From: Prolixibacteraceae bacterium
GTDB lineage: Bacteria > Bacteroidota > Bacteroidia > Bacteroidales > Prolixibacteraceae
Reading direction: 5' to 3'
NCBI GenBank assembly: GCA_028683385.1
Contig: JAQUIJ010000010.1
Location: forward strand, 170,567-234,566
Length of the DNA: 64,000 nucleotides
The notes under the pieces were generated by a model, which ran no database searches, was not told the DNA's origin, and worked only from the letters and a program-made list of their open reading frames with translations. The translations under genes were made by a program, and so were the position numbers. Of the stretch, positions 1-64,000 are shown one piece after another. Position 1 is the first letter of the stretch. Every line of letters begins with the position of its first letter.

Positions 1-283
1 CTTGCCAAACACCACCATCATACCAGTCATTTCCTGGTGCACGAGTTGGAACTACACATTCATCTGACGAAACTGTTTGCAGTCCCCATACCCCCCAGTG
101 GTTTTGGTATCCTTGTAATTCAGAATAGGCAGCACCGACCGCTTTTGATATTAGCGCAGGGTCTGAATAAAAATTTGCCGCTGTCATTTTGCCAGTAGTA
201 TCCTCTGTCATATCAGTACAAGAAAAGGTACCCATTGACAATAAGATAACAAGAACAACAATATATTTAGTATATTTTTTCAT
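1..283 (-). CDS. SusD/RagB-family nutrient-binding outer membrane lipoprotein, N-terminal part (runs off window)
   Basis: Only the first ~94 codons are inside the window. The product starts MKKYTKYIVV, has a hydrophobic stretch and a lipobox ending FSC, then a SusD-like N-terminus (FYSDPALISKAVGAAYSELQ). SusD proteins are surface lipoproteins that cap a SusC transporter and bind its oligomeric substrate. The gene follows the SusC gene by about 20 nt on the same strand, the standard order of a Sus-type pair. A second in-frame ATG lies three codons upstream (292). The substrate cannot be told from this fragment. Confidence 0.85.
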   Translation of the reverse strand, partial: MKKYTKYIVVLVILLSMGTFSCTDMTEDTTGKMTAANFYSDPALISKAVGAAYSELQGYQNHWGVWGLQTVSSDECVVPTRAPGNDWYDGGVWQ

Positions 284-303
284 ATCGAACATATTTAATA
301 AAG

Positions 304-3300
304 TTAGAAATTAATGTTTACACCAAAGAGAAATGAGCGTGTCGATGGATAAAATCTAGTTCTTTCAATACCCATATTATCAATGCCAACGGTATCAACT
401 TCTGGATCGATACCAGAATACTTGGTAAACGTGAATAGGTTTTGTCCCGTCATATATAAACGCATAGAGCTTATGTAACTATTTTTTACTGGAACATTAT
501 ATCCAAATGTTACATTATCAACCTTCAAGAATGAGCCATCTTCAAGATAATAATTTGAAACTTTAGCAGCATCTTTTAATGGAATATTCAAAACTGATGC
601 TAACATATTTTTCTCTGTTCCTGCTACATTTTTGTTTTCTAAAGCCATACGACCTACATTATATACTTTGCTGCCAACAATTGCACGTAATGAAATTGAA
701 AGATCGAAATTACCGTAAGCAAACTCATTGGTCCACCCTGATATAAATTTAGGTTGAGCATTTCCCACAAATTCACGATCATCAGCATATGTAAATTTAC
801 CATCTTTATTAACATCTTTAAACTTCCACGTTCCATCCGCATTGAATCCCTCAAATACAGGCATATAAAAATCGCCTACTTTACCTCCAGGAACGAGCCT
901 CAACAATGGAGTAGATTCCATTCCTCCTAAATCTCCGGAAGATAAAAATCCTTTCTCTATCCAATCGGTTTTAAAATTTTCATTACTAAATTTATCAATC
1001 CGGTTTGTATTGAAAGAAAAATTAACATTACTCTTCCATGAGAATTGTTTCGTCTTTATCGCAGTACCTCCTAAAGTAAATTCAAATCCCTTTGAGGTTG
1101 CATCCCCAACATTAGCGACCATTTCTGAATATAGATACGGAGGTGTTGGTACTTTATAACTATAAAGAAGATCAGACACTTTGCGTATATAAGTATCAAA
1201 AGTGAAATTAAAACGATTATTAAACGCGACTAAATCAATTCCAAGATTCCATTCTCCTTTTTTCTCCCATTTTATATTTGAATTCTGATTTTGTGTTGGA
1301 CCGTATGCACTCATCCATTTTTGAGTTGAATGATCATAATAACGACCAACAATACCCATCATTGCTAATGATAAATAGTTGTCAGATGGCATATTTCCAG
1401 TTACTCCATACCCGAAACGCAACTTCAATTCATTTATCTTCGAAAGATTGGCCATAAATTTTTCATGATTAATGATCCATCCTGCACTGAAAGCTGGGAA
1501 AGTTCCCCATTTGTATTGATCTCCTAAACGAGTAGATCCTTCGTGGCGAAGCGAGGCTGAAAGCAGGTATTTACCATCGAAATTATAATTTAAACGACCG
1601 AAAAAAGATACAAGATCATCTTGATTAATATAGCTAGACATCATCCCCGAAGTTGGATTATTTATTAAGTTAGCCCCATTCCCAAGATTATGATAGGAAA
1701 AAATATCCGAATCAAAATTTGAATTATAAACATCGAAACCTTCCCTATAATTATGCTCATAAGAGTATCCTCCTAACGCAACGAAATTATGCTTATCAAA
1801 TGCCGCGGCATAATCAAGAGTTGTTTCTATTGTTTGATTGATTTGATTGCTTGAACTTCGAGAAGCACGGCCATTATCTGAGGTATTAAAAATTTGACGG
1901 GATTCATAGCGCCCAACATTTTGATCTGTATATTTCATTGTGCCAAATACCTGGGCCTTAAGAGCGCCGATAATATTCCAACTTAACCTAGCAGAGCCTT
2001 GAAAAGTACCTCCGCTAGTCTTTTTATCTCTTTGCATAATGTATGCTACTGGATTGGTATAGTTTTGAATATCAAGAGCATAAAATCCACCCCATTTTGC
2101 ATTGTTTGCATCAAATACTGGAGCAGTAGGATTATAGCTCTGGGCAAATTTAAATGCGTTATAATCATCACTAGAGCCAGTTTCATTCTTTTTATTAAAG
2201 CGACGATATGTCGCATCTAAAGCAAGTTTTATTTTATTTTTGAATAAACTCTGTGATGAAGCAAATCGTCCAATAATTTCATCATAGCCAGTTTTTAATG
2301 CGATACCTTCGTTTTTCTTATACGTTAGCGTTGCTCTATAATTACTCTCTTTTGTTCCTCCAGATACGGCAAGATTATGTGAGTGAATTATTGGAGTCTG
2401 GGTAATCTCATCCATCCAATCTGTTTCAGAACCCCTATCAATTCCTCCATTAGCAAGAAACTGTGACTTGTTCATCAGATTAAGTTTATTTTGTATTGTA
2501 GAAGTAGAAATGAACCCATTATAAGAAACATCTGTTTTACCTGCTTTCCCCCTCTTTGTGTTTACCAAAATAACGCCATTAGTACCTCTTGTGCCATAAA
2601 TACCAGCAGCAGAGCCATCTTTTAATATATCAATACTTTCAATATCATCTTGTGGAATAGAAGAAAGATCTCCTTGCGGGATACCGTCTATTATTATTAA
2701 TGGTGAGGTATTTCCTGTTAATGAAGAAGCTCCTCTAAGTTGAAATTGATATGAACTACTTGGATCACCACTATTAGGTTTTGATATATTGAGTCCTGCA
2801 ATTTTTCCTTGAATCATCCCCATTGGACTCACTTGACTTCCCTTAATTAACTCTCCTTCTTTTATTCCTGCAACAGATCCAGTAAGCTCTTTCTTTTTCT
2901 GTGAACCATATCCAATTGCCACAACCTCCTCGATACCAATTGATTCATCTTCAAGTATTATATCAATGATTTTTTTAGTCTCAACAACTACTTCTTGAGA
3001 TTTCATACCCACAAATGAAAACACCAAAGTTGCATTTTCCGGAATATTGGAAAGTGAATATTTACCATCCATATCGGTTATTGTGCCAGTTGTTGTACCT
3101 TTCACTACCACCGAGACCCCGGGCAAAGGTGATTTTGTATTGTCGGTCACTTTTCCGCTAATTGATTTTTGCTGTTGAGAAACTAAGCCTGAATTTCCCT
3201 CAAGGTTTGAAAGGATTATTTGCCGGTTAACAACGGAGTAACTAATATCTGTCCCTTTAAGCAATTCATCCAGGATTCCATTAATCGTCTGGTTTGATAC

Positions 3301-3582
3301 ATTAATATTTACCTTCTGATTGACATTGATCAAATCTCTGTTGTACAGAAAGAAAAACTCAGACTTGTCCTCAATTGTTTTTAATACTTCTTCAAGTCGT
3401 TGATCATGCTGATTTAATGAAATCCGCGTCTGCTGAGAGTAGGAATCCAAAGCCATAACCTGAATGAGGCTAAGGAAAAAACAGAATAAAGTAAATCGTA
3501 CCATTCTGAACATTTTTTTTAAGGCAGAACCTTTCCTTGCGGAAAAGGTTATCGATGCCCTAGGTTCTCGAAATTTTTCCAT
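304..3582 (-). CDS. SusC/RagA-type TonB-dependent outer membrane transporter with STN signalling domain
   Basis: 1092 residues. Order of parts: long-n-region signal peptide ending near residue 50, STN domain (~53-125), CarboxypepD_reg-like beta domain (~140-225, ISGKVTDNTKSPLPGVSVVV), plug domain with the RagA signature (IDGIPQGDLSSIPQDDIESI, then IYGTRGTNGVI), and a 22-strand barrel ending in an aromatic C-terminus (VNINF). It imports a ligand captured by the SusD partner using TonB energy. The STN domain normally talks to an inner-membrane FecR protein; a FecR gene and an ECF sigma gene lie directly upstream, so this looks like a self-inducing trans-envelope circuit. M24 is a possible later start. 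The ligand is unknown; mucin, glycan or peptide are all open. Confidence 0.95.
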   Translation of the reverse strand: MEKFREPRASITFSARKGSALKKMFRMVRFTLFCFFLSLIQVMALDSYSQQTRISLNQHDQRLEEVLKTIEDKSEFFFLYNRDLINVNQKVNINVSNQTINGILDELLKGTDISYSVVNRQIILSNLEGNSGLVSQQQKSISGKVTDNTKSPLPGVSVVVKGTTTGTITDMDGKYSLSNIPENATLVFSFVGMKSQEVVVETKKIIDIILEDESIGIEEVVAIGYGSQKKKELTGSVAGIKEGELIKGSQVSPMGMIQGKIAGLNISKPNSGDPSSSYQFQLRGASSLTGNTSPLIIIDGIPQGDLSSIPQDDIESIDILKDGSAAGIYGTRGTNGVILVNTKRGKAGKTDVSYNGFISTSTIQNKLNLMNKSQFLANGGIDRGSETDWMDEITQTPIIHSHNLAVSGGTKESNYRATLTYKKNEGIALKTGYDEIIGRFASSQSLFKNKIKLALDATYRRFNKKNETGSSDDYNAFKFAQSYNPTAPVFDANNAKWGGFYALDIQNYTNPVAYIMQRDKKTSGGTFQGSARLSWNIIGALKAQVFGTMKYTDQNVGRYESRQIFNTSDNGRASRSSSNQINQTIETTLDYAAAFDKHNFVALGGYSYEHNYREGFDVYNSNFDSDIFSYHNLGNGANLINNPTSGMMSSYINQDDLVSFFGRLNYNFDGKYLLSASLRHEGSTRLGDQYKWGTFPAFSAGWIINHEKFMANLSKINELKLRFGYGVTGNMPSDNYLSLAMMGIVGRYYDHSTQKWMSAYGPTQNQNSNIKWEKKGEWNLGIDLVAFNNRFNFTFDTYIRKVSDLLYSYKVPTPPYLYSEMVANVGDATSKGFEFTLGGTAIKTKQFSWKSNVNFSFNTNRIDKFSNENFKTDWIEKGFLSSGDLGGMESTPLLRLVPGGKVGDFYMPVFEGFNADGTWKFKDVNKDGKFTYADDREFVGNAQPKFISGWTNEFAYGNFDLSISLRAIVGSKVYNVGRMALENKNVAGTEKNMLASVLNIPLKDAAKVSNYYLEDGSFLKVDNVTFGYNVPVKNSYISSMRLYMTGQNLFTFTKYSGIDPEVDTVGIDNMGIERTRFYPSTRSFLFGVNINF

Positions 3583-3675
3583 AAATTTACATTTGTTAGA
3601 GTGATTAAATAATTTGTTGTTCTTCGCTCTGCAAACTTTCAGGAAAGTGCCGCAAACACTTTCCTGTTTTGCATT

Positions 3676-4701
3676 TTATTGTTTAAGTTTTAGTACTACT
3701 TGTTTCTTTTTTAAAACTCCGCTTGAATTATGGTCTCTGGTTTCTATTTTGTATGAAATTGGGGTTGTAATAGCAATATACCGTAAGACTTCATCAAGCG
3801 TCTCTTCCTGGAAAGTCGCCTTAAATCTGAAATTTTTCAGAACTTCGTCCTGAATCGCAATCTCAACACCATACCATCGTTCAAGTTTTTTGGCAGCTTG
3901 CGCCAGAGGTTCATCGTCAATTACCAAATACCCGTTTGTCCATGCTGACGAAATATTCGCGTCAACTGCCAATTTATTAAGAGAGTTTTTTTCGTGATTA
4001 TATGATATCTTTTCACCTGGATGAAGAACTTGATTAAATGTTGCTGTTTTGCCTTCTATCTCAACTTTCCCTTCTTTCAAAACAACTTCGGTAACAGTTT
4101 CGTTGGCATAGGCAGACACATTAAATTGTGTTCCCAAAACTTTTATATCCATATCATTCACGCCAACCGTAAAATCGGAATTCTCTCTATGCTTGACTTT
4201 GAAGAATGCTTCACCAGTAAGTTCAACTTTACGGTGCCGGGTAAACTCAGCATTATACTTCAACTTTGCTCCGCTATTTAACCAACCAGAAGTGCTGTCG
4301 GGAAGCAAAAATTCGATCCGGGCACCTTCTGGCACATTAATTTCTGACCATGCCTGTGCAGTTGTTTGGCTCGGTTTGGTGAAGAAATATAATGAAGCAG
4401 AAATTGCAATTAACGGAATTAAAATAGCAGCCACCTGCCGATAATATTGCCAGATACTCTTTCCCTTCTCATTTTTTTTCTCTTCAAGTAATATATTGTA
4501 CTGTATTTTCTCAAAAATAGAATGAAGGGACTTGGTATTTGTGCTGTCGGAAAATTCTTGCCATTGGTTAAACAATTGTTCTTCGACTTCCACATCATTT
4601 CTGACATTGGTAAACCAATTTTTTATATCTAAATACTCGTTATACGAGTATCTTCCTTTTGAAAAATCAAGCAGTGTTTTATAGTTGATTTTATTTTCCA
4701 T
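3676..4701 (-). CDS. FecR-family anti-sigma factor
   Basis: 341 residues. A cytoplasmic N-terminal region (~1-85) would hold the sigma factor, one membrane helix lies at ~89-107 (VAAILIPLIAISASLYFF), then a periplasmic FecR domain (~120-220, with NVPEGARIEFLLPDSTSGWLN and VLGTQFNVSAYANETVTEVV) and a DUF4974-like C-terminal domain that would contact the STN domain of the SusC protein. It sits between the sigma gene and the SusC gene on the same strand, the usual order for Bacteroidetes FecI/FecR/SusC switches. It probably holds the ECF sigma inactive until SusC is loaded. Confidence 0.93.
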   Translation of the reverse strand: MENKINYKTLLDFSKGRYSYNEYLDIKNWFTNVRNDVEVEEQLFNQWQEFSDSTNTKSLHSIFEKIQYNILLEEKKNEKGKSIWQYYRQVAAILIPLIAISASLYFFTKPSQTTAQAWSEINVPEGARIEFLLPDSTSGWLNSGAKLKYNAEFTRHRKVELTGEAFFKVKHRENSDFTVGVNDMDIKVLGTQFNVSAYANETVTEVVLKEGKVEIEGKTATFNQVLHPGEKISYNHEKNSLNKLAVDANISSAWTNGYLVIDDEPLAQAAKKLERWYGVEIAIQDEVLKNFRFKATFQEETLDEVLRYIAITTPISYKIETRDHNSSGVLKKKQVVLKLKQ

Positions 4702-4971
4702 GGTTTTATATCTAAACCTTTAAATCAAACTTCTGTCATTATATCCTGAAACAGTGGATATCCCTAGTGAAAAAATAATCTTTTTTCACTCTTTTTTTTG
4801 ATATTCCTAAAGAAACAGATCAAGCATTATTAAAATACTGTAATATAACAACATACAGATGTGGTAAAATAAAAATGCAGTAAAAATAATGCCGGATTTT
4901 CAGACAATCAATAGCCTATAAGGCAATTCAATTGTTTACAACAATTCAGATTGACGGCAGAGGATCGCGGA

Positions 4972-5550
4972 TTAACCAATAAAAAGGTGAAAGAATATCA
5001 AACCTTGAATCTGAAGTTTATCAAACTCACTCTTTAAAAACCGCATGGCTTCAGTAATATGGTATTCCACCGTTTTCGTGGTAATATTTAATTCTTCAGA
5101 AATCTCTTTCAGCGATTTCTCTTCGATCTTCTTTTTGATAAAGACTTCCCTGCGTTTTTCAGGCATCTGTTTAATCAATTCCTCCAGTTTATCCAGCATT
5201 GCCTGATAATCGGAACGGTCGTCGAAATCAGATTTGAGTCCAGATGAATCAAATAAAATATCGTGCTTTAATTCGTTTAACCTTGAAAGTTGATTAAAAT
5301 ATTTACGCACTGAGTTAAGCGCTATTGTAAACAGGTAAGATTGGAAAGACGTATCCGTTTTTAGTTCTTTTCTATTGTTCCAGATTTTAATAAAAACTTC
5401 CTGTACAATATCTTCAGCGGCTTCTTCTGACTTTAAGTAGCTCAAGGAGAATTGAAACAACTGCTTACTATATCGTTCAAATATTTTTTCAAAAGCGGAA
5501 TGATCCCCTTTTTTTAATTCCTTTAATATTTTGGACTCTATAGGTATCAT
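4972..5550 (-). CDS. ECF RNA polymerase sigma-70 factor (Bacteroidetes family)
   Basis: 192 residues. Region 2 is seen near residues 20-85 (FERYSKQLFQFSLSYLKSEE, AAEDIVQEVFIKIW) and region 4 near 125-175 (MPEKRREVFIKKKIEEKSLK, EISEELNITTKTVEYHI). Regions 1 and 3 are missing, as in ECF sigmas. It is first in the sigma, FecR, SusC, SusD series; a 270-bp gap separates it from fecR, which may therefore have its own promoter. It likely directs transcription of the susC/susD pair. Confidence 0.93.
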   Translation of the reverse strand: MIPIESKILKELKKGDHSAFEKIFERYSKQLFQFSLSYLKSEEAAEDIVQEVFIKIWNNRKELKTDTSFQSYLFTIALNSVRKYFNQLSRLNELKHDILFDSSGLKSDFDDRSDYQAMLDKLEELIKQMPEKRREVFIKKKIEEKSLKEISEELNITTKTVEYHITEAMRFLKSEFDKLQIQGLIFFHLFIG

Positions 5551-5965
5551 TGGTTTCTGTGAGAGAGTGCTGATTTATATTTCACCTGACAAATCTAAAA
5601 AATGAATTCAATATTATGAGAATTCATGCAAAAAGGATTAATTGCACAGCATTATTTCAGTCTGTATCAATTTATATTAGGCTGAAGATTCAGAACAGTT
5701 CCGGAATTTCAGTTTTACCTTACCCATATCCGCGTCGATTTTTGAATCCGTAATGCTGAAATAAATTAGTCAGTCAGCATACATAAAGCATTAATCGTGT
5801 GCAATAGAGATTTGATCTAATAACATATAAGTATATTAAATTACAATATAAATATACATCTTTTTTTAATATTTCACAATGATCAATTATTTTATATATT
5901 AGGATTCATTATTATTGATTATCAAAATATAGTATTTATTACCCTTGTAATGCAACATACTACAC
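5551..5965. other. AT-rich intergenic region with two small inverted repeats
   Basis: No gene is visible in this 415-bp stretch. It must hold the divergent promoters of the sigma gene (minus) and the XRE gene (plus). Two inverted repeats stand out: ATGAATTC/GAATTCAT at 5602-5609 and 5620-5627, and ATGCTGA/TCAGCAT at 5753-5759 and 5774-5780. The first could be an operator, the second a weak hairpin. It also marks the boundary between the Sus locus and the mobile-element remnant. Confidence 0.5.
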
Positions 5966-6163
5966 ATGAATCGAATTAAAGAAGTGCTTAAATATCAGGG
6001 GAGGACACAAACGTGGTTGGCTGATAAAATAGAGAAAAGTTATGTCGTTGTTACTAATTATTGTAATAATCATACACAACCTTCCTTACCTGTACTCAAG
6101 AAAATAGCAGAAGTTTTGGATATTGATATCCGGGAACTGTTGGTTCCTACAAAAAAAAAATAG
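5966..6163 (+). CDS. Small XRE-family helix-turn-helix regulator
   Basis: 65 residues, almost entirely one HTH_3 domain: IKEVLKYQGRTQTWLADKIE is the first part of the fold, SYVVVTNYCNNHTQPSLPVL the recognition region, and IAEVLDIDIRELLV the closing helix. Such single-domain regulators often control restriction systems or mobile elements. Here no restriction gene follows; the next clear gene is an integrase 800 bp downstream, so this may be an orphaned element regulator. The protein ends in a lysine run (PTKKK). Confidence 0.85.
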   Translation: MNRIKEVLKYQGRTQTWLADKIEKSYVVVTNYCNNHTQPSLPVLKKIAEVLDIDIRELLVPTKKK

Positions 6164-6401
6164 CCTAGATTACCTGCCTTTTACATCAATATTTCGCACG
6201 CATTATTCAGGACAGAACTATCACATCAATAATCTCATTTATACGATTCTTTAGCAACAATTTATACTCCGGGAGAGTACAGGAAGGGGATGGTATTTCC
6301 ACAAATCACTGCGATCTTTTCAGTTCGATCACGTAATTAATAATTGAAAAATATTTTGTATTTTTACACTATAAATCGACCGAAATACCATCAAAATTTA
6401 G

Positions 6402-6530
6402 GTGAGTAAAACGGTGAGTCAGATTGAAATTGTTCATCGCATAAATATTGATAATAAACGACTTAAGGAGTACATTAAGGCTCCTGACAGGAGACGGGCA
6501 TTTCTCATGTACAAACGAGTTTACGAATAA
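6402..6530 (+). CDS. Possible 42-residue basic protein (GTG start), unknown
   Basis: A short plus-strand frame starting GTG reads SKTVSQIEIVHRINIDNKRL then KEYIKAPDRRRAFLMYKRVY. The residue mix (basic, helix-friendly, few rare codons) looks more like protein than the opposite-strand 109-codon ORF over the same bases. No family is recognised. It could be a real small element-encoded protein or the tail of a lost gene; there is no clear ribosome site. Confidence 0.3.
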   Translation: MSKTVSQIEIVHRINIDNKRLKEYIKAPDRRRAFLMYKRVYE

Positions 6531-6594
6531 TTTGATCTTAAATAGAATATTTTGTAGTTTTGTTATGTAATTATAGTTCTTCAATTCTTGCAGT

Positions 6595-6805
6595 GACAAA
6601 ATCGAGACCAGCAAAATACAAACTCGATAACCAATTGATTTTAAGCCAGATAAAGTAAAGATATATGCCCTTGTTCTGGGCACTAAAGTAGAAGTCAAAT
6701 TAGATCAAAAGCGCTTAAATTCAATGATTTAAGCGCTTTTATTTTTGGCTGAAAAATCAAAAAACTTCATATAAAGTCATGTTTTTAGGGACAAAATCGA
6801 GACCA
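6595..6805. repeat. 16-bp direct repeat GACAAAATCGAGACCA, two copies 195 bp apart
   Basis: GACAAAATCGAGACCA is found exactly at 6595-6610 and at 6790-6805. A shorter echo (GAGACCAT) lies near 6935, just before the integrase gene. Direct repeats next to a tyrosine recombinase gene can be arm-type binding sites or attachment-site duplications. That role is inferred from position only. Confidence 0.55.
6707..6740. terminator. Strong palindromic hairpin, probable rho-independent terminator
   Basis: Perfect 14-bp arms (AAAAGCGCTTAAAT and ATTTAAGCGCTTTT) enclose a 6-nt loop and are followed by ATTTTT. It would work on both strands. It follows the decayed frame ending near 6729 and insulates the integrase gene. 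Confidence 0.7.
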
Positions 6806-6972
6806 TGACTTTCATCACTGCCGACGGTCGCGGCAAACTCTGCAACTAATTGAATACAAACATTTTATTTGATTCACTTTGACTCATTTTGGTACTTTTT
6901 AAAAAGCCTTAAATGAGGTATTTTTAACGGTTGCTGAGACCATTTTTAAAATTATTGCAAAACAGATGAATT

Positions 6973-8196
6973 ATGAAGATTATTATCAATTTCTCATTAA
7001 GAAAAAACAGGGAATCCGCCGATGGTAAATCACCAATCTATGTACGATTTACTATCAAAAATAAAAGAGTCGATCTCTCAACAGGTATTTTTGTTCCACA
7101 AGACCAATGGGATGAAAACAAACAACATGTAAAAGGGAAAATACCGGGAGCCAGAGTTTTAAATGAACGGCTAGATAAAATAAAAACTGAAATTCAGGAT
7201 ATCTTCAATCAACTAAGGTCATCCAATGAAGAATTTGATGCAACCACGGTCAAAAACAGATTACTTAATACTGAAGAATCAAAAGGAGTACTGTTTGTTT
7301 TTGATTATTATCTGAATAGCATCCTTGCCAAACTAAACAAGGGATATTCAATGGAAACCTACAAACACTATAAATCGTCCCGAAAACGATTGGCTGAATT
7401 TATAAGTACTCAATTGAAAAAAACGGACATTCCAATTCAGTCCATTGACTACAAATTTCTGGATTCGTTTGACATCTATATCAAGAAGGATTTTAATAAT
7501 CAGCAGAATACTGCCTGGAATTATCACAAACACTTCCGCCGTGTCCTGAACCTTGCTATTTCACTTGATTACATTGATAAGAATCCATATTCCAAGTTTA
7601 AAGTTGGATTGGATGAAACACACCGGGAAATTCTTTCGATGGAAGAATTGCAACGGCTGGAGGATAAAAACATTCAGATTGAACGTTTGGGTGTCGTCCG
7701 TGACATCTTTATATTCGCCTGTTATACTGGGCTTTCATTTTCAGACATTGCCAAATTAAGTAGAATTCATCTTCAACGCGGTGCCGACGGTAAAGAATGG
7801 ATTATTATTGACCGATCAAAAACTAATAACCGCTGCCGAATTCCAATTCTGCCGAAAGCAAGAGAAATATTAAAGCGGTATGAGGATTATCCAAAGATTT
7901 CTAACAAGGACATTCTACTTCCTGTTTTGACAAACCAGAAAATGAATAGCTATCTGAAGGAACTTGGAGATATTTGTGACATCAACAAAAATATCACCAT
8001 GCACATTGCCCGTCATACTTTTGCGACTTCTGTAACCCTCAGCAACGGAGTTCCAATTGAAACTGTTTCCAAAATATTGGGACATACTTCGTTAAAAACG
8101 ACTCAAATTTATGCGAAGGTTCTTGACAAGAAAATCGCAGAGGATATGGACTTGCTTCTTACTAAATTGTGTAAAACTGAAATGCAACCAGCTTAG
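6973..8196 (+). CDS. Tyrosine recombinase/integrase (Bacteroides conjugative-element type)
   Basis: 407 residues. N-terminal arm-DNA-binding domain (~1-90, typical SADGKSPIYVRFTIKNKRVD region), SAM-like core-binding domain (~105-205) and catalytic domain (~215-400). Catalytic residues visible: HIARHTFAT (HxxR), LGHTSLKTTQIY (second His and nucleophile Tyr). The position of the usual first arginine reads GLSFSDI, with Ser where classical enzymes have Arg; this substitution is known in IntDOT-like integrases. It probably mobilised the element of which the RteC gene is also part. No excision factor or mobilisation gene is seen nearby. Confidence 0.93.
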   Translation: MKIIINFSLRKNRESADGKSPIYVRFTIKNKRVDLSTGIFVPQDQWDENKQHVKGKIPGARVLNERLDKIKTEIQDIFNQLRSSNEEFDATTVKNRLLNTEESKGVLFVFDYYLNSILAKLNKGYSMETYKHYKSSRKRLAEFISTQLKKTDIPIQSIDYKFLDSFDIYIKKDFNNQQNTAWNYHKHFRRVLNLAISLDYIDKNPYSKFKVGLDETHREILSMEELQRLEDKNIQIERLGVVRDIFIFACYTGLSFSDIAKLSRIHLQRGADGKEWIIIDRSKTNNRCRIPILPKAREILKRYEDYPKISNKDILLPVLTNQKMNSYLKELGDICDINKNITMHIARHTFATSVTLSNGVPIETVSKILGHTSLKTTQIYAKVLDKKIAEDMDLLLTKLCKTEMQPA

Positions 8197-8292
8197 TGGA
8201 AGCGATTGCAATAAACTCTTCACCGCTAACAGTAATCAGCAGAAAATTTGAAGACATTTTGGGGAAGGGTGAATTTTCCTTTGGGGTTGTTT

Positions 8293-8553
8293 TTAACGTG
8301 TATTTACATCAGTGACTTTCACAGGCCACTCTCCGTTCCGATACTTTTCCATACAAACACGATGGAACTTACGAAGCTCATCAAGTTCTTCCTGCGGAAT
8401 AACATCAATTTTCATGATTTGTTCCCGTTCATTATTTAGTGTATAATACGGGATGAAAGGGCATTCTGTTATAGGCTCCCCAAATGGACATGCAGAAATA
8501 GGATTGATTAGATCGGCGTTTAGGCGAATTTTTTCAGTATTAATACTTGACAT
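8293..8553 (-). CDS. Small conserved protein with CPFG...CPF motif, unknown function
   Basis: 86 residues. The visible pattern is ACPFGEPITECPFIPYY, then an alpha-helical stretch NNEREQIMKIDVIPQEELDE and HRVCMEKYR. Similar short CP...CPF proteins occur in Bacteroidetes integrative elements near integrases, but I know no function. The four cysteines could bind metal. It is convergent with the integrase and shares strand with the RteC gene, with the structured segment 8589-8748 between them. Confidence 0.6.
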   Translation of the reverse strand: MSSINTEKIRLNADLINPISACPFGEPITECPFIPYYTLNNEREQIMKIDVIPQEELDELRKFHRVCMEKYRNGEWPVKVTDVNTR

Positions 8554-8588
8554 ACAACTTGTTTTTGGTGGTTGATTTATTCAAAAAG

Positions 8589-8748
8589 AGGCGTGAACCA
8601 TCACTTACTGCCTCCCAGGGAACGCCAATCCCCCATGCAACAAATAAGAACAGCTCACGCCTGTGCGCGAGCGTCATACCTGTTATTCTTGTTGCATTTT
8701 TAAATTTGGCGTTTTTAAGGAAGCAAGAATAAAAAGCTAACGCTTTTT
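8589..8748. ncRNA. Structured segment with a long stem, enclosing stem and predicted pseudoknot; possible small RNA
   Basis: Three complementary pairs were found by eye: AACGCCAA (8621-8628) with TTGGCGTT (8706-8713); ATGCAACAA (8635-8643) with TTGTTGCAT (8689-8697), extended inward by AAGAACAG/CTGTT; and AGGCGTGA (8589-8596) with TCACGCCT (8655-8662). The third pair joins the loop of the second stem to the upstream flank, so it crosses the other two: a pseudoknot. A hairpin AAAAAGC/GCTTTTT (8731-8748) follows and could be a terminator on the plus strand. No ORF explains the segment. It lies between the CPF protein and RteC genes of the element remnant. The transcribed strand is unknown. Confidence 0.5.
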
Positions 8749-8757
8749 ATTTATTCA

Positions 8758-8785
8758 TTTTATCGAAACCCCTGTTCCGATAAAA
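8758..8785. repeat. Inverted repeat TTTTATCG / CGATAAAA
   Basis: Perfect 8-bp arms at 8758-8765 and 8778-8785 with a 12-nt spacer (AAACCCCTGTTC). It lies between the structured segment and the end of the RteC gene; it could be the RteC terminator or a recombination half-site pair. Function not determinable here. Confidence 0.4.
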
Positions 8786-8874
8786 CTACTTAATCATACA
8801 TCAATTTGACAAAGATATAAAACATCCTGTATTGGTCCATTTCGTAAAGGATTAGTTCAATCATTTTTCTATTT

Positions 8875-9711
8875 TCATTCATCTCTTTCATCAATCATTC
8901 GTCGCAAAATGGCTATCAAATGATTCAGAAACTTGGTACGTTCAATCTTTCTTTGCTGGATGTCCAGACGATAACGATAAATATCGTCTTTTATCTCAAC
9001 ATTGAAAATCTTTTCAAAGGCTTCTGCCATATCTATTATAGAGGCATTTCCATTGTTGACTGCGTCTGAATATAGAAGCGCATATATGATCTCACCTAAA
9101 TCGATTTTATGCGCGGTCCATTTGAGAGGCGATTTATACTGACTTTGACTGAATTCCGCTGGTTTATCAAGCTTGTTTAACTCTCTCCGAATATAATCCA
9201 TCAGCATTTCATTGGCCATGATTGTAGAAAAAGTATGATCATGCCAGGTGAAGAACTCCTCGTCCAGCAGATGATGACTACTTCGAAGTTCAAGCGGTAT
9301 TTCAGTTGTACCTCGAACAAAGTACTTTTCATCCAAGTGTTTATATTCACATTTGAAGTACTGGACTTTCACTTGACGTTCTTCCATGTACTCATTGATT
9401 TTGTAAATCCTTTTTTGAAGGTACCTCCTAATAACAGATGAGTCAGCTTTTTGACATTTACTTTCCAGATCAAAGACAGCTCTGTAGTATAATAGTTTAC
9501 TGTAGACTGTTGGTTTGATCTTTTTAAAAAAGTAGATTTCCGATTCTTGGTCAGGAAATCCTTGTTTAATTACCAATTCACGCATTCGATCCAATGCAAT
9601 TTTACAATGGCCGATTGCATACTCCATTTGGTCCGAAGCCTTATCAGACACATTTTTCATTTTGGAAAGATCACTTTCCAAATCCAGAATAATCTCACAG
9701 TATGTCCCCAT
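8875..9711 (-). CDS. rteC: RteC-family protein (conjugative-element excision/transfer regulator)
   Basis: 278 residues. The C-terminal half carries the RteC pattern: KWTAHKIDLGEIIYALLYSD, NNGNASIIDMAEAFEKIFNV, and YRLDIQQRKIERTKFLNHLI. In CTnDOT, RteC activates the excision operon in response to tetracycline; many RteC-family genes in other elements have no tetracycline link. Here rteA/rteB and tetQ are absent. Together with the integrase it argues that 5.9-9.8 kb is a stripped-down integrative element. Naming as rteC is by family, not by demonstrated function. Confidence 0.85.
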   Translation of the reverse strand: MGTYCEIILDLESDLSKMKNVSDKASDQMEYAIGHCKIALDRMRELVIKQGFPDQESEIYFFKKIKPTVYSKLLYYRAVFDLESKCQKADSSVIRRYLQKRIYKINEYMEERQVKVQYFKCEYKHLDEKYFVRGTTEIPLELRSSHHLLDEEFFTWHDHTFSTIMANEMLMDYIRRELNKLDKPAEFSQSQYKSPLKWTAHKIDLGEIIYALLYSDAVNNGNASIIDMAEAFEKIFNVEIKDDIYRYRLDIQQRKIERTKFLNHLIAILRRMIDERDE

Positions 9712-10179
9712 AGCAAAAATTTAAACTGTTAATATCTATGCCTCAATTCAAGGGTAGTTAATAAATTCCATCCACCATGAAATTCTATAACAGTTCAATT
9801 TCCCATTCTTACAAACGGATAAATACCTGTACTTTTACATCTTCCTGTATGCACCACCTTCCCTATAGAAAATAAATATTTGTATTATTAGGATGCTTCA
9901 ATATCTAATTTGATTTTTTTTGTCAAGCTTGGGTTAAGCCACATACAACTATTATTTTGTATTTTTCTTAATTAACAATTAGTTTTTATTGGTATGAGAG
10001 TCACCCAATTAATCGCAATAACCATCAATCGTATACTGTGTTTAAACTAGAAATACCGTGAGTATCCCTTTCACGGTATTCCAATGAATAAATGCATCAT
10101 CAATTCGTAATAACCTGACTAGATTTAAGAGAAAACCTAAAAATGAATAATTAGAGACCGTTTAAATGTCTATTCCGCT
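9712..10179. other. 468-bp AT-rich intergenic region; right edge of the element remnant
   Basis: No gene or RNA gene is recognised. The rteC promoter must lie at its left end. The only clear structure is the inverted repeat at 10052-10080. The far side begins the duplicated peroxiredoxin block, so an element boundary may fall here, but no flanking target duplication could be made out. Confidence 0.4.
10052..10080. repeat. 10-bp inverted repeat AATACCGTGA / TCACGGTATT
   Basis: Perfect arms at 10052-10061 and 10071-10080 around a 9-nt spacer (GTATCCCTT). No T-run follows on the plus strand. It sits 100 bp beyond the stop codon of the degenerate peroxiredoxin gene and could be a transcript-end hairpin or a protein site. 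Confidence 0.5.
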
Positions 10180-10845
10180 TTAGTTTACGTTCACCACATT
10201 TCCTTCCGATAATTCCTTGGTGCAGAAGGACCACTCATAACATTGCTTACCTTTCTTTTTGGTTTCTACTCGTTCTTTGGCTATACCGTATAATTTGACT
10301 GGAGGTGGAATTGTTTCATCTTCCGTTTGAAGAACTCCAATTACCCGTTTCAGCTCATAAAAATTAAGACCCAGTGAAAGAGGATAATAACTTATTGCTC
10401 TGATTACGCATTTTGGATCGATAAAAAATAATGCTCGGACTGCTGAAGCATTGCGTTTGTCTGGTTGAATCATCCCATATTTTCTGGCTACTTCAGAAGT
10501 AGTATCTTCAATCAGGGGAAATTTAATTTCAACATCCTTTGTGACTTTGTATTCAATTTTCTCTCTGATGGAGTGTGACTCGTCAATGTGGCCATGAGGT
10601 CTGTCAACCGGTAATCCTATTAAGTCACAGTTTAGTGCTTTAAATTCGTCATACATGCTGGCAAACATGTTGAATTCAGAGGTCAATGCAGGATTAGAAT
10701 CGGAAGGATAGCTGAACAGAATAACCCACTTGCCAAAATAATCGGCAGGGAAATATATAGTACTTTGCGCTGTTACAGATCTAAATGCAGGAGCCTGATC
10801 GCCAATATGAGGAATTGAATTTTCACTTTGATCAAAAGAAGTCAT
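10180..10845 (-). CDS. Degenerate Prx6/AhpC-type peroxiredoxin paralogue lacking the peroxidatic cysteine
   Basis: 221 residues, clearly homologous along its length to the intact peroxiredoxin at 16330-17046 (shared GKWVILFS, TSEF, FPLIED, ARKYGMIQP, FFIDP, YPLSLG, CTKELSE). The active-site PVCTSEF of the intact protein is NPALTSEF here: Leu54 replaces the catalytic Cys. About twenty residues around the WRPGD loop are also deleted, giving EDETIPPPVKLYG. The C-terminal cysteines (KQCYEWSFC) remain. It is therefore unlikely to reduce peroxides; a chaperone, sensor or decaying gene are alternatives. The frame is open throughout, so it may still be expressed. Confidence 0.9.
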   Translation of the reverse strand: MTSFDQSENSIPHIGDQAPAFRSVTAQSTIYFPADYFGKWVILFSYPSDSNPALTSEFNMFASMYDEFKALNCDLIGLPVDRPHGHIDESHSIREKIEYKVTKDVEIKFPLIEDTTSEVARKYGMIQPDKRNASAVRALFFIDPKCVIRAISYYPLSLGLNFYELKRVIGVLQTEDETIPPPVKLYGIAKERVETKKKGKQCYEWSFCTKELSEGNVVNVN

Positions 10846-10863
10846 CCATCATCTGTTTTAAGA

Positions 10864-11088
10864 TTAGGCTTGAATCTTGTGGTGAAGACTCTGACTAATA
10901 ATTAGATATGCAACAAATAAAAAAGTAGATACTAACAACGTGATACCAAAATCGCAATAAATGGTGCAGAAAAAATTATCGTTTGCTCCGAAAATACTTG
11001 AAACAGAGCCAACAACAATCATGATTACCCAATCCATAAAAAGAAGTGCTGGGACAATCAGAAGTAATTTAACTAATAAAGTTTTCAT
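10864..11088 (-). CDS. Small two-helix membrane protein, unknown
   Basis: 74 residues from the preferred start (MKTLLVKLLLIVPALLFM); an ATG eight codons upstream (11112) is also in frame. Two hydrophobic segments are visible (KLLLIVPALLFMDWVIMIVV and FGITLLVSTFLFVAYLII), joined by a loop with two cysteines (NFFCTIYC). It lies 18 nt upstream of the degenerate peroxiredoxin on the same strand and diverges from the first DUF134 gene. In the related block at 16-18 kb the equivalent position is held by a Dps-like ferritin. No family recognised. Confidence 0.6.
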   Translation of the reverse strand: MKTLLVKLLLIVPALLFMDWVIMIVVGSVSSIFGANDNFFCTIYCDFGITLLVSTFLFVAYLIISQSLHHKIQA

Positions 11089-11160
11089 TTTGAATAAATT
11101 ATATTTGTACATAAATTCAAAAATATATCTGCTTAAAACAAAGATACAAAAAATGAATCA

Positions 11161-11209
11161 ATAATGAGCATTTGCTCATTATATTTATATAAACCATTTG
11201 CTCATTTAT
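11161..11209 (+). promoter_or_regulatory. Operator/promoter of the first DUF134 gene (palindrome plus repeat half-site)
   Basis: A palindrome with 10-bp arms, ATAATGAGCA/TGCTCATTAT around TT, covers 11161-11182. A -7-like TATATTTA overlaps its right edge (11180-11187). A second half-site CATTTGCTCATTTAT follows at 11195-11209 directly before the ATG at 11211. The same TTGCTCATTAT word in nearly the same spacing precedes the second DUF134 gene, so both genes likely share a regulator, perhaps DUF134 itself. Confidence 0.65.
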
Positions 11210-11210
11210 T

Positions 11211-11786
11211 ATGCCAAGACCCAAAAGAATTCGGAAAATGAACAATCCCCCACATTTTAAGGGATTCAGACCAATAGGATTACCTGAAGAAAACAATCCG
11301 GTTGTTATCAATTTTGAAGAGTATGAAGCCATTCGGTTAAGTGATTTTGAGTTTAACGGACATGTAGAGGCCGCTCAGATTATGGGAGTTTCAAGGCCCA
11401 CTTACACACGTATTTATGAAAGTGCCCGCCGCAAAGTTGCTCAGGCTTTTGTACTTGGGAAGGCAATTGTATTCGAAGGAGGCAAAGTCTATTTCGACAG
11501 TGAATGGTATTCGTGCAACAAATGTGGATGCTGGTTTAACCATCCTGAAAAAGGAGAGGATATCAGGAATTGTACTTTATGTGGTTCGACAAACATTGAG
11601 CAATACAACGAAACTATACTACAAAGCAAAACAGGAGATAGTTGTGTCTGTCCAAAGTGTGGAAATGAAAAAGTGCATTCAAAAGAAACTCCTTGCAAGG
11701 ACGAGATATGTTCAGTCTGCAATTCTCAGATGGTCAGAAAAAGCACTCCTCACCACCAGGGAGTGAAAAATAATAATTGCAAATAA
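11211..11786 (+). CDS. DUF134-family predicted DNA-binding protein with zinc ribbons (copy 1)
   Basis: 191 residues. The N-terminal ~100 residues are a DUF134 HTH (RPKRIRKMNNPPHFKGFRPI, EEYEAIRLSDFE, AAQIMGVSRPTYTRIYESAR). The C-terminal part has CxxC pairs forming two zinc ribbons (YSCNKCGC...NCTLCGS; CVCPKCGNEKVHS...CSVCNSQMV). DUF134 proteins are sigma-like/HTH regulators found beside NifX-like proteins in anaerobes. The NifX-like gene follows by 11 nt. It is closely related to the protein at 17744-18313, so the pair arose by duplication. Confidence 0.9.
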   Translation: MPRPKRIRKMNNPPHFKGFRPIGLPEENNPVVINFEEYEAIRLSDFEFNGHVEAAQIMGVSRPTYTRIYESARRKVAQAFVLGKAIVFEGGKVYFDSEWYSCNKCGCWFNHPEKGEDIRNCTLCGSTNIEQYNETILQSKTGDSCVCPKCGNEKVHSKETPCKDEICSVCNSQMVRKSTPHHQGVKNNNCK

Positions 11787-11797
11787 AATAATCAATA

Positions 11798-12115
11798 ATG
11801 AAAGTAGCAATCACATCAGTTGGGAACAGTCCGGATTCAAGATTAGACAGTCGTTTTGGCCGTTGTTCATACTTCGTAATTTATGATACAGAAACCGCTG
11901 CAACAGAGTATATTCCAAATACAAACAAAGAAAACATCGAAGGTTGTGGTCCTGCTTCAGTTCAGTTCGTGGCTTCAAAAGGGGTTAGAAAAATAGTTTC
12001 TGGGGAATTCGGAGCTAAAGTAAAAGCTATCTCAGACAGCTTGCAAATTCAACTTATTGTTTTAAAAGATCAGGAAAAATCAATAAGTGAAATCATTCAA
12101 ATGCTAAACCATTGA
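11798..12115 (+). CDS. NifX/NifB-domain (dinitrogenase Fe-Mo cofactor biosynthesis-like) protein, copy 1
   Basis: 105 residues forming a single NifX-type fold (MKVAITSVGNSPDSRLDSRF, GRCSYFVIYDTET, GPASVQFVASKGVRKIVSGE). Family members bind small metal clusters: NifX carries FeMo-co precursors and the ORP protein holds a Mo-Cu-sulfide cluster. No nitrogenase genes are seen here, so nitrogen fixation is not implied. It shares an operon with the DUF134 gene and is very similar to the protein at 18416-18739. Confidence 0.88.
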   Translation: MKVAITSVGNSPDSRLDSRFGRCSYFVIYDTETAATEYIPNTNKENIEGCGPASVQFVASKGVRKIVSGEFGAKVKAISDSLQIQLIVLKDQEKSISEIIQMLNH

Positions 12116-12158
12116 TCAAATAATTACCTGATAGATCCAAAGCAACTGCAGGTGAAAT

Positions 12159-12180
12159 CGGCATCAAAAGCCGGCTTTTT
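12159..12180 (+). terminator. Terminator-like hairpin after NifX-like copy 1
   Basis: CGGC (12159-12162), a 7-nt loop, GCCG (12170-12173), then GCTTTTT. The stem is short but the T-run and position 44 nt past the stop codon fit a rho-independent terminator. Confidence 0.55.
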
Positions 12181-12227
12181 AATAAGCTTCATCTTTTGTT
12201 TGCTGCCTGGTATTTGTATCTCGATAA

Positions 12228-12356
12228 GGAATTACTGTTTACGGCGAAAATCTCCTTAACAGCGAATGGAATAAGGCTCAGTTTGCCACCGAAACCAGGC
12301 TCAAGGAAGAACAAGAAAACGTTACTGAATGTGCTTCACACCCGGAAATCCAATAA
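12228..12356 (+). pseudogene. Possible protein remnant without start codon
   Basis: The frame after a TAA at 12225 reads GITVYGENLLNSEWNKAQF then ATETRLKEEQENVTECAS and HPEIQ before a TAA. The composition is protein-like and the final HPEIQ recalls heavy-metal-binding domains (CPMHPEIQ), though one such word is weak evidence. No start codon is present. It may be the tail of a gene lost when the duplicated block rearranged. Confidence 0.3.
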
Positions 12357-12425
12357 ATTTCTAGTTTGGGGTAAGCTATAAGTTTTAGGATTTATTTGAT
12401 GTCATTTTAAAGAATTATGATCAAA

Positions 12426-12453
12426 AAAAGAGGTGGCATTCACCACCTCTTTT
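12426..12453 (-). terminator. Rho-independent terminator of the bacterioferritin gene
   Basis: Arms AAAAGAGGTGG (12426-12436) and CCACCTCTTTT (12443-12453) with loop CATTCA. Read on the minus strand it ends in a T-rich tail and lies 21 nt past the bacterioferritin stop. It can also stop plus-strand transcription. Confidence 0.85.
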
Positions 12454-12474
12454 CAATAAGTTGATTTGTTTACT

Positions 12475-12972
12475 TTAAGTGGTTGGATGGCCTGCTCCAA
12501 CATTTTTGCTGTGCTCGATCGACTGCAAAGCCAGATAGTTGTCGCCAAATTTGATCAGGTTTTCCATTTCTTTGTCGTACTGGCCAAAGTGGCGCTCTTC
12601 ATCGTCAACCAAAGCTTCAAAAATCTTTCTTGTGGCTGAGTCGGCATTCAGGGAGCATACGTTGGCCCATTCGTTGTAATCCTTCACGCTTCCGGTTTCC
12701 ATTCCGGCGGCCATTTCAAGCATTTGTTTCACATCGTGAATTTTCTGCACTTCGTGTGCTGCCTTAATATCCACTTCGCCTTTCAGGAACAGGATACGGT
12801 CGGCTAGTTTTTCAACGTGCATCATTTCTTCAATGGCGGTGCGTTTAAACAGGTTCGACAGCAGGTCGTAACCCTGATCATCACAATGGAAATGAAAATA
12901 CATGTACTGGTGTACAGCGCTTAACTCGTCGGCAATTGCATTGTTTAATAATTCGATACTTTTTTCTCTCAT
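12475..12972 (-). CDS. bfr: Bacterioferritin
   Basis: 165 residues, one ferritin-like four-helix bundle. The di-iron ligand pattern is visible: ADELSAVHQYMYFHFHCDDQ (first Glu), AIEEMMHVEKLADRI (Glu, His and a Met fitting the haem ligand of bacterioferritins), NEWANVCSL and DDEERHFGQYDKEM (second Glu/His pair). It stores iron and uses peroxide as oxidant, which suits its place downstream of katG on the same strand (44 nt gap). Length is normal for the family (~155-165). Confidence 0.92.
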   Translation of the reverse strand: MREKSIELLNNAIADELSAVHQYMYFHFHCDDQGYDLLSNLFKRTAIEEMMHVEKLADRILFLKGEVDIKAAHEVQKIHDVKQMLEMAAGMETGSVKDYNEWANVCSLNADSATRKIFEALVDDEERHFGQYDKEMENLIKFGDNYLALQSIEHSKNVGAGHPTT

Positions 12973-13016
12973 TGTATTTATGGTTTTTAATTGAAATTTA
13001 ATTCTTCTTTATAAGA

Positions 13017-15284
<2,268 letters not shown>

Positions 15285-15665
15285 TCAATATGGGGGCGCC
15301 CGTAACTGGAAGAGATATTGCGGATGATTTGAATTATTTCTGATTTTCAGCGGAAAATATTCCAACGCTGATCGCTTTAAAACCGCTTTATGGAATAAGC
15401 TCGATAAAAGAACTGTAAAAAACAGTTTATTCATCATGGAAATTAGTAAAAGACTGTTTGATGTATGATGGTGCCGTTTAATTGGGCTTGTGTCTTGTAC
15501 CTTTGAATAGGGATGTGCATGAATAATAAATTGCCCGAAAAGATAATGTCCATGAAGAAAATACACATTGTTAAACAGCACGCAAAGTGATGATAATAAT
15601 AGTAAAAATGCCAAAAATCTTTGCATTTTTCGAAAAACAATCATCATATTATATTTTGTTATCAC
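15285..15665 (-). CDS. His-rich small membrane protein between PerR/Fur and KatG genes
   Basis: 126 residues. An N-terminal hydrophobic helix (FLAFLLLLSSLCVLFNNVYF) is followed by a histidine-rich loop (FIIHAHPYS, KRHHHTSNS) and a second hydrophobic part. Bacteroidota carry poorly studied membrane proteins with this HAHP...HxH layout near metal-homeostasis genes; a metal-binding role is an inference. It overlaps the end of the fur gene by 17 nt, and katG follows, so the three probably form one transcript. Confidence 0.6.
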   Translation of the reverse strand: MITKYNMMIVFRKMQRFLAFLLLLSSLCVLFNNVYFLHGHYLFGQFIIHAHPYSKVQDTSPIKRHHHTSNSLLLISMMNKLFFTVLLSSLFHKAVLKRSALEYFPLKIRNNSNHPQYLFQLRAPPY

Positions 15666-16086
15666 GCTTGAGGTCTAGAAATTTACCAATTATCTGAAGT
15701 TTGATATCCCCAATCTCAAAATCAGGGATTCCATTTTTCCTGAAATATTCAGAAAGCAGTTCGTTGATTTCGCCGTTGTAATAATCTGCTATCCGATCTG
15801 ACCCGGCATCATATAAATGATGGTGATTCTCCAGGATCGCATCGTACCGCATCACATCCCGCTCTGTCTTTACTTTTTTTATCAAGCCGTTTTCGACCAG
15901 CGATTCCAAAACTTTATATACCGTTCCGGTTGCAATATTCGGGTGGTCTTGTTTGATAAATGCCGCAATGTCATCGGCAGTCGGATGGTTATTCAATTTC
16001 AGGATGGCCTCATAAATGGCGAGTCGTTGCGGCGTAATCCGCAGTCCCTTCTCCATCAACTTAGTTCTGACTTCAGAGATTTTCAT
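15649..16086 (-). CDS. Fur-family regulator, PerR-like, lacking the CxxC structural zinc site
   Basis: 145 residues. Winged-helix domain at ~1-80 (GLRITPQRLAIYEAILKLNN, HPTADDIAAFI, GTVYKVLESLVENGLI) and a short dimerisation domain (~85-145). The HHHLYD motif and flanking Asp residues (RYDAIL, HHHLYDAGSD) supply a regulatory metal site. The CxxC pairs that hold structural zinc in most Fur/PerR proteins are missing altogether: there is no cysteine in the protein. Its place before katG suggests a peroxide sensor, but the name is by context. Confidence 0.85.
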   Translation of the reverse strand: MKISEVRTKLMEKGLRITPQRLAIYEAILKLNNHPTADDIAAFIKQDHPNIATGTVYKVLESLVENGLIKKVKTERDVMRYDAILENHHHLYDAGSDRIADYYNGEINELLSEYFRKNGIPDFEIGDIKLQIIGKFLDLKRDNKI

Positions 16087-16249
16087 AAATGAGTGATTTT
16101 TTAATAGGAATTATTCTCTTATAGGAATATGTAAATTTAATACATTTGATTATTAAAAACAAGGGATGGCTGAATTATTCATGTGAGATGATTCACTCAT
16201 TCATAAAATGGCCTTACTGTATAATAAAAGTACAAGACATAGCAAAAAA

Positions 16250-16280
16250 ATCTGGCAGTGTAAAAATTACGCTGCCAGAT
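16250..16280 (-). terminator. Strong terminator of the peroxiredoxin gene
   Basis: ATCTGGCAGTGTAA pairs with TTACGCTGCCAGAT (14 bp, one G-U) across AAA. On the minus strand it ends in T7. It lies 49 nt past the stop of the peroxiredoxin gene at 16330. Confidence 0.85.
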
Positions 16281-16329
16281 AAAAATCGGAGAAAATATTA
16301 CATTATTGAAACTTATCCAATCATAAACG

Positions 16330-17046
16330 CTAGCTTTTAACTTTAATCGCATCCATTACTTTTTCTTCTGATAATTCTTTGGTGCAGAAGAACCAGTCGT
16401 AACACGTCTTGCCTTCTTCTTTGGTTTCCATGCGCTCTTTAGCTACGCCGCATGATCCGGCTGTCGGAATAATCACGGCATCGCCGGGGCGCCAGTCGGC
16501 AGGCATGGCAACGCTAAAAGCATCAGCCGCCTGAAGGGCAATAATTACGCGTTTCAGTTCGTCGAAATTGCGACCAAGTGACAGCGGATAATAGATCATG
16601 GCACGGATAATTCCTTTCGGATCGATGAAAAATACGGCGCGAACAGCCTTTGTGTTGCTTTCTCCTGGTTGGATCATGCCATATTTTTTGGCTACTTCCA
16701 TCGTAATATCTTCAATCAAAGGGAAATTAACTTCAACATTTTTCATCCCTTTGTACTCGATTTTTTCTTTGATGGTGCGTAGCCAGGCAATGTGGCTGTA
16801 AAGCCCATCAACCGATAATCCGACCAAATCGCAATTAAACACTTTAAATTCGCTTTCCATTGAAGCAAAAGTCATAAACTCGGAGGTACACACCGGCGTA
16901 AAATCGGCTGGGTGGCTGAATAGAATTACCCATTTCCCTGAATAATCAGATGGGAAATTAATTGGTCCCTGGGTGGTTACTGCTTTAAACTCAGGCGCTT
17001 TTTCGCCAATGCGTGGTAATGTCATCATTTCTTGATTTGTTTCCAT
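16330..17046 (-). CDS. Peroxiredoxin, Prx6 type (intact)
   Basis: 238 residues. Thioredoxin fold with the catalytic motif HPADFTPVCTSEF (peroxidatic Cys53), the conserved Arg in AVRAVFFIDPKG, and the extended Prx6 C-terminal part (DWRPGDAVIIPT) followed by KTCYDWFFCTKEL. It reduces hydrogen and organic peroxides; whether 1-Cys or using the C-terminal cysteines as resolving residues is not certain. It is 18 nt downstream of the Dps-like ferritin gene, forming a two-gene operon closed by the hairpin at 16250. The gene at 10180 is its degenerate paralogue. Confidence 0.95.
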   Translation of the reverse strand: METNQEMMTLPRIGEKAPEFKAVTTQGPINFPSDYSGKWVILFSHPADFTPVCTSEFMTFASMESEFKVFNCDLVGLSVDGLYSHIAWLRTIKEKIEYKGMKNVEVNFPLIEDITMEVAKKYGMIQPGESNTKAVRAVFFIDPKGIIRAMIYYPLSLGRNFDELKRVIIALQAADAFSVAMPADWRPGDAVIIPTAGSCGVAKERMETKEEGKTCYDWFFCTKELSEEKVMDAIKVKS

Positions 17047-17064
17047 TGTTTTTTTGTTTTAGGA

Positions 17065-17577
17065 TTACATTCTCATTTTCTTAAATTCTTCTTTCATTCT
17101 TCTGATATCGGTAAGCCAGTCTTCGATATCATTTTCGTGTTCAAGTTCTTCATTCAGGATTGTTGTAGCCATAGCGTGTGTGGTATGGTCTTTCCCGCCT
17201 GTAAAGTCAGCTATTTCTTTATAGCGTTGAATCGCACATCGTTCACCTTTGAGGTTTTGTTCAAGAATAACCTCGATATAAGGATCGGTTGGCGCATCGT
17301 AGGAACAACGGCTAAGTTTCGGCCATTCTTCAGGATTGAGAACAGGTGTGCCTCCCAGTTGAATGATTCGGCTGACGACCAACACCGCATGTCCTAATTC
17401 CTGATTGGCATGGAGCAATAATTCCGGCTCTACTTCGCTGCGCATCGGGCCTTCCATTAACCTGGCTCCAATCCAGTACTGGTAATAGGCCAGCCATTCT
17501 TCGGCCAATGCGGCGTTTAGCATGTCAAGTAATTTTGGTACGTCTAACTCTAAAATGTTTACAGCTTGTTTTCCCAT
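17065..17577 (-). CDS. Dps-like (DPSL/thioferritin-type) ferritin
   Basis: 170 residues. Ferritin-like bundle with ligands in ALAEEWLAYYQYWIGARLM, HANQELGHAVLVVSRI, NLKGERCAIQRYKEIA and LNEELEHENDIEDWL. The pair of cysteines (SRCSYDAP and GERCAIQRY) is the mark of Dps-like thioferritins as found in archaea and anaerobic bacteria. Such cages oxidise ferrous iron with hydrogen peroxide. It diverges from the second DUF134 gene and precedes the peroxiredoxin gene, matching an oxidative-stress role. Confidence 0.88.
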   Translation of the reverse strand: MGKQAVNILELDVPKLLDMLNAALAEEWLAYYQYWIGARLMEGPMRSEVEPELLLHANQELGHAVLVVSRIIQLGGTPVLNPEEWPKLSRCSYDAPTDPYIEVILEQNLKGERCAIQRYKEIADFTGGKDHTTHAMATTILNEELEHENDIEDWLTDIRRMKEEFKKMRM

Positions 17578-17693
17578 AATTTGAAGTTTTATTTGTTGAT
17601 ATTCTTTGAGTTATGTATTCGTTTTGCTTTGAGATGCTGATGGTGGTATTCATTATTTTTTTTAGCAACTGCCAACAAATATATAAAAATTAG

Positions 17694-17743
17694 TTGTTGC
17701 AACCAAATGTTCATTATATTTGTAACGAACATTTGCTCATTAT
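17694..17743 (+). promoter_or_regulatory. Promoter and operator of the main DUF134/NifX-like cluster
   Basis: A Bacteroidetes promoter is visible: TTG (17694-17696), 18-nt spacer, perfect -7 box TATATTTG (17715-17722). It is flanked by the inverted pair AATGTTC (17706-17712)/GAACATT (17727-17733), then ATTTGCTCATTAT up to the ATG at 17744. The same elements in similar spacing precede the DUF134 gene at 11211. The operator arms overlap the -7 box, which suggests repression. Confidence 0.7.
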
Positions 17744-18313
17744 ATGGCACGACCGAAACGAATACGAAAGATGACCAATCCCCCTCATTTCAAGGGATTC
17801 AGGGCTATTGGCCTGCCGGAAGAAAACAATCCGGTAGTTTTAAATTACGAAGAATATGAAGCCATACGTCTAAGCAACTTCGAATTATACGGTCACCTTG
17901 AAGCTTCACAGATCATGGAAGTTTCGCGCCCAACTTACTCGCGTATTTATGAAAGCGCCCGACGAAAAGTTGCTGAGGCATTTGTGTTGGGCAAAGCCAT
18001 ACTTTTTGAAGGAGGTAAAGTGTTTTTCGACACTGAATGGTATTCATGTACTAGCTGTGGCTGTTATTTCAACCATCCAGACAAAGAGCAGAAAATTAAC
18101 AATTGTACGCTGTGTGGTTCAACTGACATTGAGCAGTATCATGAAAATACCCAGTCCAGTTCAGTAGAAGATATTTGTATTTGTCCGAAGTGCGGACATG
18201 AAAAAGTACATTCTCCGGGTGTTCCATGCCGAACGGAGATCTGTCCGGTTTGTAATTCCCAGATGGTTCGAAAAGGGTCGCCACACCAGCATCGTAACAG
18301 AAACTGTAATTAA
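17744..18313 (+). CDS. DUF134-family predicted DNA-binding protein with zinc ribbons (copy 2)
   Basis: 189 residues. Same layout as the copy at 11211: N-terminal DUF134 HTH (EEYEAIRLSNFE, ASQIMEVSRPTYSRIYESAR) and C-terminal ribbons (YSCTSCGC...NCTLCGS, CICPKCGHEKVHS...CPVCNSQMV). It heads the plus-strand cluster and probably senses metal or redox state through the ribbons, controlling its own operon through the sites at 17694-17743; this is inference from position and repeat sites. Confidence 0.9.
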   Translation: MARPKRIRKMTNPPHFKGFRAIGLPEENNPVVLNYEEYEAIRLSNFELYGHLEASQIMEVSRPTYSRIYESARRKVAEAFVLGKAILFEGGKVFFDTEWYSCTSCGCYFNHPDKEQKINNCTLCGSTDIEQYHENTQSSSVEDICICPKCGHEKVHSPGVPCRTEICPVCNSQMVRKGSPHQHRNRNCN

Positions 18314-18415
18314 ATAAATAAAATATGAAACGAGCCAATAGCTAAAACCTTAAATATTAGGTATAATTATCAATGGCAAGTTCCATGTGGCAATTAAAAA
18401 ACAAATTAAAAACAC

Positions 18416-18739
18416 ATGAAAGTAGCAATCACATCAACAGGGAATAGCCCTGATTCAAAGTTAGACAGCCGTTTTGGCCGCTGTTCGTACTTCGTGATTT
18501 ACGACACCGAAACTCATGCGACTGAATACATTCCCAATCAGAACAAAGAAAATGTAGAAGGTGCAGGGCCAGCTTCAGTCCAATTAATTGCATCTAAGGG
18601 GGCTGAAAAGGTTGTATCCGGTGAGTTCGGAGCTAAAGTAAAATCACTTTTCGATAGTCTTAAAATTCAGTTGGTTGTATTAAACGATCCTGAAAAAAAA
18701 GTAAGTGCTATTATTGATTTGTTGAATCCTAAAAATTAA
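18416..18739 (+). CDS. NifX/NifB-domain protein, copy 2
   Basis: 107 residues, nearly the same as the protein at 11798 (identical MKVAITS...GNSPDS, RFGRCSYFVIYDTE, GEFGAKVK blocks). A single cluster-binding NifX-like domain. The one cysteine (GRCSYF) is kept in both copies, but the second cysteine of copy 1 (EGCGPAS) is Ala here (EGAGPAS). It is followed within 4 nt by the first DUF5320 gene, consistent with an ORP-like metal-cluster operon. Confidence 0.9.
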   Translation: MKVAITSTGNSPDSKLDSRFGRCSYFVIYDTETHATEYIPNQNKENVEGAGPASVQLIASKGAEKVVSGEFGAKVKSLFDSLKIQLVVLNDPEKKVSAIIDLLNPKN

Positions 18740-18743
18740 CATC

Positions 18744-18926
18744 ATGCCACAATTAGATGGAACCGGCCCCGAAAAACAAGGTTCTAAAACAGGCAGGGGA
18801 TTAGGAAAATGTAGTAATGTACCAAAAGAAGAAGCCATTGAAAAATTGGGTACAGGTATGGGCTTGCGCCGAAGAGCTGGTGGCGGACAAGGACAAGGCA
18901 AACGCTTAAAAAGCGGTTTGAAATAG
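18744..18926 (+). CDS. DUF5320-like miniprotein (Gly/Arg-rich), first of two
   Basis: 60 residues. It starts MPQLDGTGPEKQGSKTGRGL with GKC shortly after, the typical DUF5320 beginning (MPgxDgTGPxGxGPxTGRgxGxC), and ends in a basic glycine-rich tail. These miniproteins accompany NifX-like/MinD genes in anaerobes; function unknown. It lies 4 nt after the NifX-like gene. Confidence 0.8.
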   Translation: MPQLDGTGPEKQGSKTGRGLGKCSNVPKEEAIEKLGTGMGLRRRAGGGQGQGKRLKSGLK

Positions 18927-18954
18927 TGTTAATGAAACAAAAAAGGAGGTTATT

Positions 18955-19185
18955 ATGCCAGGATTAAACAGACGTGGTCCTCAGGGTGAGGGACCTATGA
19001 CAGGCAGAAGAATGGGCCGGTGCAATCCCGATAACAAGGGAAAAACCGACGATGAAATTTTACAGAACAAAGACTTAGCACTAGAAAAAGATCTAGGCAC
19101 AGGTTGCGGATTTGGATTTGCACGAGGCCAAGGTAGACTTGGTCGCGGTCTGGGACGGCAAAACCGTTACAGAGGGGGTAATTAA
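18955..19185 (+). CDS. DUF5320 miniprotein, second of two
   Basis: 76 residues. MPGLNRRGPQGEGPMTGRRM then GRC is the DUF5320 signature; a central acidic helix (NKGKTDDEILQNKDLALEKD) precedes a Gly/Arg-rich end with one more Cys (GTGCGFGFARGQGR). The start is fixed by an unusually good Shine-Dalgarno, AAGGAGG, 7 nt before the ATG; such sites are rare in Bacteroidota and suggest high expression or acquisition from another phylum. Confidence 0.85.
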   Translation: MPGLNRRGPQGEGPMTGRRMGRCNPDNKGKTDDEILQNKDLALEKDLGTGCGFGFARGQGRLGRGLGRQNRYRGGN

Positions 19186-19190
19186 AGTCC

Positions 19191-19219
19191 GGGAGGGGGC
19201 AATCTCCCCCTCCCATTTT
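19191..19219 (+). terminator. GC-rich hairpin with T-run inside the cluster (attenuator or terminator)
   Basis: GGGAGGGGG (19191-19199) and CCCCCTCCC (19206-19214), loop CAATCT, then ATTTTT. It directly follows the second DUF5320 gene (stop at 19185). The next gene continues on the same strand, so it may separate a strongly expressed DUF134/NifX/DUF5320 part from the rest. Confidence 0.85.
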
Positions 19220-19245
19220 TAACAAACAAACTTAAAATTAATAAT

Positions 19246-19608
19246 ATGAATAAAAGAATCGCTATTCCGATGGAAAACGGGGTTTTGTGTGCCCATTTTG
19301 GGCATTGTCAACAATTTGCAATTGTTGAAGTAGTGAATGGAGTAATTACCGATATTAACGAACAAACGCCACCCGAACATGTACCGGGTTTGTATCCACG
19401 TTGGGTTGCCGGGTTTGGAGTGACCGACGTAATTGGCGGAGGTATGGGACAAAAAGCGATTGATTTGTTCAATCAGCAAAACATCAATGCTTTTGTGGGT
19501 GCTCCAATAAAATCGGCCAGAGAATTGGTCAGCGATTTTATTGAGAACAAACTTACCCTGACTGCCAATTATTGTAACCACGATGGAAATCACGAATGTA
19601 ATCATTAA
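19246..19608 (+). CDS. NifX/NifB-domain protein with Cys/His tail, copy 3
   Basis: 120 residues. NifX-type domain (IAIPMENGVLCAHFGHCQQF, WVAGFGVTDVIGGGMGQKAI) and a short tail rich in Cys and His (YCNHDGNHECNH) that could bind metal. It is more divergent than copies 1 and 2 and contains the CAHFGHC motif seen in ORP/MTH1175-like proteins. The next gene starts 26 nt before its stop, so translation is probably coupled. Confidence 0.88.
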   Translation: MNKRIAIPMENGVLCAHFGHCQQFAIVEVVNGVITDINEQTPPEHVPGLYPRWVAGFGVTDVIGGGMGQKAIDLFNQQNINAFVGAPIKSARELVSDFIENKLTLTANYCNHDGNHECNH

Positions 19609-20473
19609 GGAAAAGGAAGAAATAATCTCGGATTATCGTTGTTTCTTCTGTTTTGCCAAGGCTTTTGAGCGATTGATTGAAAAGGAAAATCTTTCGCCTG
19701 AAGAAAAGAAATGCTTTGCCAGCGACATGTTCGGTTTATTCAACGAGGTAAAGCATAATTTTTCAATTCCGATGATTTCACGCGAATTACATGTTCTGTT
19801 AAAACAGTACAACGATAATCCTGACCCTTATAAAAAAGCGAAGAAGCAAAGCAACGATTTGGTTTTGGGGATGTATGCCGACTTGAAAAATATCGTTTTT
19901 CAAGCAGCGAATCAATTTGAAACTGCTTTACGTCTGGCGATTGCAGGAAATATAATTGATTATGGCATAGGCAACCATTTTGATTTACAGGGAACTATTG
20001 ACAAGGTTCTTTATTCAGATTTTGCTGTTGACGATTCTGTTGAGTTAAAACAGGCTTTTTCCGAAGCAAAGACAGTGCTTTATTTGGGCGACAATTGCGG
20101 CGAGATGGTTTTTGACAAACTATTTATTGAAACCATGATGCATCCCAATTTGATTTACGCTGTTCGTGGAGCGCCGGTTATTAACGATGCCACCTTGGAA
20201 GATGCCAAATATGTTGGGATGGACATAGTGGCTGATCTCATATCGAACGGTTACGATGCCCCTTCAACCATTCTGGAACATTGTTCCGCTGAATTTATGG
20301 AAGTATTCGACCGGGCTGATGTGATTATTTCGAAAGGTCAGGGTAACTTGGAAGGATTGCTGGGCAAAACCGATAAAGAAGTTTATTTTCTGTTAATGGT
20401 TAAATGCGAGGTAATTGCCGATGCTCTGGGGGTTAAAAAAGGGGATTTTGTAGTGATGAAAAACAAGCTTTAA
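19583..20473 (+). CDS. DUF89/ARMT1-like damage-control phosphatase family protein
   Basis: 296 residues. DUF89 motifs visible: YLGDNCGEMVFDKLFIE (Asp/Asn metal site), VRGAPVINDATLEDA, and IISKGQGNLEGL. DUF89 proteins are metal-dependent phosphatases acting on damaged or overflow phosphometabolites; short prokaryotic members have unknown substrates and often sit beside MinD/ferredoxin ATPase genes as here. Two early cysteines (YRCFFCFA) match the CxxC of the short subfamily. The start overlaps the preceding gene by 26 nt. Confidence 0.85.
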   Translation: MEITNVIIKEKEEIISDYRCFFCFAKAFERLIEKENLSPEEKKCFASDMFGLFNEVKHNFSIPMISRELHVLLKQYNDNPDPYKKAKKQSNDLVLGMYADLKNIVFQAANQFETALRLAIAGNIIDYGIGNHFDLQGTIDKVLYSDFAVDDSVELKQAFSEAKTVLYLGDNCGEMVFDKLFIETMMHPNLIYAVRGAPVINDATLEDAKYVGMDIVADLISNGYDAPSTILEHCSAEFMEVFDRADVIISKGQGNLEGLLGKTDKEVYFLLMVKCEVIADALGVKKGDFVVMKNKL

Positions 20474-20484
20474 TAAGATTCACC

Positions 20485-20928
20485 GTGGCAAAAATTAAAA
20501 TCGGAATTATTATTTGCGACCGTTATCGTACCTGTGCCGGAGGAAAATGCTTTAGGGCATTGAAAAACCGGGATGGAGCATTCTCAATGTATAAAAATCG
20601 CGAAGTTGAATTAGCGGCATTTACAACCTGTGGTGGTTGTCCCGGAGGGAATATTGAATATGCCCCTGAAGAGATGAAAAAGAACGGGGTAACGCATATT
20701 CATTTTGCTACCGGATTTTTAGTGGGTTATCCGCCTTGTCTTTATATGGAACATTTCCAAAAATTCATTCCTGAAAAGTATGGGATGAAGGTGATCCTTG
20801 GAACACATCCTATTCCGCAGAAATATTTTATTACCCACAGTAAATTAAATACCTGGGACACCGCATTTTTGCAGGAAGCCATTCTGCCAACGCTTTCTGA
20901 TGAGAAAATACGCTTAAATTATGACTGA
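20485..20928 (+). CDS. CGGC-domain protein (GTG start)
   Basis: 147 residues. The family cysteines are seen in RTCAGGKCFRAL and TTCGGCPGGN, with HFATGF and YPPCLY further on. CGGC proteins are thought to bind metal or an Fe-S cluster; no biochemical role is settled. The start GTG at 20485 is chosen because it gives the standard AKIKIGIIICDRY beginning. The next gene overlaps its end by 8 nt. Confidence 0.85.
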   Translation: MAKIKIGIIICDRYRTCAGGKCFRALKNRDGAFSMYKNREVELAAFTTCGGCPGGNIEYAPEEMKKNGVTHIHFATGFLVGYPPCLYMEHFQKFIPEKYGMKVILGTHPIPQKYFITHSKLNTWDTAFLQEAILPTLSDEKIRLNYD

Positions 20929-21796
20929 AAATTCAAAAATTAAAATAGCTGTTGCAAGTGGCAAAGGAGGTACGGGCAAAACACTTGTTTCGACCAATTT
21001 ATTTTGGACGGCTCAAAATGCCGGTTTTCCGGTGACCTTGGTTGATTGCGATGCCGAAGAGCCGAATGTAACAGAATTTGTTTCGGGCGATGTGTTATCT
21101 ACTGATACAGTTACGCAAAACATCCCGGTCATTAATCCTGAACTGTGCGTGTTTTGCGGCAAATGCTTCAACTACTGTAATTACAATGCCATTGTATATC
21201 TTCCGGCCAATCAATTTATAAAGGTAGTCGAAGATTTGTGTCACGATTGCGGCGCATGTAAGGTTGCTTGCAAATTTGGCGCAATTACCGAAAAAGAGAA
21301 ACAATTGGGAACCGTCAATTCGATGTACTTAAATAGTCATGCTGAACTTATTGAAGCTTGTGCCGATGTTGGGGTTTACTCGCCTGTGCCAGTTATTAAA
21401 AAAGCAATTAAAGAAGCCTCAAATAGTTATCTGGCACTCTTCGATTCGCCTCCCGGTATTTCGTGTCCGTTTATTGCCACCGTCGAAAATGCCGATTATG
21501 TGATTTTGGTTACCGAACCAACACCGTTCGGACTAAACGACCTGAAACTGTCAGTAGAAACCTTGCAGCAACTTAAAAAAACTTTTGGAGTAATTGTAAA
21601 CCGCGCCGGATTGGGCAACCGCGAAGTTTACGACTGGCTGCAACAAAATAAAATTCCACTGTTGCTCGAAATTCCTTTCGAACGTGAAATTGCCCGGATT
21701 TATTCTGAAGGCCGGTTGCTGGCAGAAGAAAAACCCGCTTATCAACTTCAGTTTAAACAAGTATTAAAAGCGATTGAAAAATCAGTAAAACGATGA
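20921..21796 (+). CDS. MinD/Mrp-type P-loop ATPase with inserted ferredoxin domain (first)
   Basis: 291 residues. Walker A SGKGGTGKT at ~13-21; two 4Fe-4S motifs are inserted at ~68-115 (CVFCGKCFNYCNYNAI, CHDCGACKVACKFGAI); the switch region reads LFDSPPGISCPF. Such MinD-ferredoxin ATPases occur in pairs in ORP loci of Desulfovibrio and in many anaerobes and are thought to insert or carry metal clusters. The stop overlaps the start of the second ATPase (ATGA), so the two are probably made in equal amounts and may act as a heterodimer. Confidence 0.93.
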   Translation: MTENSKIKIAVASGKGGTGKTLVSTNLFWTAQNAGFPVTLVDCDAEEPNVTEFVSGDVLSTDTVTQNIPVINPELCVFCGKCFNYCNYNAIVYLPANQFIKVVEDLCHDCGACKVACKFGAITEKEKQLGTVNSMYLNSHAELIEACADVGVYSPVPVIKKAIKEASNSYLALFDSPPGISCPFIATVENADYVILVTEPTPFGLNDLKLSVETLQQLKKTFGVIVNRAGLGNREVYDWLQQNKIPLLLEIPFEREIARIYSEGRLLAEEKPAYQLQFKQVLKAIEKSVKR

Positions 21797-22698
21797 ATGA
21801 AATTGTAATTCTAAGCGGCAAAGGGGGTACTGGAAAAACAAGCTTAAGCGCTGCATTTGCAACACTTAACAACCAAACGATTGTTGCCGACTGCGATGTG
21901 GATGCTGCGAACCTTTACCTTATTCTGAATCCCGTAAATTATTTCGAAAGGAATTTTACTACCGGACATACCGCAGTTATCGAATACACTACCTGTACCA
22001 ATTGCGGACTTTGTATTGATTATTGCCGTTTTGATGCCATTTCGCTCCAAAAGGGGAAAGTAACGATTTCCGAAGTATCGTGCGACGGGTGCAAATTGTG
22101 TTCGCGGGTTTGCCCGACACATTCCATCCAGATGATTCCAAGCGATAAAAGTCGCTGGTTTGCCGGGAATTACCGCAATGGCAAGATGGTTCACGCACGG
22201 CTCGCTCCGGGTGAGGAAAATTCAGGAAAACTGGTGAATGTAGTGCGCGAGAATGCCCGAAAAACGGCACAGGAAACAGGTTGGGAAACCATTATTATCG
22301 ATGGCCCTCCGGGAACAGGTTGTCCGGTTATTTCATCGGTAACGGGAACTAATAAAGCCATTATCGTTACCGAACCGACCAATTCAGGGTTTCACGACAT
22401 GAAACGGGTATTGGAAATTACGGGCAACTTCAAGGTAAAATCGGTTGTCGTGATTAATAAATACGACCTCAATGAAGACATTACCAGCAAAATAGAAAGC
22501 TGGTGCACTGAAAATAATATTCCCGTTGCGGGTAAAATTCCATTCGATGAGCAAATCGTCGAGGCCATGATCAATTGCCAAAGCATTACAGAATGGAAAC
22601 CTGAATCGGAAACAAGCAAAGAAATAATACGAATCTGGAAACAGATAACCAACGATAAAATAGCAAATGAAATCAGTAAATCAAAAAGTCTGAATTAG
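21793..22698 (+). CDS. MinD/Mrp-type P-loop ATPase with inserted ferredoxin domain (second)
   Basis: 301 residues. Walker A SGKGGTGKT at ~8-16, early switch DCDVDAANLYL, two 4Fe-4S motifs (CTNCGLCIDYCRFDAI and CDGCKLCSRVCPTHSI) at ~73-110, and IIIDGPPGTGCPVI. It pairs with the preceding gene by a 4-nt overlap. The likely role is ATP-driven Fe-S or mixed-metal cluster transfer to the NifX-like proteins of the operon; this partner choice is inferred from ORP loci. Confidence 0.93.
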   Translation: MNEIVILSGKGGTGKTSLSAAFATLNNQTIVADCDVDAANLYLILNPVNYFERNFTTGHTAVIEYTTCTNCGLCIDYCRFDAISLQKGKVTISEVSCDGCKLCSRVCPTHSIQMIPSDKSRWFAGNYRNGKMVHARLAPGEENSGKLVNVVRENARKTAQETGWETIIIDGPPGTGCPVISSVTGTNKAIIVTEPTNSGFHDMKRVLEITGNFKVKSVVVINKYDLNEDITSKIESWCTENNIPVAGKIPFDEQIVEAMINCQSITEWKPESETSKEIIRIWKQITNDKIANEISKSKSLN

Positions 22699-22730
22699 TT
22701 ACTTGTATTAAAAGAAACATCAATATTAAC

Positions 22731-23156
22731 ATGATCGAACACGAATACACATTTAGGGTGATGTACCCCGACACCGATAAAATGGGCACGGTACACCATT
22801 CGAACTATGCGAAATATTACGAAACTGCCCGTTGGGAATTGTTCCGAAGTATTGGAATTTCGTACCATTCGGTTGAAGAAGCCGGATATATGCTTCCGGT
22901 CATCCGGATGAATTTCAGGTTCATTAAAACCGTAAATTACGATGCCTTGCTTAAAGTAAAAACTACACTGAAAGCCATAAAAGGGGTGCGGATCTGGTTT
23001 ACTTACAAACTTTACAACGAGCAAAATGAACTGGTGAATGAAGCCGAAACCGAACTGGCTTTTGTTGAAAAAGATACATGGAAACCTTGCGCTGCATCTG
23101 AATCAGTAATGAAAGCCATTGAACTTAATCGGCAAAAACAACCCGTATATGAATAG
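22731..23156 (+). CDS. Acyl-CoA thioesterase, YbgC/FadM-like hotdog fold
   Basis: 141 residues. The hotdog signature is clear: YPDTDKMGTVHHSNYAKYYE (catalytic Asp/His region) followed by ARWELFRSIG. It hydrolyses acyl-CoA thioesters; the substrate is not evident. In this cluster, beside a CoA-disulfide reductase, a link to CoA handling is possible but inferred. It overlaps the TrmO start by 8 nt. Confidence 0.88.
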   Translation: MIEHEYTFRVMYPDTDKMGTVHHSNYAKYYETARWELFRSIGISYHSVEEAGYMLPVIRMNFRFIKTVNYDALLKVKTTLKAIKGVRIWFTYKLYNEQNELVNEAETELAFVEKDTWKPCAASESVMKAIELNRQKQPVYE

Positions 23157-23634
23157 AATAACTTATCATCCCATTGGGATTGTTCATTCACCTTTTCGAT
23201 TCCCTGAGGGTACGCCAATTCAGGCAACCGCTGCAAAAGATATACAGGCCCGAATTGAAATATTTCCGGAATACCGCAACGGAATAAATGACCTTGACGG
23301 ATTTTCGCACATCATTGTTTTGTTTCACATGCATCTGGCGAAAAGCAAATCGTTACTTGTAACTCCTTTCCTTGATTCGGAACCACATGGTGTTTTTGCC
23401 ACTCGTTCACCCGGAAGGCCAAATCCGATAGGCTTTTCAGTGGTTGAACTCGAAAAAATTGAAAATGATATCCTGTTTGTGAAAGGTGTCGATATTCTGG
23501 ATGGTTCACTAGTTCTGGATATTAAACCATACATTCCTCAATTTGATGCTTTTGAAACAACAAAGAAAGGTTGGATTGAGAAAAATGCACATAAAATCGG
23601 TGATCAGAAAGACGATGGACGGTTTAAAATTTAA
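23149..23634 (+). CDS. TrmO/TsaA-like tRNA (t6A37)-methyltransferase family protein
   Basis: 161 residues from the ATG at 23149 (MNRITYHPIGIVHSPF); a longer in-frame start upstream lies inside the thioesterase gene. The hallmark RSPGRPNPIGFSVVEL is present, as is LDGFSHIIVLFHMH. E. coli TrmO methylates t6A37 of a tRNA with SAM. This short form lacks the C-terminal extension of E. coli TrmO; similar short forms occur in metal/redox clusters of anaerobes and may have another substrate. Confidence 0.85.
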   Translation: MNRITYHPIGIVHSPFRFPEGTPIQATAAKDIQARIEIFPEYRNGINDLDGFSHIIVLFHMHLAKSKSLLVTPFLDSEPHGVFATRSPGRPNPIGFSVVELEKIENDILFVKGVDILDGSLVLDIKPYIPQFDAFETTKKGWIEKNAHKIGDQKDDGRFKI

Positions 23635-23636
23635 CA

Positions 23637-24074
23637 ATGACTAAGCAAGAAGCGATAAATAAAGCAACAGTCCTTTTCGATGAAGGTTATGCCTGTTCCC
23701 AAGCTATATTGCTGACTTTTGCCAGTCAGTTTGACCTTGATGAATGGACAGCCAAACTCATTTCATCAACTTTTGGAGGAGGTATGGGACGCTTGCGGGA
23801 AAAATGTGGCGCGGTAACCGGAGGGTTCATGGTTTTGGGCCTCAAATACGGCAATGCAAATCCAACGGATATGGATACCAAACTGGCTGCATACCGGAAA
23901 GTACGCGACTTAAACCATCTGGTAGAAGAGATTCATGGCACCAGTAATTGTGGCGAAATACTCAAAAAATTTGCATCAGAAGCCGATGTTGCTGAACGAA
24001 AACACCATAAAATAATATGCCGAAAGATTGTTGGCGATGTAACCGGACAGGTATTCGACTTGATAAACACCTAA
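23637..24074 (+). CDS. C_GCAxxG_C_C family redox protein
   Basis: 145 residues. Conserved cysteines of the family appear as YACSQAI, KCGAVTGGFMVLGLKYG, SNCGEIL and IICRKIV. The family (also seen in split-Soret cytochrome relatives) is predicted to bind a redox cofactor or metal; function unknown. Start lies 2 nt after the TrmO stop. In anaerobes it often neighbours MinD-ferredoxin and Hdr-like genes, as here. Confidence 0.85.
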   Translation: MTKQEAINKATVLFDEGYACSQAILLTFASQFDLDEWTAKLISSTFGGGMGRLREKCGAVTGGFMVLGLKYGNANPTDMDTKLAAYRKVRDLNHLVEEIHGTSNCGEILKKFASEADVAERKHHKIICRKIVGDVTGQVFDLINT

Positions 24075-24093
24075 CACAAATAAAAACTATACT

Positions 24094-25788
24094 ATGAACG
24101 CAAAACGAATTATTGTAATCGGTGGATCGGCTGCTGGTCCTAAAGCCGCATCGAGAGCACGCCGCATGGACGAAAATGCTGAAATAACTATTATCCAGAA
24201 AGCGTCTGACCTATCAATGGCTTCGTGCGGTTATCCATATTATATCGGCGGATTTTTCGACGACCGCGATCAATTGCTGTGTTCGCCTGCCGGAGTGGTT
24301 CGCGATTCTAAATTTTTCTGGAATGCCAAGAAAATAACTACCAAAGTAAATACTGAAGTCACCGCTATCGACCGGGAAAACAAACGTATCGAATTTACCG
24401 ATCTGATTTCAGGAGAAAAAGGGACAGCCGAATACGATAAACTGATTATTGCCACAGGTGCAACGCCACGCAAACCGCCTGTTCCCGGAATTGAACTCGA
24501 TGGGGTAACTACCCTGCAATCGTTGCACGATGCCGATTATTTGCGCAAGGTACACGACGAAGGCGAAATTAAAAAGGCAGTTGTGATTGGTGGCGGTTTA
24601 ATTGGCATCGAAACCTGCGAAGCGCTTCATTTGGCCGGAATCGAAATTACCCTGATCGAATTGTTGCCCCAATTGCTTACTTTTCTGGATAAGAAAATGG
24701 CCAGACTCGTTGAAAAATATGTAATGAGCAAAACCAACGTGATTCTGGAAAACGGTGTTGCCGCGTTTATTGGTGAAAACGGAAAACTAACAGCAGTAAA
24801 ACTACAAAACGGAACCGAAATCCCCTGCGAGCTAGCGGTAATTGCCATTGGCGTTATCCCGAATACCCAACTCGCTGTTGATGCAGGCTTGCCCGTTGGA
24901 CAAACAGGAGGACTGGTTGTAAACGAATACATGCAAACCTCCGACCCTAATATTTATGCTGTGGGCGACTGCATTGAAATTCCCAATCTGATATCAGGCT
25001 CCCCTGTTCATGCCCCTTATGGCGACTTGGCTAATTTGCAAGGCCGCGTGGCTGGTGAAAATGTGATTTCAGGAAATGTAGCCCGATTCCCCGGAACTAT
25101 ACAAACCGGCATTTGTAAGGTTTTCGATTATGGAGTGGGCGCAACCGGTCTGTCGAAGAAAAATTGCCTGAAAGCTGGGATTACAAACATCGAAACAGTT
25201 GTAAATGCCAGCCTTGACAAACCTGGTTTTATGGATGGCAAGCTGTTGATCACCAAGCTGGTTGTTGATAAACCGAACGGGATCATTCTGGGTGCGCAGG
25301 TGATTGGCCCGGGTGATGTAAGCAAGCAGGTTGCTATTTGGGCAATGGCCATTAAAGGTTCGCTCACGGTTGACGATATGGTAAACGCCGACCTGCCTTA
25401 TGCTCCGCCCTATTCTCTTGCTATCGACCACAGCATTGCCACGGCCCACATCATGCAAAACAAGCTAAATGGTCGTTTCTCCGGAGTATCGTCCGAACAA
25501 CTCAGGGAGAAGCTAAAAACCAAAGAGCCGCTTGTTTTGCTGGATGTTCGAAATCCCGACGAATACGAACAAATACGGTTGGGTATTGGTGAAAAACTGA
25601 TTCCTTTGGGGCAACTTCGCAAACGGCTGGACGAAATGCCCGAAGACAAGAATGCTGAAATCATTACCTGGTGCAAAATATCGCTTCGTGGGTATGAAGC
25701 TGCGCTAATCCTTCAGGCAAATGGCTATAAAAATGTGAAGGTTTTGGAAGGCGGAATTATGGCATGGCCGTATAAACGTGAGAAGTAA
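24094..25788 (+). CDS. CoA-disulfide reductase-like flavoprotein with C-terminal rhodanese domain
   Basis: 564 residues. FAD-binding GGSAAGPKAASRARR near residue 10; active-site Cys45 in ASCGYPYYIGG, the single redox cysteine of CoA-disulfide reductase/NADH oxidase enzymes; NAD-binding VVIGGGLIGIETCEAL near 166; second FAD motif YAVGDCIEI; rhodanese domain at ~465-562 with its own cysteine in WCKISLRGYEA. CoADR-Rhd enzymes reduce CoA-disulfide, CoA-persulfide or polysulfide with NAD(P)H. This points to a persulfide or thiol-redox function for the operon. Confidence 0.93.
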   Translation: MNAKRIIVIGGSAAGPKAASRARRMDENAEITIIQKASDLSMASCGYPYYIGGFFDDRDQLLCSPAGVVRDSKFFWNAKKITTKVNTEVTAIDRENKRIEFTDLISGEKGTAEYDKLIIATGATPRKPPVPGIELDGVTTLQSLHDADYLRKVHDEGEIKKAVVIGGGLIGIETCEALHLAGIEITLIELLPQLLTFLDKKMARLVEKYVMSKTNVILENGVAAFIGENGKLTAVKLQNGTEIPCELAVIAIGVIPNTQLAVDAGLPVGQTGGLVVNEYMQTSDPNIYAVGDCIEIPNLISGSPVHAPYGDLANLQGRVAGENVISGNVARFPGTIQTGICKVFDYGVGATGLSKKNCLKAGITNIETVVNASLDKPGFMDGKLLITKLVVDKPNGIILGAQVIGPGDVSKQVAIWAMAIKGSLTVDDMVNADLPYAPPYSLAIDHSIATAHIMQNKLNGRFSGVSSEQLREKLKTKEPLVLLDVRNPDEYEQIRLGIGEKLIPLGQLRKRLDEMPEDKNAEIITWCKISLRGYEAALILQANGYKNVKVLEGGIMAWPYKREK

Positions 25789-25811
25789 CGAATCCTACAA
25801 AGTCTCCGAAA

Positions 25812-26267
25812 ATGAATCAAATCGTAATTGTTGGAGTTGAACCTCCTTGCCCCAGATGTAAACTCTTGGGAAATATTATTGATGCCAAAGTAAAAGAATT
25901 AAATATTGAGGCCGAAGTCTTTCATTGGGCTTATTCCACTCCTGAAGCAAGAAAAATGGCCAATAGCTTTGGACTGGTTCCGGGCACAGCAAAAGACGTT
26001 TCGGTTAAGATACAAATTCCAATTGACAGTAAAAAAATCAGCATGGCCAAAAACAGCAGAACCATTCATCCTGATTACGATTTTCGGGTCTATAACAGCT
26101 GCAACTGGACTTTTGAACTGGATGAAGTATTGAGACTTTTTGAAAACCGTGCGAAAGAAGTTGGGATAATGATGACTCCCGTTTTGATAATTAATGGGGT
26201 GCTGAAGCATCAGGGTAGTGTTCCCAGTCTAAGTAAAATAAACGAATGGCTTATCGAATTGAAATAA
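25812..26267 (+). CDS. Thioredoxin-fold protein with CPRC active site
   Basis: 151 residues. Starts MNQIVIVGVEPPCPRCKLLG: a CxxC redox pair (Cys13, Cys16) after the first beta strand, and a cis-Pro site in MMTPVLIINGVLKHQG, as in thioredoxin-like folds. A middle insert (GTAKDVSVKIQI ... VYNSCNWTFELDEVLRLF) is not typical, so it is not a plain thioredoxin. It sits between the CoADR-like enzyme and the HdrC-like protein, suggesting electron or sulfur transfer between them. Confidence 0.8.
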   Translation: MNQIVIVGVEPPCPRCKLLGNIIDAKVKELNIEAEVFHWAYSTPEARKMANSFGLVPGTAKDVSVKIQIPIDSKKISMAKNSRTIHPDYDFRVYNSCNWTFELDEVLRLFENRAKEVGIMMTPVLIINGVLKHQGSVPSLSKINEWLIELK

Positions 26268-26279
26268 AAAAGAATCAAA

Positions 26280-26978
26280 ATGGCGAGCCTAAAAGAAGAA
26301 CTCCTCAAAGACATCCGCTTTGTTGAAGGATTGAAATCCTGCATCAACTGTGGGGTTTGTACTGCTATTTGCCCGGCAGCCAGGTTCTATGAATACGATC
26401 CGCGAATGATTGCGGATACTGTCCAGAAAGGCAATGAAGCCGAAATTGAGCAACTTCTAAAAAGCGACACCATTTGGTTTTGCGGCGAATGTCTTTCGTG
26501 CAAAACCCGTTGTCCGAGAGGGAATACGCCCGGATATATCATTCAGGCGTTGCGTGCCTTGTCAATAGAAAAAGGTTTTTTTACCGAAAGTGAACAAGGA
26601 CAAAAGCAACTGGCCATTAAACGCACCGTTGGCGAGCATATCCTGAAATACGGTTATTGTGTTTACATCGACGAGGTGAATACCGAAATGTACCCCGAAC
26701 AAGGCCCTGTATGGGATTGGCTAAAACAAAACCGTCAGGAAGTTCTGGAGCGGTTAGGAACAAGCTATCAAAAAGACCGAAGCGGTACTTTGCGCCAAAT
26801 ACCCGAAGAATCGCTCAACGATCTTCAACGGATCTTCGATGAAACGGGCGCTACGGAAAGGTTTGAAAAAATAGAGACACAATCGGCTTTGAAAGCGAAT
26901 GAATTGGGCATGAATCGGGAAGCGTATTTTGACTACTTGTATAACGGTGAAAAAGACAGGAACAATGAAAAACGGTAA
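26280..26978 (+). CDS. HdrC-like 4Fe-4S protein
   Basis: 232 residues. Two 4Fe-4S motifs: CINCGVCTAICP (Cys21, 24, 27, 31) and CGECLSCKTRCPRG (Cys68, 71, 74, 78), followed by IIQALRALSIEKG, as in heterodisulfide reductase subunit C. The ~130-residue C-terminal extension is not found in plain HdrC. It passes electrons to an HdrB-type thiol site; the next gene is HdrB-like and overlaps by 14 nt. No HdrA or DsrMKJOP genes are present in the window. Confidence 0.9.
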   Translation: MASLKEELLKDIRFVEGLKSCINCGVCTAICPAARFYEYDPRMIADTVQKGNEAEIEQLLKSDTIWFCGECLSCKTRCPRGNTPGYIIQALRALSIEKGFFTESEQGQKQLAIKRTVGEHILKYGYCVYIDEVNTEMYPEQGPVWDWLKQNRQEVLERLGTSYQKDRSGTLRQIPEESLNDLQRIFDETGATERFEKIETQSALKANELGMNREAYFDYLYNGEKDRNNEKR

Positions 26979-28032
26979 AAACCCGATGTGGGAAGCGTAT
27001 CAGAAGGAAATAGCGAATGACAACTACTATTTTGCCCGGAGTTGCATCCGCCAGAATTTTTTCCCGGCAGCCGAAGACTTATACCTGAAAATTCTCAGGA
27101 ACGAGCTTGGCAAGGATATTTACGACGATGCCCGGCAAACGACCTGTACAGGGATTGCTTATCATTCGGGCATTATTCCGATGGAAACTACCATGACTGT
27201 TGTGGCTCGGCAGTTTGCGCTGATGAACGAAGCCGGATACGAGAATTTTGTGTGTTCGTGTGTTACATCGTTTGGAATTTATGCCGAAATGCTTGAAACC
27301 TGGAAGCATTTTCCGGAGAAGGAAAAAGAGACACGCGAAGCCTTAAAACGGGCAACCGGAATGACTTTTGAAATTCCTAAAAACATGGTTCATGCCAGCG
27401 ACCTTGTTTATAAATTCAGGAAAGAAATTGCTGCAAAAGCTAAATTTAGGTTGATCAACAAACAAACTGGCGAACCTTTAAAAATTGTTGACCACATTGG
27501 TTGCCATTATGCCAAGATTTTTCCGGAGAAAGGAATTGGTGGCGCTGAATTTCCTTATGTACTGGCTGGATTGATTGATGATTGGGGCGGCGCTCAGGTC
27601 GATTATCCTGAACGCCGCCATTGTTGCGGATTTGGGTTCAGGCAATACCTGCTAAAATCGAACCGTGGCTATTCGGTGAGCAATTCCAAGAAAAAATTTG
27701 ATTCGATGAAACCTTTTCGCCCTGATTTAATCATAGCCAATTGCCCCGGTTGTACTTTCTTCCTCGACCGATGGCAATATGTGATTTCAGAAATGGAAGG
27801 AAAAACTTACGGGGAAAATGGTTACGGAATTCCCGTTTTGACCTACGAAGAACTGGCTGGGTTATTACTTGGCTACAATCCCTGGGATATCGGGCTTCAG
27901 GTACATCAGGTTGCTGTTGAGCCTTTGCTCGATAAACTTGGAATTGAAAATAAACCGGAAGAAAAATATTCAGGCATAAATGGCTTGGACTTGGGAAAAC
28001 CTGGAATGCCAAATACTTTAAAATGTTACTGA
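26965..28032 (+). CDS. HdrB-like CCG-domain protein
   Basis: 355 residues from the ATG at 26965 (MKNGKNPMWEAYQKE). Cysteine-rich domains: the N-terminal half shows TTCTGIAYHSGIIP and VCSCVTSFGIY, the C-terminal half IGCHYAKIFP, RRHCCGFGFRQ and ANCPGCTFFLDRW. In HdrB such CCG domains hold two non-cubane 4Fe-4S clusters and reduce CoM-S-S-CoB. Bacteria lack CoB, so the substrate here is another disulfide or persulfide. Together with HdrC-like, CPRC protein and CoADR-Rhd it forms a dithiol/persulfide module. Confidence 0.9.
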   Translation: MKNGKNPMWEAYQKEIANDNYYFARSCIRQNFFPAAEDLYLKILRNELGKDIYDDARQTTCTGIAYHSGIIPMETTMTVVARQFALMNEAGYENFVCSCVTSFGIYAEMLETWKHFPEKEKETREALKRATGMTFEIPKNMVHASDLVYKFRKEIAAKAKFRLINKQTGEPLKIVDHIGCHYAKIFPEKGIGGAEFPYVLAGLIDDWGGAQVDYPERRHCCGFGFRQYLLKSNRGYSVSNSKKKFDSMKPFRPDLIIANCPGCTFFLDRWQYVISEMEGKTYGENGYGIPVLTYEELAGLLLGYNPWDIGLQVHQVAVEPLLDKLGIENKPEEKYSGINGLDLGKPGMPNTLKCY

Positions 28033-28033
28033 T

Positions 28034-28843
28034 ATGAAGATTATAACTTTGATCGAAAACCTTGTCTATAAACAAGGCTTAGTTGCAGAACACGGCTTGG
28101 CAATCTATATCGAAACCGACAAGATGAAAATACTTTTCGATACCGGGCAAAGTGGCTTATTCCTTCAAAATGCCCAAAAGTTGGGAATTGCTATTGAAGA
28201 TGTTGATATTCTGGTGATTTCACACGGGCATTACGACCATACCGGTGGTTTGTATCCTTTTCTTGAGAAAAACAGCAAGGCAAAAGTGTACGCCAAAAAG
28301 GATGTTTTCGTTCCAAAATACCACGGACCTAACCGCTTTATTGGAACAATGCGAAACGAAAAGTTACTCAAAGACCGACTTACTTATGTGGATGCAGTTA
28401 ACCAAATAGCTGAAGGTGTCTATATTTTGCCTGATATTATCATTCATAATTCATTGGATACCCATTTTAACGGGATGTATAAAAAAGTGGACAGCGGGTT
28501 TGTTCCTGATGAGTTTGACGATGAGCTCTTTCTGGTGTTGAAACAGGATGAACAGATAAACATAGTTACAGCCTGTTCGCACCGGGGAATTACCAACATT
28601 TGCGCCACAGCCACCGAACAGTTTAAACATCCGCTTGGATTAATTCTTGGTGGTTTCCATACGAAAAACTGTACTACAGAACAATACGAGATGATTATAG
28701 ACTATTTTCGTCAATTAAAACCAAAATCGATTGGCGTTTGTCATTGTACCGGGGTTGAAAAATATGCGGATTTGCATAATGATCTGGATTTCGGTGTTTT
28801 TTACAATTTTACAGGGAATGAAGTTAAATTAGGATTAAAATAA
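28034..28843 (+). CDS. Metallo-beta-lactamase-fold hydrolase
   Basis: 269 residues. The metal-binding motif ISHGHYDHTGGLYP is clear, with later ligands in NIVTACSHRGITNI and IGVCHCTGVEKY. It belongs to the group annotated as dihydropterin-aminobenzene-phosphate synthase-like, common beside NifX-like proteins in archaea and anaerobes. The reaction is unknown; persulfide dioxygenases are also of this fold but differ in motif. It lies 1 nt after the HdrB-like stop and 4 nt before the next gene. Confidence 0.88.
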   Translation: MKIITLIENLVYKQGLVAEHGLAIYIETDKMKILFDTGQSGLFLQNAQKLGIAIEDVDILVISHGHYDHTGGLYPFLEKNSKAKVYAKKDVFVPKYHGPNRFIGTMRNEKLLKDRLTYVDAVNQIAEGVYILPDIIIHNSLDTHFNGMYKKVDSGFVPDEFDDELFLVLKQDEQINIVTACSHRGITNICATATEQFKHPLGLILGGFHTKNCTTEQYEMIIDYFRQLKPKSIGVCHCTGVEKYADLHNDLDFGVFYNFTGNEVKLGLK

Positions 28844-28847
28844 AATC

Positions 28848-29222
28848 ATGAAAGTAGCAGTACCAACAAGAGGAAATAACGTTGATGACCATTTTGGTCA
28901 TTGCGATGCCTACACGGTTTTTAATATCGATGAAAACCAAAAGATTATCAGTTCAGAATTATTGCCGTCGCCACAGGGTTGCGGTTGCAAAAGCAACATT
29001 GCCTCAGTTTTGAAAGAAAAAGGTGTAAGTGTTATGCTTGCCGGAAACATGGGCGGGGGTGCATTAAATGTACTAAACCGACATGGGATTGATGTGTATC
29101 GCGGCTGCACGGGCAATGTGCATGAATTAGCCGAGTCCTTTCTGGAAGGCAAAATAGGCGATTCGGGTATCGGTTGTTCGCACCACGGACATGAGGGAGA
29201 AGAACATCAATGCAGCCATTAA
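28848..29222 (+). CDS. NifX/NifB-domain protein with Cys/His-rich tail, copy 4
   Basis: 124 residues. MKVAVPTRGNNVDDHFGHCD is the NifX-type start with the DHFGHC motif, and ANMGGGALNVLNRHGIDVYRG-like central segment follows (read from 29041 on). Extra cysteines appear in PQGCGCKSN, YRGCTGN and the tail IGCSHHGHEGEEHQCSH. The rich metal-ligand content fits a cluster or metal carrier. It closes the plus-strand operon begun at 17744. Confidence 0.88.
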   Translation: MKVAVPTRGNNVDDHFGHCDAYTVFNIDENQKIISSELLPSPQGCGCKSNIASVLKEKGVSVMLAGNMGGGALNVLNRHGIDVYRGCTGNVHELAESFLEGKIGDSGIGCSHHGHEGEEHQCSH

Positions 29223-29366
29223 AATTGAATTGAGGTTCAGTCGATCCCAAAAAATAGTTTCCTTTACATCCTGATCAAAAATCGGTTTAGTCTGTTGTTA
29301 TCTATGCTGTAAAAGAACAGGCGAGAAAACCTGATGGAACGTTTTCAAAATCTTAAGTAAAGAATA

Positions 29367-29966
29367 ATGAGCGAATTTGATGCCCGTGCCCGTGAATGGG
29401 ACAAAGATAAAATGCACATGGATCGCTCGGTAGCCATTGCTGCCGAACTCGAAAAGATGATCCCGCTTCATTCGGGGATGAAAGCCCTTGAATATGGCGC
29501 TGGTACCGGAATTTTAAGTTTCCTGCTGAAAGACCGGTTTTCAGGAATTATCCTGATGGACAATTCTCAGGAAATGATAAAAGTTTGTGTTGAAAAAACT
29601 GAATACTTCAAAACCAATCACATTCTGCCCATTTGGTTCGATCTGGAAAACAAAGATTATGACCATCATTTCGACATCATTTACAATCAGATGGTTCTCC
29701 ATCACGTGAATGATTACGAGGCCATTATCTATACATTTCATTCGATGCTAAATCCCGGAGGATATTTGGCCATTGCCGATTTGTATACGGAAGATGGCTC
29801 GTTTCATGGCCCAGATGTTAAAGTCCATCTAGGTTTTGATCCTGAAGAACTTACCGAAATATTCAGGAATGCAGGATTTAAGAATATCAAATACCAGACT
29901 TGCTTCGAAGTAAAACGCGATTCGGGAGTAAAATACCCGGTATTTTTACTGGTCGGCCAAAAATAA
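29367..29966 (+). CDS. Class I SAM-dependent methyltransferase
   Basis: 199 residues. SAM-binding motif I is ALEYGAGTGILSFLL, motif II IILMDNSQEMIKV, and a later LNPGGYLAIADLYTEDGSF. Small-molecule methyltransferase of the Methyltransf_11/25 type; substrate unknown. It is 144 nt past the end of the NifX-like operon, so it may have its own promoter; the zinc-ribbon ORF follows 9 nt later. Confidence 0.85.
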   Translation: MSEFDARAREWDKDKMHMDRSVAIAAELEKMIPLHSGMKALEYGAGTGILSFLLKDRFSGIILMDNSQEMIKVCVEKTEYFKTNHILPIWFDLENKDYDHHFDIIYNQMVLHHVNDYEAIIYTFHSMLNPGGYLAIADLYTEDGSFHGPDVKVHLGFDPEELTEIFRNAGFKNIKYQTCFEVKRDSGVKYPVFLLVGQK

Positions 29967-29975
29967 ACCTGAGCC

Positions 29976-30125
29976 ATGGAACCGACTCTTTTGAAATGCA
30001 AACAATGCAATTGGCAGGGAAGCGCCGACGAAGTTGATTGGGAAGTCGTTGAATCCTGCTCGGGAACTGATAAAACGGAGGTTTGTCCGGAGTGCGGGAG
30101 CATGGAAATTTATCCGGTCCGATAA
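29976..30125 (+). CDS. 49-residue zinc-ribbon miniprotein
   Basis: Reads MEPTLLKCKQCNWQGSADEV, then DWEVVESCSG, TDKTEVCPECGS and a short end. CxxC pairs at residues 8-11 and 37-40 form a rubredoxin- or ribbon-like knuckle. It follows the methyltransferase by 9 nt and ends 2 nt before the convergent IS1595-type gene. No function is recognised; a role as a partner or regulator of the methyltransferase is speculative. Confidence 0.6.
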   Translation: MEPTLLKCKQCNWQGSADEVDWEVVESCSGTDKTEVCPECGSMEIYPVR

Positions 30126-30127
30126 AT

Positions 30128-30562
30128 TTAGCTTGTTAAAATCTTCTCCATCGAGTTTCGTTCCTTTTCCGTGAGCGAATCCATTTCTTCCAAGGCATGT
30201 TGGATTTTGGTCTTGAAGTTCCAACAGGTCATCTGGCGCAGCGAAAGCCGACGCCCAAATTCGTACGACGAAACATCTTCTTTTCCTTTACAAACCTGGT
30301 AAGCAATGTAAAAAGCTTTGCTGATCGGGAATTTAACGCCATGAAAAACAGTTCCGTTTGTAGCGGTTTCTTTGGCTTTACATTTGGTACAGCGGCGAGA
30401 AAAGGGTTCCTGCCCCGGACATGAGTTGGTATTGCCACATTTTTTGCACACAAAACCACTGGCCCATTTTATCCCTGCCAGAAATTCGAGGCACTTTTCG
30501 TCGCTTGCAAACATCTCTTCAAGCTGTTCAGGACTAAGGCTATTGCTGAATAGTTGGCTCAT
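30128..30562 (-). CDS. Stand-alone IS1595-type transposase N-terminal domain (zinc ribbon plus HTH), possible domesticated regulator
   Basis: 144 residues. KCLEFLAGIKWASGFVCKKC, RRCTKCKAKETATNGTVFHG and FYIAYQVCKGKEDVSSYEFG match the N-terminal DNA-binding region of IS1595/ISXO2 transposases. The catalytic DDE domain is absent: the stop codon is followed 2 nt later by an unrelated convergent gene, and no terminal repeats are evident. It diverges from the DUF6132/SQR-like operon with an inverted repeat between them, so it may have become the operon's regulator. A truncated transposase is the alternative. Confidence 0.75.
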   Translation of the reverse strand: MSQLFSNSLSPEQLEEMFASDEKCLEFLAGIKWASGFVCKKCGNTNSCPGQEPFSRRCTKCKAKETATNGTVFHGVKFPISKAFYIAYQVCKGKEDVSSYEFGRRLSLRQMTCWNFKTKIQHALEEMDSLTEKERNSMEKILTS

Positions 30563-30595
30563 AAATTAATTCTTACTGATGCAAATATAACTGAA

Positions 30596-30659
30596 TTAGT
30601 GTCACTAAAAAGATTTAAGTGATACTAATGCGATTTAATATTTTCTTTTATTAGATTTG
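30596..30659 (+). promoter_or_regulatory. Divergent promoter with inverted-repeat operator before the DUF6132/SQR-like operon
   Basis: TTAGTGTCACT (30596-30606) and AGTGATACTAA (30618-30628) form an 11-bp inverted repeat with one mismatch. A perfect -7 box TAGATTTG follows at 30652-30659, 27 nt before the DUF6132 start. The operator lies about where the -33 box should be, fitting repression or activation. Confidence 0.65.
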
Positions 30660-30685
30660 TAGGGAAACAATTTAAAATAATAGAC

Positions 30686-30931
30686 ATGGAAAATAATTGC
30701 GAAGTTAAACCAAGCCCGGCAACATTCAAAGAGAATCTTAAAACATGGAGTTTTTGGAGACCGATTCTTTCAGTTACGATTGGTGCTATTGCCGGATTTT
30801 CATACTATCATTTTGTCGGTTGCGCTTCTGGAACATGCGCCATTACCAGTAGTCCCTACATGAGTACCATTTGGGGTGGGGCAATGGGTTACTTTTTGGT
30901 GAACAGTCCATGTGCCAGGGGCAGATGCTAA
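30686..30931 (+). CDS. DUF6132-family small membrane protein
   Basis: 81 residues. One or two membrane helices (ILSVTIGAIAGFSYYHFVG and MSTIWGGAMGYFLV) and the family motif CASGTCAITSSPYMST with two conserved cysteines. Found across Bacteroidota, often by rhodanese, SQR or YeeE-type sulfur genes; function unknown. It precedes the SQR-like gene by ~100 nt on the same strand. Confidence 0.85.
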   Translation: MENNCEVKPSPATFKENLKTWSFWRPILSVTIGAIAGFSYYHFVGCASGTCAITSSPYMSTIWGGAMGYFLVNSPCARGRC

Positions 30932-31029
30932 ATAGGAGGTGAAAAGGCAACTATTAAGTTCAAAATTCCTAACTTTAAAGTCGGCAAAGAATTCAATTTT
31001 CTTATTTCCAAATATTTAAACTTCATTTT

Positions 31030-32487
31030 ATGGCAAAAGTTGTCGTATTGGGAGCCGGAATTTCAGGTCATACAGCCGCTGCATTCCTGAAGAAAAAACT
31101 CGGTTCGAAGCACCAGGTTGTTGTTGTTAGTCCTTCGGAGTATTACCAATGGATACCTTCAAACATTTGGGTAGGTGTAGGAAAAATGACCATCGATCAG
31201 GTTCGGTTCAAGCTAAAACCTGTTTACGATCGCTGGAAAATTGATTACAAACAAGCCAAAGCTACCGCCATTTTTCCTGAAGGTGGAAATGGATTGGAAC
31301 GGCCATTTGTAAGTATTGAGTATACGGATAAGACCCGTCAGGGTGAAACCGAAAATGTTGAGTACGATTACCTCGTTAATGCGACTGGCCCCAAATTGAA
31401 TTTTGCTGCCACCGAAGGCCTCGGGCCAGGAAAGTTCACGCATTCGGTTTGTTCGTGCGATCATGCCGTGGCCACCTGGGATGCCTTGAAAACTTGCATG
31501 GACCGGATGGCGAAAGGCGAGAAACTCCGCTTCCTCATAGGTACTGGTCATCCGGGAGCGACTTGTCAGGGTGCCGCTTTTGAGTATGCGCTCAATGTGG
31601 CTCACCAGATTAAGGCACGCGGCCTTCAGGATAAAGCCGAGATTACCTGGATTTCGAATGAATACGAACTGGGCGATTTCGGCATGGGTGGAGCATTCAT
31701 TAAACGTGGCGGATATGTGACTCCAACCAAAGTTTTCAGCGAATCTATTTTTGCTGAATACGGCATTCGCTGGATCAAACGTGCGGGAGTAACCAAAATA
31801 GAAGAGGGCATTGCGCATTACGAAACGCTGGATGGTGAAATGAAAACCGCTGCTTTCGATTTTGCCATGCTCATTCCCGCTTTTGCCGGAGCCGGAATGA
31901 AGGCATATAACAAAGCTGGTGACGACATCACCACACAATTATTTGCACCCAGCGGTTTTATGAAAGTAGATGCTGACTATTCCGGAAAACCTTTCGAAGA
32001 CTGGTCGGTAGAGGATTGGCCATCGACTTATCAAAGCCCGGCATATCCCAATATTTTTGCTCCCGGAATTGCATTTGCCCCGCCGCACCAGATTTCGAAA
32101 CCGATGAAGAGTCCGAATGGAACGCTGATTACCCCGGCACCACCACGTACGGGAATGCCTTCAGGAGTAATCGGTAAAATTGTGGCCTTAAATATCGTTG
32201 AACAAATCAAAACTGGCCGGACAGATTTCAAGCACAAAGCTTCGATGGGGAAAATGGGAGCCGCTTGCGTGGTTTCGGCCGGATATGGCATGTTAAAAGG
32301 CAATGCCGCGACCATGACTGTATTTCCGATTGTACCCGACTGGGAAAAATATCCGCAATGGGGACGCGACCTCAATTATACTGTTGGCGAGGCCGGATTG
32401 GCCGGGCACTGGATAAAGATAGTTTTGCATTATATGTTTATTCACAAGGCCAAAGGCTATCCGTTCTGGTGGCTAATTCCGGAATAA
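31030..32487 (+). CDS. Sulfide:quinone oxidoreductase-like flavoprotein
   Basis: 485 residues. N-terminal FAD motif VVVLGAGISGHTAAAFL, second NAD/FAD region FLIGTGHPGATCQGAAFEYA, and MLIPAFAGAGMKAYNK. Cysteines are in SVCSCDHAV, KTCMDRM, ATCQGAA and ACVVSAGYGM; SQRs use two or three for sulfide oxidation. The C-terminus has amphipathic and hydrophobic stretches (IKIVLHYMFIHKAKGYPFWW) suited to membrane attachment. It would oxidise sulfide to polysulfide with transfer to quinone. It is related to the type seen in other Bacteroidota; exact donor unproven. Confidence 0.85.
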   Translation: MAKVVVLGAGISGHTAAAFLKKKLGSKHQVVVVSPSEYYQWIPSNIWVGVGKMTIDQVRFKLKPVYDRWKIDYKQAKATAIFPEGGNGLERPFVSIEYTDKTRQGETENVEYDYLVNATGPKLNFAATEGLGPGKFTHSVCSCDHAVATWDALKTCMDRMAKGEKLRFLIGTGHPGATCQGAAFEYALNVAHQIKARGLQDKAEITWISNEYELGDFGMGGAFIKRGGYVTPTKVFSESIFAEYGIRWIKRAGVTKIEEGIAHYETLDGEMKTAAFDFAMLIPAFAGAGMKAYNKAGDDITTQLFAPSGFMKVDADYSGKPFEDWSVEDWPSTYQSPAYPNIFAPGIAFAPPHQISKPMKSPNGTLITPAPPRTGMPSGVIGKIVALNIVEQIKTGRTDFKHKASMGKMGAACVVSAGYGMLKGNAATMTVFPIVPDWEKYPQWGRDLNYTVGEAGLAGHWIKIVLHYMFIHKAKGYPFWWLIPE

Positions 32488-32529
32488 ACAAGATAAATTG
32501 ATTTCATAAACACTCAAAATATTAATAAG

Positions 32530-32688
32530 ATGGCAAAAAATATTGTACGCGGTTATTACGACGAATCGTATCCGCCACTACCAACCAAATCAACCAAATT
32601 CTTACGCGGAAACATCATCTGGCAAGCCTTTCGTTTCGTAGTTCTTAATCTGAAGATTATGCGCATCATTGTTGGCGGGCATTCCTGA
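32530..32688 (+). CDS. Small conserved protein behind the SQR-like gene
   Basis: 52 residues: MAKNIVRGYYDESYPPLPTK, then STKFLRGNIIWQAFRFVVLN, and LKIMRIIVGGHS. It begins 42 nt after the SQR-like stop. The C-terminal ~34 residues form an amphipathic, possibly membrane-bound helix. A truncated second copy lies at 44926-45030. Function unknown; the position suggests a helper of the oxidoreductase. Confidence 0.65.
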   Translation: MAKNIVRGYYDESYPPLPTKSTKFLRGNIIWQAFRFVVLNLKIMRIIVGGHS

Positions 32689-32712
32689 AAAGTGGAGTAG
32701 CTCATTTCAACC

Positions 32713-32745
32713 AAAAACCGTTTTACGATGTGTAGAACGGTTTTT
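32713..32745 (+). terminator. Terminator of the SQR-like operon
   Basis: AAAAACCGTTTTAC pairs with GTAGAACGGTTTTT (14 bp with one G-U) around GATGT, with the T-run inside the second arm. It follows the 52-residue gene by 24 nt. A diverged but still paired version follows the truncated copy at 45053-45083. Confidence 0.88.
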
Positions 32746-32787
32746 GTTATTTAAAAAATCCAAAGTAACACTACATTTTTTAGTGTA

Positions 32788-33462
32788 TTATCCAAGCCTG
32801 TTTTTCTTCTTCAAAAAACGAATGGTTAAATAACTGACGAGCAATAATCCCCCAATAATTAAGAAGTAAATGAAGCTGATGTGTTTTTGATATAACAACA
32901 GAAGCAGCAATCCGCCAAGATAGAGATAAAAAGAGTTGTACTCCTTTCGGATTACCTTTTTTAAATTGAATTCCTGACCTTTGAATGCTTCTTTGATTCT
33001 TGTAAAATCAGGGATAATCGCATTGACATTCTTTTTATAGAGATTATATTCTTCACCGAATTTATTCTCCAGGAATGATCGTTCGGCCAATATAATCGCG
33101 GCATACAAAATCATGAAGATTGGAAATGTCAGGAAAACAAAAAGCGCTGAATTTGCGAAGACTCCTACTCCCAACAATATCAATATGTTGCCAAAGTACA
33201 TGGGGTTTCTGCAAATGCTGTATATGCCCGAAGTAACAAGTTTGTCGGCATAAATTTGCCTGTAAAGTCCACCCCGAACGATGTACTCCAACCCAATTGT
33301 AATACCACGTGACATTACTCCAAATAAAAAAATTGCCAGACCCAGCCCAATTTGAATACTCAAATCATCGATAAGAGCAACCGAAGGAATGAACATTGTT
33401 GCATAAAGAATAGCGAAAAACCAGTTGCGGTTGTGAAAAACCCAATTTCCAAATTTAACCAT
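32788..33462 (-). CDS. Isoprenylcysteine carboxyl methyltransferase (ICMT/PEMT)-like membrane protein
   Basis: 224 residues. About six hydrophobic segments; the SAM-binding signature of the family is seen as TSGIYSICRNPMYFGNILIL and later ERSFLENKFGEEYNLYKKNV. Bacterial members methylate lipids or small molecules in the membrane, substrates mostly unknown. It is last in a TetR, CmoA, ICMT set and follows cmoA by 8 nt. Confidence 0.85.
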   Translation of the reverse strand: MVKFGNWVFHNRNWFFAILYATMFIPSVALIDDLSIQIGLGLAIFLFGVMSRGITIGLEYIVRGGLYRQIYADKLVTSGIYSICRNPMYFGNILILLGVGVFANSALFVFLTFPIFMILYAAIILAERSFLENKFGEEYNLYKKNVNAIIPDFTRIKEAFKGQEFNLKKVIRKEYNSFYLYLGGLLLLLLYQKHISFIYFLIIGGLLLVSYLTIRFLKKKNRLG

Positions 33463-33470
33463 AACTCAGA

Positions 33471-34196
33471 TTATTTAATTGCGATAATACCGGCAAAATT
33501 GTACCATTTAAAAAAGACTTCGGTTTTGCTGAATCCAGCTTCATCCAACATTTGCAAATTTTCACTTAGTTTATAAGGGATTAAAACATTTTCAAGAGCT
33601 TCCCTTTTTTGAGAGATTTCCATTTCATCGTAGTTATTCCGGCGTTTTAAATCATAGTAATAATTAATAAACTGTCGGTTCAAATCAGCGTCTTCAGCCA
33701 AAATCTTTTCGACTAAAATCAAGCAGGCTCCATCATTCATTTGCTGATAAATAGACTCAAGCATTTTCTGCCGGTAAACTGGCCGTATAAACTGAAGCGT
33801 CAGGCATAAGATCACAACCGATGCATTTTTAATCTCGAAGGGTTTGTACAAATCGGCTGTAATCAGCTCATAAGGCCGGGTAAGCTCATTATTTTTGAAG
33901 TTGCTGTGCGAGTTTTCGATCATTTCTGATGAAGAATCAACTCCAACAAAACGAACAGACTGATCAAGCCGCTTATCCAGCGAAAGAAGAGTTGTGCCTG
34001 TAGAGCAACCAAGATCATAGATTGATGTATTTGGTTGCGCGTAATCAGGAATAATTTCGGCCATCATGCGCTGCATTTCAAGATAGTAAGGAACCGAACG
34101 TCCAACCATGTCATTAAATACATCAGCCACCTGTGCATCGAATTTAAAATCGGTTGATTTTTTCATTGGCGCTTTAAATACCTGATCTGTTTTCAT
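33471..34196 (-). CDS. cmoA: CmoA-like carboxy-SAM synthase
   Basis: 241 residues. FDAQVADVFNDMVGRSVPYY is the typical CmoA opening, then SIYDLGCSTGTTLLSL (SAM motif), VDSSSEMIENSH, and NYYYDLKRRNNYDEMEISQK near the C-terminus, which carries the residues that hold prephenate-derived carboxyl in E. coli CmoA. It makes carboxy-SAM for cmo5U tRNA modification together with CmoB. No cmoB is in the window, and the neighbours are a TetR gene and an ICMT-like gene, so its role here may differ. Confidence 0.85.
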   Translation of the reverse strand: MKTDQVFKAPMKKSTDFKFDAQVADVFNDMVGRSVPYYLEMQRMMAEIIPDYAQPNTSIYDLGCSTGTTLLSLDKRLDQSVRFVGVDSSSEMIENSHSNFKNNELTRPYELITADLYKPFEIKNASVVILCLTLQFIRPVYRQKMLESIYQQMNDGACLILVEKILAEDADLNRQFINYYYDLKRRNNYDEMEISQKREALENVLIPYKLSENLQMLDEAGFSKTEVFFKWYNFAGIIAIK

Positions 34197-34209
34197 ATAC
34201 TCTAAATTA

Positions 34210-34731
34210 TTAGTTGTTTATATTCAATTTCAATGCTCGTTCAACTGGATCACTTTTCCCCGGCAAATCCAGTTTTATAATTTTTGAAAATTGACTGGTA
34301 ATCAGTTGTTGTAGAATCTCAATATTTTCTGGATAACTAAAAATGGAGGTAATCAGGTTACTTATTTTATCGTTTGCCACAATCATTTCTATAAGGAATT
34401 GATTGTGGGTTCTAATCTCGTTTAATAAAAACCAGGCTATCCTTTCGGCTTTTATATTTTGGGTCGCATCTGGGGTATATGTTGTATTGGATTTATGTAC
34501 AGAATAGAATTCGTGGTGATTCAATACATCAAGAAGCTGAGAGAGGTTATTCAAAAGAACAATGGAATAGATATTCTCTTTTGATCGAAAATAGTAATGG
34601 ATTGCTGCCGTATTAACTGCTGCTCTGGTCGCAATTTGTTGGAGAGTAGTTCCATGATATCCGAACTGAAGGAAGATACTATTGGCAGCTTCCAATATTT
34701 TAGCTTCGGTGTTTAACTCAGTATTTGCCAT
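34210..34731 (-). CDS. TetR/AcrR-family transcriptional regulator
   Basis: 173 residues. HTH at ~10-55 (AKILEAANSIFLQFGYHGTT, ATRAAVNTAAIHYYFRSKEN). The ligand-binding part is short and variable. It is 13 nt upstream of cmoA and 11 nt downstream of the OMPLA-like gene on the same strand, so it may regulate either this group or the RND pump genes upstream. Confidence 0.9.
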   Translation of the reverse strand: MANTELNTEAKILEAANSIFLQFGYHGTTLQQIATRAAVNTAAIHYYFRSKENIYSIVLLNNLSQLLDVLNHHEFYSVHKSNTTYTPDATQNIKAERIAWFLLNEIRTHNQFLIEMIVANDKISNLITSIFSYPENIEILQQLITSQFSKIIKLDLPGKSDPVERALKLNINN

Positions 34732-34742
34732 ACTTTTTATAT

Positions 34743-35639
34743 TTAAAACCTTAATTTCTCGGTCATTAACCCAAACCGAAGGACATCCAACCTGTGACTG
34801 AAATACATGTTGTAATAATCCAACCCATGATAATATTGAACGAATAGCCCGATATCCTCCAGAAATTTAGGGTGATAATAAAAAGTAAAGCTCAGGTTAA
34901 GCCTGTCAGATGAAACCCGATCCCAATTATTCACATCACCAAACATCCAGGTAGCTTCTGCTTTAACCGAGATATCCGCATTTTTTCTGGGATATTGGTC
35001 ATTTTTTGCCGGAACCTTAAATATAGAAACCGCATTGTGCCAGCGAACTTTACTGTAAATTCTGTCGAGCTCTGAACTGCTTGAACCTGGCGGATGGATT
35101 TCAACAGATGATTTGAAAAACTGATAAGCATTTAGTCGTTTATTTACGTTTGTTACGATGAATCCCGGCTCAAAATAATTGGTAGCAAAATCTCCTGATT
35201 TTAAATTCAGATCGCCATTTTCCAGGAAAAAGTTTCCCTCCTGACCATTTGAATGATGTGCCAGCCGTACAAACAAACTTTTACTGCGTGAGTCCGAAAG
35301 GCTTTTCAACTGATAATAAATCGTTACCTGGGGCATATAACTTGGAGTGCGCACAGGGAAAGATTTTTCCTGATACATCCGGATAATAACCTGCGGTGTT
35401 AGTACGCCCATTAACCGGGAATTCTTACTTTCCCTGATATAGAAATTGGGGATCAGGTTTCCTTCAAACCATAACCGCTCAATGTTCCCAACATCAGATG
35501 GAAAAGTAATATAGCTATTCCCCTGGTTTGCCTGAGATATTACTGAAAGCCCAATCTGTGGTATTGAGTCTCTTTCCTGTCCTATGCCTGAAAGGACAAG
35601 AAATAGAGAAATCAAGATCAAAAGTGAGCATCGTTTCAT
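34743..35639 (-). CDS. Outer membrane phospholipase A (OMPLA)-like beta-barrel protein
   Basis: 298 residues with a signal peptide (CSLLILISLFLVLSGIG) and many alternating aromatic strands. The segment FVRLAHHSNGQEGNFF carries the OMPLA-like His-x-Ser-Asn-Gly active-site pattern, and a late YYHGLDYYNMYFSH resembles the calcium/dimer region of barrel ends. The family hydrolyses phospholipids misplaced in the outer leaflet. Similarity is by motif only, so confidence is moderate; a lipid-binding porin is the alternative. It lies 3 nt after the DUF2141 gene. Confidence 0.65.
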   Translation of the reverse strand: MKRCSLLILISLFLVLSGIGQERDSIPQIGLSVISQANQGNSYITFPSDVGNIERLWFEGNLIPNFYIRESKNSRLMGVLTPQVIIRMYQEKSFPVRTPSYMPQVTIYYQLKSLSDSRSKSLFVRLAHHSNGQEGNFFLENGDLNLKSGDFATNYFEPGFIVTNVNKRLNAYQFFKSSVEIHPPGSSSSELDRIYSKVRWHNAVSIFKVPAKNDQYPRKNADISVKAEATWMFGDVNNWDRVSSDRLNLSFTFYYHPKFLEDIGLFVQYYHGLDYYNMYFSHRLDVLRFGLMTEKLRF

Positions 35640-35642
35640 CCT

Positions 35643-36092
35643 TTATAAGTATATAATATTGACCTTTATCTTTTTATTGCCTAGTACACTAAAAGAGGAT
35701 TTTGCAAATGATGGCCGGTTTGAAAAACCAATGGACTGGAAATTGGAAAAACCGATACCCTCCTTGGGTAAGATGATTCCTTTTTTAATTTTCCCGTCAT
35801 TGTTTTCATCGTGCAAAATATTCACCGCATATTTTCCTTCCGGAAGGTTTTCGAATGTTACAGTCGATGCCCCGTTAATAATTTTTCCGGTAAGCTTTTT
35901 GAAATACTTTTTGTAATGCTCATCGGGGAATGCATCTTCTCTGTTATACAAGGCGAATTGTACAGTACCTTCTGAATTTCGCAATTCGCTCACATCAATT
36001 GTTAATGAGCAGGCTTCCTGCTTTTGATTACTGAATGAAGAAAGCAGTAGAACTGTCAAGAATGAAAGAAGGATTTTGATTGCCCCCTTCAT
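35643..36092 (-). CDS. DUF2141 secreted protein
   Basis: 149 residues with a signal peptide (LLSFLTVLLLSSFSN) and the DUF2141 pattern CSLTIDVSELRNSEGTVQFA, LPEGKYAVNILHDENNDGKI and GIGFSNFQSIGFSN. Function unknown; members are often next to outer-membrane or efflux genes. Its start overlaps the stop of the RND pump gene by 4 nt. Confidence 0.9.
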   Translation of the reverse strand: MKGAIKILLSFLTVLLLSSFSNQKQEACSLTIDVSELRNSEGTVQFALYNREDAFPDEHYKKYFKKLTGKIINGASTVTFENLPEGKYAVNILHDENNDGKIKKGIILPKEGIGFSNFQSIGFSNRPSFAKSSFSVLGNKKIKVNIIYL

Positions 36093-39000
36093 TTGATTTC
36101 TCCCTTCCTATTTGCGATTTTCTCTTTAATACGATCCACCGCATAATATACCATCGGAACTAAATAAACAGTCAGAATCATGGACGAAAGCAAACCTCCG
36201 ATGATCACCCAGGCCAGGCCGTTTTTCCATTCGCTGGCTGTACCTTTAGCCAATGCGATGGGCAACATTCCGATGGCCATGGCAAGCGTGGTCATTAAAA
36301 TGGGGCGCATTCGTTCTTTCCCTGCAATGATCAAGGCTTCTTTGTAATGTTTGCCCTGTGCTTTCAACTGGTTGGTAAAATCCACAATCAGGATCGCATT
36401 TTTTGTGACCAGCCCCATAAGCATGATTAACCCCAACTGTGCAAATAAAGTCAGGTGATTTAGCGATAAGTTTAAGGCAAGGAATGCGCCAATGGCTGCC
36501 ATTGGTATAGCAAATAAAGCCACAAACGGATAAATGTAGCTGTCATAAAGGGCTACCATGATTAGGTAAATCAGTATAAATGAGATTAAAAGAACTGAAC
36601 CCAACGCTCCGAAACTTTCATTTTGAGTTTTGATATCAGCCCCCCAGGTTAATTTTACACCTTCGGGCAATGGTTGCGTTTTCAGAAAACTTATTGCCTC
36701 ATCAGCAAGTGTACCCGATGGCCTGCCAAACGATTCGGAAGTGATAGTTACCGATGGTTGGCGGTCAAGCCTTTCGAGCAACGAAGGCGAATTATCCTGC
36801 CTGACTTCAGCAAATTGAGATACTTCAATTGGTATGTTCATTGGGTTGACGATGGAAAGACGCTGCACATCTTCAAAGTTTTTCCGGTCAAAATCATCCA
36901 GCCATATCCTTACCGGATATTCGGTTCCATTTTCGGTTAACGAGGCATCATCGTTTCCGGTGAAGGCAGTCCTTAAATTTAACCCGACATAAGCAGTTGT
37001 TAATCCCAACCGCTGCATCTTATCTTTGTGGGGGATCACCTTGAATTCAGGGCTACCTTCTTCAACTGATAACTGGACATTATCGGCTCCCGGTATTTTT
37101 TCAATCACCATTTTCAATTCGTTCCCGGTTTTCATAACCAAACTCAGGTCGCTTCCGCTCAGGGTTATTTTTATAGGCGCCTGTTTTGGCAATAAGCCCA
37201 GAACTGCCATTGAAAAGTTAACGCCCGAAAATTGCTTTTTCAACTCTTCGCGAAGCGATTTCATAAACGCTTCAGTTTTGATGTCCCTTTCCTTTTCCGG
37301 CTTTAACTGTATGGTAAATTCGGTTAAATTGGCCGAGCCAACTCCAAGGCTGCCGATGCCTGTGCTTGGCCCGGCAATGTTGCTGAAAAGTGTGGCTACT
37401 TCAGGCTGTTGAAGAATAAAGTTTTCTACCTGCTGAGTTCTGATATTGTTCTCCTGAACGGTTGTTGTTTTATCATATTCCAGATTCAAACGAAACTTTC
37501 CCTGATCTCCGGTTGACATCATTTCTTTTCCGATAATGCCTTGTTTCATCATCACCCCAGTCATTACCAACAGGAAAATAACTATTCCGGTAAAGATGAG
37601 TTTATGGCTAAGAACCCATTCCAACTGACGGCCATACCAGTCGATGAAAGTTGTCAATTGCCTTTCAAACCAAAGCAAAAAACGGTTCATGAAGTTGGTC
37701 GGTTGTAAATCTTCCTTTTTGCCTATTCTCGAAGCCAGCCAGGGAACCAGAGTAAAACCCACCAATAAGCTGGTAAGTGTCGATGTTATTACTACGATTG
37801 AAAATTGTTTCAGCATATCGGCCACAAATACCTGCAAAAACAGAATAGGTAAGAATACAACCACATCAACCAGGGTAATTGAAATGGCTGAAAATCCAAT
37901 TTCCATACGTCCTTCCAATGCCGCGGTTTCCTTGTCTTTTCCCATATCGAGGTGTCGCTGAATGTTTTCCAGAATTACGATAGCATCATCTACCAGGATT
38001 CCGATGATTAACGACATGGCCAGCAAAGTCATCAGGTTTAAGGTGAAGCCCATCAGCCACATTACGGCAAACGCGGTAATTAATGAGGTTGGGATTGCAA
38101 TTAAAACGATCAACGAGTTCCGGTAGCTTCGCAAAAACAGGAACATAACCAGTGAAACCAGGATTACCGCTAAAATCAGGTCGTCAACTACTGAATTTAC
38201 TGCCGCAATGGTCATGTCGGTTGAATCATCGGCAACAACAAATATCACCCCGTAGTTGGTGTTTGCACTTTCGATTTGCTTGAGTTTCGTGTGAACTAAT
38301 TTTGAAACCTCTACCGCGTTCGCATCGCCTTGTTTTTTCAGCAAAAGGCCTATTCCGTTTGTACCGTTGTATCGACTTACCGAACTTATTTCTTTCACCC
38401 CATCGATCACGGTTGCCACATCTTTTACATAGACCGGCATTCCCGGCTCAGGCATAGCAACCTGCACATTCATGATGTCGTTTACGCTCGAAAATTTTCC
38501 GGTCAGACGAACTGAATTACTTTCCTTATCGGTCTGCGCTTTACCGGCGGGCAAATCAATTCCTGAGCGGTTAATGGCCTCAACCACCTGATAAAGTGAT
38601 ATTTTATACAGTTTCAGTTTATCCTGATTGGCCTTCACTTGAATTTCACGTTCTTCGCCGCCAAGCAGCGTAATTTCAGCCACCCCTTTCAATTGTTGAA
38701 TTTGTGGCAGATATTCGTCCTTCATTTTCTGGAAGAATTCAGTCGCGGGCAAGCTACTTGTTGCACTGATCGAAATGATTGGCAAATCGTTGGGCGAAAC
38801 CTTGCTCATCACCGGACTCAAAATGTCTGCCGGAAGATCTTTTTTAATATTGTCTATATACCGCTGGGCATCCTGCATGGCAATGCTCAGGTTCGTTCCG
38901 TATTTGAGGTTGGCAATAATAACAGAGGCGTTGGGCATCGACTTGGTTTCCAGATAATCGACTCCTTCGAGATTCGACAAGGCATCCTCTATTTTCCTTG

Positions 39001-39190
39001 AAACAGAGGTTTCTACTTCATTGGGTTCGGCGCCTGGGTACATTGTTTTTATTACCACCACAGGCTGGTTGAAGTCGGGCAACAGTTCATACCCCAGGTT
39101 TGTAAATCCAATGATTCCCAACAAGGCAAATACGCTGAAAAGAACGATGATCAGCGATGGACGATTGATTGCTATTTTTGTAATGTTCAT
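36089..39190 (-). CDS. RND efflux pump, inner-membrane transporter subunit (AcrB/MdtB type)
   Basis: 1033 residues, normal for RND permeases. Twelve membrane segments in two halves with large periplasmic loops after TM1 and TM7. TM4 carries the proton-relay acids in LIIGILVDDAIVILENIQRH. The opening NITKIAINRPSLIIVLFSVF is typical. It exports drugs, lipophilic compounds or metals together with the adaptor and TolC proteins encoded upstream. The order TolC, adaptor, permease is standard but a four-helix-bundle gene is inserted before this gene. Confidence 0.95.
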   Translation of the reverse strand: MNITKIAINRPSLIIVLFSVFALLGIIGFTNLGYELLPDFNQPVVVIKTMYPGAEPNEVETSVSRKIEDALSNLEGVDYLETKSMPNASVIIANLKYGTNLSIAMQDAQRYIDNIKKDLPADILSPVMSKVSPNDLPIISISATSSLPATEFFQKMKDEYLPQIQQLKGVAEITLLGGEEREIQVKANQDKLKLYKISLYQVVEAINRSGIDLPAGKAQTDKESNSVRLTGKFSSVNDIMNVQVAMPEPGMPVYVKDVATVIDGVKEISSVSRYNGTNGIGLLLKKQGDANAVEVSKLVHTKLKQIESANTNYGVIFVVADDSTDMTIAAVNSVVDDLILAVILVSLVMFLFLRSYRNSLIVLIAIPTSLITAFAVMWLMGFTLNLMTLLAMSLIIGILVDDAIVILENIQRHLDMGKDKETAALEGRMEIGFSAISITLVDVVVFLPILFLQVFVADMLKQFSIVVITSTLTSLLVGFTLVPWLASRIGKKEDLQPTNFMNRFLLWFERQLTTFIDWYGRQLEWVLSHKLIFTGIVIFLLVMTGVMMKQGIIGKEMMSTGDQGKFRLNLEYDKTTTVQENNIRTQQVENFILQQPEVATLFSNIAGPSTGIGSLGVGSANLTEFTIQLKPEKERDIKTEAFMKSLREELKKQFSGVNFSMAVLGLLPKQAPIKITLSGSDLSLVMKTGNELKMVIEKIPGADNVQLSVEEGSPEFKVIPHKDKMQRLGLTTAYVGLNLRTAFTGNDDASLTENGTEYPVRIWLDDFDRKNFEDVQRLSIVNPMNIPIEVSQFAEVRQDNSPSLLERLDRQPSVTITSESFGRPSGTLADEAISFLKTQPLPEGVKLTWGADIKTQNESFGALGSVLLISFILIYLIMVALYDSYIYPFVALFAIPMAAIGAFLALNLSLNHLTLFAQLGLIMLMGLVTKNAILIVDFTNQLKAQGKHYKEALIIAGKERMRPILMTTLAMAIGMLPIALAKGTASEWKNGLAWVIIGGLLSSMILTVYLVPMVYYAVDRIKEKIANRKGEIK

Positions 39191-39200
39191 CTTCTTTCAA

Positions 39201-39595
39201 TTAAAAATTACGAATTACGAATTACGGTTTTTTGCTGTGACTTGAATTTTACCGAGAATTTTACAAATTTCTTCGGCATCATTATACAGGCTTTCAAATT
39301 CGCTTTTTGTGATATAATCTGTGGCATGCAAAAGTTTAAGCCAATAGATACTTTCTCTTGCTTCTTTATATGCAATTCCCAATTTATTCAAGAAGTCCTT
39401 GTCTGAAACACCACCAATTGCTTCTTCTACATTCGCTCCAATAGAAGTTCCGCTTCTTAGTAGTTGCTTTGATAAAATATATTCTTTCTTTTCTGCTATC
39501 AGGAATTTGTAGAAGTTTACAATTCTTATGGCAAAAACAAATGACTTATCTTGTATTATATTATCTGTTTTCATGTTCGTAATTTTTAATTCGTA
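39201..39595. repeat. Inverted AT-rich repeats flanking the four-helix-bundle gene
   Basis: TTAAAAATTACG at 39201-39212 and CGTAATTTTTAA at 39578-39589 are perfect 12-bp inverted copies enclosing the gene at 39215-39574. The left side continues with two more GAATTACG units. A related TGTAATTTTTAATTTTTAAT word lies at 40662-40681 before the adaptor gene. The arrangement looks like a small mobile cassette. Confidence 0.6.
39215..39574 (-). CDS. Four-helix-bundle protein (S23/IVS-encoded type)
   Basis: 119 residues. Pattern of the family: FVFAIRIVNFYKFLIAEKKE, LSKQLLRSGTSIGANVEEAI, then KLGIAYKEARESIYWLKLLH and SLYNDAEEICKIL. Such proteins are encoded in 23S rRNA intervening sequences and as free genes; Avd of diversity-generating retroelements is a relative. 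They bind nucleic acid weakly. It interrupts the adaptor-permease pair and its stop codon lies within the flanking repeat, which argues for recent insertion of a cassette. Confidence 0.9.
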   Translation of the reverse strand: MKTDNIIQDKSFVFAIRIVNFYKFLIAEKKEYILSKQLLRSGTSIGANVEEAIGGVSDKDFLNKLGIAYKEARESIYWLKLLHATDYITKSEFESLYNDAEEICKILGKIQVTAKNRNS

Positions 39596-40644
39596 TTTGA
39601 AATGACATTTGCCCCATCGAAAAGATTGATAAACCCGTTGGTAATTATTACATCGCCTTCGGTTAAACCACTTGAAACCTGTACTTTATTTTGAACCCGG
39701 GTTGAAGTGGTGATGTTTTGAAGAACGGCTTTACCATTTTTGATCTGATAAACCTGTGGCTGAATGTTGGTTCCAACAATAGCAGATGCCGGGATGATGA
39801 TTAACTTTTCGTCTCCATCGTTTTTCAGCTGTACATTTCCAAACATTCCTGATTTGATTTTTAAATCGGCGGTGTTGTTTACCGAAAATTGTACCGGAAA
39901 ACTATTTCCCATATTGGCTTTGCTGCCCGTCATGGTCACTTTTCCCGACAGCACCGTTTCCGGAAAAGCATCTGCGGAAAGCGCGTATTGTTGATTGGTT
40001 TCGAACTGACTTAACTCCTGTTCAGGAACATTTACGGTAAACTTCAGGCTTGAGATGTCTGTGATTTGGAGTAAAGGTATTCCCGGTGCCGCGAAGGCTC
40101 CTTCTTCTGTAAGTTTCGCTGTAACAATTCCGCTGAAAGGCGCATTAATAGTCGTTTTATTGATTTGCTCCACTAAGGTAGCCTTCTGTACTTTTGCTGA
40201 TTTTAAAGCCAATTCGGTCTTTTCTAACTGAACGCCCTGAATGGCATCTGCATGGGCAAGCACGGTATAGCGTTTTACATCCGATTCCAATCCTTCAATC
40301 TGAATTTCAACGGTTTGTAATTGTAGTTTCAGTAAAGAGTTGTCCAGTTGAACCAAAGCCTGACCTTTTCGGACAACGCTTCCAGCATCCACCAGAACTG
40401 AGTTTATCTTGCCCTGAATATCTGCACTGATTCTTGTCTCTTTGTTGGGCTCAAAAGTTCCTGTGTAATAAATATCATTTTTAACACGTTCAAGCTTCAG
40501 GGTAATGGCCTGCACATTTATTGCCTGCTCTTTATCGTATTGATAAACCCTGCTGACAGTGGTTTCTTTATTGGTTTTCAGGCGAATTACCACGATGGCT
40601 ATTAACGCCACTGCCACAATTATATAAATGATCGCTTTTTTCAT
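39586..40644 (-). CDS. RND efflux periplasmic adaptor (membrane fusion protein)
   Basis: 352 residues from the ATG at 40644 (MKKAIIYIIVAVALIAIVVI), which follows an AAGGAA site; a longer frame to 40686 starts within AT repeat DNA and is less likely. One N-terminal anchor, the lipoyl-like GKINSVLVDAGSVVRKGQAL, a coiled hairpin (~100-165) and barrel/MP domains (INAPFSGIVTAKLTEEGAFA). It links the RND permease and the TolC channel. Confidence 0.92.
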   Translation of the reverse strand: MKKAIIYIIVAVALIAIVVIRLKTNKETTVSRVYQYDKEQAINVQAITLKLERVKNDIYYTGTFEPNKETRISADIQGKINSVLVDAGSVVRKGQALVQLDNSLLKLQLQTVEIQIEGLESDVKRYTVLAHADAIQGVQLEKTELALKSAKVQKATLVEQINKTTINAPFSGIVTAKLTEEGAFAAPGIPLLQITDISSLKFTVNVPEQELSQFETNQQYALSADAFPETVLSGKVTMTGSKANMGNSFPVQFSVNNTADLKIKSGMFGNVQLKNDGDEKLIIIPASAIVGTNIQPQVYQIKNGKAVLQNITTSTRVQNKVQVSSGLTEGDVIITNGFINLFDGANVISNTN

Positions 40645-40669
40645 TTCCTTGATTTTTAATTTGTAATTT

Positions 40670-42007
40670 TTAATTTTTAATTGCAATCAGGTTTCCTGTT
40701 ACCCGTTTGTATTCCAGTTCTGCCTTTCGAAGATTTACCATTGCAACGATATAGTTTTGCTGTGCTTCGCGTAAAGAATTGTCGGTCAGCAGCAAATCGG
40801 TTATGGTTGCCATTCCTTGTTTGTTTTGAAGCACGGTATTGTTGTAAATCTTTTTTGCCAGTTTTATTTGATCGTCAACAGTAGCAATGTTTTGGTTTGC
40901 AAGTGCATATTGCATTTCGGCATTAATCAGGTCGAGTTTCGATTTTTCGGATACCAGTTCTTTCTGAATATTTGTTTTCTGTATGTCTATCTTTTTCTGT
41001 ACAATCTTGTGCTTTGTAATTGCACCATTGAACAGTGGGATCGACAATTGAGCGCCAACATAACCGATTGGATGAAAATTGAAAAAGCTGTTGGTGCCAG
41101 TATTCCCATAACCAGTTGTACCATAGACTCCATAAGCGCCCAGCGAGGGCAGTTTTGATTGACGAAGCCCTTTAAGTTCAGCATAATTAAATTGTAATTT
41201 TTTATCAATCAACTTCATGTCAGTAGTCGCCTGAACCTGAGTATCCAATTGAGCCAATGAGTTTTCAGTTATTGCAACCTGGATGGTATCAGAAATTGGT
41301 TTTCCCATTAGAAATTTGAGTGCATTTAGCACTTGCTGCTGCTGCGAAAAAACAGTTTTTCTTTGATTGGCTATCTGATCCAACTGTAGCTGGAGTCTGT
41401 CAACATCAGTTCCTTTTGCAATTTGTTGCTGGTGCAGCAAGGTGGTCGTTTGCAGTAGTTTATTGGTATTGATCATGTTGCTGTCTAAAAAAACCAGTTG
41501 ATTCAGCAAAATTTGTGCATTGTAGTAGGCGTTCGAAACTTCCAGCACAACATCTTCGTCGGTTTTAGTTTTCTGAATTTCTGACAGTTCACTAGCTATC
41601 CGTGTTGTCTTTATCGCACCTAAAGCTGATGGGTTGTAAATTGGCACAGTTAGTTGCAAATTGGCATTCAGGCTTTGTGGTACACCAAATTGTACTTCTT
41701 TATAGGTGCCTGCAGGACCACCAAAAGCTTCAGCAGGCATTAGCTGATAAGGCAAATCGGTATAATAGCGATAATCAGTCATCCCATTCAATTTTGGAAA
41801 CAGATTGCCTTTGGTTTCCTTGTTTTTCTCATTTGCCAGAAAAACATCCTGTTGTGATAGTTTGATCGTGCGGTTATATTGCAACGCAGTATCAATACAT
41901 TGCTCCAGCGAGAGGGGTTGTGCCGATAGGATTCCAGAAAACTGAATAAGAATCAGGACAAGGACTGTTCTTGTTATTTTTTGATGTAAGTTAATATTCA
42001 CTAACAT
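40670..42007 (-). CDS. TolC-family outer membrane efflux channel
   Basis: 445 residues with a signal peptide (TRTVLVLILIQFSGILSAQP) and the tandem OEP repeats of long coiled helices (SLEQCIDTALQYNRTIKLSQ at ~30-50; KLDLINAEMQYALANQNIAT at ~350). It provides the exit duct for the pump. It is the first structural gene of the efflux operon, 21 nt after a small four-helix membrane protein gene. Confidence 0.93.
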   Translation of the reverse strand: MLVNINLHQKITRTVLVLILIQFSGILSAQPLSLEQCIDTALQYNRTIKLSQQDVFLANEKNKETKGNLFPKLNGMTDYRYYTDLPYQLMPAEAFGGPAGTYKEVQFGVPQSLNANLQLTVPIYNPSALGAIKTTRIASELSEIQKTKTDEDVVLEVSNAYYNAQILLNQLVFLDSNMINTNKLLQTTTLLHQQQIAKGTDVDRLQLQLDQIANQRKTVFSQQQQVLNALKFLMGKPISDTIQVAITENSLAQLDTQVQATTDMKLIDKKLQFNYAELKGLRQSKLPSLGAYGVYGTTGYGNTGTNSFFNFHPIGYVGAQLSIPLFNGAITKHKIVQKKIDIQKTNIQKELVSEKSKLDLINAEMQYALANQNIATVDDQIKLAKKIYNNTVLQNKQGMATITDLLLTDNSLREAQQNYIVAMVNLRKAELEYKRVTGNLIAIKN

Positions 42008-42028
42008 GATTGAGCAAATTTTTTTAGG

Positions 42029-42421
42029 TTACTGTTTATTATTTTTTGTTATCGTGAAATAAGCAAGCCCTGAAAAGACAAGCGTTACAGTTGTCCTGAA
42101 TGCCATCGCGCCAATTGTCTTTGTTTCGTACATACCACCAGCTTTGATGTGAATAAATAACCCCACAAATGCCAGTAGAAGCACTAATGCTGAAATGCCT
42201 AATAAAGAAGCTGTCCATTTTTTACTTTCGATAAATCCATAAGCGGCTGATAGGTAGAATAGACTACTTAGAAAATTGGCCCAAACAATAAACAGTACAT
42301 AATTGCCTTCCTGAGCTCTGACTCCAAATAAATCAAATATGACAGAGCTACTCAGGAACAAGGTAAGTAAACCAAAAGCGGCTAATACTGATGCAAACAG
42401 ATAAGGAAGTGCTTTTTTCAT
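42029..42421 (-). CDS. Small four-helix membrane protein, unknown
   Basis: 130 residues with four hydrophobic segments (LFASVLAAFGLLTLFLSSSV, LFIVWANFLSSLFYLSAAYG, LLGISALVLLLAFVGLF, MAFRTTVTLVFSGLAYFTIT). No family recognised. It begins 2 nt after the TetR gene stop and precedes tolC, so it is probably part of the efflux operon. Confidence 0.8.
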   Translation of the reverse strand: MKKALPYLFASVLAAFGLLTLFLSSSVIFDLFGVRAQEGNYVLFIVWANFLSSLFYLSAAYGFIESKKWTASLLGISALVLLLAFVGLFIHIKAGGMYETKTIGAMAFRTTVTLVFSGLAYFTITKNNKQ

Positions 42422-42423
42422 TC

Positions 42424-43008
42424 TTATTTATTTTTAATTAATGTTAGCACAGATTGTATCATTTTATTTCCGGTTTCATTTATGTTGAACTGGAAATCCT
42501 CTAACCTCCATCTGAACATCTGTAACCTGAAAGTCCCCATCAGAATGTACATTAAATCCTCAAAAGGAACAGTATTTGAAAATACTCCCTTCTGCTGTCC
42601 TTCAAGCAAAATCGGGAATAAATTTTTAACAATTATCCCAAGCAGTTTGAGGATTGCTTCATTAATACTTTGACTTTCTTTCAATAAGCCATCAGAAAAA
42701 ACAGCAACCACGAAATATCGGTGATTTTCGAAAAAAGCAAACTGGCTTTGGAACATGGTCGTAAATTTTGCATCCGGCTCATCAGTAGCACGAATAGCAT
42801 TCTGTAGTCTCTCATCAATTGTTAACGCCAGATATTCCAGCATAGCCAAGATAATTTCCTCTTTACTTTTAAAATGCCGATAAATGGCACTTTCCGAAAA
42901 TTGCATTTCTTTTGCCAGATTTTTGATTGTCAATCCACTTACACCTGAAGAGGTGAGTATTTTCCCGGCTGATTCAATGATCTCTAACTGACGTGGAGTA
43001 ATATCCAT
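42424..43008 (-). CDS. TetR/AcrR-family regulator heading the efflux operon
   Basis: 194 residues. HTH in LEIIESAGKILTSSGVSGLT and LAKEMQFSESAIYRHFKSKE. The C-terminal domain reads like AcrR-type ligand-binding regions. It is first in the TetR, membrane protein, TolC, adaptor, RND series and likely represses the operon, relieved by a pump substrate. Confidence 0.92.
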   Translation of the reverse strand: MDITPRQLEIIESAGKILTSSGVSGLTIKNLAKEMQFSESAIYRHFKSKEEIILAMLEYLALTIDERLQNAIRATDEPDAKFTTMFQSQFAFFENHRYFVVAVFSDGLLKESQSINEAILKLLGIIVKNLFPILLEGQQKGVFSNTVPFEDLMYILMGTFRLQMFRWRLEDFQFNINETGNKMIQSVLTLIKNK

Positions 43009-43042
43009 GATGATTTAATTTTAGTATTCTAATATATTTGAC

Positions 43043-43381
43043 TTAAAGCACTTTGGTTAAACTAACCGGCCGGGGTGCTTTAACAACAAGAATCCGGGTT
43101 AAACTACTTGTATCATTACTGATATAATGTACAATCTCCGCAGGACTTTCAACAAGCGTATCTGCTTGGCATACTTCACTTTCGTCACCAATATGTATGG
43201 TTGGAGTACCTTCAACAACGAAGAAAAATACATCAACCGGCGTTTTGTGTGGTTTCAGACTTTCGCCTGGCTTTAAAGCCATAAGCATTGCCTGAGCCGT
43301 TGCTTTGTTATACATTTCCCGAACATCAATTTTGTGTGGGGTATCTTTTACTTCCTGTTCCTGATATTTTGTAATTTTCAT
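43043..43381 (-). CDS. Cupin-domain protein
   Basis: 112 residues, a single cupin barrel: PGESLKPHKTPVDVFFFVVEGTP is the first cupin motif (His residues) and ESPAEIVHYISNDTSSLTRI the second. Small cupins bind metal and act as isomerases, dioxygenases or sensors. It lies 34 nt upstream of the TetR gene; a link with the efflux operon is possible. Confidence 0.88.
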   Translation of the reverse strand: MKITKYQEQEVKDTPHKIDVREMYNKATAQAMLMALKPGESLKPHKTPVDVFFFVVEGTPTIHIGDESEVCQADTLVESPAEIVHYISNDTSSLTRILVVKAPRPVSLTKVL

Positions 43382-43563
43382 TTTTTACGAATTAAAATTA
43401 AGTAAGTGAATATTCACACACAAAGATAACGCAAAAGATTTTTCATCTCCAAGAGAAAGTTGAAAATATTTTATTTTTTAGACAATTCGCATATCCAAAT
43501 AACCAAAAAATCATATGATTCTCAAAAAATGAGTTACTTTTAGGCCATTCGAAATACAATAAA

Positions 43564-44055
43564 ATGTATAAGCTTCTTTTCATTCTCCTACTCGTATTTT
43601 CAGTAAACCAACTCAAAGCCCAGCAAACGATTTCTTTTGGTTCGGGAGGTTACGAAAATTACAATTTAGCCTTCACTCAAAAATGGGGCTGGAACAGTTA
43701 CCAAATAGGATTCGGTTTAAAACCGCCATTCAAACTCGTAACCAGCAACTATACTCTTTCACTTGCTGTATTCTGGGACAAAACGGGCAAGTTTACCGGC
43801 CCCCGGTGGCCTGTTTATTTAGTAAACCGGTTCACGTTTTGGGAAAAAGACAATGATTATTACAACTGGAACGTATTAACTTCAGGAATAGGCATCGGAG
43901 GTAAAATATTTGTATTTAAAAAAACAGGTATTTACTACGAGATAGCGCCAACGGTGTCCTTTGTAACGAATTACGAACGAAAAACATTTGAGAAAATAGG
44001 GTGGCCCAAATTGTTTAACATGAATTATGGAGTAGGCATATTTAAACAATTTTGA
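43564..44055 (+). CDS. Secreted beta-rich (possible outer-membrane) protein, unknown
   Basis: 163 residues with a signal peptide (LLFILLLVFSVNQLKAQ) and repeated aromatic strands (YENYNLAFTQKWGWNSYQIG, FPKLFNMNYGVGIFKQF-like end). It may be a small barrel. The stop codon overlaps the ATG of the next gene (TGATG), so the two are co-translated. Confidence 0.65.
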   Translation: MYKLLFILLLVFSVNQLKAQQTISFGSGGYENYNLAFTQKWGWNSYQIGFGLKPPFKLVTSNYTLSLAVFWDKTGKFTGPRWPVYLVNRFTFWEKDNDYYNWNVLTSGIGIGGKIFVFKKTGIYYEIAPTVSFVTNYERKTFEKIGWPKLFNMNYGVGIFKQF

Positions 44056-44885
44056 TGCGCTGGATATTCATTTTCGTTATCGGATTGGCATTTAGCGCCT
44101 GTAAGAAAGGCGATACATTTCCCGATGTTTCAATAGTTATTGAAGATACCCGCGTACTGGCTCATCGTGGAGGCGGCACTTTTGGCGGCATCCCAAACAC
44201 GTTTGAAGCTGTTGTTTATGGATTCGAGCACTACGATGGTGTTGAAGTGGATATCCAAATGAGCTCCAACAATACGATCTGGGTTTCGCATGACGCCTAC
44301 ATCGAAGGATGCAATTCGTGGGCTGGTGGTTGTTTCAATACTGTTTCGGACGACGATATTGCCCGAATTGATTCGTGCTCTGGATATGCACACAATTATA
44401 CCAGGCTTGATGATGTCCTGGATTATATGCAAAAGAATTACCCTGAAAAGCGTATTTCGCTTGATGTCAAATTCTTTGATGGTTGCAGTCCTTCGATTTT
44501 TGACATCAATGCCATGTACCGGTATTATCATGCCGAGTTTCTTCAGATTACCGCCATGCTCCAAAAGTACAATTTGGTTGACCAAACGCTAATTGAATCA
44601 GAAATAACTCAATTTCTTGACCTGTTCGTCGAAACCAATCAGGACTACCACGAGTATTTATCCATATTCGACGATTTTGACAAAGGTACGGTTACTGCAC
44701 TTCAGAAAAGATACGATGGCATTTCGTATAAAAATGATTTCGCCAACTCAATAACTGCCGACCATATTAATTTGGTTCACCAAAAGGGACTTCGCATTCA
44801 GGTTTGGACTACGGCTGACAGCACCCAACTGGCAGATATTAAAAAGATTAATCCTGATTATATCCAGTCTGAAGTATTTCAATAG
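44055..44885 (+). CDS. Glycerophosphodiester phosphodiesterase-family lipoprotein
   Basis: 276 residues from the ATG at 44055 (MRWIFIFVIGLAFSACKKGD: lipobox FSAC). GDPD motifs are visible: VLAHRGGGTFGGIPNTFEAV, GVEVDIQMSSNNTIWVSHDA, RISLDVKFFDG, and QVWTTADSTQLADI. It hydrolyses glycerophosphodiesters in the envelope, releasing glycerol-3-phosphate. A segment rich in acidic residues (~90-105) departs from usual members. It is co-translated with the preceding barrel-like protein. Confidence 0.85.
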   Translation: MRWIFIFVIGLAFSACKKGDTFPDVSIVIEDTRVLAHRGGGTFGGIPNTFEAVVYGFEHYDGVEVDIQMSSNNTIWVSHDAYIEGCNSWAGGCFNTVSDDDIARIDSCSGYAHNYTRLDDVLDYMQKNYPEKRISLDVKFFDGCSPSIFDINAMYRYYHAEFLQITAMLQKYNLVDQTLIESEITQFLDLFVETNQDYHEYLSIFDDFDKGTVTALQKRYDGISYKNDFANSITADHINLVHQKGLRIQVWTTADSTQLADIKKINPDYIQSEVFQ

Positions 44886-44925
44886 AACCTCCTGAACGCT
44901 ATTTTGTCAACCTCTTATTCACTAA

Positions 44926-45030
44926 CTTTTACAAACCAAATTCTTACGCGGGAAAACTATCTGGCAAGCCTTTCGATTCGAAGTTCTTAATCTGAAGATT
45001 ATGCGAATTATTGTTGGCGGGCATTCCTGA
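44926..45030 (+). pseudogene. 5'-truncated copy of the small SQR-associated gene (32530-32688)
   Basis: The frame LLQTKFLRGKTIWQAFRF, EVLNLKIMRIIVGGHS and stop matches the last ~33 residues of the 52-residue protein behind the SQR-like gene. The bases match closely from about 44937 and continue past the stop into the terminator. No start codon remains: a TAA precedes at 44923. It is a partial duplication that lost its 5' end. Confidence 0.75.
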
Positions 45031-45052
45031 AATGGAGTGTGGAATTCAAGCA

Positions 45053-45083
45053 AAAACTGCTGTACGAATTGTATGGCAGTTTT
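45053..45083 (+). terminator. Terminator after the truncated copy, paired like its parent
   Basis: AAAACTGCTGTAC (45053-45065) pairs with GTATGGCAGTTTT (45071-45083) with two G-U pairs around GAATT. The parent hairpin at 32713-32745 has different bases at several paired positions in the stem, yet both stay paired. It now lies after the phosphodiesterase gene and may end that transcript. Confidence 0.75.
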
Positions 45084-45086
45084 GCT

Positions 45087-46691
45087 TTATAATTCCACAA
45101 TAATTTTTTGAGTTACTGTTTCATTGGCTGTTTCAATTGTAACAAAGTAAACGCCACCATTCGAAAGGTGTTTAATTTTTCGGGACAATGTATTATTTCC
45201 TGTCTTCAGATTTTTAAAAACTGATCTATAAATCACTTTTCCATTCATTTTTGAAATAACAAGTTTAACTTCGGATAAGTCTTCAAGATTAAATTTCAGG
45301 ATAAATTTTTCTTTATTAAGATCAGGATATACCTGTAGTTGCAATTTGTCTGTACTTTGAACGTTCAGTTCGTCAATACTAAGCTGTAAACTTTTTACGA
45401 GGTACACCTTAAATATTTTGTTATTGGCGCTACTTTGTGTTCCGTCATTACTCCAAAAAACATTGCGGGCTGAACTACTAATCCCTCCATAAATGTATCC
45501 TAACAAAGCTGTGTCAGCTGTAATTTCATCAAGTTTTATAACTCCATTGCTGTACTTTGGCAAATTTTCGGTTTGGATAAATTCTGAACCAGCACCTAAA
45601 AATGCCGGCATTTCAACAGGCAACTTATATTCAGCCATTTTACCGGTTTTGTCTCTTGTAACTCTTGCAATGGTTTTCACAAATGGAACATTGTTGTCTT
45701 GAACCAAGATTCCGGCACTATCGGAATATTGAGCAATTCCTCCAAAAAACAGGTTGTGCATTTCATTTGCACTGGCACTAAATAATGGAATGTGTGCGCA
45801 ATGGTATTGGTTATAATATTGCAAAAAATCATTCTTAACTGAATATCCGAGACTGTCGATGTTTACACAATTCAGAAAGGGCAAATCCGCGTCAACCTGA
45901 AACACACCCGAAAAAGCGGTTAATCCTTCCTGCCCGTCAGGCATTATTTGCGGAACCACGTTAAAATCGCGCCGGTGCAGGTTCGTCGTATCTGTGTGTA
46001 CAGTCAGATGTGTTATCTTTATTGCAGTTCCATCATCCTGAATGTTAAATTTCCGGATCGCATTCGTATATTCCTGTGTAAAGGTTGGATGGTTCATGGG
46101 GTTATATCTCCCATCGAAACGCTGACCTCCAGTGAGGTAATAGGTTTTGTAAATCTTGTTCAGATAACCACCGGTAACGGCAAACTGCTTATCTTTTATC
46201 TGCCTGAAATATCCGGTAAATGAGGTTTTGTTCACGATAGCGTGAATAACTTCAGGAACTTTTACGGCAGTGAGAAACGGATAAGTAATGTGATCGTCTT
46301 CGGTTTTGCTGTATCCATATCCTCCAATAATATACAGGTAATCACCATCCTGATGAAATTCCATGTTGGTTGAGCTTAGTTGCTCCTGAATAGAAGCAGG
46401 CAATGAGCTTAAAGGTGCAGTCCATTTTTGCAGCGAAACCGGATCAACTATTGTCAGTTGTATGTTTTGTCCTTCTTCATCGAATGTTGCCCAAGGTTGA
46501 CGGCGGTGCAAACCGTCTAACCGTCCACCAATGATAAGCCATTTTCCACCATGATGTCCGTAGGCAAAGCTTTGTAATCCTCCTAATTCTTGAATGTTTA
46601 TTGGATCAATCCTAATTTGAAAAGGCGCGGGTTGAGCTTTACTCAAGAAAGTGACAGCTATTATTATGAAAAAAGCCAGACTAATTCTCAT
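45087..46691 (-). CDS. Kelch-like secreted protein with type IX sorting tail
   Basis: 534 residues from MRISLAFFIIIAVTFLSKAQ (start 46691; the longer frame to 46730 begins within the next gene). Kelch-type GG motifs recur (HHGGKWLIIGGRLDG, YLYIIGGYGYSK, AVTGGYLNKIY). The C-terminal ~80 residues form a T9SS type A sorting domain (VYPDLNKEKFILKFNL ... GGVYFVTIETANETVTQKII). It is exported and probably anchored on the surface. Function unknown. Confidence 0.82.
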   Translation of the reverse strand: MRISLAFFIIIAVTFLSKAQPAPFQIRIDPINIQELGGLQSFAYGHHGGKWLIIGGRLDGLHRRQPWATFDEEGQNIQLTIVDPVSLQKWTAPLSSLPASIQEQLSSTNMEFHQDGDYLYIIGGYGYSKTEDDHITYPFLTAVKVPEVIHAIVNKTSFTGYFRQIKDKQFAVTGGYLNKIYKTYYLTGGQRFDGRYNPMNHPTFTQEYTNAIRKFNIQDDGTAIKITHLTVHTDTTNLHRRDFNVVPQIMPDGQEGLTAFSGVFQVDADLPFLNCVNIDSLGYSVKNDFLQYYNQYHCAHIPLFSASANEMHNLFFGGIAQYSDSAGILVQDNNVPFVKTIARVTRDKTGKMAEYKLPVEMPAFLGAGSEFIQTENLPKYSNGVIKLDEITADTALLGYIYGGISSSARNVFWSNDGTQSSANNKIFKVYLVKSLQLSIDELNVQSTDKLQLQVYPDLNKEKFILKFNLEDLSEVKLVISKMNGKVIYRSVFKNLKTGNNTLSRKIKHLSNGGVYFVTIETANETVTQKIIVEL

Positions 46692-46726
46692 GATCGGATT
46701 TGTATGAAGTTTAAAAATAAGCTGAT

Positions 46727-47743
46727 TCAACTATATTTATTTTTTTCGAACAACCGCGTCGCCACAATCGTCGCCAGAAAAATAGGTACAAACCAGAAAA
46801 CATAGTTCGAAAGCTCTTTTGTCTGATAAATAGCCGTAGCAATGTTCCCAATAATAAGCCATTGGATGATGTAAAATGCAGTAATGTTTTTGCCCAGCCA
46901 CCGCATAAAAACGATTACCGGGAATTCGCTGAATTTCTGAACGACAAACCAGAGCATCGAGACCCACAATACGTCAACTCCCAATGTCCACAGGAAAAAC
47001 AGGAATGTGTGGTGATAATATTCGGAAAGGTTGATGGTGGTTTCGATGCCAAACCGGGAAAACAAAACTACCAGAATAAATAGGAAAGCAAGAAACACAA
47101 TGAAAACGACCTTCTGCTTTTGAATAAATTCCCTGATTTTTGGCTCCGTCTTTTGGAACAGAAAGCCAATCAATGGGTAGGCCAGCCAGGGAAACAGCGG
47201 AAAATACGACCAGGAGTATTCGCCTCCGACAAAAGGTAAAATGTAATTCCGTTCGGTAACCATTAATAGCTCATTGAAATACGAGGTTGAGCCGCTGACA
47301 AACAGAATCAAGGCGAAAGCGATCCATTGTTGTCCGTACTTTAATGTTTTTAAACCTGAAAGAATAATGATGCTCAGCCCTGCCAGATAGAAAATATCAA
47401 CTCCAAAAATTGCCTGAAGCGGGTCGAACTTCCAGCCTTCTGTCCAGATTTTCAGGAGTAAATGGAAATTCAAACCGATATTCAGGAAAATACCAAGGAT
47501 AAAAATCAGAACTCCACGGAGCATATTCCGGGCAGCGCTTTTTTTGCTCATCGCCACAAAGTAGCCCATTATTATCATGAATAACGGGACAGCAACCGGT
47601 CCTCCGAGAAGCAACAGTATTTTTCCGAACAGACTTTCCCTTCCGGAGTAATCAATGAAAGTTTCGAGAATGTGTACCGGAACAATCAGGAATACGGCAA
47701 ATCCTTTCAGCAAATCGGGTAAAGGGAAACGTTTTGTATTCAT
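46727..47743 (-). CDS. Membrane acyltransferase (DUF1624/heparan-alpha-glucosaminide acetyltransferase-like)
   Basis: 338 residues with about ten membrane helices. The opening RFPLPDLLKGFAVFLIVPVH (Asp, His in first helices) and the YSWSYFPLFPWLAYPLIGFL segment are typical of the superfamily that moves acyl groups across the membrane onto sugars. The acceptor is unknown. Its stop overlaps the long-start option of the Kelch gene by 4 nt. Confidence 0.82.
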   Translation of the reverse strand: MNTKRFPLPDLLKGFAVFLIVPVHILETFIDYSGRESLFGKILLLLGGPVAVPLFMIIMGYFVAMSKKSAARNMLRGVLIFILGIFLNIGLNFHLLLKIWTEGWKFDPLQAIFGVDIFYLAGLSIIILSGLKTLKYGQQWIAFALILFVSGSTSYFNELLMVTERNYILPFVGGEYSWSYFPLFPWLAYPLIGFLFQKTEPKIREFIQKQKVVFIVFLAFLFILVVLFSRFGIETTINLSEYYHHTFLFFLWTLGVDVLWVSMLWFVVQKFSEFPVIVFMRWLGKNITAFYIIQWLIIGNIATAIYQTKELSNYVFWFVPIFLATIVATRLFEKNKYS

Positions 47744-47877
47744 TTACTATTTTATTATTTACGATTTACTATTATATCCAATTGTTTGATTAGTAAGCTA
47801 ACAACTAAATTTCTATGTAAATATGAGTCTTCTCCGAAAAGTCAAAAAACCCTAAATCCCCTGAAGGGGACTTTAAA

Positions 47878-47946
47878 GAGTTCATTGATTTTCAACTTCG
47901 CCACCCCTGATCCCCGAAGGGGAACTCGTTGAATATCAATGAACTC
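47878..47946. repeat. 69-bp inverted repeat enclosing CCCC-GAAGGGG hairpins
   Basis: GAGTTCATTGATTTTCAAC (47878-47896) and GTTGAATATCAATGAACTC (47928-47946) match as an inverted repeat in 18 of 19 positions. Inside is CCCCGAAGGGG, and just before is CCCCTGAAGGGG (47859-47870). It resembles the dispersed intergenic repeats of Bacteroidota and can form a cruciform between the acyltransferase and the T9SS gene. Confidence 0.7.
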
Positions 47947-47991
47947 AGACGCTTCGCAGCGGACTCAAATGATGAATCCAAACGAGAATAA

Positions 47992-48789
47992 TTATTGCAC
48001 CACAATCTTCTTCGAGATTGTTCTCTGATTATCGTATTCGATGTAATAATGGTAAATTCCGGAAGAAAGGTCGTTGACATTGAGTGCCAAATGATCGGAA
48101 TGTCCGTCAACCAGGAAGTTTTTAACTGTCTTTCCATTGGAATCGAGGATATTTAGGCGAGCACTTTTGATGTCTTCCGGAAGCGCATAATCAACCCGAA
48201 TAATGTCGGTTGCCGGATTTGGATAAGCATTCAAAAAATTATCAGGCTGACTACCCGAAAGGTTCAGCGCCGAAACCAAACTGCCCGTCAGGCTGTAAAT
48301 ATTAGTCCAAACTTTTTCGGGGAATATTGAATAATCGTAACAATAAGCAAAAAGTTTATATTCAGTTTCGCCGGTTTTATTCACAAAAATATACTGCGCA
48401 CCATCGACACTTAGCAAATTACTCCCACTCTCATTGATAACTTTCGCTCCGTAGATGTAATAATATGAAGAAGAAGTTGGCACATACTTGTAATAAATAT
48501 ACACGAGTTCGATTTGCGAGTCGGAGTTAAACAGATTTTCAGAAACATATTTAATATCAGCCAGATAATACCCGTTTGGAACACTGCAATTGATCGTTTT
48601 GAAAAGTGAATGATCCATGTTGTAAATCCTGACCTGGCTGGCTGGCACATCCATCAGGTAGTATTTGTAGCCCAGCGTTTCGAGTTTTACAACTGCCGTT
48701 GAATAGTTATAGGTTTTTTGAAGGGTAATTTGACCATAAACTACAACAATTGAAAACATTAGGATGAAGGTTGACAGAAATTTTTTCAT
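47992..48789 (-). CDS. Secreted protein with type IX sorting domain
   Basis: 265 residues with a signal peptide (FLSTFILMFSIVVVYGQI). The middle is beta-rich with no recognised domain. The last ~75 residues (AYPNPATDIIRVDYALPEDI, ARLNILDSNGKTVKNFLV, GIYHYYIEYDNQRTISKKIV) are a T9SS type A sorting domain. Cargo function unknown. Confidence 0.82.
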   Translation of the reverse strand: MKKFLSTFILMFSIVVVYGQITLQKTYNYSTAVVKLETLGYKYYLMDVPASQVRIYNMDHSLFKTINCSVPNGYYLADIKYVSENLFNSDSQIELVYIYYKYVPTSSSYYYIYGAKVINESGSNLLSVDGAQYIFVNKTGETEYKLFAYCYDYSIFPEKVWTNIYSLTGSLVSALNLSGSQPDNFLNAYPNPATDIIRVDYALPEDIKSARLNILDSNGKTVKNFLVDGHSDHLALNVNDLSSGIYHYYIEYDNQRTISKKIVVQ

Positions 48790-48830
48790 AATTGGTTGTT
48801 TTTTTAGGGTTTTACTTTTTAATTTTTTAA

Positions 48831-48911
48831 CTCACCCCACCCCGAGTTCTCGGGGTTCCCCCTCTCTTTTAAAAGAGAGGGGCGGAGTAAGCGGAGCGCA
48901 CTCGGGGTGAG
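48831..48911. repeat. 81-bp palindromic GC-rich repeat
   Basis: CTCACCCC at one end pairs with GGGGTGAG at the other. CCCGAGTTCTCGGG and the perfect 24-bp palindrome CCCCTCTCTTTT/AAAAGAGAGGGG (48859-48882) lie inside. It looks like an intergenic REP/MITE-type element between the TPR gene and the T9SS gene, and it may also end the TPR transcript. Confidence 0.75.
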
Positions 48912-48928
48912 TAAAGAGACTTTAAGAA

Positions 48929-49552
48929 CTATTTTATCAATCCCAATCCTTCGTTAGCCGACTTATCGCCTGGATTATACAGGTTTACTTTATTGAAAAG
49001 AACCTTTGCCTGACTGGTGTTCCCCAAAAAATAGGAAGTCCAGCCCAACATGAGCAACCCATCGTAGCCAAAGGGATACAAATCGACCACTTTTTTGAAC
49101 AGCATATTGGCCTTGTTGTAATCTTTCCGTCCGTAATAAACCAGTCCAAGCCGGTACAATGCCACCGAGTTGTTCGGACTTGTTTCCAAAATGGCGTCGT
49201 AAATTTTAATTACATCATTCCATTTTCCGAGTGCGGCAAGGGGCAGGATTAAACCAAAACGGGCTTCTTCCGAATACGGTTTCAGCTTTTGAGCCCTGCC
49301 GTAAAAAATGATGGCTTCGTCGAATAATCCGGCGTTGTAGTTTAACCAGCCCAGTCTAAGGTTCAATTCGTAAGAAGATTCGTCGTAAACCTTTTTTAGC
49401 GACTCCATAGAAGCAGTAAAATCCCCATTCTTCTCGGTAGCGTAACTTTTCGAAAAAGCAGCCTGTAAAACATCCTGGCTAACCTGCGAAAATGCGGTAT
49501 TCGCCATCAATAAATAAAAAATCACCCAAGTACTCTTTTTTAGAAATTCCAT
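48929..49552 (-). CDS. Tetratricopeptide-repeat protein (periplasmic)
   Basis: 207 residues with a signal peptide (WVIFYLLMANTAFSQ). TPR units are spaced ~34 residues apart (RLGWLNYNAGLFDEAIIFYG; AALGKWNDVIKIYDAILETS; RLGLVYYGRKDYNKANMLFK; MLGWTSYFLGNTSQAKVLFN). It ends the operon that starts with the PqqD gene and overlaps the barrel gene by 13 nt. Likely a binding partner of that barrel. Confidence 0.85.
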   Translation of the reverse strand: MEFLKKSTWVIFYLLMANTAFSQVSQDVLQAAFSKSYATEKNGDFTASMESLKKVYDESSYELNLRLGWLNYNAGLFDEAIIFYGRAQKLKPYSEEARFGLILPLAALGKWNDVIKIYDAILETSPNNSVALYRLGLVYYGRKDYNKANMLFKKVVDLYPFGYDGLLMLGWTSYFLGNTSQAKVLFNKVNLYNPGDKSANEGLGLIK

Positions 49553-50868
49553 GATATTCCAGCTGTTATTGTGTGTTTCAAATAATTGTATTCCAATGTA
49601 TTGCTTTTGTATCCTTCGGTGTAAACCTGATATTTTTCAATCACGTTTTGGTTGATGTACCTGAATACAAACTGGTATTTTTTACCCAAAGGGAAATAGA
49701 GGCTTCCCATCATCTTGCGGTCTGACCTTCCGGGGAAATTGGCAATTACATAACCGGCCGACTCGACAAAGTTTTCCATTTCGCCAAAAAGATAGAGCCC
49801 CGATACATGGATCTTTCCAAGTGTGGCTCCACCTGAAATCCCCATGGCATTCCATCCAAACCCATCAGTTCCCGATTTGAAATAAACTTTTGGCGTAATG
49901 TAGAGTTTGGTATTCGAAAGCGGGTAATAAGTTACCCACGACGAAAACTGTGTGAATTTCGAATCATTTATTTTCCCGGCATTGACTTCCAAACCGGTTG
50001 AGAAGTTTCCGAAGTTGGACCAGATGGCAGTTGAAAAAACAGCGTCGCTGTAACTTGTTTTTGTAATGCCATAAGTTTTTGTGGAATCCCTGTTCAGCTG
50101 ACCAGCATAAACATCGCCATTCCCAAAAATTAAATTCAGCGAAGGCGAAATGTTCAGTTTTTTACCGATCACCCAAACCGGATTGATGAAATACTGGAAC
50201 TGATTGATGCTGATTGGTGAAGTGGTTTGTCCGCTCCAATCTACCACAGCCTCGCGGTTTACGCCGATATAAGTCAGGTTGTGGTTCAGGGTAAAATTAG
50301 GTGCAACCCGGTGGCTGAGATCAAACGAATGAAAAGTGTAATTTTTCAGGAAATAACCTTCGCCATAATCCTCGCCAAGATTGACTTCGGTGCTAAACGC
50401 CCGCGTTTTCAGGCTTTCAAAATCGGGATTAAAGCTGTACCCGGTTTCATAAGCCAAACGGGTAACGCCAATATCGTGAAAGCCGATTTTCTTTTTCAAC
50501 GCATCCGAAAAATAGGGTGCGTATTTAACGGCTTCTAACGATCTGCCGCTAAAAACCAGGCTGTAATACACGTATTCCTGAAGCCATTCGAACGATTTGT
50601 CGCTTTCATAAGCTTTTAAAAACCATGGCGCTGCATTCCGGTATTTTCCCTGATTGTACCATGCGATACCGGTTCGTACCTCAAGATAAAAAAAGTCGAT
50701 TCCCTGCTTCCGTGCTTCTTCGGAGAATTCAATCAGTTCAGGCCATTTCTTATCCAGAAAAAGCTGGTACGATTGCTTGTCAACTTCAGCATAATTCAAT
50801 TTTTCCTGTGCTTGAACAGCAGTCAGAAAAACGATAAAAAGGCTCATAATTATTATTCGTTTCGACAT
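49540..50868 (-). CDS. YaiO-like outer membrane beta-barrel with N-terminal TPR part
   Basis: 442 residues. Signal peptide (IIIMSLFIVFLTAVQAQ), two or so TPR-like units (~20-125), then a barrel of many aromatic strands from ~155 (FSTEVNLGEDYGEGYFLKNY ... YNYLKHTITAGISWNF) ending with the outer-membrane C-terminal Phe. The layout matches YaiO-family proteins. It may be the export or uptake channel of the cluster. It overlaps the transporter/peptidase gene by 16 nt. Confidence 0.78.
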   Translation of the reverse strand: MSKRIIIMSLFIVFLTAVQAQEKLNYAEVDKQSYQLFLDKKWPELIEFSEEARKQGIDFFYLEVRTGIAWYNQGKYRNAAPWFLKAYESDKSFEWLQEYVYYSLVFSGRSLEAVKYAPYFSDALKKKIGFHDIGVTRLAYETGYSFNPDFESLKTRAFSTEVNLGEDYGEGYFLKNYTFHSFDLSHRVAPNFTLNHNLTYIGVNREAVVDWSGQTTSPISINQFQYFINPVWVIGKKLNISPSLNLIFGNGDVYAGQLNRDSTKTYGITKTSYSDAVFSTAIWSNFGNFSTGLEVNAGKINDSKFTQFSSWVTYYPLSNTKLYITPKVYFKSGTDGFGWNAMGISGGATLGKIHVSGLYLFGEMENFVESAGYVIANFPGRSDRKMMGSLYFPLGKKYQFVFRYINQNVIEKYQVYTEGYKSNTLEYNYLKHTITAGISWNF

Positions 50869-53072
50869 GTCATCTGAATTTTTAAATCGTTTGCGAGGAT
50901 TTTAATCTCAAAAACTCCACTTTCTTTTATATTAATCGTGAAATCGTATTTCTCAGTTTCCCTTCCGGCAATTCTTTTGGTGATTCCTGAAACCATTTTC
51001 AAATCGCCAGACGAAAGGATGTCGCCCGATTTTTTTATTTCGAGCGTGTAATCCACTTTCAGGAATAAATATACCGGGGCAATCAGATCCTGAAGGAATT
51101 TCAATAAGCCACCAAACATCATATTTACCGGAACCTGATCGCGAATGCTGCTGTTGGGCAAAAAACCCAGCGGAACTTTAAAAATTGCCAGGAAAAACCA
51201 GTACAAAGGAGTCTCTTTCTTTCCGGTGAAATTGGTGAAATAGTGCAGGTTACCATTGTTGTAAAGGTAAGCCAGCGAACCGTCTTCCTCACTTTCGAGG
51301 TAAGTTGAATTGAAAACATCGGTATTCACTTTCCAGTTGAAATTGCTTTGATGTGTCTGTGTTCCATTTTTTATTGATTCCACTAAGATCTCGCCTGAAA
51401 TTCGTTGTCCGGGAATAAAATGCAACACTTTGGCCAACTGCTCATTTTTTACAGGATTGGCAACCACCTGCCCTTTTTGTGGAAACGAAAATGTTTCGAA
51501 GGTGTATTTGTCGCCTTGTAAAAGATAATGTCCCAGCGGATAATCGAGTGTTGGCGAGCCAATGTAAGGTGTGGGCTGAAACTGAAAATGCAAGTGTGGA
51601 TAGGGCGAACGGCCCGAGTTTCCGCATTTACCCAGCAACTGACCTTGTTTTACACGGTCGCCTTCCTTCACTTCAACCGAATGGTATTTTAAATGGCTAA
51701 GTTTCGAGTAAATTTCATCAGTGTGTTTCAGAATCACTGTGTTCCCCCAGTTATTTTTAGTATCCACATCGCCGATAATGTTATCGGGTATCGAGTTGAT
51801 TACCTCTATAACAGTTCCATCGAACGGAGCGGTTATCGCCTTTCCGAAGCAGAAATAATCCTCCGGAAAATCGCCGCTTCCCTTAAATTGTTTGCCATTT
51901 TTGTCGGTGATAATAAAGTCCCAGGCATTGCGCCAGGCACCTTTGTGCGTGTGTTCGCCATTGTGTCCCTGGCTTACTTCCCATTCGCCAAAAAATGGCA
52001 GGGAAGCTGCTACCGGAAATCGAGCCGGAAACCGTTTCAGGTTGCCCGATTGTAAATAAAGGTTTTTCTCCGGATTGCCTAGTTGGACAGGCGTTTCCAG
52101 TAATCCACCGGGCCGTTTTTCCCGAAGTTTCAAGGCATAAAGAAACATCAGCACAACCATGTTAAATGGCAGCGAATAGGGAGAAATGTGAAAAACCTGA
52201 AAAAGATGTTGGGTACTAATTGTTATCAATACTACGGAAGGCAGCAGAATGATGATCCAGGCATAACTTGTGCGCCCCGGAATCAGATAATAGCCACCGA
52301 GCGCCACAGCTGTCAGGATATAATTGAAGCCGATAAATGTATAGCTCAGCGAATTGAATTCGATACCCACAAGAATATAAAACAGGTACGACACGGAATA
52401 CCCCAGAATAGAAAGTACAAAGGTAATTCGCGAATAAATCAGCAATCCGAATGATATGATGATTCCGGCAAGCAGCCCTTTCTGGAAAAAGATTGCTCCA
52501 AGCGAATAAAAATAGATCCGGATAAATGAAGAATCCACCAGGGCTTCGAGCCAGTTGTACAATCGAACCATGGTATGCCCTCCCAATCCGAAAAGTTCGT
52601 TGTAGGTGTAAATTCCACGTTCGCTAATGTTTAATGCTGTTAGTTCTCCGCCCGATAAACCAATAATCCAGATGGTGACTAAAAACGGAATGCTTAAAAA
52701 AGGTAATCCGTATTTTCCGAGAACTCCCTGAAAAACAATGGTCAGGAAGAAGCAGGTAAGAGCCGAAATAGCCACCAGTACATATAGTTCGACTGAAGGC
52801 TGGAAGGCCAGACCAACTCCTAATCCGACCAGCAAGCTGTTAAAACCGTACAAGCCTGATTTCAGGAAATAGGTGTTGTAACCCAAATAATAGGCCAGTA
52901 AATTTGAAACAACAACGGCAATCAAACCACCAATTCCAGCGCCATAATCGAAGAAACTGATGAGTACCAAAAAAGCAGCCAGCACTTTGGATGTGGAGAA
53001 AAATATCTGCGAATAGCTGTTCAAAACAGAATCCAGAATTTCCTTGCCGGTTATTTTTATGTGTTTATCCAT
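50853..53072 (-). CDS. Fusion of urea-transporter domain and M23 (LytM) metallopeptidase domain
   Basis: 739 residues from the ATG at 53072 (MDKHIKITGKEILDSVLN). The N-terminal ~310 residues are a UT-family channel: ~10 hydrophobic helices with NSLLVGLGVGLAF and FNMVVLMFLYAL, the repeated UT half motifs. Residues ~350-530 are an M23 peptidase domain with HKGAWRNAWDF (His/Asp zinc ligands) and PHLHFQF (HxH). The rest (~530-739) is a beta-rich domain. M23 enzymes cut peptidoglycan cross-links or act as inactive adaptors. Joining one to a small-amide channel is uncommon; the intact metal residues suggest it is active. Confidence 0.88.
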   Translation of the reverse strand: MDKHIKITGKEILDSVLNSYSQIFFSTSKVLAAFLVLISFFDYGAGIGGLIAVVVSNLLAYYLGYNTYFLKSGLYGFNSLLVGLGVGLAFQPSVELYVLVAISALTCFFLTIVFQGVLGKYGLPFLSIPFLVTIWIIGLSGGELTALNISERGIYTYNELFGLGGHTMVRLYNWLEALVDSSFIRIYFYSLGAIFFQKGLLAGIIISFGLLIYSRITFVLSILGYSVSYLFYILVGIEFNSLSYTFIGFNYILTAVALGGYYLIPGRTSYAWIIILLPSVVLITISTQHLFQVFHISPYSLPFNMVVLMFLYALKLREKRPGGLLETPVQLGNPEKNLYLQSGNLKRFPARFPVAASLPFFGEWEVSQGHNGEHTHKGAWRNAWDFIITDKNGKQFKGSGDFPEDYFCFGKAITAPFDGTVIEVINSIPDNIIGDVDTKNNWGNTVILKHTDEIYSKLSHLKYHSVEVKEGDRVKQGQLLGKCGNSGRSPYPHLHFQFQPTPYIGSPTLDYPLGHYLLQGDKYTFETFSFPQKGQVVANPVKNEQLAKVLHFIPGQRISGEILVESIKNGTQTHQSNFNWKVNTDVFNSTYLESEEDGSLAYLYNNGNLHYFTNFTGKKETPLYWFFLAIFKVPLGFLPNSSIRDQVPVNMMFGGLLKFLQDLIAPVYLFLKVDYTLEIKKSGDILSSGDLKMVSGITKRIAGRETEKYDFTINIKESGVFEIKILANDLKIQMTCRNE

Positions 53073-53105
53073 GAAGTTATACAAGAGGCATTAGCGAATT
53101 TCTTT

Positions 53106-53426
53106 CCGGCCTGAAGGGCCAAAATATCATAGCTCAGGGCAAAGTTTCGGGAGGAACGATCCGAAACGCCACCCTGGGTAAAGGATGTAGAAGAAAAACC
53201 GTCCGCGAGGATTCGATGAGCAAAGCATATAATTTCCTTCGGACGGAATTGCAAGACAACATCTTCGGGAAACACAAGGTCATCACACTCGTCCGAAATA
53301 TGAATTTCTCTTTTATGAACGTTATTGCGCGGACGATTTTTTCGCCTATTTCCAAACCCAGGGCGTTGCCGTTCGACTGAGCTCACGTCGAAGCCCTGGG
53401 CTAGATTATGCTGTCCTTTCAGGACG
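53106..53426. repeat. ~320-bp element with similar inverted ends (REP/MITE-like)
   Basis: The left end read on the minus strand (CCCTGAGCTATGATATTTTG then GCCCTTCAGGCC, 53106-53140) and the right end on the plus strand (CCCTGGGCTAGATTATGCTG then TCCTTTCAGGAC, 53393-53426) match in pattern. An internal palindrome CCCAGGGC/GCCCTGGG lies at 53357-53364 and 53393-53400. A 140-codon open frame crosses it but has no protein-like core. It splits the operon between the transporter/peptidase and decarboxylase genes. Confidence 0.55.
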
Positions 53427-53504
53427 TGTATTCTTCGGTTAATCATCATTTCAAATTCTAAATGAGACTGGAAAACCATTTTTTTTTGTGAGTCCGTGCA
53501 TTCC

Positions 53505-54845
53505 CTATTTTCTCTTCGGATTCAATTCTGATTGTTTGAATGTTTCCAGGCTTTCCTTTTTTCGGATGATCTGTGTTTTGCCGTCGTTGTTGATCAATAC
53601 CACGTTTGGACGATAGGTAATAAATTGCATTGATTGCGTGATGTTATAGGCGCCAACCCGTTCAACAACCAACTGTTCGCCAGTTTTAACCTGCGGAAAT
53701 ACAATGGCATCACGGACAACATCGATATTCATACACAACGGGCCATAGATTGTAGATTCCTCTGCATTTCCCAATTCGCGTGTTGGATAAACGCCCAAAT
53801 TGTACCAGAACGAGGTAAACAACAGATTGACTCCGGCATCGATAACCATCGACCGTCTTCCGCTGTTCAGTCGTTTGTTTGCAATTACCGTGGTGAGCAA
53901 ATAGCCTGCGTCGTCGATTAAAGCGCGTCCAGTTTCGAGAAACAATACCGGTAAGTTTTCGTGTGGAATTTCAGAAGAAATCAGCGCGTTTGAAATCGCT
54001 TCGGCATAATCGTCGAACGATGGACAGGTTTCGTTACCCGGCATATACGCGCCTTTTAAGGTATTTTTTGAAGCAAAACCGCCACCCAGATCGATGTATT
54101 TCAACCAATAATCGAATTTCCGGTGAATGGCCATATAAAGATTGGCCAACTTTGACGCGGCAATGGCATAGGCTGTCTGTACCATGATGTAGGTTCCGAT
54201 GTGCGTATGCAATCCAATCAGTTCGAGGCTTTCGGCCAGCATTATCCGGTTGATCGCGTTCCAGGCATCGCCATTTTCATAATTAAAACCAAAACGGTCC
54301 CAAATCGGATAAACTCCGGCATCCAGATTTACCCGGATAGCTACCCTGGCTTTCATCTGCAACTCCCTACTTGTTTCTATCAACAAATAAAGTTCGTCGA
54401 AGTGGTCGATGTGGATGCACGCATTATTTTTGATCGCCATGATCAAATCGTCCTTCGATTTGTCGGGCCCGTTAAACAGAATTTGCGAACCGTTCACGCC
54501 ATTCGAAAGGGCTTTTTCGAATTCGAAACCTGAAACGACTTCGGCCCACGAACCTTCGTCGTGGTAAATGCTGCAAACCGCATCGAGGTAATTGGTTTTA
54601 TACGACCAGGCAAACTGTACCTTTGGATACCGGTTTTCGAACGCCCGTTTCGCGTCAGCAAACACTTCGCGAATCGTCTTTTCAGAAATAACAAAAAGCG
54701 GCGACCCGTATTCTTCGATTAACGACGAGACTTTAATTCCATCGATTTCGGAAATCACTTTTTGCTTTACCGGCAGCCCGAATTTACTTGGCATTCCAGC
54801 GTTAATCTTACTTATTGACGGCTTTTCATATTTTATTTTTTCCAT
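53505..54845 (-). CDS. Fold-III PLP-dependent decarboxylase, diaminopimelate/ornithine decarboxylase-like
   Basis: 446 residues. The PLP lysine lies in VQFAWSYKTNYLDAV (~residue 83); other motifs are GLHTHIGTYI, YIDLGGGFASKN and LETGRALIDDAGYLL. The usual CESxD near the C-terminus reads GPLCMNID, keeping the Cys. The enzyme likely decarboxylates an amino acid or a peptide-bound residue. It lies next to an ATP-grasp ligase and a PqqD gene, not with lysine-pathway genes, so a specialised substrate is likely. Confidence 0.9.
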   Translation of the reverse strand: MEKIKYEKPSISKINAGMPSKFGLPVKQKVISEIDGIKVSSLIEEYGSPLFVISEKTIREVFADAKRAFENRYPKVQFAWSYKTNYLDAVCSIYHDEGSWAEVVSGFEFEKALSNGVNGSQILFNGPDKSKDDLIMAIKNNACIHIDHFDELYLLIETSRELQMKARVAIRVNLDAGVYPIWDRFGFNYENGDAWNAINRIMLAESLELIGLHTHIGTYIMVQTAYAIAASKLANLYMAIHRKFDYWLKYIDLGGGFASKNTLKGAYMPGNETCPSFDDYAEAISNALISSEIPHENLPVLFLETGRALIDDAGYLLTTVIANKRLNSGRRSMVIDAGVNLLFTSFWYNLGVYPTRELGNAEESTIYGPLCMNIDVVRDAIVFPQVKTGEQLVVERVGAYNITQSMQFITYRPNVVLINNDGKTQIIRKKESLETFKQSELNPKRK

Positions 54846-54859
54846 GGCTTCTAACTATT

Positions 54860-55906
54860 TTAAATTTCTCCATTCATTGCAATTGTTTCAAACTTCTCCA
54901 GATCGACAATAATATCGTACGAGTAGCGCACAAACATTTTTCCTGACTGATAGGTTTCCATCGGTGCAACCTCTTGTCCCAATGCAAGTTTTACCAAAGC
55001 TTCAGGAATATTTTGCCCGGCGCCAACCGCCAGATAAACCCATGCAGGAATTCGCGGATTGATTTCGATGAGGTAATATTCGCCTTTCACCGTTTTGATC
55101 AGTTCGAGCTCCATTCCGCCTTTCCATTTGGTTTGACGGATGAGGCTCCGGGTAATTTCCAACATTTTATCGTCGGAAAGTGTAATTCCGCCCCAGGCTT
55201 TTCCCTTGTCGGTAATGTATTGTTTGCGCATGGGCACGGCTGCAATGGTGTTTCCCTGCCCATCGCCCAGCGCGATAACGTTTACCTCGGTGCCTTTCAC
55301 AAATTCCTGAATAATTACCGGCAAGCCCCATTTTGACGAAACCTTATTGAAGGACTGTTTTACCTGTTCGGTATTGTAAGCGGTATAGGCATCATAGAAT
55401 TTCCCTTTGACCATTACCGGGTATTCAAATTTTTCTTTGATCTCCGAAATCTGGTTTTGGCTGCCCAGATTTAAGCTGGCTGGCACTTTTATCCCGTATT
55501 TCTCGCCATACTCCGGAAGTTTGTCTTTATCCCTTTCCTGAAACTGTTTCATTGTCGGCAAAAAAGTACGAATACCACTTCTCAGGAGCCGGTCTTCATT
55601 TTTCATGAACGAAAACAGTTCAGCATCGAAATTCGGAATCAATACATCGAAGGATTCGCGCTGGTGAATTTCCTCAATCCGATCTATCAGTTCGTCTGAT
55701 CCTGCCGATGGATAAGGAATCTGGAATATTTTATCGCATAAACCTTCCATATAAATGCCCGGTTCGAGAGTTTCGTAAACCAGACCGATAATCCTGACTT
55801 CAAATTCGGTTGATTCTTTTAACGACCGGATTACCGGAACGCCAGGTCCCGGATTATCCGTGTTGTTAAGCCCTGTTACAGCTATTGTTATTTTTGTTTT
55901 CGACAT
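54860..55906 (-). CDS. ATP-grasp ligase (CarB-like carboxylate-amine ligase)
   Basis: 348 residues. N-terminal Rossmann-like part (KITIAVTGLNNTDNPGPGVP), then ATP-grasp lobes: VMVKGKFYDAYTAY (ATP Lys), VIIQEFVKGTEVNVIALGDG and GEYYLIEINPRIPAWVYLAV (metal Glu and Asn). ATP-grasp enzymes join a carboxylate to an amine through an acylphosphate. Located 6 nt after the pqqD gene and 14 nt before the decarboxylase gene, so it may make an amide or peptide bond on a carrier or small molecule. Confidence 0.9.
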   Translation of the reverse strand: MSKTKITIAVTGLNNTDNPGPGVPVIRSLKESTEFEVRIIGLVYETLEPGIYMEGLCDKIFQIPYPSAGSDELIDRIEEIHQRESFDVLIPNFDAELFSFMKNEDRLLRSGIRTFLPTMKQFQERDKDKLPEYGEKYGIKVPASLNLGSQNQISEIKEKFEYPVMVKGKFYDAYTAYNTEQVKQSFNKVSSKWGLPVIIQEFVKGTEVNVIALGDGQGNTIAAVPMRKQYITDKGKAWGGITLSDDKMLEITRSLIRQTKWKGGMELELIKTVKGEYYLIEINPRIPAWVYLAVGAGQNIPEALVKLALGQEVAPMETYQSGKMFVRYSYDIIVDLEKFETIAMNGEI

Positions 55907-55912
55907 GGTTGC

Positions 55913-56176
55913 TTATTTAAAATCGAGTGGATCTTCCTGCGAAGTTATCTGGTGGTGTTTAATCAGCGCACAAAACTCATAAAAGTCTTTTTCAAAGGTC
56001 AGGTCGTCCAAGTCATATTTTTCGAGGAACATGTTTTTGATCGTGTCAAAATCATGACCCTGGGCAATCAGTTTTGTTAGTTCCAGCCCGGTTGGGTTTA
56101 CATTAAACGAATCGCCGGTTCTTGAATTAAAAACAAATCCGTTGTCGCTAATTCGTACTTCTTCTGTTATTTTCAT
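55913..56176 (-). CDS. PqqD-family peptide-recognition protein
   Basis: 87 residues. PqqD/RRE pattern: EEVRISDNGFVFNSRTGDSF, NVNPTGLELTKLIAQGHDFD, then IKNMFLEKYDLDDLTFEKDF. PqqD-like domains bind precursor peptides for maturases. No radical SAM enzyme and no obvious precursor gene lie beside it. It is the first gene of the operon pqqD, ATP-grasp, decarboxylase, UT-M23, YaiO-like, TPR. Confidence 0.85.
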   Translation of the reverse strand: MKITEEVRISDNGFVFNSRTGDSFNVNPTGLELTKLIAQGHDFDTIKNMFLEKYDLDDLTFEKDFYEFCALIKHHQITSQEDPLDFK

Positions 56177-56198
56177 GGTGTTGTTATTTTGTATGAAT

Positions 56199-56257
56199 CA
56201 AAGATACTTCAATCTGCAAATGAAGTTGTTACACAATTTTGTAAATATTTTACAAAA
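56199..56257 (-). promoter_or_regulatory. Promoter of the PqqD operon with palindromic operator
   Basis: On the minus strand a perfect -7 box TATCTTTG lies at 56206-56199, 23 nt before the pqqD ATG. Upstream is TTTTGTAAA/TTTACAAAA (9-bp arms, 3-bp spacer, 56237-56257). The stretch AATTGTGTAACAACTTCATT and the -7 box are shared almost base for base with the DUF2202 promoter. Confidence 0.65.
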
Positions 56258-56306
56258 TCAGGTATAATACACTCATATTGAGCAATTATATACCTGAATG
56301 AAAGGT

Positions 56307-56954
56307 TTACCATGAACTTCCGGTTTCCTTTGCGCTGGTAACAATTGCCTCCAATTCAGTCTGTGAAATAAATTGGGCAGAATAGCTACCTCCCAAACTA
56401 ATGATTTGGCTGTAAAATGAACGCATGTGATTTCTACTACCCATCGTAAGTAAGTCGTAAACGTATTTAATATCCTGATTATCGGATTTTGATAGCGCCA
56501 ATTCCAAATCAAAAATATCCAGGTCCTCTATGGTTGCGCCAACTTTGTAGGCATCGAGAACCGATGCGCTACCTAAGGTTACCAACTGCGTGTATAAACT
56601 CTGCAATTTACTGTCAGAAAAGACTCCAACTACATTGTTGCCAACTGGATCAGCAAGATCATACTTGTTAAGCAATGTCAAAACGGCATCTGTATGTTTT
56701 TGCTCACTCGATAGAATATTGGTGAACACATTTATTTTCCATTTTTCATACAGTGCGGCATACACATCGCGGGCTAATTTTTCTTCTTCTCTCATTTGCT
56801 GAAGACTGGCTAATTCGTCAGCGTTTAATGGTTCTGTTGGTAATGCCTCAATTTGTGAAGTAACTGTGAGGTTTGCGGCGACTTCTTCATCTTTCTGGCA
56901 ACTGGCAAATATCAGATTTACGGCAATTGCGATTAATAATACTGTTGTTTTCAT
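56307..56954 (-). CDS. DUF2202 ferritin-like lipoprotein
   Basis: 215 residues. Lipoprotein signal (LLIAIAVNLIFASC). The DUF2202 domain is visible: LQQMREEEKLARDVYAALYE, FTNILSSEQKHTDAVLTLLN, LDIFDLELALSKSDNQDI, YVYDLLTMGSRNHMRSFYSQ. The Glu...ExxH spacing resembles ferritin-like di-iron bundles. Found in bacteria and archaea; function unknown. Its promoter is a near copy of that of the PqqD operon. Confidence 0.88.
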   Translation of the reverse strand: MKTTVLLIAIAVNLIFASCQKDEEVAANLTVTSQIEALPTEPLNADELASLQQMREEEKLARDVYAALYEKWKINVFTNILSSEQKHTDAVLTLLNKYDLADPVGNNVVGVFSDSKLQSLYTQLVTLGSASVLDAYKVGATIEDLDIFDLELALSKSDNQDIKYVYDLLTMGSRNHMRSFYSQIISLGGSYSAQFISQTELEAIVTSAKETGSSW

Positions 56955-56984
56955 GTCTCTTGTTTTTAATTGTTATTTATGAAA

Positions 56985-57046
56985 CAAAAATACTTGAATC
57001 AACAAAGGCAGTTATTACACAATTAAGTAAATGATTTATAAAATAC
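56985..57046 (-). promoter_or_regulatory. Promoter of the DUF2202 gene, similar to that of the PqqD operon
   Basis: On the minus strand a perfect -7 box TATTTTTG lies at 56992-56985. The upstream sequence (AATTGTGTAATAACTGCCTT, then TTGATTCAAG) matches the PqqD promoter at most positions. The palindrome is only half kept (TTTATAAAT/TTTACTTAA). Co-control is inferred. Confidence 0.6.
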
Positions 57047-57164
57047 GGTATAAAGCCCTCATTTTAAACCTGAAAGAATACAACTCGTGATTTTTAACGA
57101 CAAATCATCAGCTATTAATTTTAGCTCGAATAATCCTTCTCCTCAAAGAATACAGGCAGACTGA

Positions 57165-57282
57165 TTATGGTTTTATTACATTCAGCAAAAGTGTATCGGC
57201 ATTAATTCCGGTAAAAATGCCCAGCCCATTTTCGATGTTTGTGGTTGAACGATTTGACAAACAAGATGTTGATGACTCACAG
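57165..57282 (-). pseudogene. Remnant copy of the 3' end of a DUF4249 gene
   Basis: On the minus strand the frame reads STTNIENGLGIFTGINAD then TLLLNVIKP and TAA, almost identical to the last ~29 residues of the DUF4249 protein at 62311. Base identity is high from 57167 to about 57245 and fades beyond. The rest of the gene is missing and another gene ends at 57283. It is a partial duplication or the scar of a deleted DUF4249 gene. Confidence 0.8.
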
Positions 57283-57729
57283 CTACTCTGTTTTTCTTGC
57301 CACTTCCTTTTTGCGCCTATTCATTATAAAAATCAGGAAACATCCGACAGCGACAAGTATTAGTTGCCCAAATCCGGGTTTTGTATCCTGTTTCAGGGAA
57401 TTGATGTAAGGGAAGAATGAGAGGTATTTAACTGGCGCTTTTGATTTTCCATCCGCTTTCAGATAGATTGCATTGCCGACTGTTTTGGTAAATCCATTCA
57501 CACTTTTGCCATTCGGTAATGTAAAAGTGTAGCTAATATTATAAGTATAACTTCCTCGTTTAACTTCATTCCGTTCTCCACCTTCACGCCGGATATCGGT
57601 AATCACGGCTGTTCCATCATCGCCGATAAAACCTAATGTAATTGTAGCAAGCCCCCAGACGATAAATGCAAAACCAAGTAATGTGATGAAAATACGTGTT
57701 GGTAGCTTAGATGATTTTGGCTTTGTCAT
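57283..57729 (-). CDS. DUF3592-like membrane protein
   Basis: 148 residues. An N-terminal helix (IFITLLGFAFIVWGLATITL), a beta domain (RGSYTYNISYTFTLPNGKSV, NAIYLKADGKSKAPVKYLSF) typical of DUF3592, and a C-terminal helix (GQLILVAVGCFLIFIM). Function unknown. One of three small membrane protein genes beside the large LamG protein gene. Confidence 0.75.
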   Translation of the reverse strand: MTKPKSSKLPTRIFITLLGFAFIVWGLATITLGFIGDDGTAVITDIRREGGERNEVKRGSYTYNISYTFTLPNGKSVNGFTKTVGNAIYLKADGKSKAPVKYLSFFPYINSLKQDTKPGFGQLILVAVGCFLIFIMNRRKKEVARKTE

Positions 57730-57785
57730 TGGTATATTCCCATTTTAGAAAGGTTCGTATTTTAAGCATAAAATCTAATTGCACT

Positions 57786-58346
57786 TTAACCTGAAGTGAA
57801 AAGAATCTCTTTGCCTATAAGTCGAAATCGGATATAGGATTCCACTTCAGAATAGTTTGCAGAAGTACAAAATATTGCAATGTTTTCAGCAAAGCCAGCT
57901 CTAATCATAACCATTTGGCTTTTGGGAAAAAACTTCACTTTTCTGATAGAACTCCATTTAATTAATATGTTTTGTCTCGACTGTGCAAGTATTCCGGCAC
58001 CGGCCACAGCGGGTTTACCCGATAGTAACCCAAAAACCACAGCCATTGTATTGATAATGCGGTTTTTCTTCGCCTGATTTTTTAGGGTATAGTTGCGTAT
58101 CCCAGTTTTGTCCAATTCGAAGCCAACATCGTATTTGCCTCCCCAGACGGCAAGGATGAACAGGTATGTGAAAAGGAATAGAACTGCAATAAGAACTAAT
58201 GCATAGATGGCTTTAGAAATTATGAGAAAGAGAATCAATACGCCAAATGGAATTCCTATCGCTATTCCCAACTGTTTCATGATAATTGGATTGCGGAAAA
58301 TAGAAACACGAATGGACCACTCTATTCTTTCAGAAATCTCTGGCAT
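57786..58346 (-). CDS. Membrane protein, unknown (PH-like domain possible)
   Basis: 186 residues. Two adjacent membrane helices (LGIAIGIPFGVLILFLIISK and LVLIAVLFLFTYLFILAVWG) followed by a cytoplasmic-looking beta domain (FELDKTGIRNYTLKNQ, IKWSSIRKVKFFPKSQMVMI). The end could be a PH-like fold. No family is named with confidence. It is 13 nt downstream of the zinc-ribbon membrane protein gene. Confidence 0.65.
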   Translation of the reverse strand: MPEISERIEWSIRVSIFRNPIIMKQLGIAIGIPFGVLILFLIISKAIYALVLIAVLFLFTYLFILAVWGGKYDVGFELDKTGIRNYTLKNQAKKNRIINTMAVVFGLLSGKPAVAGAGILAQSRQNILIKWSSIRKVKFFPKSQMVMIRAGFAENIAIFCTSANYSEVESYIRFRLIGKEILFTSG

Positions 58347-58359
58347 ATCTGGCTGATTA

Positions 58360-58953
58360 TTATTTAAGTAGCGGGCAATTGCATCGGAAACAAAAAACCT
58401 CTTTGATATCGTTCAGGCTGGCACAGGCATTACAAAATACTATTTTGTCTCCCGATTTATCTTCCTTTTCGTAGGTATTCAAACCCTTGTGATGCCTGAC
58501 CCTGTCGCCAACCCGGTAGTAGTTGTATTTGGTATCGTCATCCTCAGCGCTGGTGGTGTGTGTTTTTCCGTTGTCGGCGCGAATGTAGACCGTATATCTT
58601 GTGTAGTTTATCCACGACTCATCATATTTTGATCGTCTGCGCTTGTTTTCTGTTTTTTTATCAACGACCACTCCATCCCAGGTTGTACCTCTGTTTCTTC
58701 CAACGATCTGAAAGATAGCAATTAGAATAAACATACTGCCGATTCCTAACCCGATAAAAAGTGATTCGGGATTCTCCATATTATCGCTCACTTCGCCATT
58801 GATGAAAAATCCCAAAACAGCCACAAATGCCAGTCCCAGTGAAAAATATCCCGAATAACTATTTGCGTTTTTTACATATTTGGCAAATGCCGGATCATTG
58901 ATTTTTTGCGAATATCCCATACGATTATTGTTGTTCATTGTCAACTGATTCAA
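58360..58953 (-). CDS. DUF3592-like membrane protein with C-terminal zinc ribbon
   Basis: 197 residues. Two membrane helices (GYFSLGLAFVAVLGFFING, SLFIGLGIGSMFILIAIFQI), a beta domain resembling DUF3592 (TTWDGVVVDKKTENKRRRSK, YTVYIRADNGKTHTTSAEDD), and a C-terminal ribbon CNACASLNDIKEVFCFRCNC. Function unknown. The start could also be the second Met (MNNNNRMGYS). Confidence 0.7.
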   Translation of the reverse strand: MNQLTMNNNNRMGYSQKINDPAFAKYVKNANSYSGYFSLGLAFVAVLGFFINGEVSDNMENPESLFIGLGIGSMFILIAIFQIVGRNRGTTWDGVVVDKKTENKRRRSKYDESWINYTRYTVYIRADNGKTHTTSAEDDDTKYNYYRVGDRVRHHKGLNTYEKEDKSGDKIVFCNACASLNDIKEVFCFRCNCPLLK

Positions 58954-58999
58954 GCAAGCTTACAATCACTTAACAGAAGGTTTATTTTCTTCAAAAAAG

Positions 59000-61900
59000 T
59001 TAATTGTTGTTGTTAAAGGAGACATATATTTCTATCGCAGGCCTGTTTGCAAAGAGTCCGCCTTGCGCTGTGAGTTGTTGCCTCGTTTTTACCTCAGACC
59101 ATTCGTAGTTTATATGATCGATGGTCACCTCTTTTTTTGAAGGATAAAAAATAATCTTTTGCTCTAATTTCACCAGGCTTGCTTTGAATTTGGCAGAAGG
59201 CTCTTCTTTGTTAAAGTCCCAGCCTTCAAGAATATAATTTATCCCATAGTCATTTTTGCCAGTTGTAGTTTCCAGGGGTATATTTTTAAGCTCTATATCG
59301 GTAAAAATTTCACGGGTTAATGTAACGACATTTTGCATATCGCTCGACCTCCATGTCTCTTTACTGTGATATTTTAACCAAACGATACGATCATCATTTC
59401 TTTCGCCTTCAATCCAACAATCAATGTAGTTGTTACTGATTTTGCCTGAAAAACTATTGCCTGTAGAAATCCGGATGCCATCATTACCGCCGGAACTTTC
59501 ATAACATCTAAAGGTGCTTTTAGAGAATTCCTGTTTATCATCTTTGTAACCATCGGTATAGGAGCTCAAAACAAATACCTTGAAGTTTATATTAAAATTC
59601 GCTGCTGCCTGACTCTTCTTTTTCGGCGGAGCCTGAGCAGGTTTCGCGACTTCTACCTTTGAAATGGCAATTGGTTTGTCTTCCTTTAAATACTTGCGTT
59701 TTATTAATTCCTGACGATATTTTTCTTTTCCGTTATCTGAGTACCATATTTGCGTCAGAGCAGCAATGGTCTGTGCAGAGATAATACCACCATCATCAAC
59801 ACCGGTAAATCCCAGGCGGCTTTTGGTATCCTTCAGTATCATATCTTTGATTCGGAACAACCGTTCGATTCGAAAATCAAAATCAGTGGCATCTGTAAAT
59901 CCAAACCGGTTGCGCGATAAAAGATTTGCTCTTTCGAAATCGCTGATAAGTTTGATGTTTTCAGCTTTTATCGTTTCAATACGTGACTCCTGATTTTTCC
60001 TTTTCTCAAACTCCAGTCGCATATTTTCTTTGGCATCTCTCCGAATTTTATCTAAGACAACCGAATTCAATTCGCTGGATTTCATTCCTTTTAGCGCCGC
60101 GTAATTCTCAATGGCATCGGTATTAATTTTGGGTACTAGCCCTTTAAGTTGGCTCCACAACTCTTCGAAATTTCCCTGCTCAACCTGAAATCCCCATGGG
60201 AGACTGCTGTCAGCACCATCTACAAAAACCTGGTAAGCTGCTTCGAGTTCCTGATTCTTCCATCTGTTAATTTGTCGTTCTGTTAGTTGTGCAGTGGTGG
60301 TTAAAAGTTTAGTAAGTGGGAAGGTATTCAATATTTCCATCGAGAGCTCTTTTGCGGCCAGTTCGCCATCTCCGTTTGAAAGTGCAACGGCAATTTTCAC
60401 ACCAGCGCCAATTTTTGAGCTGTGTTCTGTTACAGAACCCAACAAAGCTTTTGCATTGCTGTCGCTGGTAACGATGTCGCATATTTTTTTTCCGGCTAAA
60501 ACGGCTACATTCTGGCTGAAATCCTCCATGTTTCCGTCATTGTAATTCACAAGAAGTGCTGTGTAATCATTCTCCTGCATCATGGCTTCAACAACATCCT
60601 GCGCCAGTGACTTATTATTCAGCCCCATCTTTTTACTTAAAATTTCACTCACCATCTGTTCTGTGGCTTGTTTGGTCAACGCATTGTTGTCGTTTTCAAC
60701 CCATTGACTTACCGCGTTTTTGTATGCAAAATCATTGATTATCTCTTTCTTTGTCAGTTCGGCTTTAGCATAATCGCTAAAATGATAGGTCTCAAACTTT
60801 ACATACTTTTCGTTCAGATTCACTTCGAGTGGCTTGAAATAATACCAGCTTTTCCCGTTAAAATATCCAATCCATAAATCTCCGGGGTGATTTAGCGCAG
60901 CTATCTCTGTTTGTTCAAGTTTTAACTTCACCTGAACAGGTTTATTAAGCCTTTTTGACTTTTGGTCAATCGAAATTTCGAAAGGCGTTCCAATAAGATT
61001 TGCTCTATTCTTGTCAAATTGTGGAGCGCTTCTGTTTTCCTTTACCTGAAGCTTGATTTGTTGGTCAAATGTTCCTTTCGAAACGTTTAATTGAATTGCA
61101 TTTTGCTTTAAATCACCCGCTATAGCATCAGAATTGTTCAAGTTGACATTTAATCTTTCAAGTGGGGTTGAGGGTGCTATAGGAATTGCAATTGGTGCTG
61201 AGGCACTTTCAGCTTTTGGGGTTATTACTGCCCTGTTATAAATCTTAACATCATCAATCATTCCATTGGTTACCGTTGTTCCGGTTCTGGAATCTCTGCC
61301 GACATAGAAAGGACCTGCCGGTGTCACATCTGTACCGATGCCGGACGTGCTGGCAACTTCCTTATCGTTTACATAAATGATGAATTTATTTTGTCCTTTG
61401 TCCCTTACAAAAGTCACAAAAAACCATTTGTTCGATGTTACAACATTGTCAGGGGAGAAAAAATCTATTTGACCGTTATTCCACCATATTCTTAACCTGT
61501 TATTGGTGTGTTTTTCAAAAACCACATTATTAGCTGTGTTGTAGCTGCCAAATAAAATAGCTCGGGTGTCATCCTTAAAATACACCCACATTGACACGGT
61601 TAAACTTCCGTTAAAAACATCAGGAAAACCGTTGTCAAGTCTTACTCCTGAACTGTTGCCGTCAAACGAGAGCGCTTTATTGTTCTCACCAAGCCTGTTC
61701 GCAGTCCATGATGCACCAACATTTGTTGCATGGTAGCTGTTGGTGGAGTGATCATTAAAATCTCCATCGAATTGGTACCAGGCAACAAGTCCATTTTCAA
61801 TCGTGTTATTTGAAGATGTTGTTTTTTGTGCTGAAGGTGACGTGTTTACCGGCGGGCTCTGCTGAGGTGAAGAGGCTGTTTGCACCCCGGCTAATCTTGT

Positions 61901-62212
61901 TCCGTTCCATTTACTTGCAGGTGCAGCATCGTTGTATCCCCATTTACCGGTATATCCCGAAAAATCTGAATTGAACTCAAAAACAAACTTTCCTTTGCCA
62001 TTGTCCTGAACCCAAAAGCCTGTTAATGTTCGGCCACTTAGCGTACCTTCAACTCGACCATTTTGGTGTTTGTAGGTTCCGGTTACCTTGTTCCCGTTCT
62101 GAGTAATGGTCATTTCTTTAAAGTCGGTATTGTAAACTCCCGAAATGCTTTGCGAAAAGCCGATATAACAAATGAGCAATAAGATTGCAAGTGTAACCAG
62201 GTTTTTTTTCAT
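59000..62212 (-). CDS. Large secreted LamG-domain protein
   Basis: 1070 residues. Signal peptide (LVTLAILLLICYIGFSQS), a small beta domain (~20-105, GVYNTDFKEMTITQNGNKVT, GTLSGRTLTGFWVQDNGKG), a low-complexity linker, and a LamG/concanavalin domain (~140-330: GLVAWYQFDGDFNDHS, KALSFDGNSSGVRLDNGF, GMIDDVKIYNRA). A long mixed-helix region (~490-860) and a C-terminal beta domain follow; none is recognised. No T9SS tail or LPXTG is seen. It may be a surface or periplasmic scaffold. It shares strand with the three small membrane protein genes downstream. Confidence 0.8.
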   Translation of the reverse strand: MKKNLVTLAILLLICYIGFSQSISGVYNTDFKEMTITQNGNKVTGTYKHQNGRVEGTLSGRTLTGFWVQDNGKGKFVFEFNSDFSGYTGKWGYNDAAPASKWNGTRLAGVQTASSPQQSPPVNTSPSAQKTTSSNNTIENGLVAWYQFDGDFNDHSTNSYHATNVGASWTANRLGENNKALSFDGNSSGVRLDNGFPDVFNGSLTVSMWVYFKDDTRAILFGSYNTANNVVFEKHTNNRLRIWWNNGQIDFFSPDNVVTSNKWFFVTFVRDKGQNKFIIYVNDKEVASTSGIGTDVTPAGPFYVGRDSRTGTTVTNGMIDDVKIYNRAVITPKAESASAPIAIPIAPSTPLERLNVNLNNSDAIAGDLKQNAIQLNVSKGTFDQQIKLQVKENRSAPQFDKNRANLIGTPFEISIDQKSKRLNKPVQVKLKLEQTEIAALNHPGDLWIGYFNGKSWYYFKPLEVNLNEKYVKFETYHFSDYAKAELTKKEIINDFAYKNAVSQWVENDNNALTKQATEQMVSEILSKKMGLNNKSLAQDVVEAMMQENDYTALLVNYNDGNMEDFSQNVAVLAGKKICDIVTSDSNAKALLGSVTEHSSKIGAGVKIAVALSNGDGELAAKELSMEILNTFPLTKLLTTTAQLTERQINRWKNQELEAAYQVFVDGADSSLPWGFQVEQGNFEELWSQLKGLVPKINTDAIENYAALKGMKSSELNSVVLDKIRRDAKENMRLEFEKRKNQESRIETIKAENIKLISDFERANLLSRNRFGFTDATDFDFRIERLFRIKDMILKDTKSRLGFTGVDDGGIISAQTIAALTQIWYSDNGKEKYRQELIKRKYLKEDKPIAISKVEVAKPAQAPPKKKSQAAANFNINFKVFVLSSYTDGYKDDKQEFSKSTFRCYESSGGNDGIRISTGNSFSGKISNNYIDCWIEGERNDDRIVWLKYHSKETWRSSDMQNVVTLTREIFTDIELKNIPLETTTGKNDYGINYILEGWDFNKEEPSAKFKASLVKLEQKIIFYPSKKEVTIDHINYEWSEVKTRQQLTAQGGLFANRPAIEIYVSFNNNN

Positions 62213-62310
62213 CTTTTTTATTCTGTTTAAAGTAAAAATACGATAAACTTAAAGAACATAACACCTTTTGGTATAAATGTTATACAAAATCAAGAGGAAC
62301 ATTCTTTTTT

Positions 62311-63156
62311 CTATGGTTTTATTACATTCAGCAAAAGTGTATCGGCATTAATTCCGGTAAATATGCCCAGACCATTTTCGATGTTGGTAGTTGGATTAGT
62401 CAGGTTTTGTGAACTATTTCCGGTATCGTTGTACAACGCAGCATAATCGGCATTTAAATGGTAAAGAATCAACCGATGCCTTCCGTAGTACTGAAACTGC
62501 ATGGATTGTATTTCGAACTGATTGGTTTGTGTTGGCGCGTTACGAAAAAACCTTCCTGAAGGTAGTTTATCTCCGTAGTCGTTTATTGCTGTTGGCGCGG
62601 TTTCCATGTTTTCGATAACCAGCATATAATAGCTGTTGTCGTCGTTTGTCCAGGTAAGTTTTACCGGATCGGGCATGGCTGGACGGGTTGGCGGCCGGGT
62701 GCTAAAATCGATACCCGACATTTTTATTTGTGTGACCGACTGTTTGAAATTTTCAGGTTTCGAAAGAATTTCGGTTGATGAGGAAACTGTTTGATTGTTG
62801 AATTCGAATTCGAGTTTGTAATTGACACCCTCCTGAGGGATAAAAGTCAAATCTTTATATTCGCCATTTCCAACTGAAGGTATTAACCGTATTTGATCGT
62901 TGTACAAAACTTTTACCTGAAGCAAATTCAGGTCGTCGGCAGACAAGGCTACATTGGTATCGTATGGTGTTTTGCGGGTTATTTGAATCGAAACCGGCCT
63001 GGTCGTTATCAAATACGATTCAACAACCGGAATGTCGTTGAAAGCAAGCAGAGCCTCTTCGGTATCGCACGAACTGAAAATAAACATGAAGCCTGTACCA
63101 AGTATAAGACTAAAAACTATCCGCGAAATAGTTCGCGTTGCCTGATGTTGAATCAT
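62311..63156 (-). CDS. DUF4249-family outer membrane lipoprotein
   Basis: 281 residues from the likely start MIQHQATRTISRIVFSLILG (63156; longer frame to 63192). Lipobox FSSC (~residue 30). DUF4249 pattern: FNDIPVVESYLITTRPVSIQ, TPYDTNVALSADDLNLLQVK, and the end IENGLGIFTGINAD. Proteins of this family pair with TonB-dependent receptors, taking the place of SusD. Its receptor gene lies directly upstream; a copy of its 3' end is at 57165-57282. Confidence 0.88.
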   Translation of the reverse strand: MIQHQATRTISRIVFSLILGTGFMFIFSSCDTEEALLAFNDIPVVESYLITTRPVSIQITRKTPYDTNVALSADDLNLLQVKVLYNDQIRLIPSVGNGEYKDLTFIPQEGVNYKLEFEFNNQTVSSSTEILSKPENFKQSVTQIKMSGIDFSTRPPTRPAMPDPVKLTWTNDDNSYYMLVIENMETAPTAINDYGDKLPSGRFFRNAPTQTNQFEIQSMQFQYYGRHRLILYHLNADYAALYNDTGNSSQNLTNPTTNIENGLGIFTGINADTLLLNVIKP

Positions 63157-63193
63157 TTTGATTGTCTGATTGAAATGTATTGTATGTTTCATC

Positions 63194-64000
63194 TTATTTT
63201 AGTTTTAGGGTTAGGGTAAGGTTCGGGGTAATACCGAGGAATTGTTTGTCAATTGAAATGATTTCACTGTCAATGATTTGATATTCCTTGTACCAGGTAT
63301 TTTTTCGGTCGTAAACATTGAAGAGCGAGAAGCTGATGTTGCCTCTTTCTGTTTTCTGATCAACCGATTTCAAAAGGTAATTGACCGAGAAGTCAAGCCG
63401 GTGATAATCCTCCAACCTCCGGCTGTTCTTCGCTCCCGCCGAAATAAATGTTTTTTCGCTACCATCAAGCAGGGTAATGTTGTACCCACCTTCAGGAGCT
63501 GTATAAGGTCGGCCAGTAGCATAAATCCAGGTAGCTGCCAGGCTCCATTTTCTCCATTTGTAGATTCCGATTATTTTGAACTCGTTGGTCACATCCTGCG
63601 AGGCCGAAAAATAATCCGACCCATAAACATCAAACTGATTTCGCGCCTGTGCCAGCGTGTACGAAACCCAACCGGTCAGATTTCCGATTTTTTTCTGAGC
63701 CAAAAACTCAATACCTGTGGCGAATCCTTTTCCGGTATAAAAATTCTGTTCGTAATTAATCGCTTGCTCTCTTCTCGCAGGTTCGAAGCGGAGCGAATAC
63801 TCCGAAAGGCCGGTAAGTTGCTTGTAGTAAGCTTCAACACTAAAAAGATAATCAGGTGTTTCGTAATTGATTCCGGTAATGTAATGAATGGCTTTGCTCA
63901 CCGGCACTTTCTGATCGTCGGACAGGATCCAGAAATCACTGCTTCCGGCCAGAATATCTTCGCGCGTGATGCGGTTGGCAAACTGGTAAAAATGGCCCCA
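63194..64000 (-). CDS. TonB-dependent receptor, C-terminal part (runs off window)
   Basis: About 268 codons of barrel are inside the window, open through to the last base. Barrel strands are visible (FSVEAYYKQLTGLSEYSLRF, TGWVSYTLAQARNQFDVYGS, KWSLAATWIYATGRPYTAPE, LDFSVNYLLKSVDQKTERGN), ending in a TLTLKLK C-terminus. The typical partner of a DUF4249 lipoprotein, encoded ~40 nt downstream. Substrate unknown. Confidence 0.88.
   Translation of the reverse strand, partial: WGHFYQFANRITREDILAGSSDFWILSDDQKVPVSKAIHYITGINYETPDYLFSVEAYYKQLTGLSEYSLRFEPARREQAINYEQNFYTGKGFATGIEFLAQKKIGNLTGWVSYTLAQARNQFDVYGSDYFSASQDVTNEFKIIGIYKWRKWSLAATWIYATGRPYTAPEGGYNITLLDGSEKTFISAGAKNSRRLEDYHRLDFSVNYLLKSVDQKTERGNISFSLFNVYDRKNTWYKEYQIIDSEIISIDKQFLGITPNLTLTLKLK

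Follow-up and report, generated by a model that had tools for sequence, protein, structure and literature searches.

A DUF134-headed locus of a Prolixibacteraceae bacterium that joins ORP-type and HdrCB-type genes, and its candidate operator

ORP proteins are noted for an unusual Mo-Cu-sulfide cluster, and the closest described counterpart of the locus considered here is the Desulfovibrio ORP complex (Orp3, 4, 5, 8 and 9). According to one account, the Desulfovibrio MrpORP passes Fe-S to Orp3/Orp4, which proteins are described like the MinD1 and MinD2 of our locus, and the Cys/His motifs of the MrpORP Di-Nase domain, similar to those of our NifX2 and NifX3, were suggested as 3Fe-4S ligands (PMC6345978); in D. 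vulgaris, according to two sources, ORP has a polar localisation and a putative role in cell division (PMC6345978, PMC3897727). On the redox side the systems to be compared are HdrBC, the CoADR-rhodanese/CoA-persulfide reductases (3icr, 8a56) together with NoxA-3 (6pfz), and the YTD cluster of sulfur disproportionators (YedE, TusA, DsrE, and others). Among the titles and abstracts listed from one open-access library, we found neither the combination of ORP with HdrCB/CoADR-Rhd nor a DUF134 operator.

The locus lies in a window—the whole stretch of 64,000 nucleotides that was analysed—whose host genome is that of an anaerobic-type member of the Bacteroidota. Positions 17744-29222 of the plus strand, on which strand all the features located below lie, form a tight operon in which we counted 18 genes, the first-pass annotation having spoken of fourteen or more; after the first gene the gaps do not exceed 60 bp, every neighbouring pair from NifX1 to NifX3 being either overlapping or at most 60 bp apart. 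All the genes that had been named were found where that annotation had placed them, each above its Pfam cut-off. The operon begins with DUF134 (17744-18313; PF02001, 67.9 bits), NifX1 (18416-18739), and two DUF5320 miniproteins (a, 18744-18926, and b, 18955-19185; 42.7 and 35.8 bits); and continues with NifX2 (19246-19608), a DUF89/ARMT1 damage-control phosphatase-like protein (19583-20473; 211 bits), a CGGC-domain protein (20485-20928; 100 bits), and the ferredoxin ATPases MinD1 (20921-21796) and MinD2 (21793-22698). There follow a CoADR-rhodanese flavoprotein (24094-25788), a CPRC thioredoxin-like protein (25812-26267; Pfam Thioredoxin_3), HdrC-like (26280-26978) and HdrB-like (26962-28032) proteins, a metallo-beta-lactamase (MBL)-fold hydrolase (28034-28843; PDB 2p4z), and the Cys/His-rich NifX3 (28848-29222). 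The three NifX genes encode Nitro_FeMo-Co proteins (53.1, 52.4, and 79.4 bits). Beyond what had been annotated, we located a YbgC/FadM-type thioesterase (22731-23156), the tRNA methyltransferase O TrmO (23149-23634), and a C_GCAxxG_C_C redox protein (23637-24074) between MinD2 and the flavoprotein. These assignments rest on Pfam, to which NCBIfam was added for NifX2, for DUF89, and for all the genes from MinD1 to HdrB.

Downstream are encoded a SAM methyltransferase (29367-29966; Pfam), which gene adjoins NifX3 again in this genome and in relatives, a DUF6132 protein (30686-30931), found again next to each of the genome's two octaheme operons, and a sulfide:quinone-oxidoreductase (SQR)-like flavoprotein with a weak family match (31030-32487; Pfam, NCBIfam); divergent from the operon are KatG, PerR-like, peroxiredoxin, and ferritin genes. 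Inside the operon, between DUF5320 b and NifX2, folding indicated a terminator-like hairpin (19191-19214), a possible attenuator. Since 8 of the 30 folded loci, the window counted, had at that junction a strong hairpin whose tail is rich in T, partial termination is possible, and the notion of a conserved attenuator was rejected on that same count.

The likeness to the Desulfovibrio ORP loci that had been proposed was borne out by NifX1, an Orp8-like protein matching the D. gigas ORP structure 2wfb (41 bits, E 1.5e-9), and by the paired MinD-type ATPases, both of which carry ferredoxin motifs and which, judged by domains and motifs, resemble Orp3/Orp4; the P-loop and the Cys motif are kept in 59/59 MinD1 and 58/58 MinD2 homologues. 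NifX2 and NifX3 gave no match to 2wfb at E 0.001. Of NF041136, NifX2 matched the Di-Nase end alone (107 bits vs. 450), without the fused ATPase—the MrpORP (Orp9) fusion being absent from the window locus—and contains the motifs CAHFGHCQ and TPPEHVPGLYP along with C-terminal Cys/His. To judge from these sequences, a Mo-Cu cluster is plausible for NifX1, NifX2 has motifs of the Fe-S-type Di-Nase, and NifX3 also appears nearer to the Di-Nase domain of MrpORP than to ORP. The claim that all three NifX proteins hold Mo-Cu was accordingly unsupported as stated, and we rejected it, since NifX2 and NifX3 lack the 2wfb match and have Di-Nase-like Cys/His motifs that are putative 3Fe-4S ligands. The analogy with an Fe-S carrier is weakened by the Mrp-named P-loop ATPases of related loci, only 10 of 46 of which possess a CxxC; the window operon has no gene for a Mrp-type ATPase, one homologue occurring elsewhere.

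With the Desulfovibrio complex, then, the window shares an Orp8-type NifX1, paired MinD-ferredoxins, and Di-Nase proteins in one locus. The differences are that the Di-Nase protein is not fused to an ATPase; that the window, from whose side alone the comparison was made, has HdrCB, CoADR-Rhd, DUF89, and CGGC; and that a DUF134 gene and a TAnnTTTG promoter are present where Desulfovibrio uses sigma54/DVU2106, by which two features we judged that the sigma54 enhancer-binding regulation of two divergent operons presumably does not apply here.

As in HdrBC, the window HdrC has two 4Fe-4S motifs (the cluster motifs being present in 63/63 homologues) and HdrB an intact C-terminal CCG ligand set. The N-terminal CCG site of HdrB, by contrast, is degenerate, with T61 and S103 at two Cys positions that we take to be ligand positions in Hdr; both proteins score below the NCBIfam equivalog cut-offs; and the operon contains no HdrA. 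The earlier statement that HdrA is missing thus holds for the operon, but not for the genome, in which HdrA occurs in a classical HdrC-B-A-C-D operon on contig C25. The window HdrB branches apart from the HdrB of such classical HdrC-B-A operons (support 99/91), and the best 80 named of its 273 relatives are all from Bacteroidota by record titles, in accord with the host phylum. The CoADR-rhodanese shares with the described enzymes the domain order and, by alignment, the flavin-side and rhodanese CxxxxR cysteines (SCG.PYY in 11/14 homologues, CxxxxR[GS] in 14/14), 6pfz being the nearest PDB entry and 8a56 also matching; it differs in being embedded in an ORP locus and in reaching 357 of the 579 bits required by the CoA-disulfide-reductase equivalog. 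The arrangement suggests that HdrCB is fed by a CoADR-type flavoprotein in place of HdrA. The CPRC thioredoxin, which has a weak PDB match only, was matched at E 1e-15 in none of the 294 further genomes of the order sample, and with a presence in 1/295 its proposed membership of a conserved module had to be rejected.

For the neighbourhoods we took those best 80 of 273 HdrB relatives, a choice weighted towards the window's side of the tree, and before counting removed HdrB ORFs shorter than 250 aa and duplicates as judged from the final 200 residues; in L155 and L159, two of the 80 loci, no HdrB ORF had been called, and a short locus with the window's own gene (L001) was replaced by the window. 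At least two ORP-core genes lay near 46 of the 63 HdrB loci on the window's side—30 of 33 where the flanks were good—and near 0 of 35 classical loci, counted separately, among which L014 alone has a single MinD2-like name. The order MinD1-MinD2-...-CoADR-Rhd-HdrC-HdrB is kept in five other genomes (L091, L092, L120, L133, L134), and the pairing of ORP-core with redox genes recurs in dozens of related genomes: the union of the two is no accident. Of the genomes with MinD1, at least 11 of 105 have an HdrB placed on the window's side. ORP cores are hence common without HdrCB, so that the redox arm is optional and the dependence one-sided; the check for free separation that the first-pass annotation had asked for showed HdrCB of the window's kind to be rarely without the ORP core, and the core to be often without HdrCB. 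Beside HdrCB we found CoADR-Rhd in 7/63 loci, a CoADR-like PNDR in 11/63, and HdrA2 in 12/63, with one overlap; a mutual exclusion of the three is suggestive, the numbers being too few for a claim. Radical SAM genes occur at 21/63 of these loci, CobO at 7/63, and HdrA2/MvhD at 12/63. One relative (L004) has, as in the YTD cluster, YeeE-like, TusA, DsrE-like, and HdrA-type genes beside HdrCB, YeeE and DsrE being named by similarity, whereas such genes are absent from the window operon and the YeeE of this genome adjoins octahemes elsewhere.

What is new here is a palindromic operator. The sequence TATAATGAACATATGTTCATTATA flanks the promoter of the DUF134 gene on both sides (17695-17744; weight-matrix scan and geometry), the sites at 17695-17718 and 17721-17744 scoring 14.7 and 25.6 bits with a spacing of 26 bp, and between the two palindromes stands TATATTTG (17715-17722). 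TAnnTTTG, the -7 consensus of the Bacteroidota, was exactly 8 bp from the operator centre in 47/62, and 21 of 25 double sites had the 26-bp spacing. A further operator, of 28.1 bits (11160-11183), belongs to a second DUF134-NifX1 pair (11211-12115; 74% and 78% identity), which pair had escaped the annotation. The operator resembles the Bacillus-type SOS box GAAC-N4-GTTC. A score above 16 bits was reached once in 7.95 Mb of shuffled sequence and nowhere in 479 kb taken from classical loci. DUF134, with a helix-turn-helix, a Cys-rich tail, and a structure model whose Foldseek matches were sigma region 4 and DeoR domains, is a predicted regulator with a predicted binding site, to which it would presumably bind.

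Across genomes, the operator stood at 50 of the 57 operon heads with DUF134, on which the weight matrix had been trained; at 7/12 HdrC heads on the window's side of the HdrB tree vs. 0/22 classical ones; and at the heads of MGL (5/6, from two groups of near kin), DUF89 (6/10), and peroxiredoxin (8/14) genes, compared with 17/512 unnamed ORFs; of PerR heads 0/4 had it. It precedes, moreover, some unlinked HdrCB, peroxiredoxin, methionine-gamma-lyase, MBL-fold, and CoADR-Rhd genes. Because DUF134 and those unlinked redox genes have the operator in common, the ORP and redox halves look like a regulon rather than just neighbours; and the shared operator, together with the recurrent pairing, points to a sulfur-linked metal-cluster regulon. 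Certain sites—peroxiredoxin 4/8, ferritin 2/2, MBL 1/3, HdrC 4/7—are in a region shared with a divergent DUF134 or NifX1, and therefore may not serve those genes. The proposed union of the halves stood for HdrCB, for CoADR-Rhd in a subset, and through the common operator, but not for CoADR-Rhd at large, which in the order sample lies within an ORP locus in 2/9 of its genomes; the earlier interpretation is, overall, partly supported, and a cofactor charged with persulfide sulfur is still an inference. That these genes are chance neighbours, or serve cell division as the above-cited polar localisation and division proposal for D. vulgaris would have it, is extremely improbable in view of the conserved linkage and of an operator common to both halves.

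Also under the operator in this genome are two operons of an octaheme cytochrome (TIGR04315) and YeeE, whose cytochromes, on contigs C19 and C34, belong by score (581 and 575 bits, cut-off 375) and, for C19, by eight CxxCH hemes to the octaheme tetrathionate-reductase family. As general members of the regulon the octahemes were rejected, the operator occurring at 4/30 of their loci, one being this genome's own, or at 5/30 with the inclusion of a site lying 564 bp upstream. If HdrCB, the SQR-like protein, YeeE, the octaheme, and the HdrA-MvhD-TusA-DsrE of relatives constituted a dissimilatory module for polysulfide, thiosulfate, or tetrathionate, whose clusters the ORP genes matured, one could cite the HdrA2/MvhD genes beside HdrB, the close HdrA2 homologues in 8/14 chosen genomes, and an octaheme gene no more than 11 kb from MinD1 in 5 of the 41 genomes with both; this we deem quite unlikely, in that the HdrA2 query found in this genome classical HdrA only and the TusA query only a domain inside an 800-aa frame, that few octaheme loci have the operator, and that ORP cores are common without HdrCB. 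Octaheme cytochromes of TIGR04315 can act on N-oxides, and their place under the operator would fit a response to nitrosative or nitrite stress, with nitrite or hydroxylamine as octaheme substrate and DUF134 as sensor of N-oxides; the remaining regulon members point to sulfur and thiols, which renders that response very improbable.

The reading that we prefer, with a confidence slightly short of even, is that the operon serves the assembly or repair of metal-sulfur clusters, fed and protected by a flavoprotein-to-HdrCB thiol/persulfide-reductase branch under DUF134. DUF134 would coordinate the regulon and bind the two palindromes that enclose the promoter of its own gene; the NifX proteins would hold or carry the clusters, NifX1 of the ORP type and NifX2 and NifX3 of a more Di-Nase-like one; and the MinD-ferredoxin ATPases, by analogy with Desulfovibrio, might load or move them. 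Electrons would pass from the CoADR-type flavoprotein, or from the HdrA-MvhD-TusA set in other genomes, to HdrC and then HdrB, whose one intact CCG site might reduce a disulfide or persulfide, which reduction could either provide the clusters with sulfide of the proper redox state or shield them. Were the purpose instead a reactive-sulfur and thiol-redox defence, HdrCB, CoADR-Rhd, peroxiredoxin, ferritin, and the MBL-fold protein would remove persulfides and peroxides, and NifX/DUF5320 would sequester metals or metal sulfide. To that effect speak the operators at the MGL and peroxiredoxin heads—three of the latter without a named divergent gene (L028, L042, and L050, a distant homologue)—and at an unlinked CoADR-Rhd (L026), the divergent KatG-to-ferritin set of the window, and the octaheme-YeeE operons; the paired MinD-ferredoxins, radical SAM genes, and CobO, however, look biosynthetic, and the PerR heads lack the operator, so that we hold defence to be rather unlikely. 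A more far-reaching reading, possible though doubtful, would have an anaerobic regulon for sulfane sulfur and thiols in the Bacteroidota, with DUF134 as its master regulator. DUF134 would recognise paired TGAACA-NN-TGTTCA palindromes, one on either side of its promoter, and would join the ORP metal-sulfur proteins with a flavoprotein-HdrCB persulfide reductase free of HdrA, with peroxiredoxin, and with the octaheme-YeeE operons into one system, in which the ORP proteins would store sulfide bound to metal or be a source of clusters.

For DUF134, which Pfam lists without a function, there is thereby a candidate role as a regulator and a predicted binding site; and the conserved operator and redox arm make the function of ORP directly testable, through the signal of DUF134 and the substrate of HdrCB.

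The gene calls and domain matches bore out the gene list that the first-pass annotation had proposed for 17744–29222, and they added three operon members absent from that list: a thioesterase, TrmO, and a C_GCAxxG_C_C protein. The plus-strand block, running from DUF134 (17744) to NifX3 (29222), comprises 18 genes, with a gap of 102 bp after DUF134 and gaps of at most 60 bp thereafter; a terminator-like hairpin lies between DUF5320b and NifX2 (19191–19214), so that read-through into NifX2 and onward may be partial. Divergent from the operon, upstream, are genes for a ferritin-like protein, a 1-Cys peroxiredoxin, a Fur/PerR-type regulator, and KatG, which genes, along with a ferritin/rubrerythrin-like one, constitute an oxidative-stress island on the minus strand (12475–17577). 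Farther upstream stands a second DUF134–NifX1 pair (11211–12115; 11160–12115 with its operator, the palindromic site at the DUF134 promoter), whose products share 74 and 78% identity with those of the main pair; its operator is near-perfect, and a second peroxiredoxin gene diverges from it. A tyrosine recombinase and an RteC gene lie beside that pair (6973–9711), which location might correspond to an integrated conjugative element. Also on the minus strand, at 34213–42007, are a gene for a TetR-type regulator and an efflux operon of the RND type, which encodes an AcrB-type pump, a membrane fusion protein, and an outer membrane channel.

The genome encodes a second HdrB, 65% identical to that of the operon, within a classical HdrC-HdrB-HdrA-HdrC2-HdrD-like operon; this type, as seen in locus L003 (9263–14356), is common in the order. 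At E 1e-30, HdrB matches were found in 92 of 295 genomes of the order and in 2 of 198 of the class. Upon inspection of the neighborhoods of 20 lower-identity matches, 19 had the classical order and one (L069) was a bare HdrCB, with an ORP (orange-protein) core near none of the 20. From a contig scan we kept the best 80 of 273 HdrB relatives, all of those 80 being Bacteroidota by title. In an unrooted tree of 98 distinct proteins, the 35 classical HdrBs formed one side of a single branch (support 99/91). Within 10.5 kb of the remaining HdrBs (63 loci, the window counted once), at least two ORP-core genes were present in 46 loci and at least one in 52, whereas none of the 35 classical loci had two or more within a 12-kb reach, and just one had a lone MinD2-like name; the Fisher test (46/63 versus 0/35) gave p = 5e-14, which value is descriptive more than a probability because the loci share descent. 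Among the 33 window-side loci whose sequence extends 6 kb or more upstream of HdrB and 7 kb or more downstream, 30 had two or more ORP-core genes and three (L013, L124, L128) had none. The union of the ORP operon with HdrCB is conserved, and the placement of HdrCB varies (it can follow MinD2, precede CGGC, or diverge from DUF134), so that the proximity to the core has outlived rearrangement.

The partners of HdrCB are variable. CoADR-Rhd, the CoADR-rhodanese flavoprotein (at least 60% identity), was near HdrCB in seven of the 63 window-side loci: directly upstream of HdrC in L091, L120, L133, and L134, one gene away in L092 and the window, and at some 7 kb in L114. Genes for HdrA2/MvhD were near HdrCB in 12 of those loci, for the CoADR-like flavoprotein PNDR in 11, and for TusA in 10. 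In the order sample CoADR-Rhd occurred in 9 of 295 genomes: the window and G234 have it inside the ORP locus, G313 has it 17 kb from MinD1, and six genomes have it elsewhere. Of those six genes away from the ORP locus, one is directly preceded by an operator (L026), one follows an operator-bearing peroxiredoxin gene (L028), one follows operator-headed DUF5320 and CobO genes with a 145-bp gap between (L031), and three (L025, L027, L032) have no operator. The CPRC thioredoxin was found in a single genome of the 295, and MinD1 in 105, the ORP core being much commoner than the redox arm. Since window-side HdrB was placed in at least 11 of those 105 genomes, the tree having taken only some of the 92 HdrB genomes, the arm depends on the core and not the reverse. 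Three genes that recur in the relatives' ORP loci are absent from the window operon, namely those for a radical SAM protein (L010, 9162–10100), methionine-gamma-lyase (MGL; L005, 10764–11945), and a CobO-type adenosyltransferase (L010, 13066–13581).

Conservation of the promoter operator extends from DUF134 genes to several unlinked ones. Eight-mers such as GTTCATTA occurred in 34 of 83 regions upstream of DUF134 versus 1.2 in shuffles, and 53 sites yielded a symmetric weight matrix with the consensus TATAATGAACATATGTTCATTATA. Shuffled sequence totalling 7.95 Mb gave a single score above 16 bits with this matrix, and the 35 classical loci (479 kb) gave none. TAnnTTTG started exactly 8 bp from the site center in 47 of 62 regions (chance about 1%, 24-base window), double sites were 26 bp apart in 21 of 25, and the window promoter (17695–17744) conforms to this geometry. 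Taking a gap above 120 bp as an operon head and counting operators within 250 bp, we found the site at 50 of 57 DUF134 heads, which heads were the training set of the matrix; at 8/14 peroxiredoxin, 6/10 DUF89, 6/11 NifX1, 5/6 MGL, 3/8 MBL-fold, 2/3 ferritin, and 2/7 CoADR-type heads; and, as background, at 17/512 heads of unnamed ORFs of at least 150 aa. No operator was present at the heads of CRP (0/21), SAM methyltransferase (0/14), 4HBT (0/5), or PerR (0/4) genes. Window-side HdrC had the site at 7 of 12 heads versus 0 of 22 for classical HdrC; four of the seven sites (L012, L122, L125, L127) are common to a divergent DUF134 and three stand alone (L069 and L161, which are close kin, and L102), the comparison without the shared sites being 3/8 versus 0/22 (p = 0.014). 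Sites common to a divergent DUF134 or NifX1 accounted for 4/8 of the peroxiredoxin, 2/2 of the ferritin, and 1/3 of the MBL instances. The operator-bearing MBL genes are only 32–34% identical to that of the window, the two CoADR-type genes are a 77% (L026) and a 35% (L138) homologue, the five MGL sites derive from two groups of near kin, and five of the six DUF89 sites head operons reading DUF89-(rSAM)-HdrCB (L094, L116, L118, L119, L121).

Across the 5.9-Mb genome, the exact pattern TGARCANNTGYTCA occurred at eight places and its reversed control at none. Four scored above 20 bits: the second DUF134–NifX1 pair of the window, a DUF134–NifX3 operon on contig C19, and one octaheme cytochrome on each of C19 and C34; among the remaining four, three were inside long ORFs (one at 16.1) and one scored 13.5. 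Further sites in the fetched stretches preceded another DUF134–NifX1 pair and a NifX3-DUF1847-SAM methyltransferase set. The octaheme proteins scored 581 (C19) and 575 bits (C34), above the TIGR04315 cut-off of 375, and are followed on C19 by cytochrome b561, Sulf_transp (YeeE), and rhodanese domains, which genes those of C34 resemble by sequence. Near these operator-headed octaheme–cytochrome b561–YeeE operons (L173, L174) are thioredoxin, DUF6132, and IS1595-type Zn-ribbon ORFs, the latter two recurring at 30131–30931 of the window; the set NifX3-SAM methyltransferase-Zn-ribbon ORF-DUF6132 has three copies in the genome, one in the window and one with DUF1847 inserted. The operator was within the set distance in 4 of 30 octaheme loci (30 of the 70 above-cut-off matches in the order), and five of the 41 genomes with both octaheme and MinD1 (G258, G318, G427, G453, G462) had them within 11 kb, random placement giving an estimated 0.3 such pairs. 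In twelve other chosen genomes the pattern occurred at 26 places versus 9 in the control; among 19 loci examined from them, 12 scored above 15 bits, 10 of these at ORP-type, peroxiredoxin, or ferritin genes, most of the 12 having already served to build the matrix. Two of the four places new to it (L180, L183, L184, L189) are at DUF134 genes. The main rival reading is that operon and regulon would serve as a defence against reactive sulfur.

As to the proteins, the predicted DUF134 fold (mean pLDDT 79.5) contains a helix-turn-helix, for which Foldseek gave sigma region 4 and DeoR domains as top matches; the lowest E was 0.09 (at a probability of 1.00), with no match under 0.001. DUF134 would bind the operator. 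NifX1 finds a match in the ORP structure 2wfb of D. gigas, and CxHFGHC was present in 46 of 59 NifX2 homologues, as was TPPxHxPG in 46 of the 59. HdrB keeps the C-terminal CCG cysteines, with T61 and S103 at N-terminal-site positions that are cysteines in the methanogen protein; SC[VI]TSFG was present in 73 of 73 homologues. MrpORP is reported to transfer Fe-S to Orp3 and Orp4, which are described as paired and as having two ferredoxin motifs (PMC6345978), a description that MinD1/MinD2 resemble; of the 46 Mrp-like ATPases in related loci, only 10 have any CxxC, which argues against a simple carrier reading. What metals and substrates the operon's proteins handle, and in what direction their chemistry runs, we infer; its role is most likely that of a sulfur-linked system for the assembly or repair of metal clusters.
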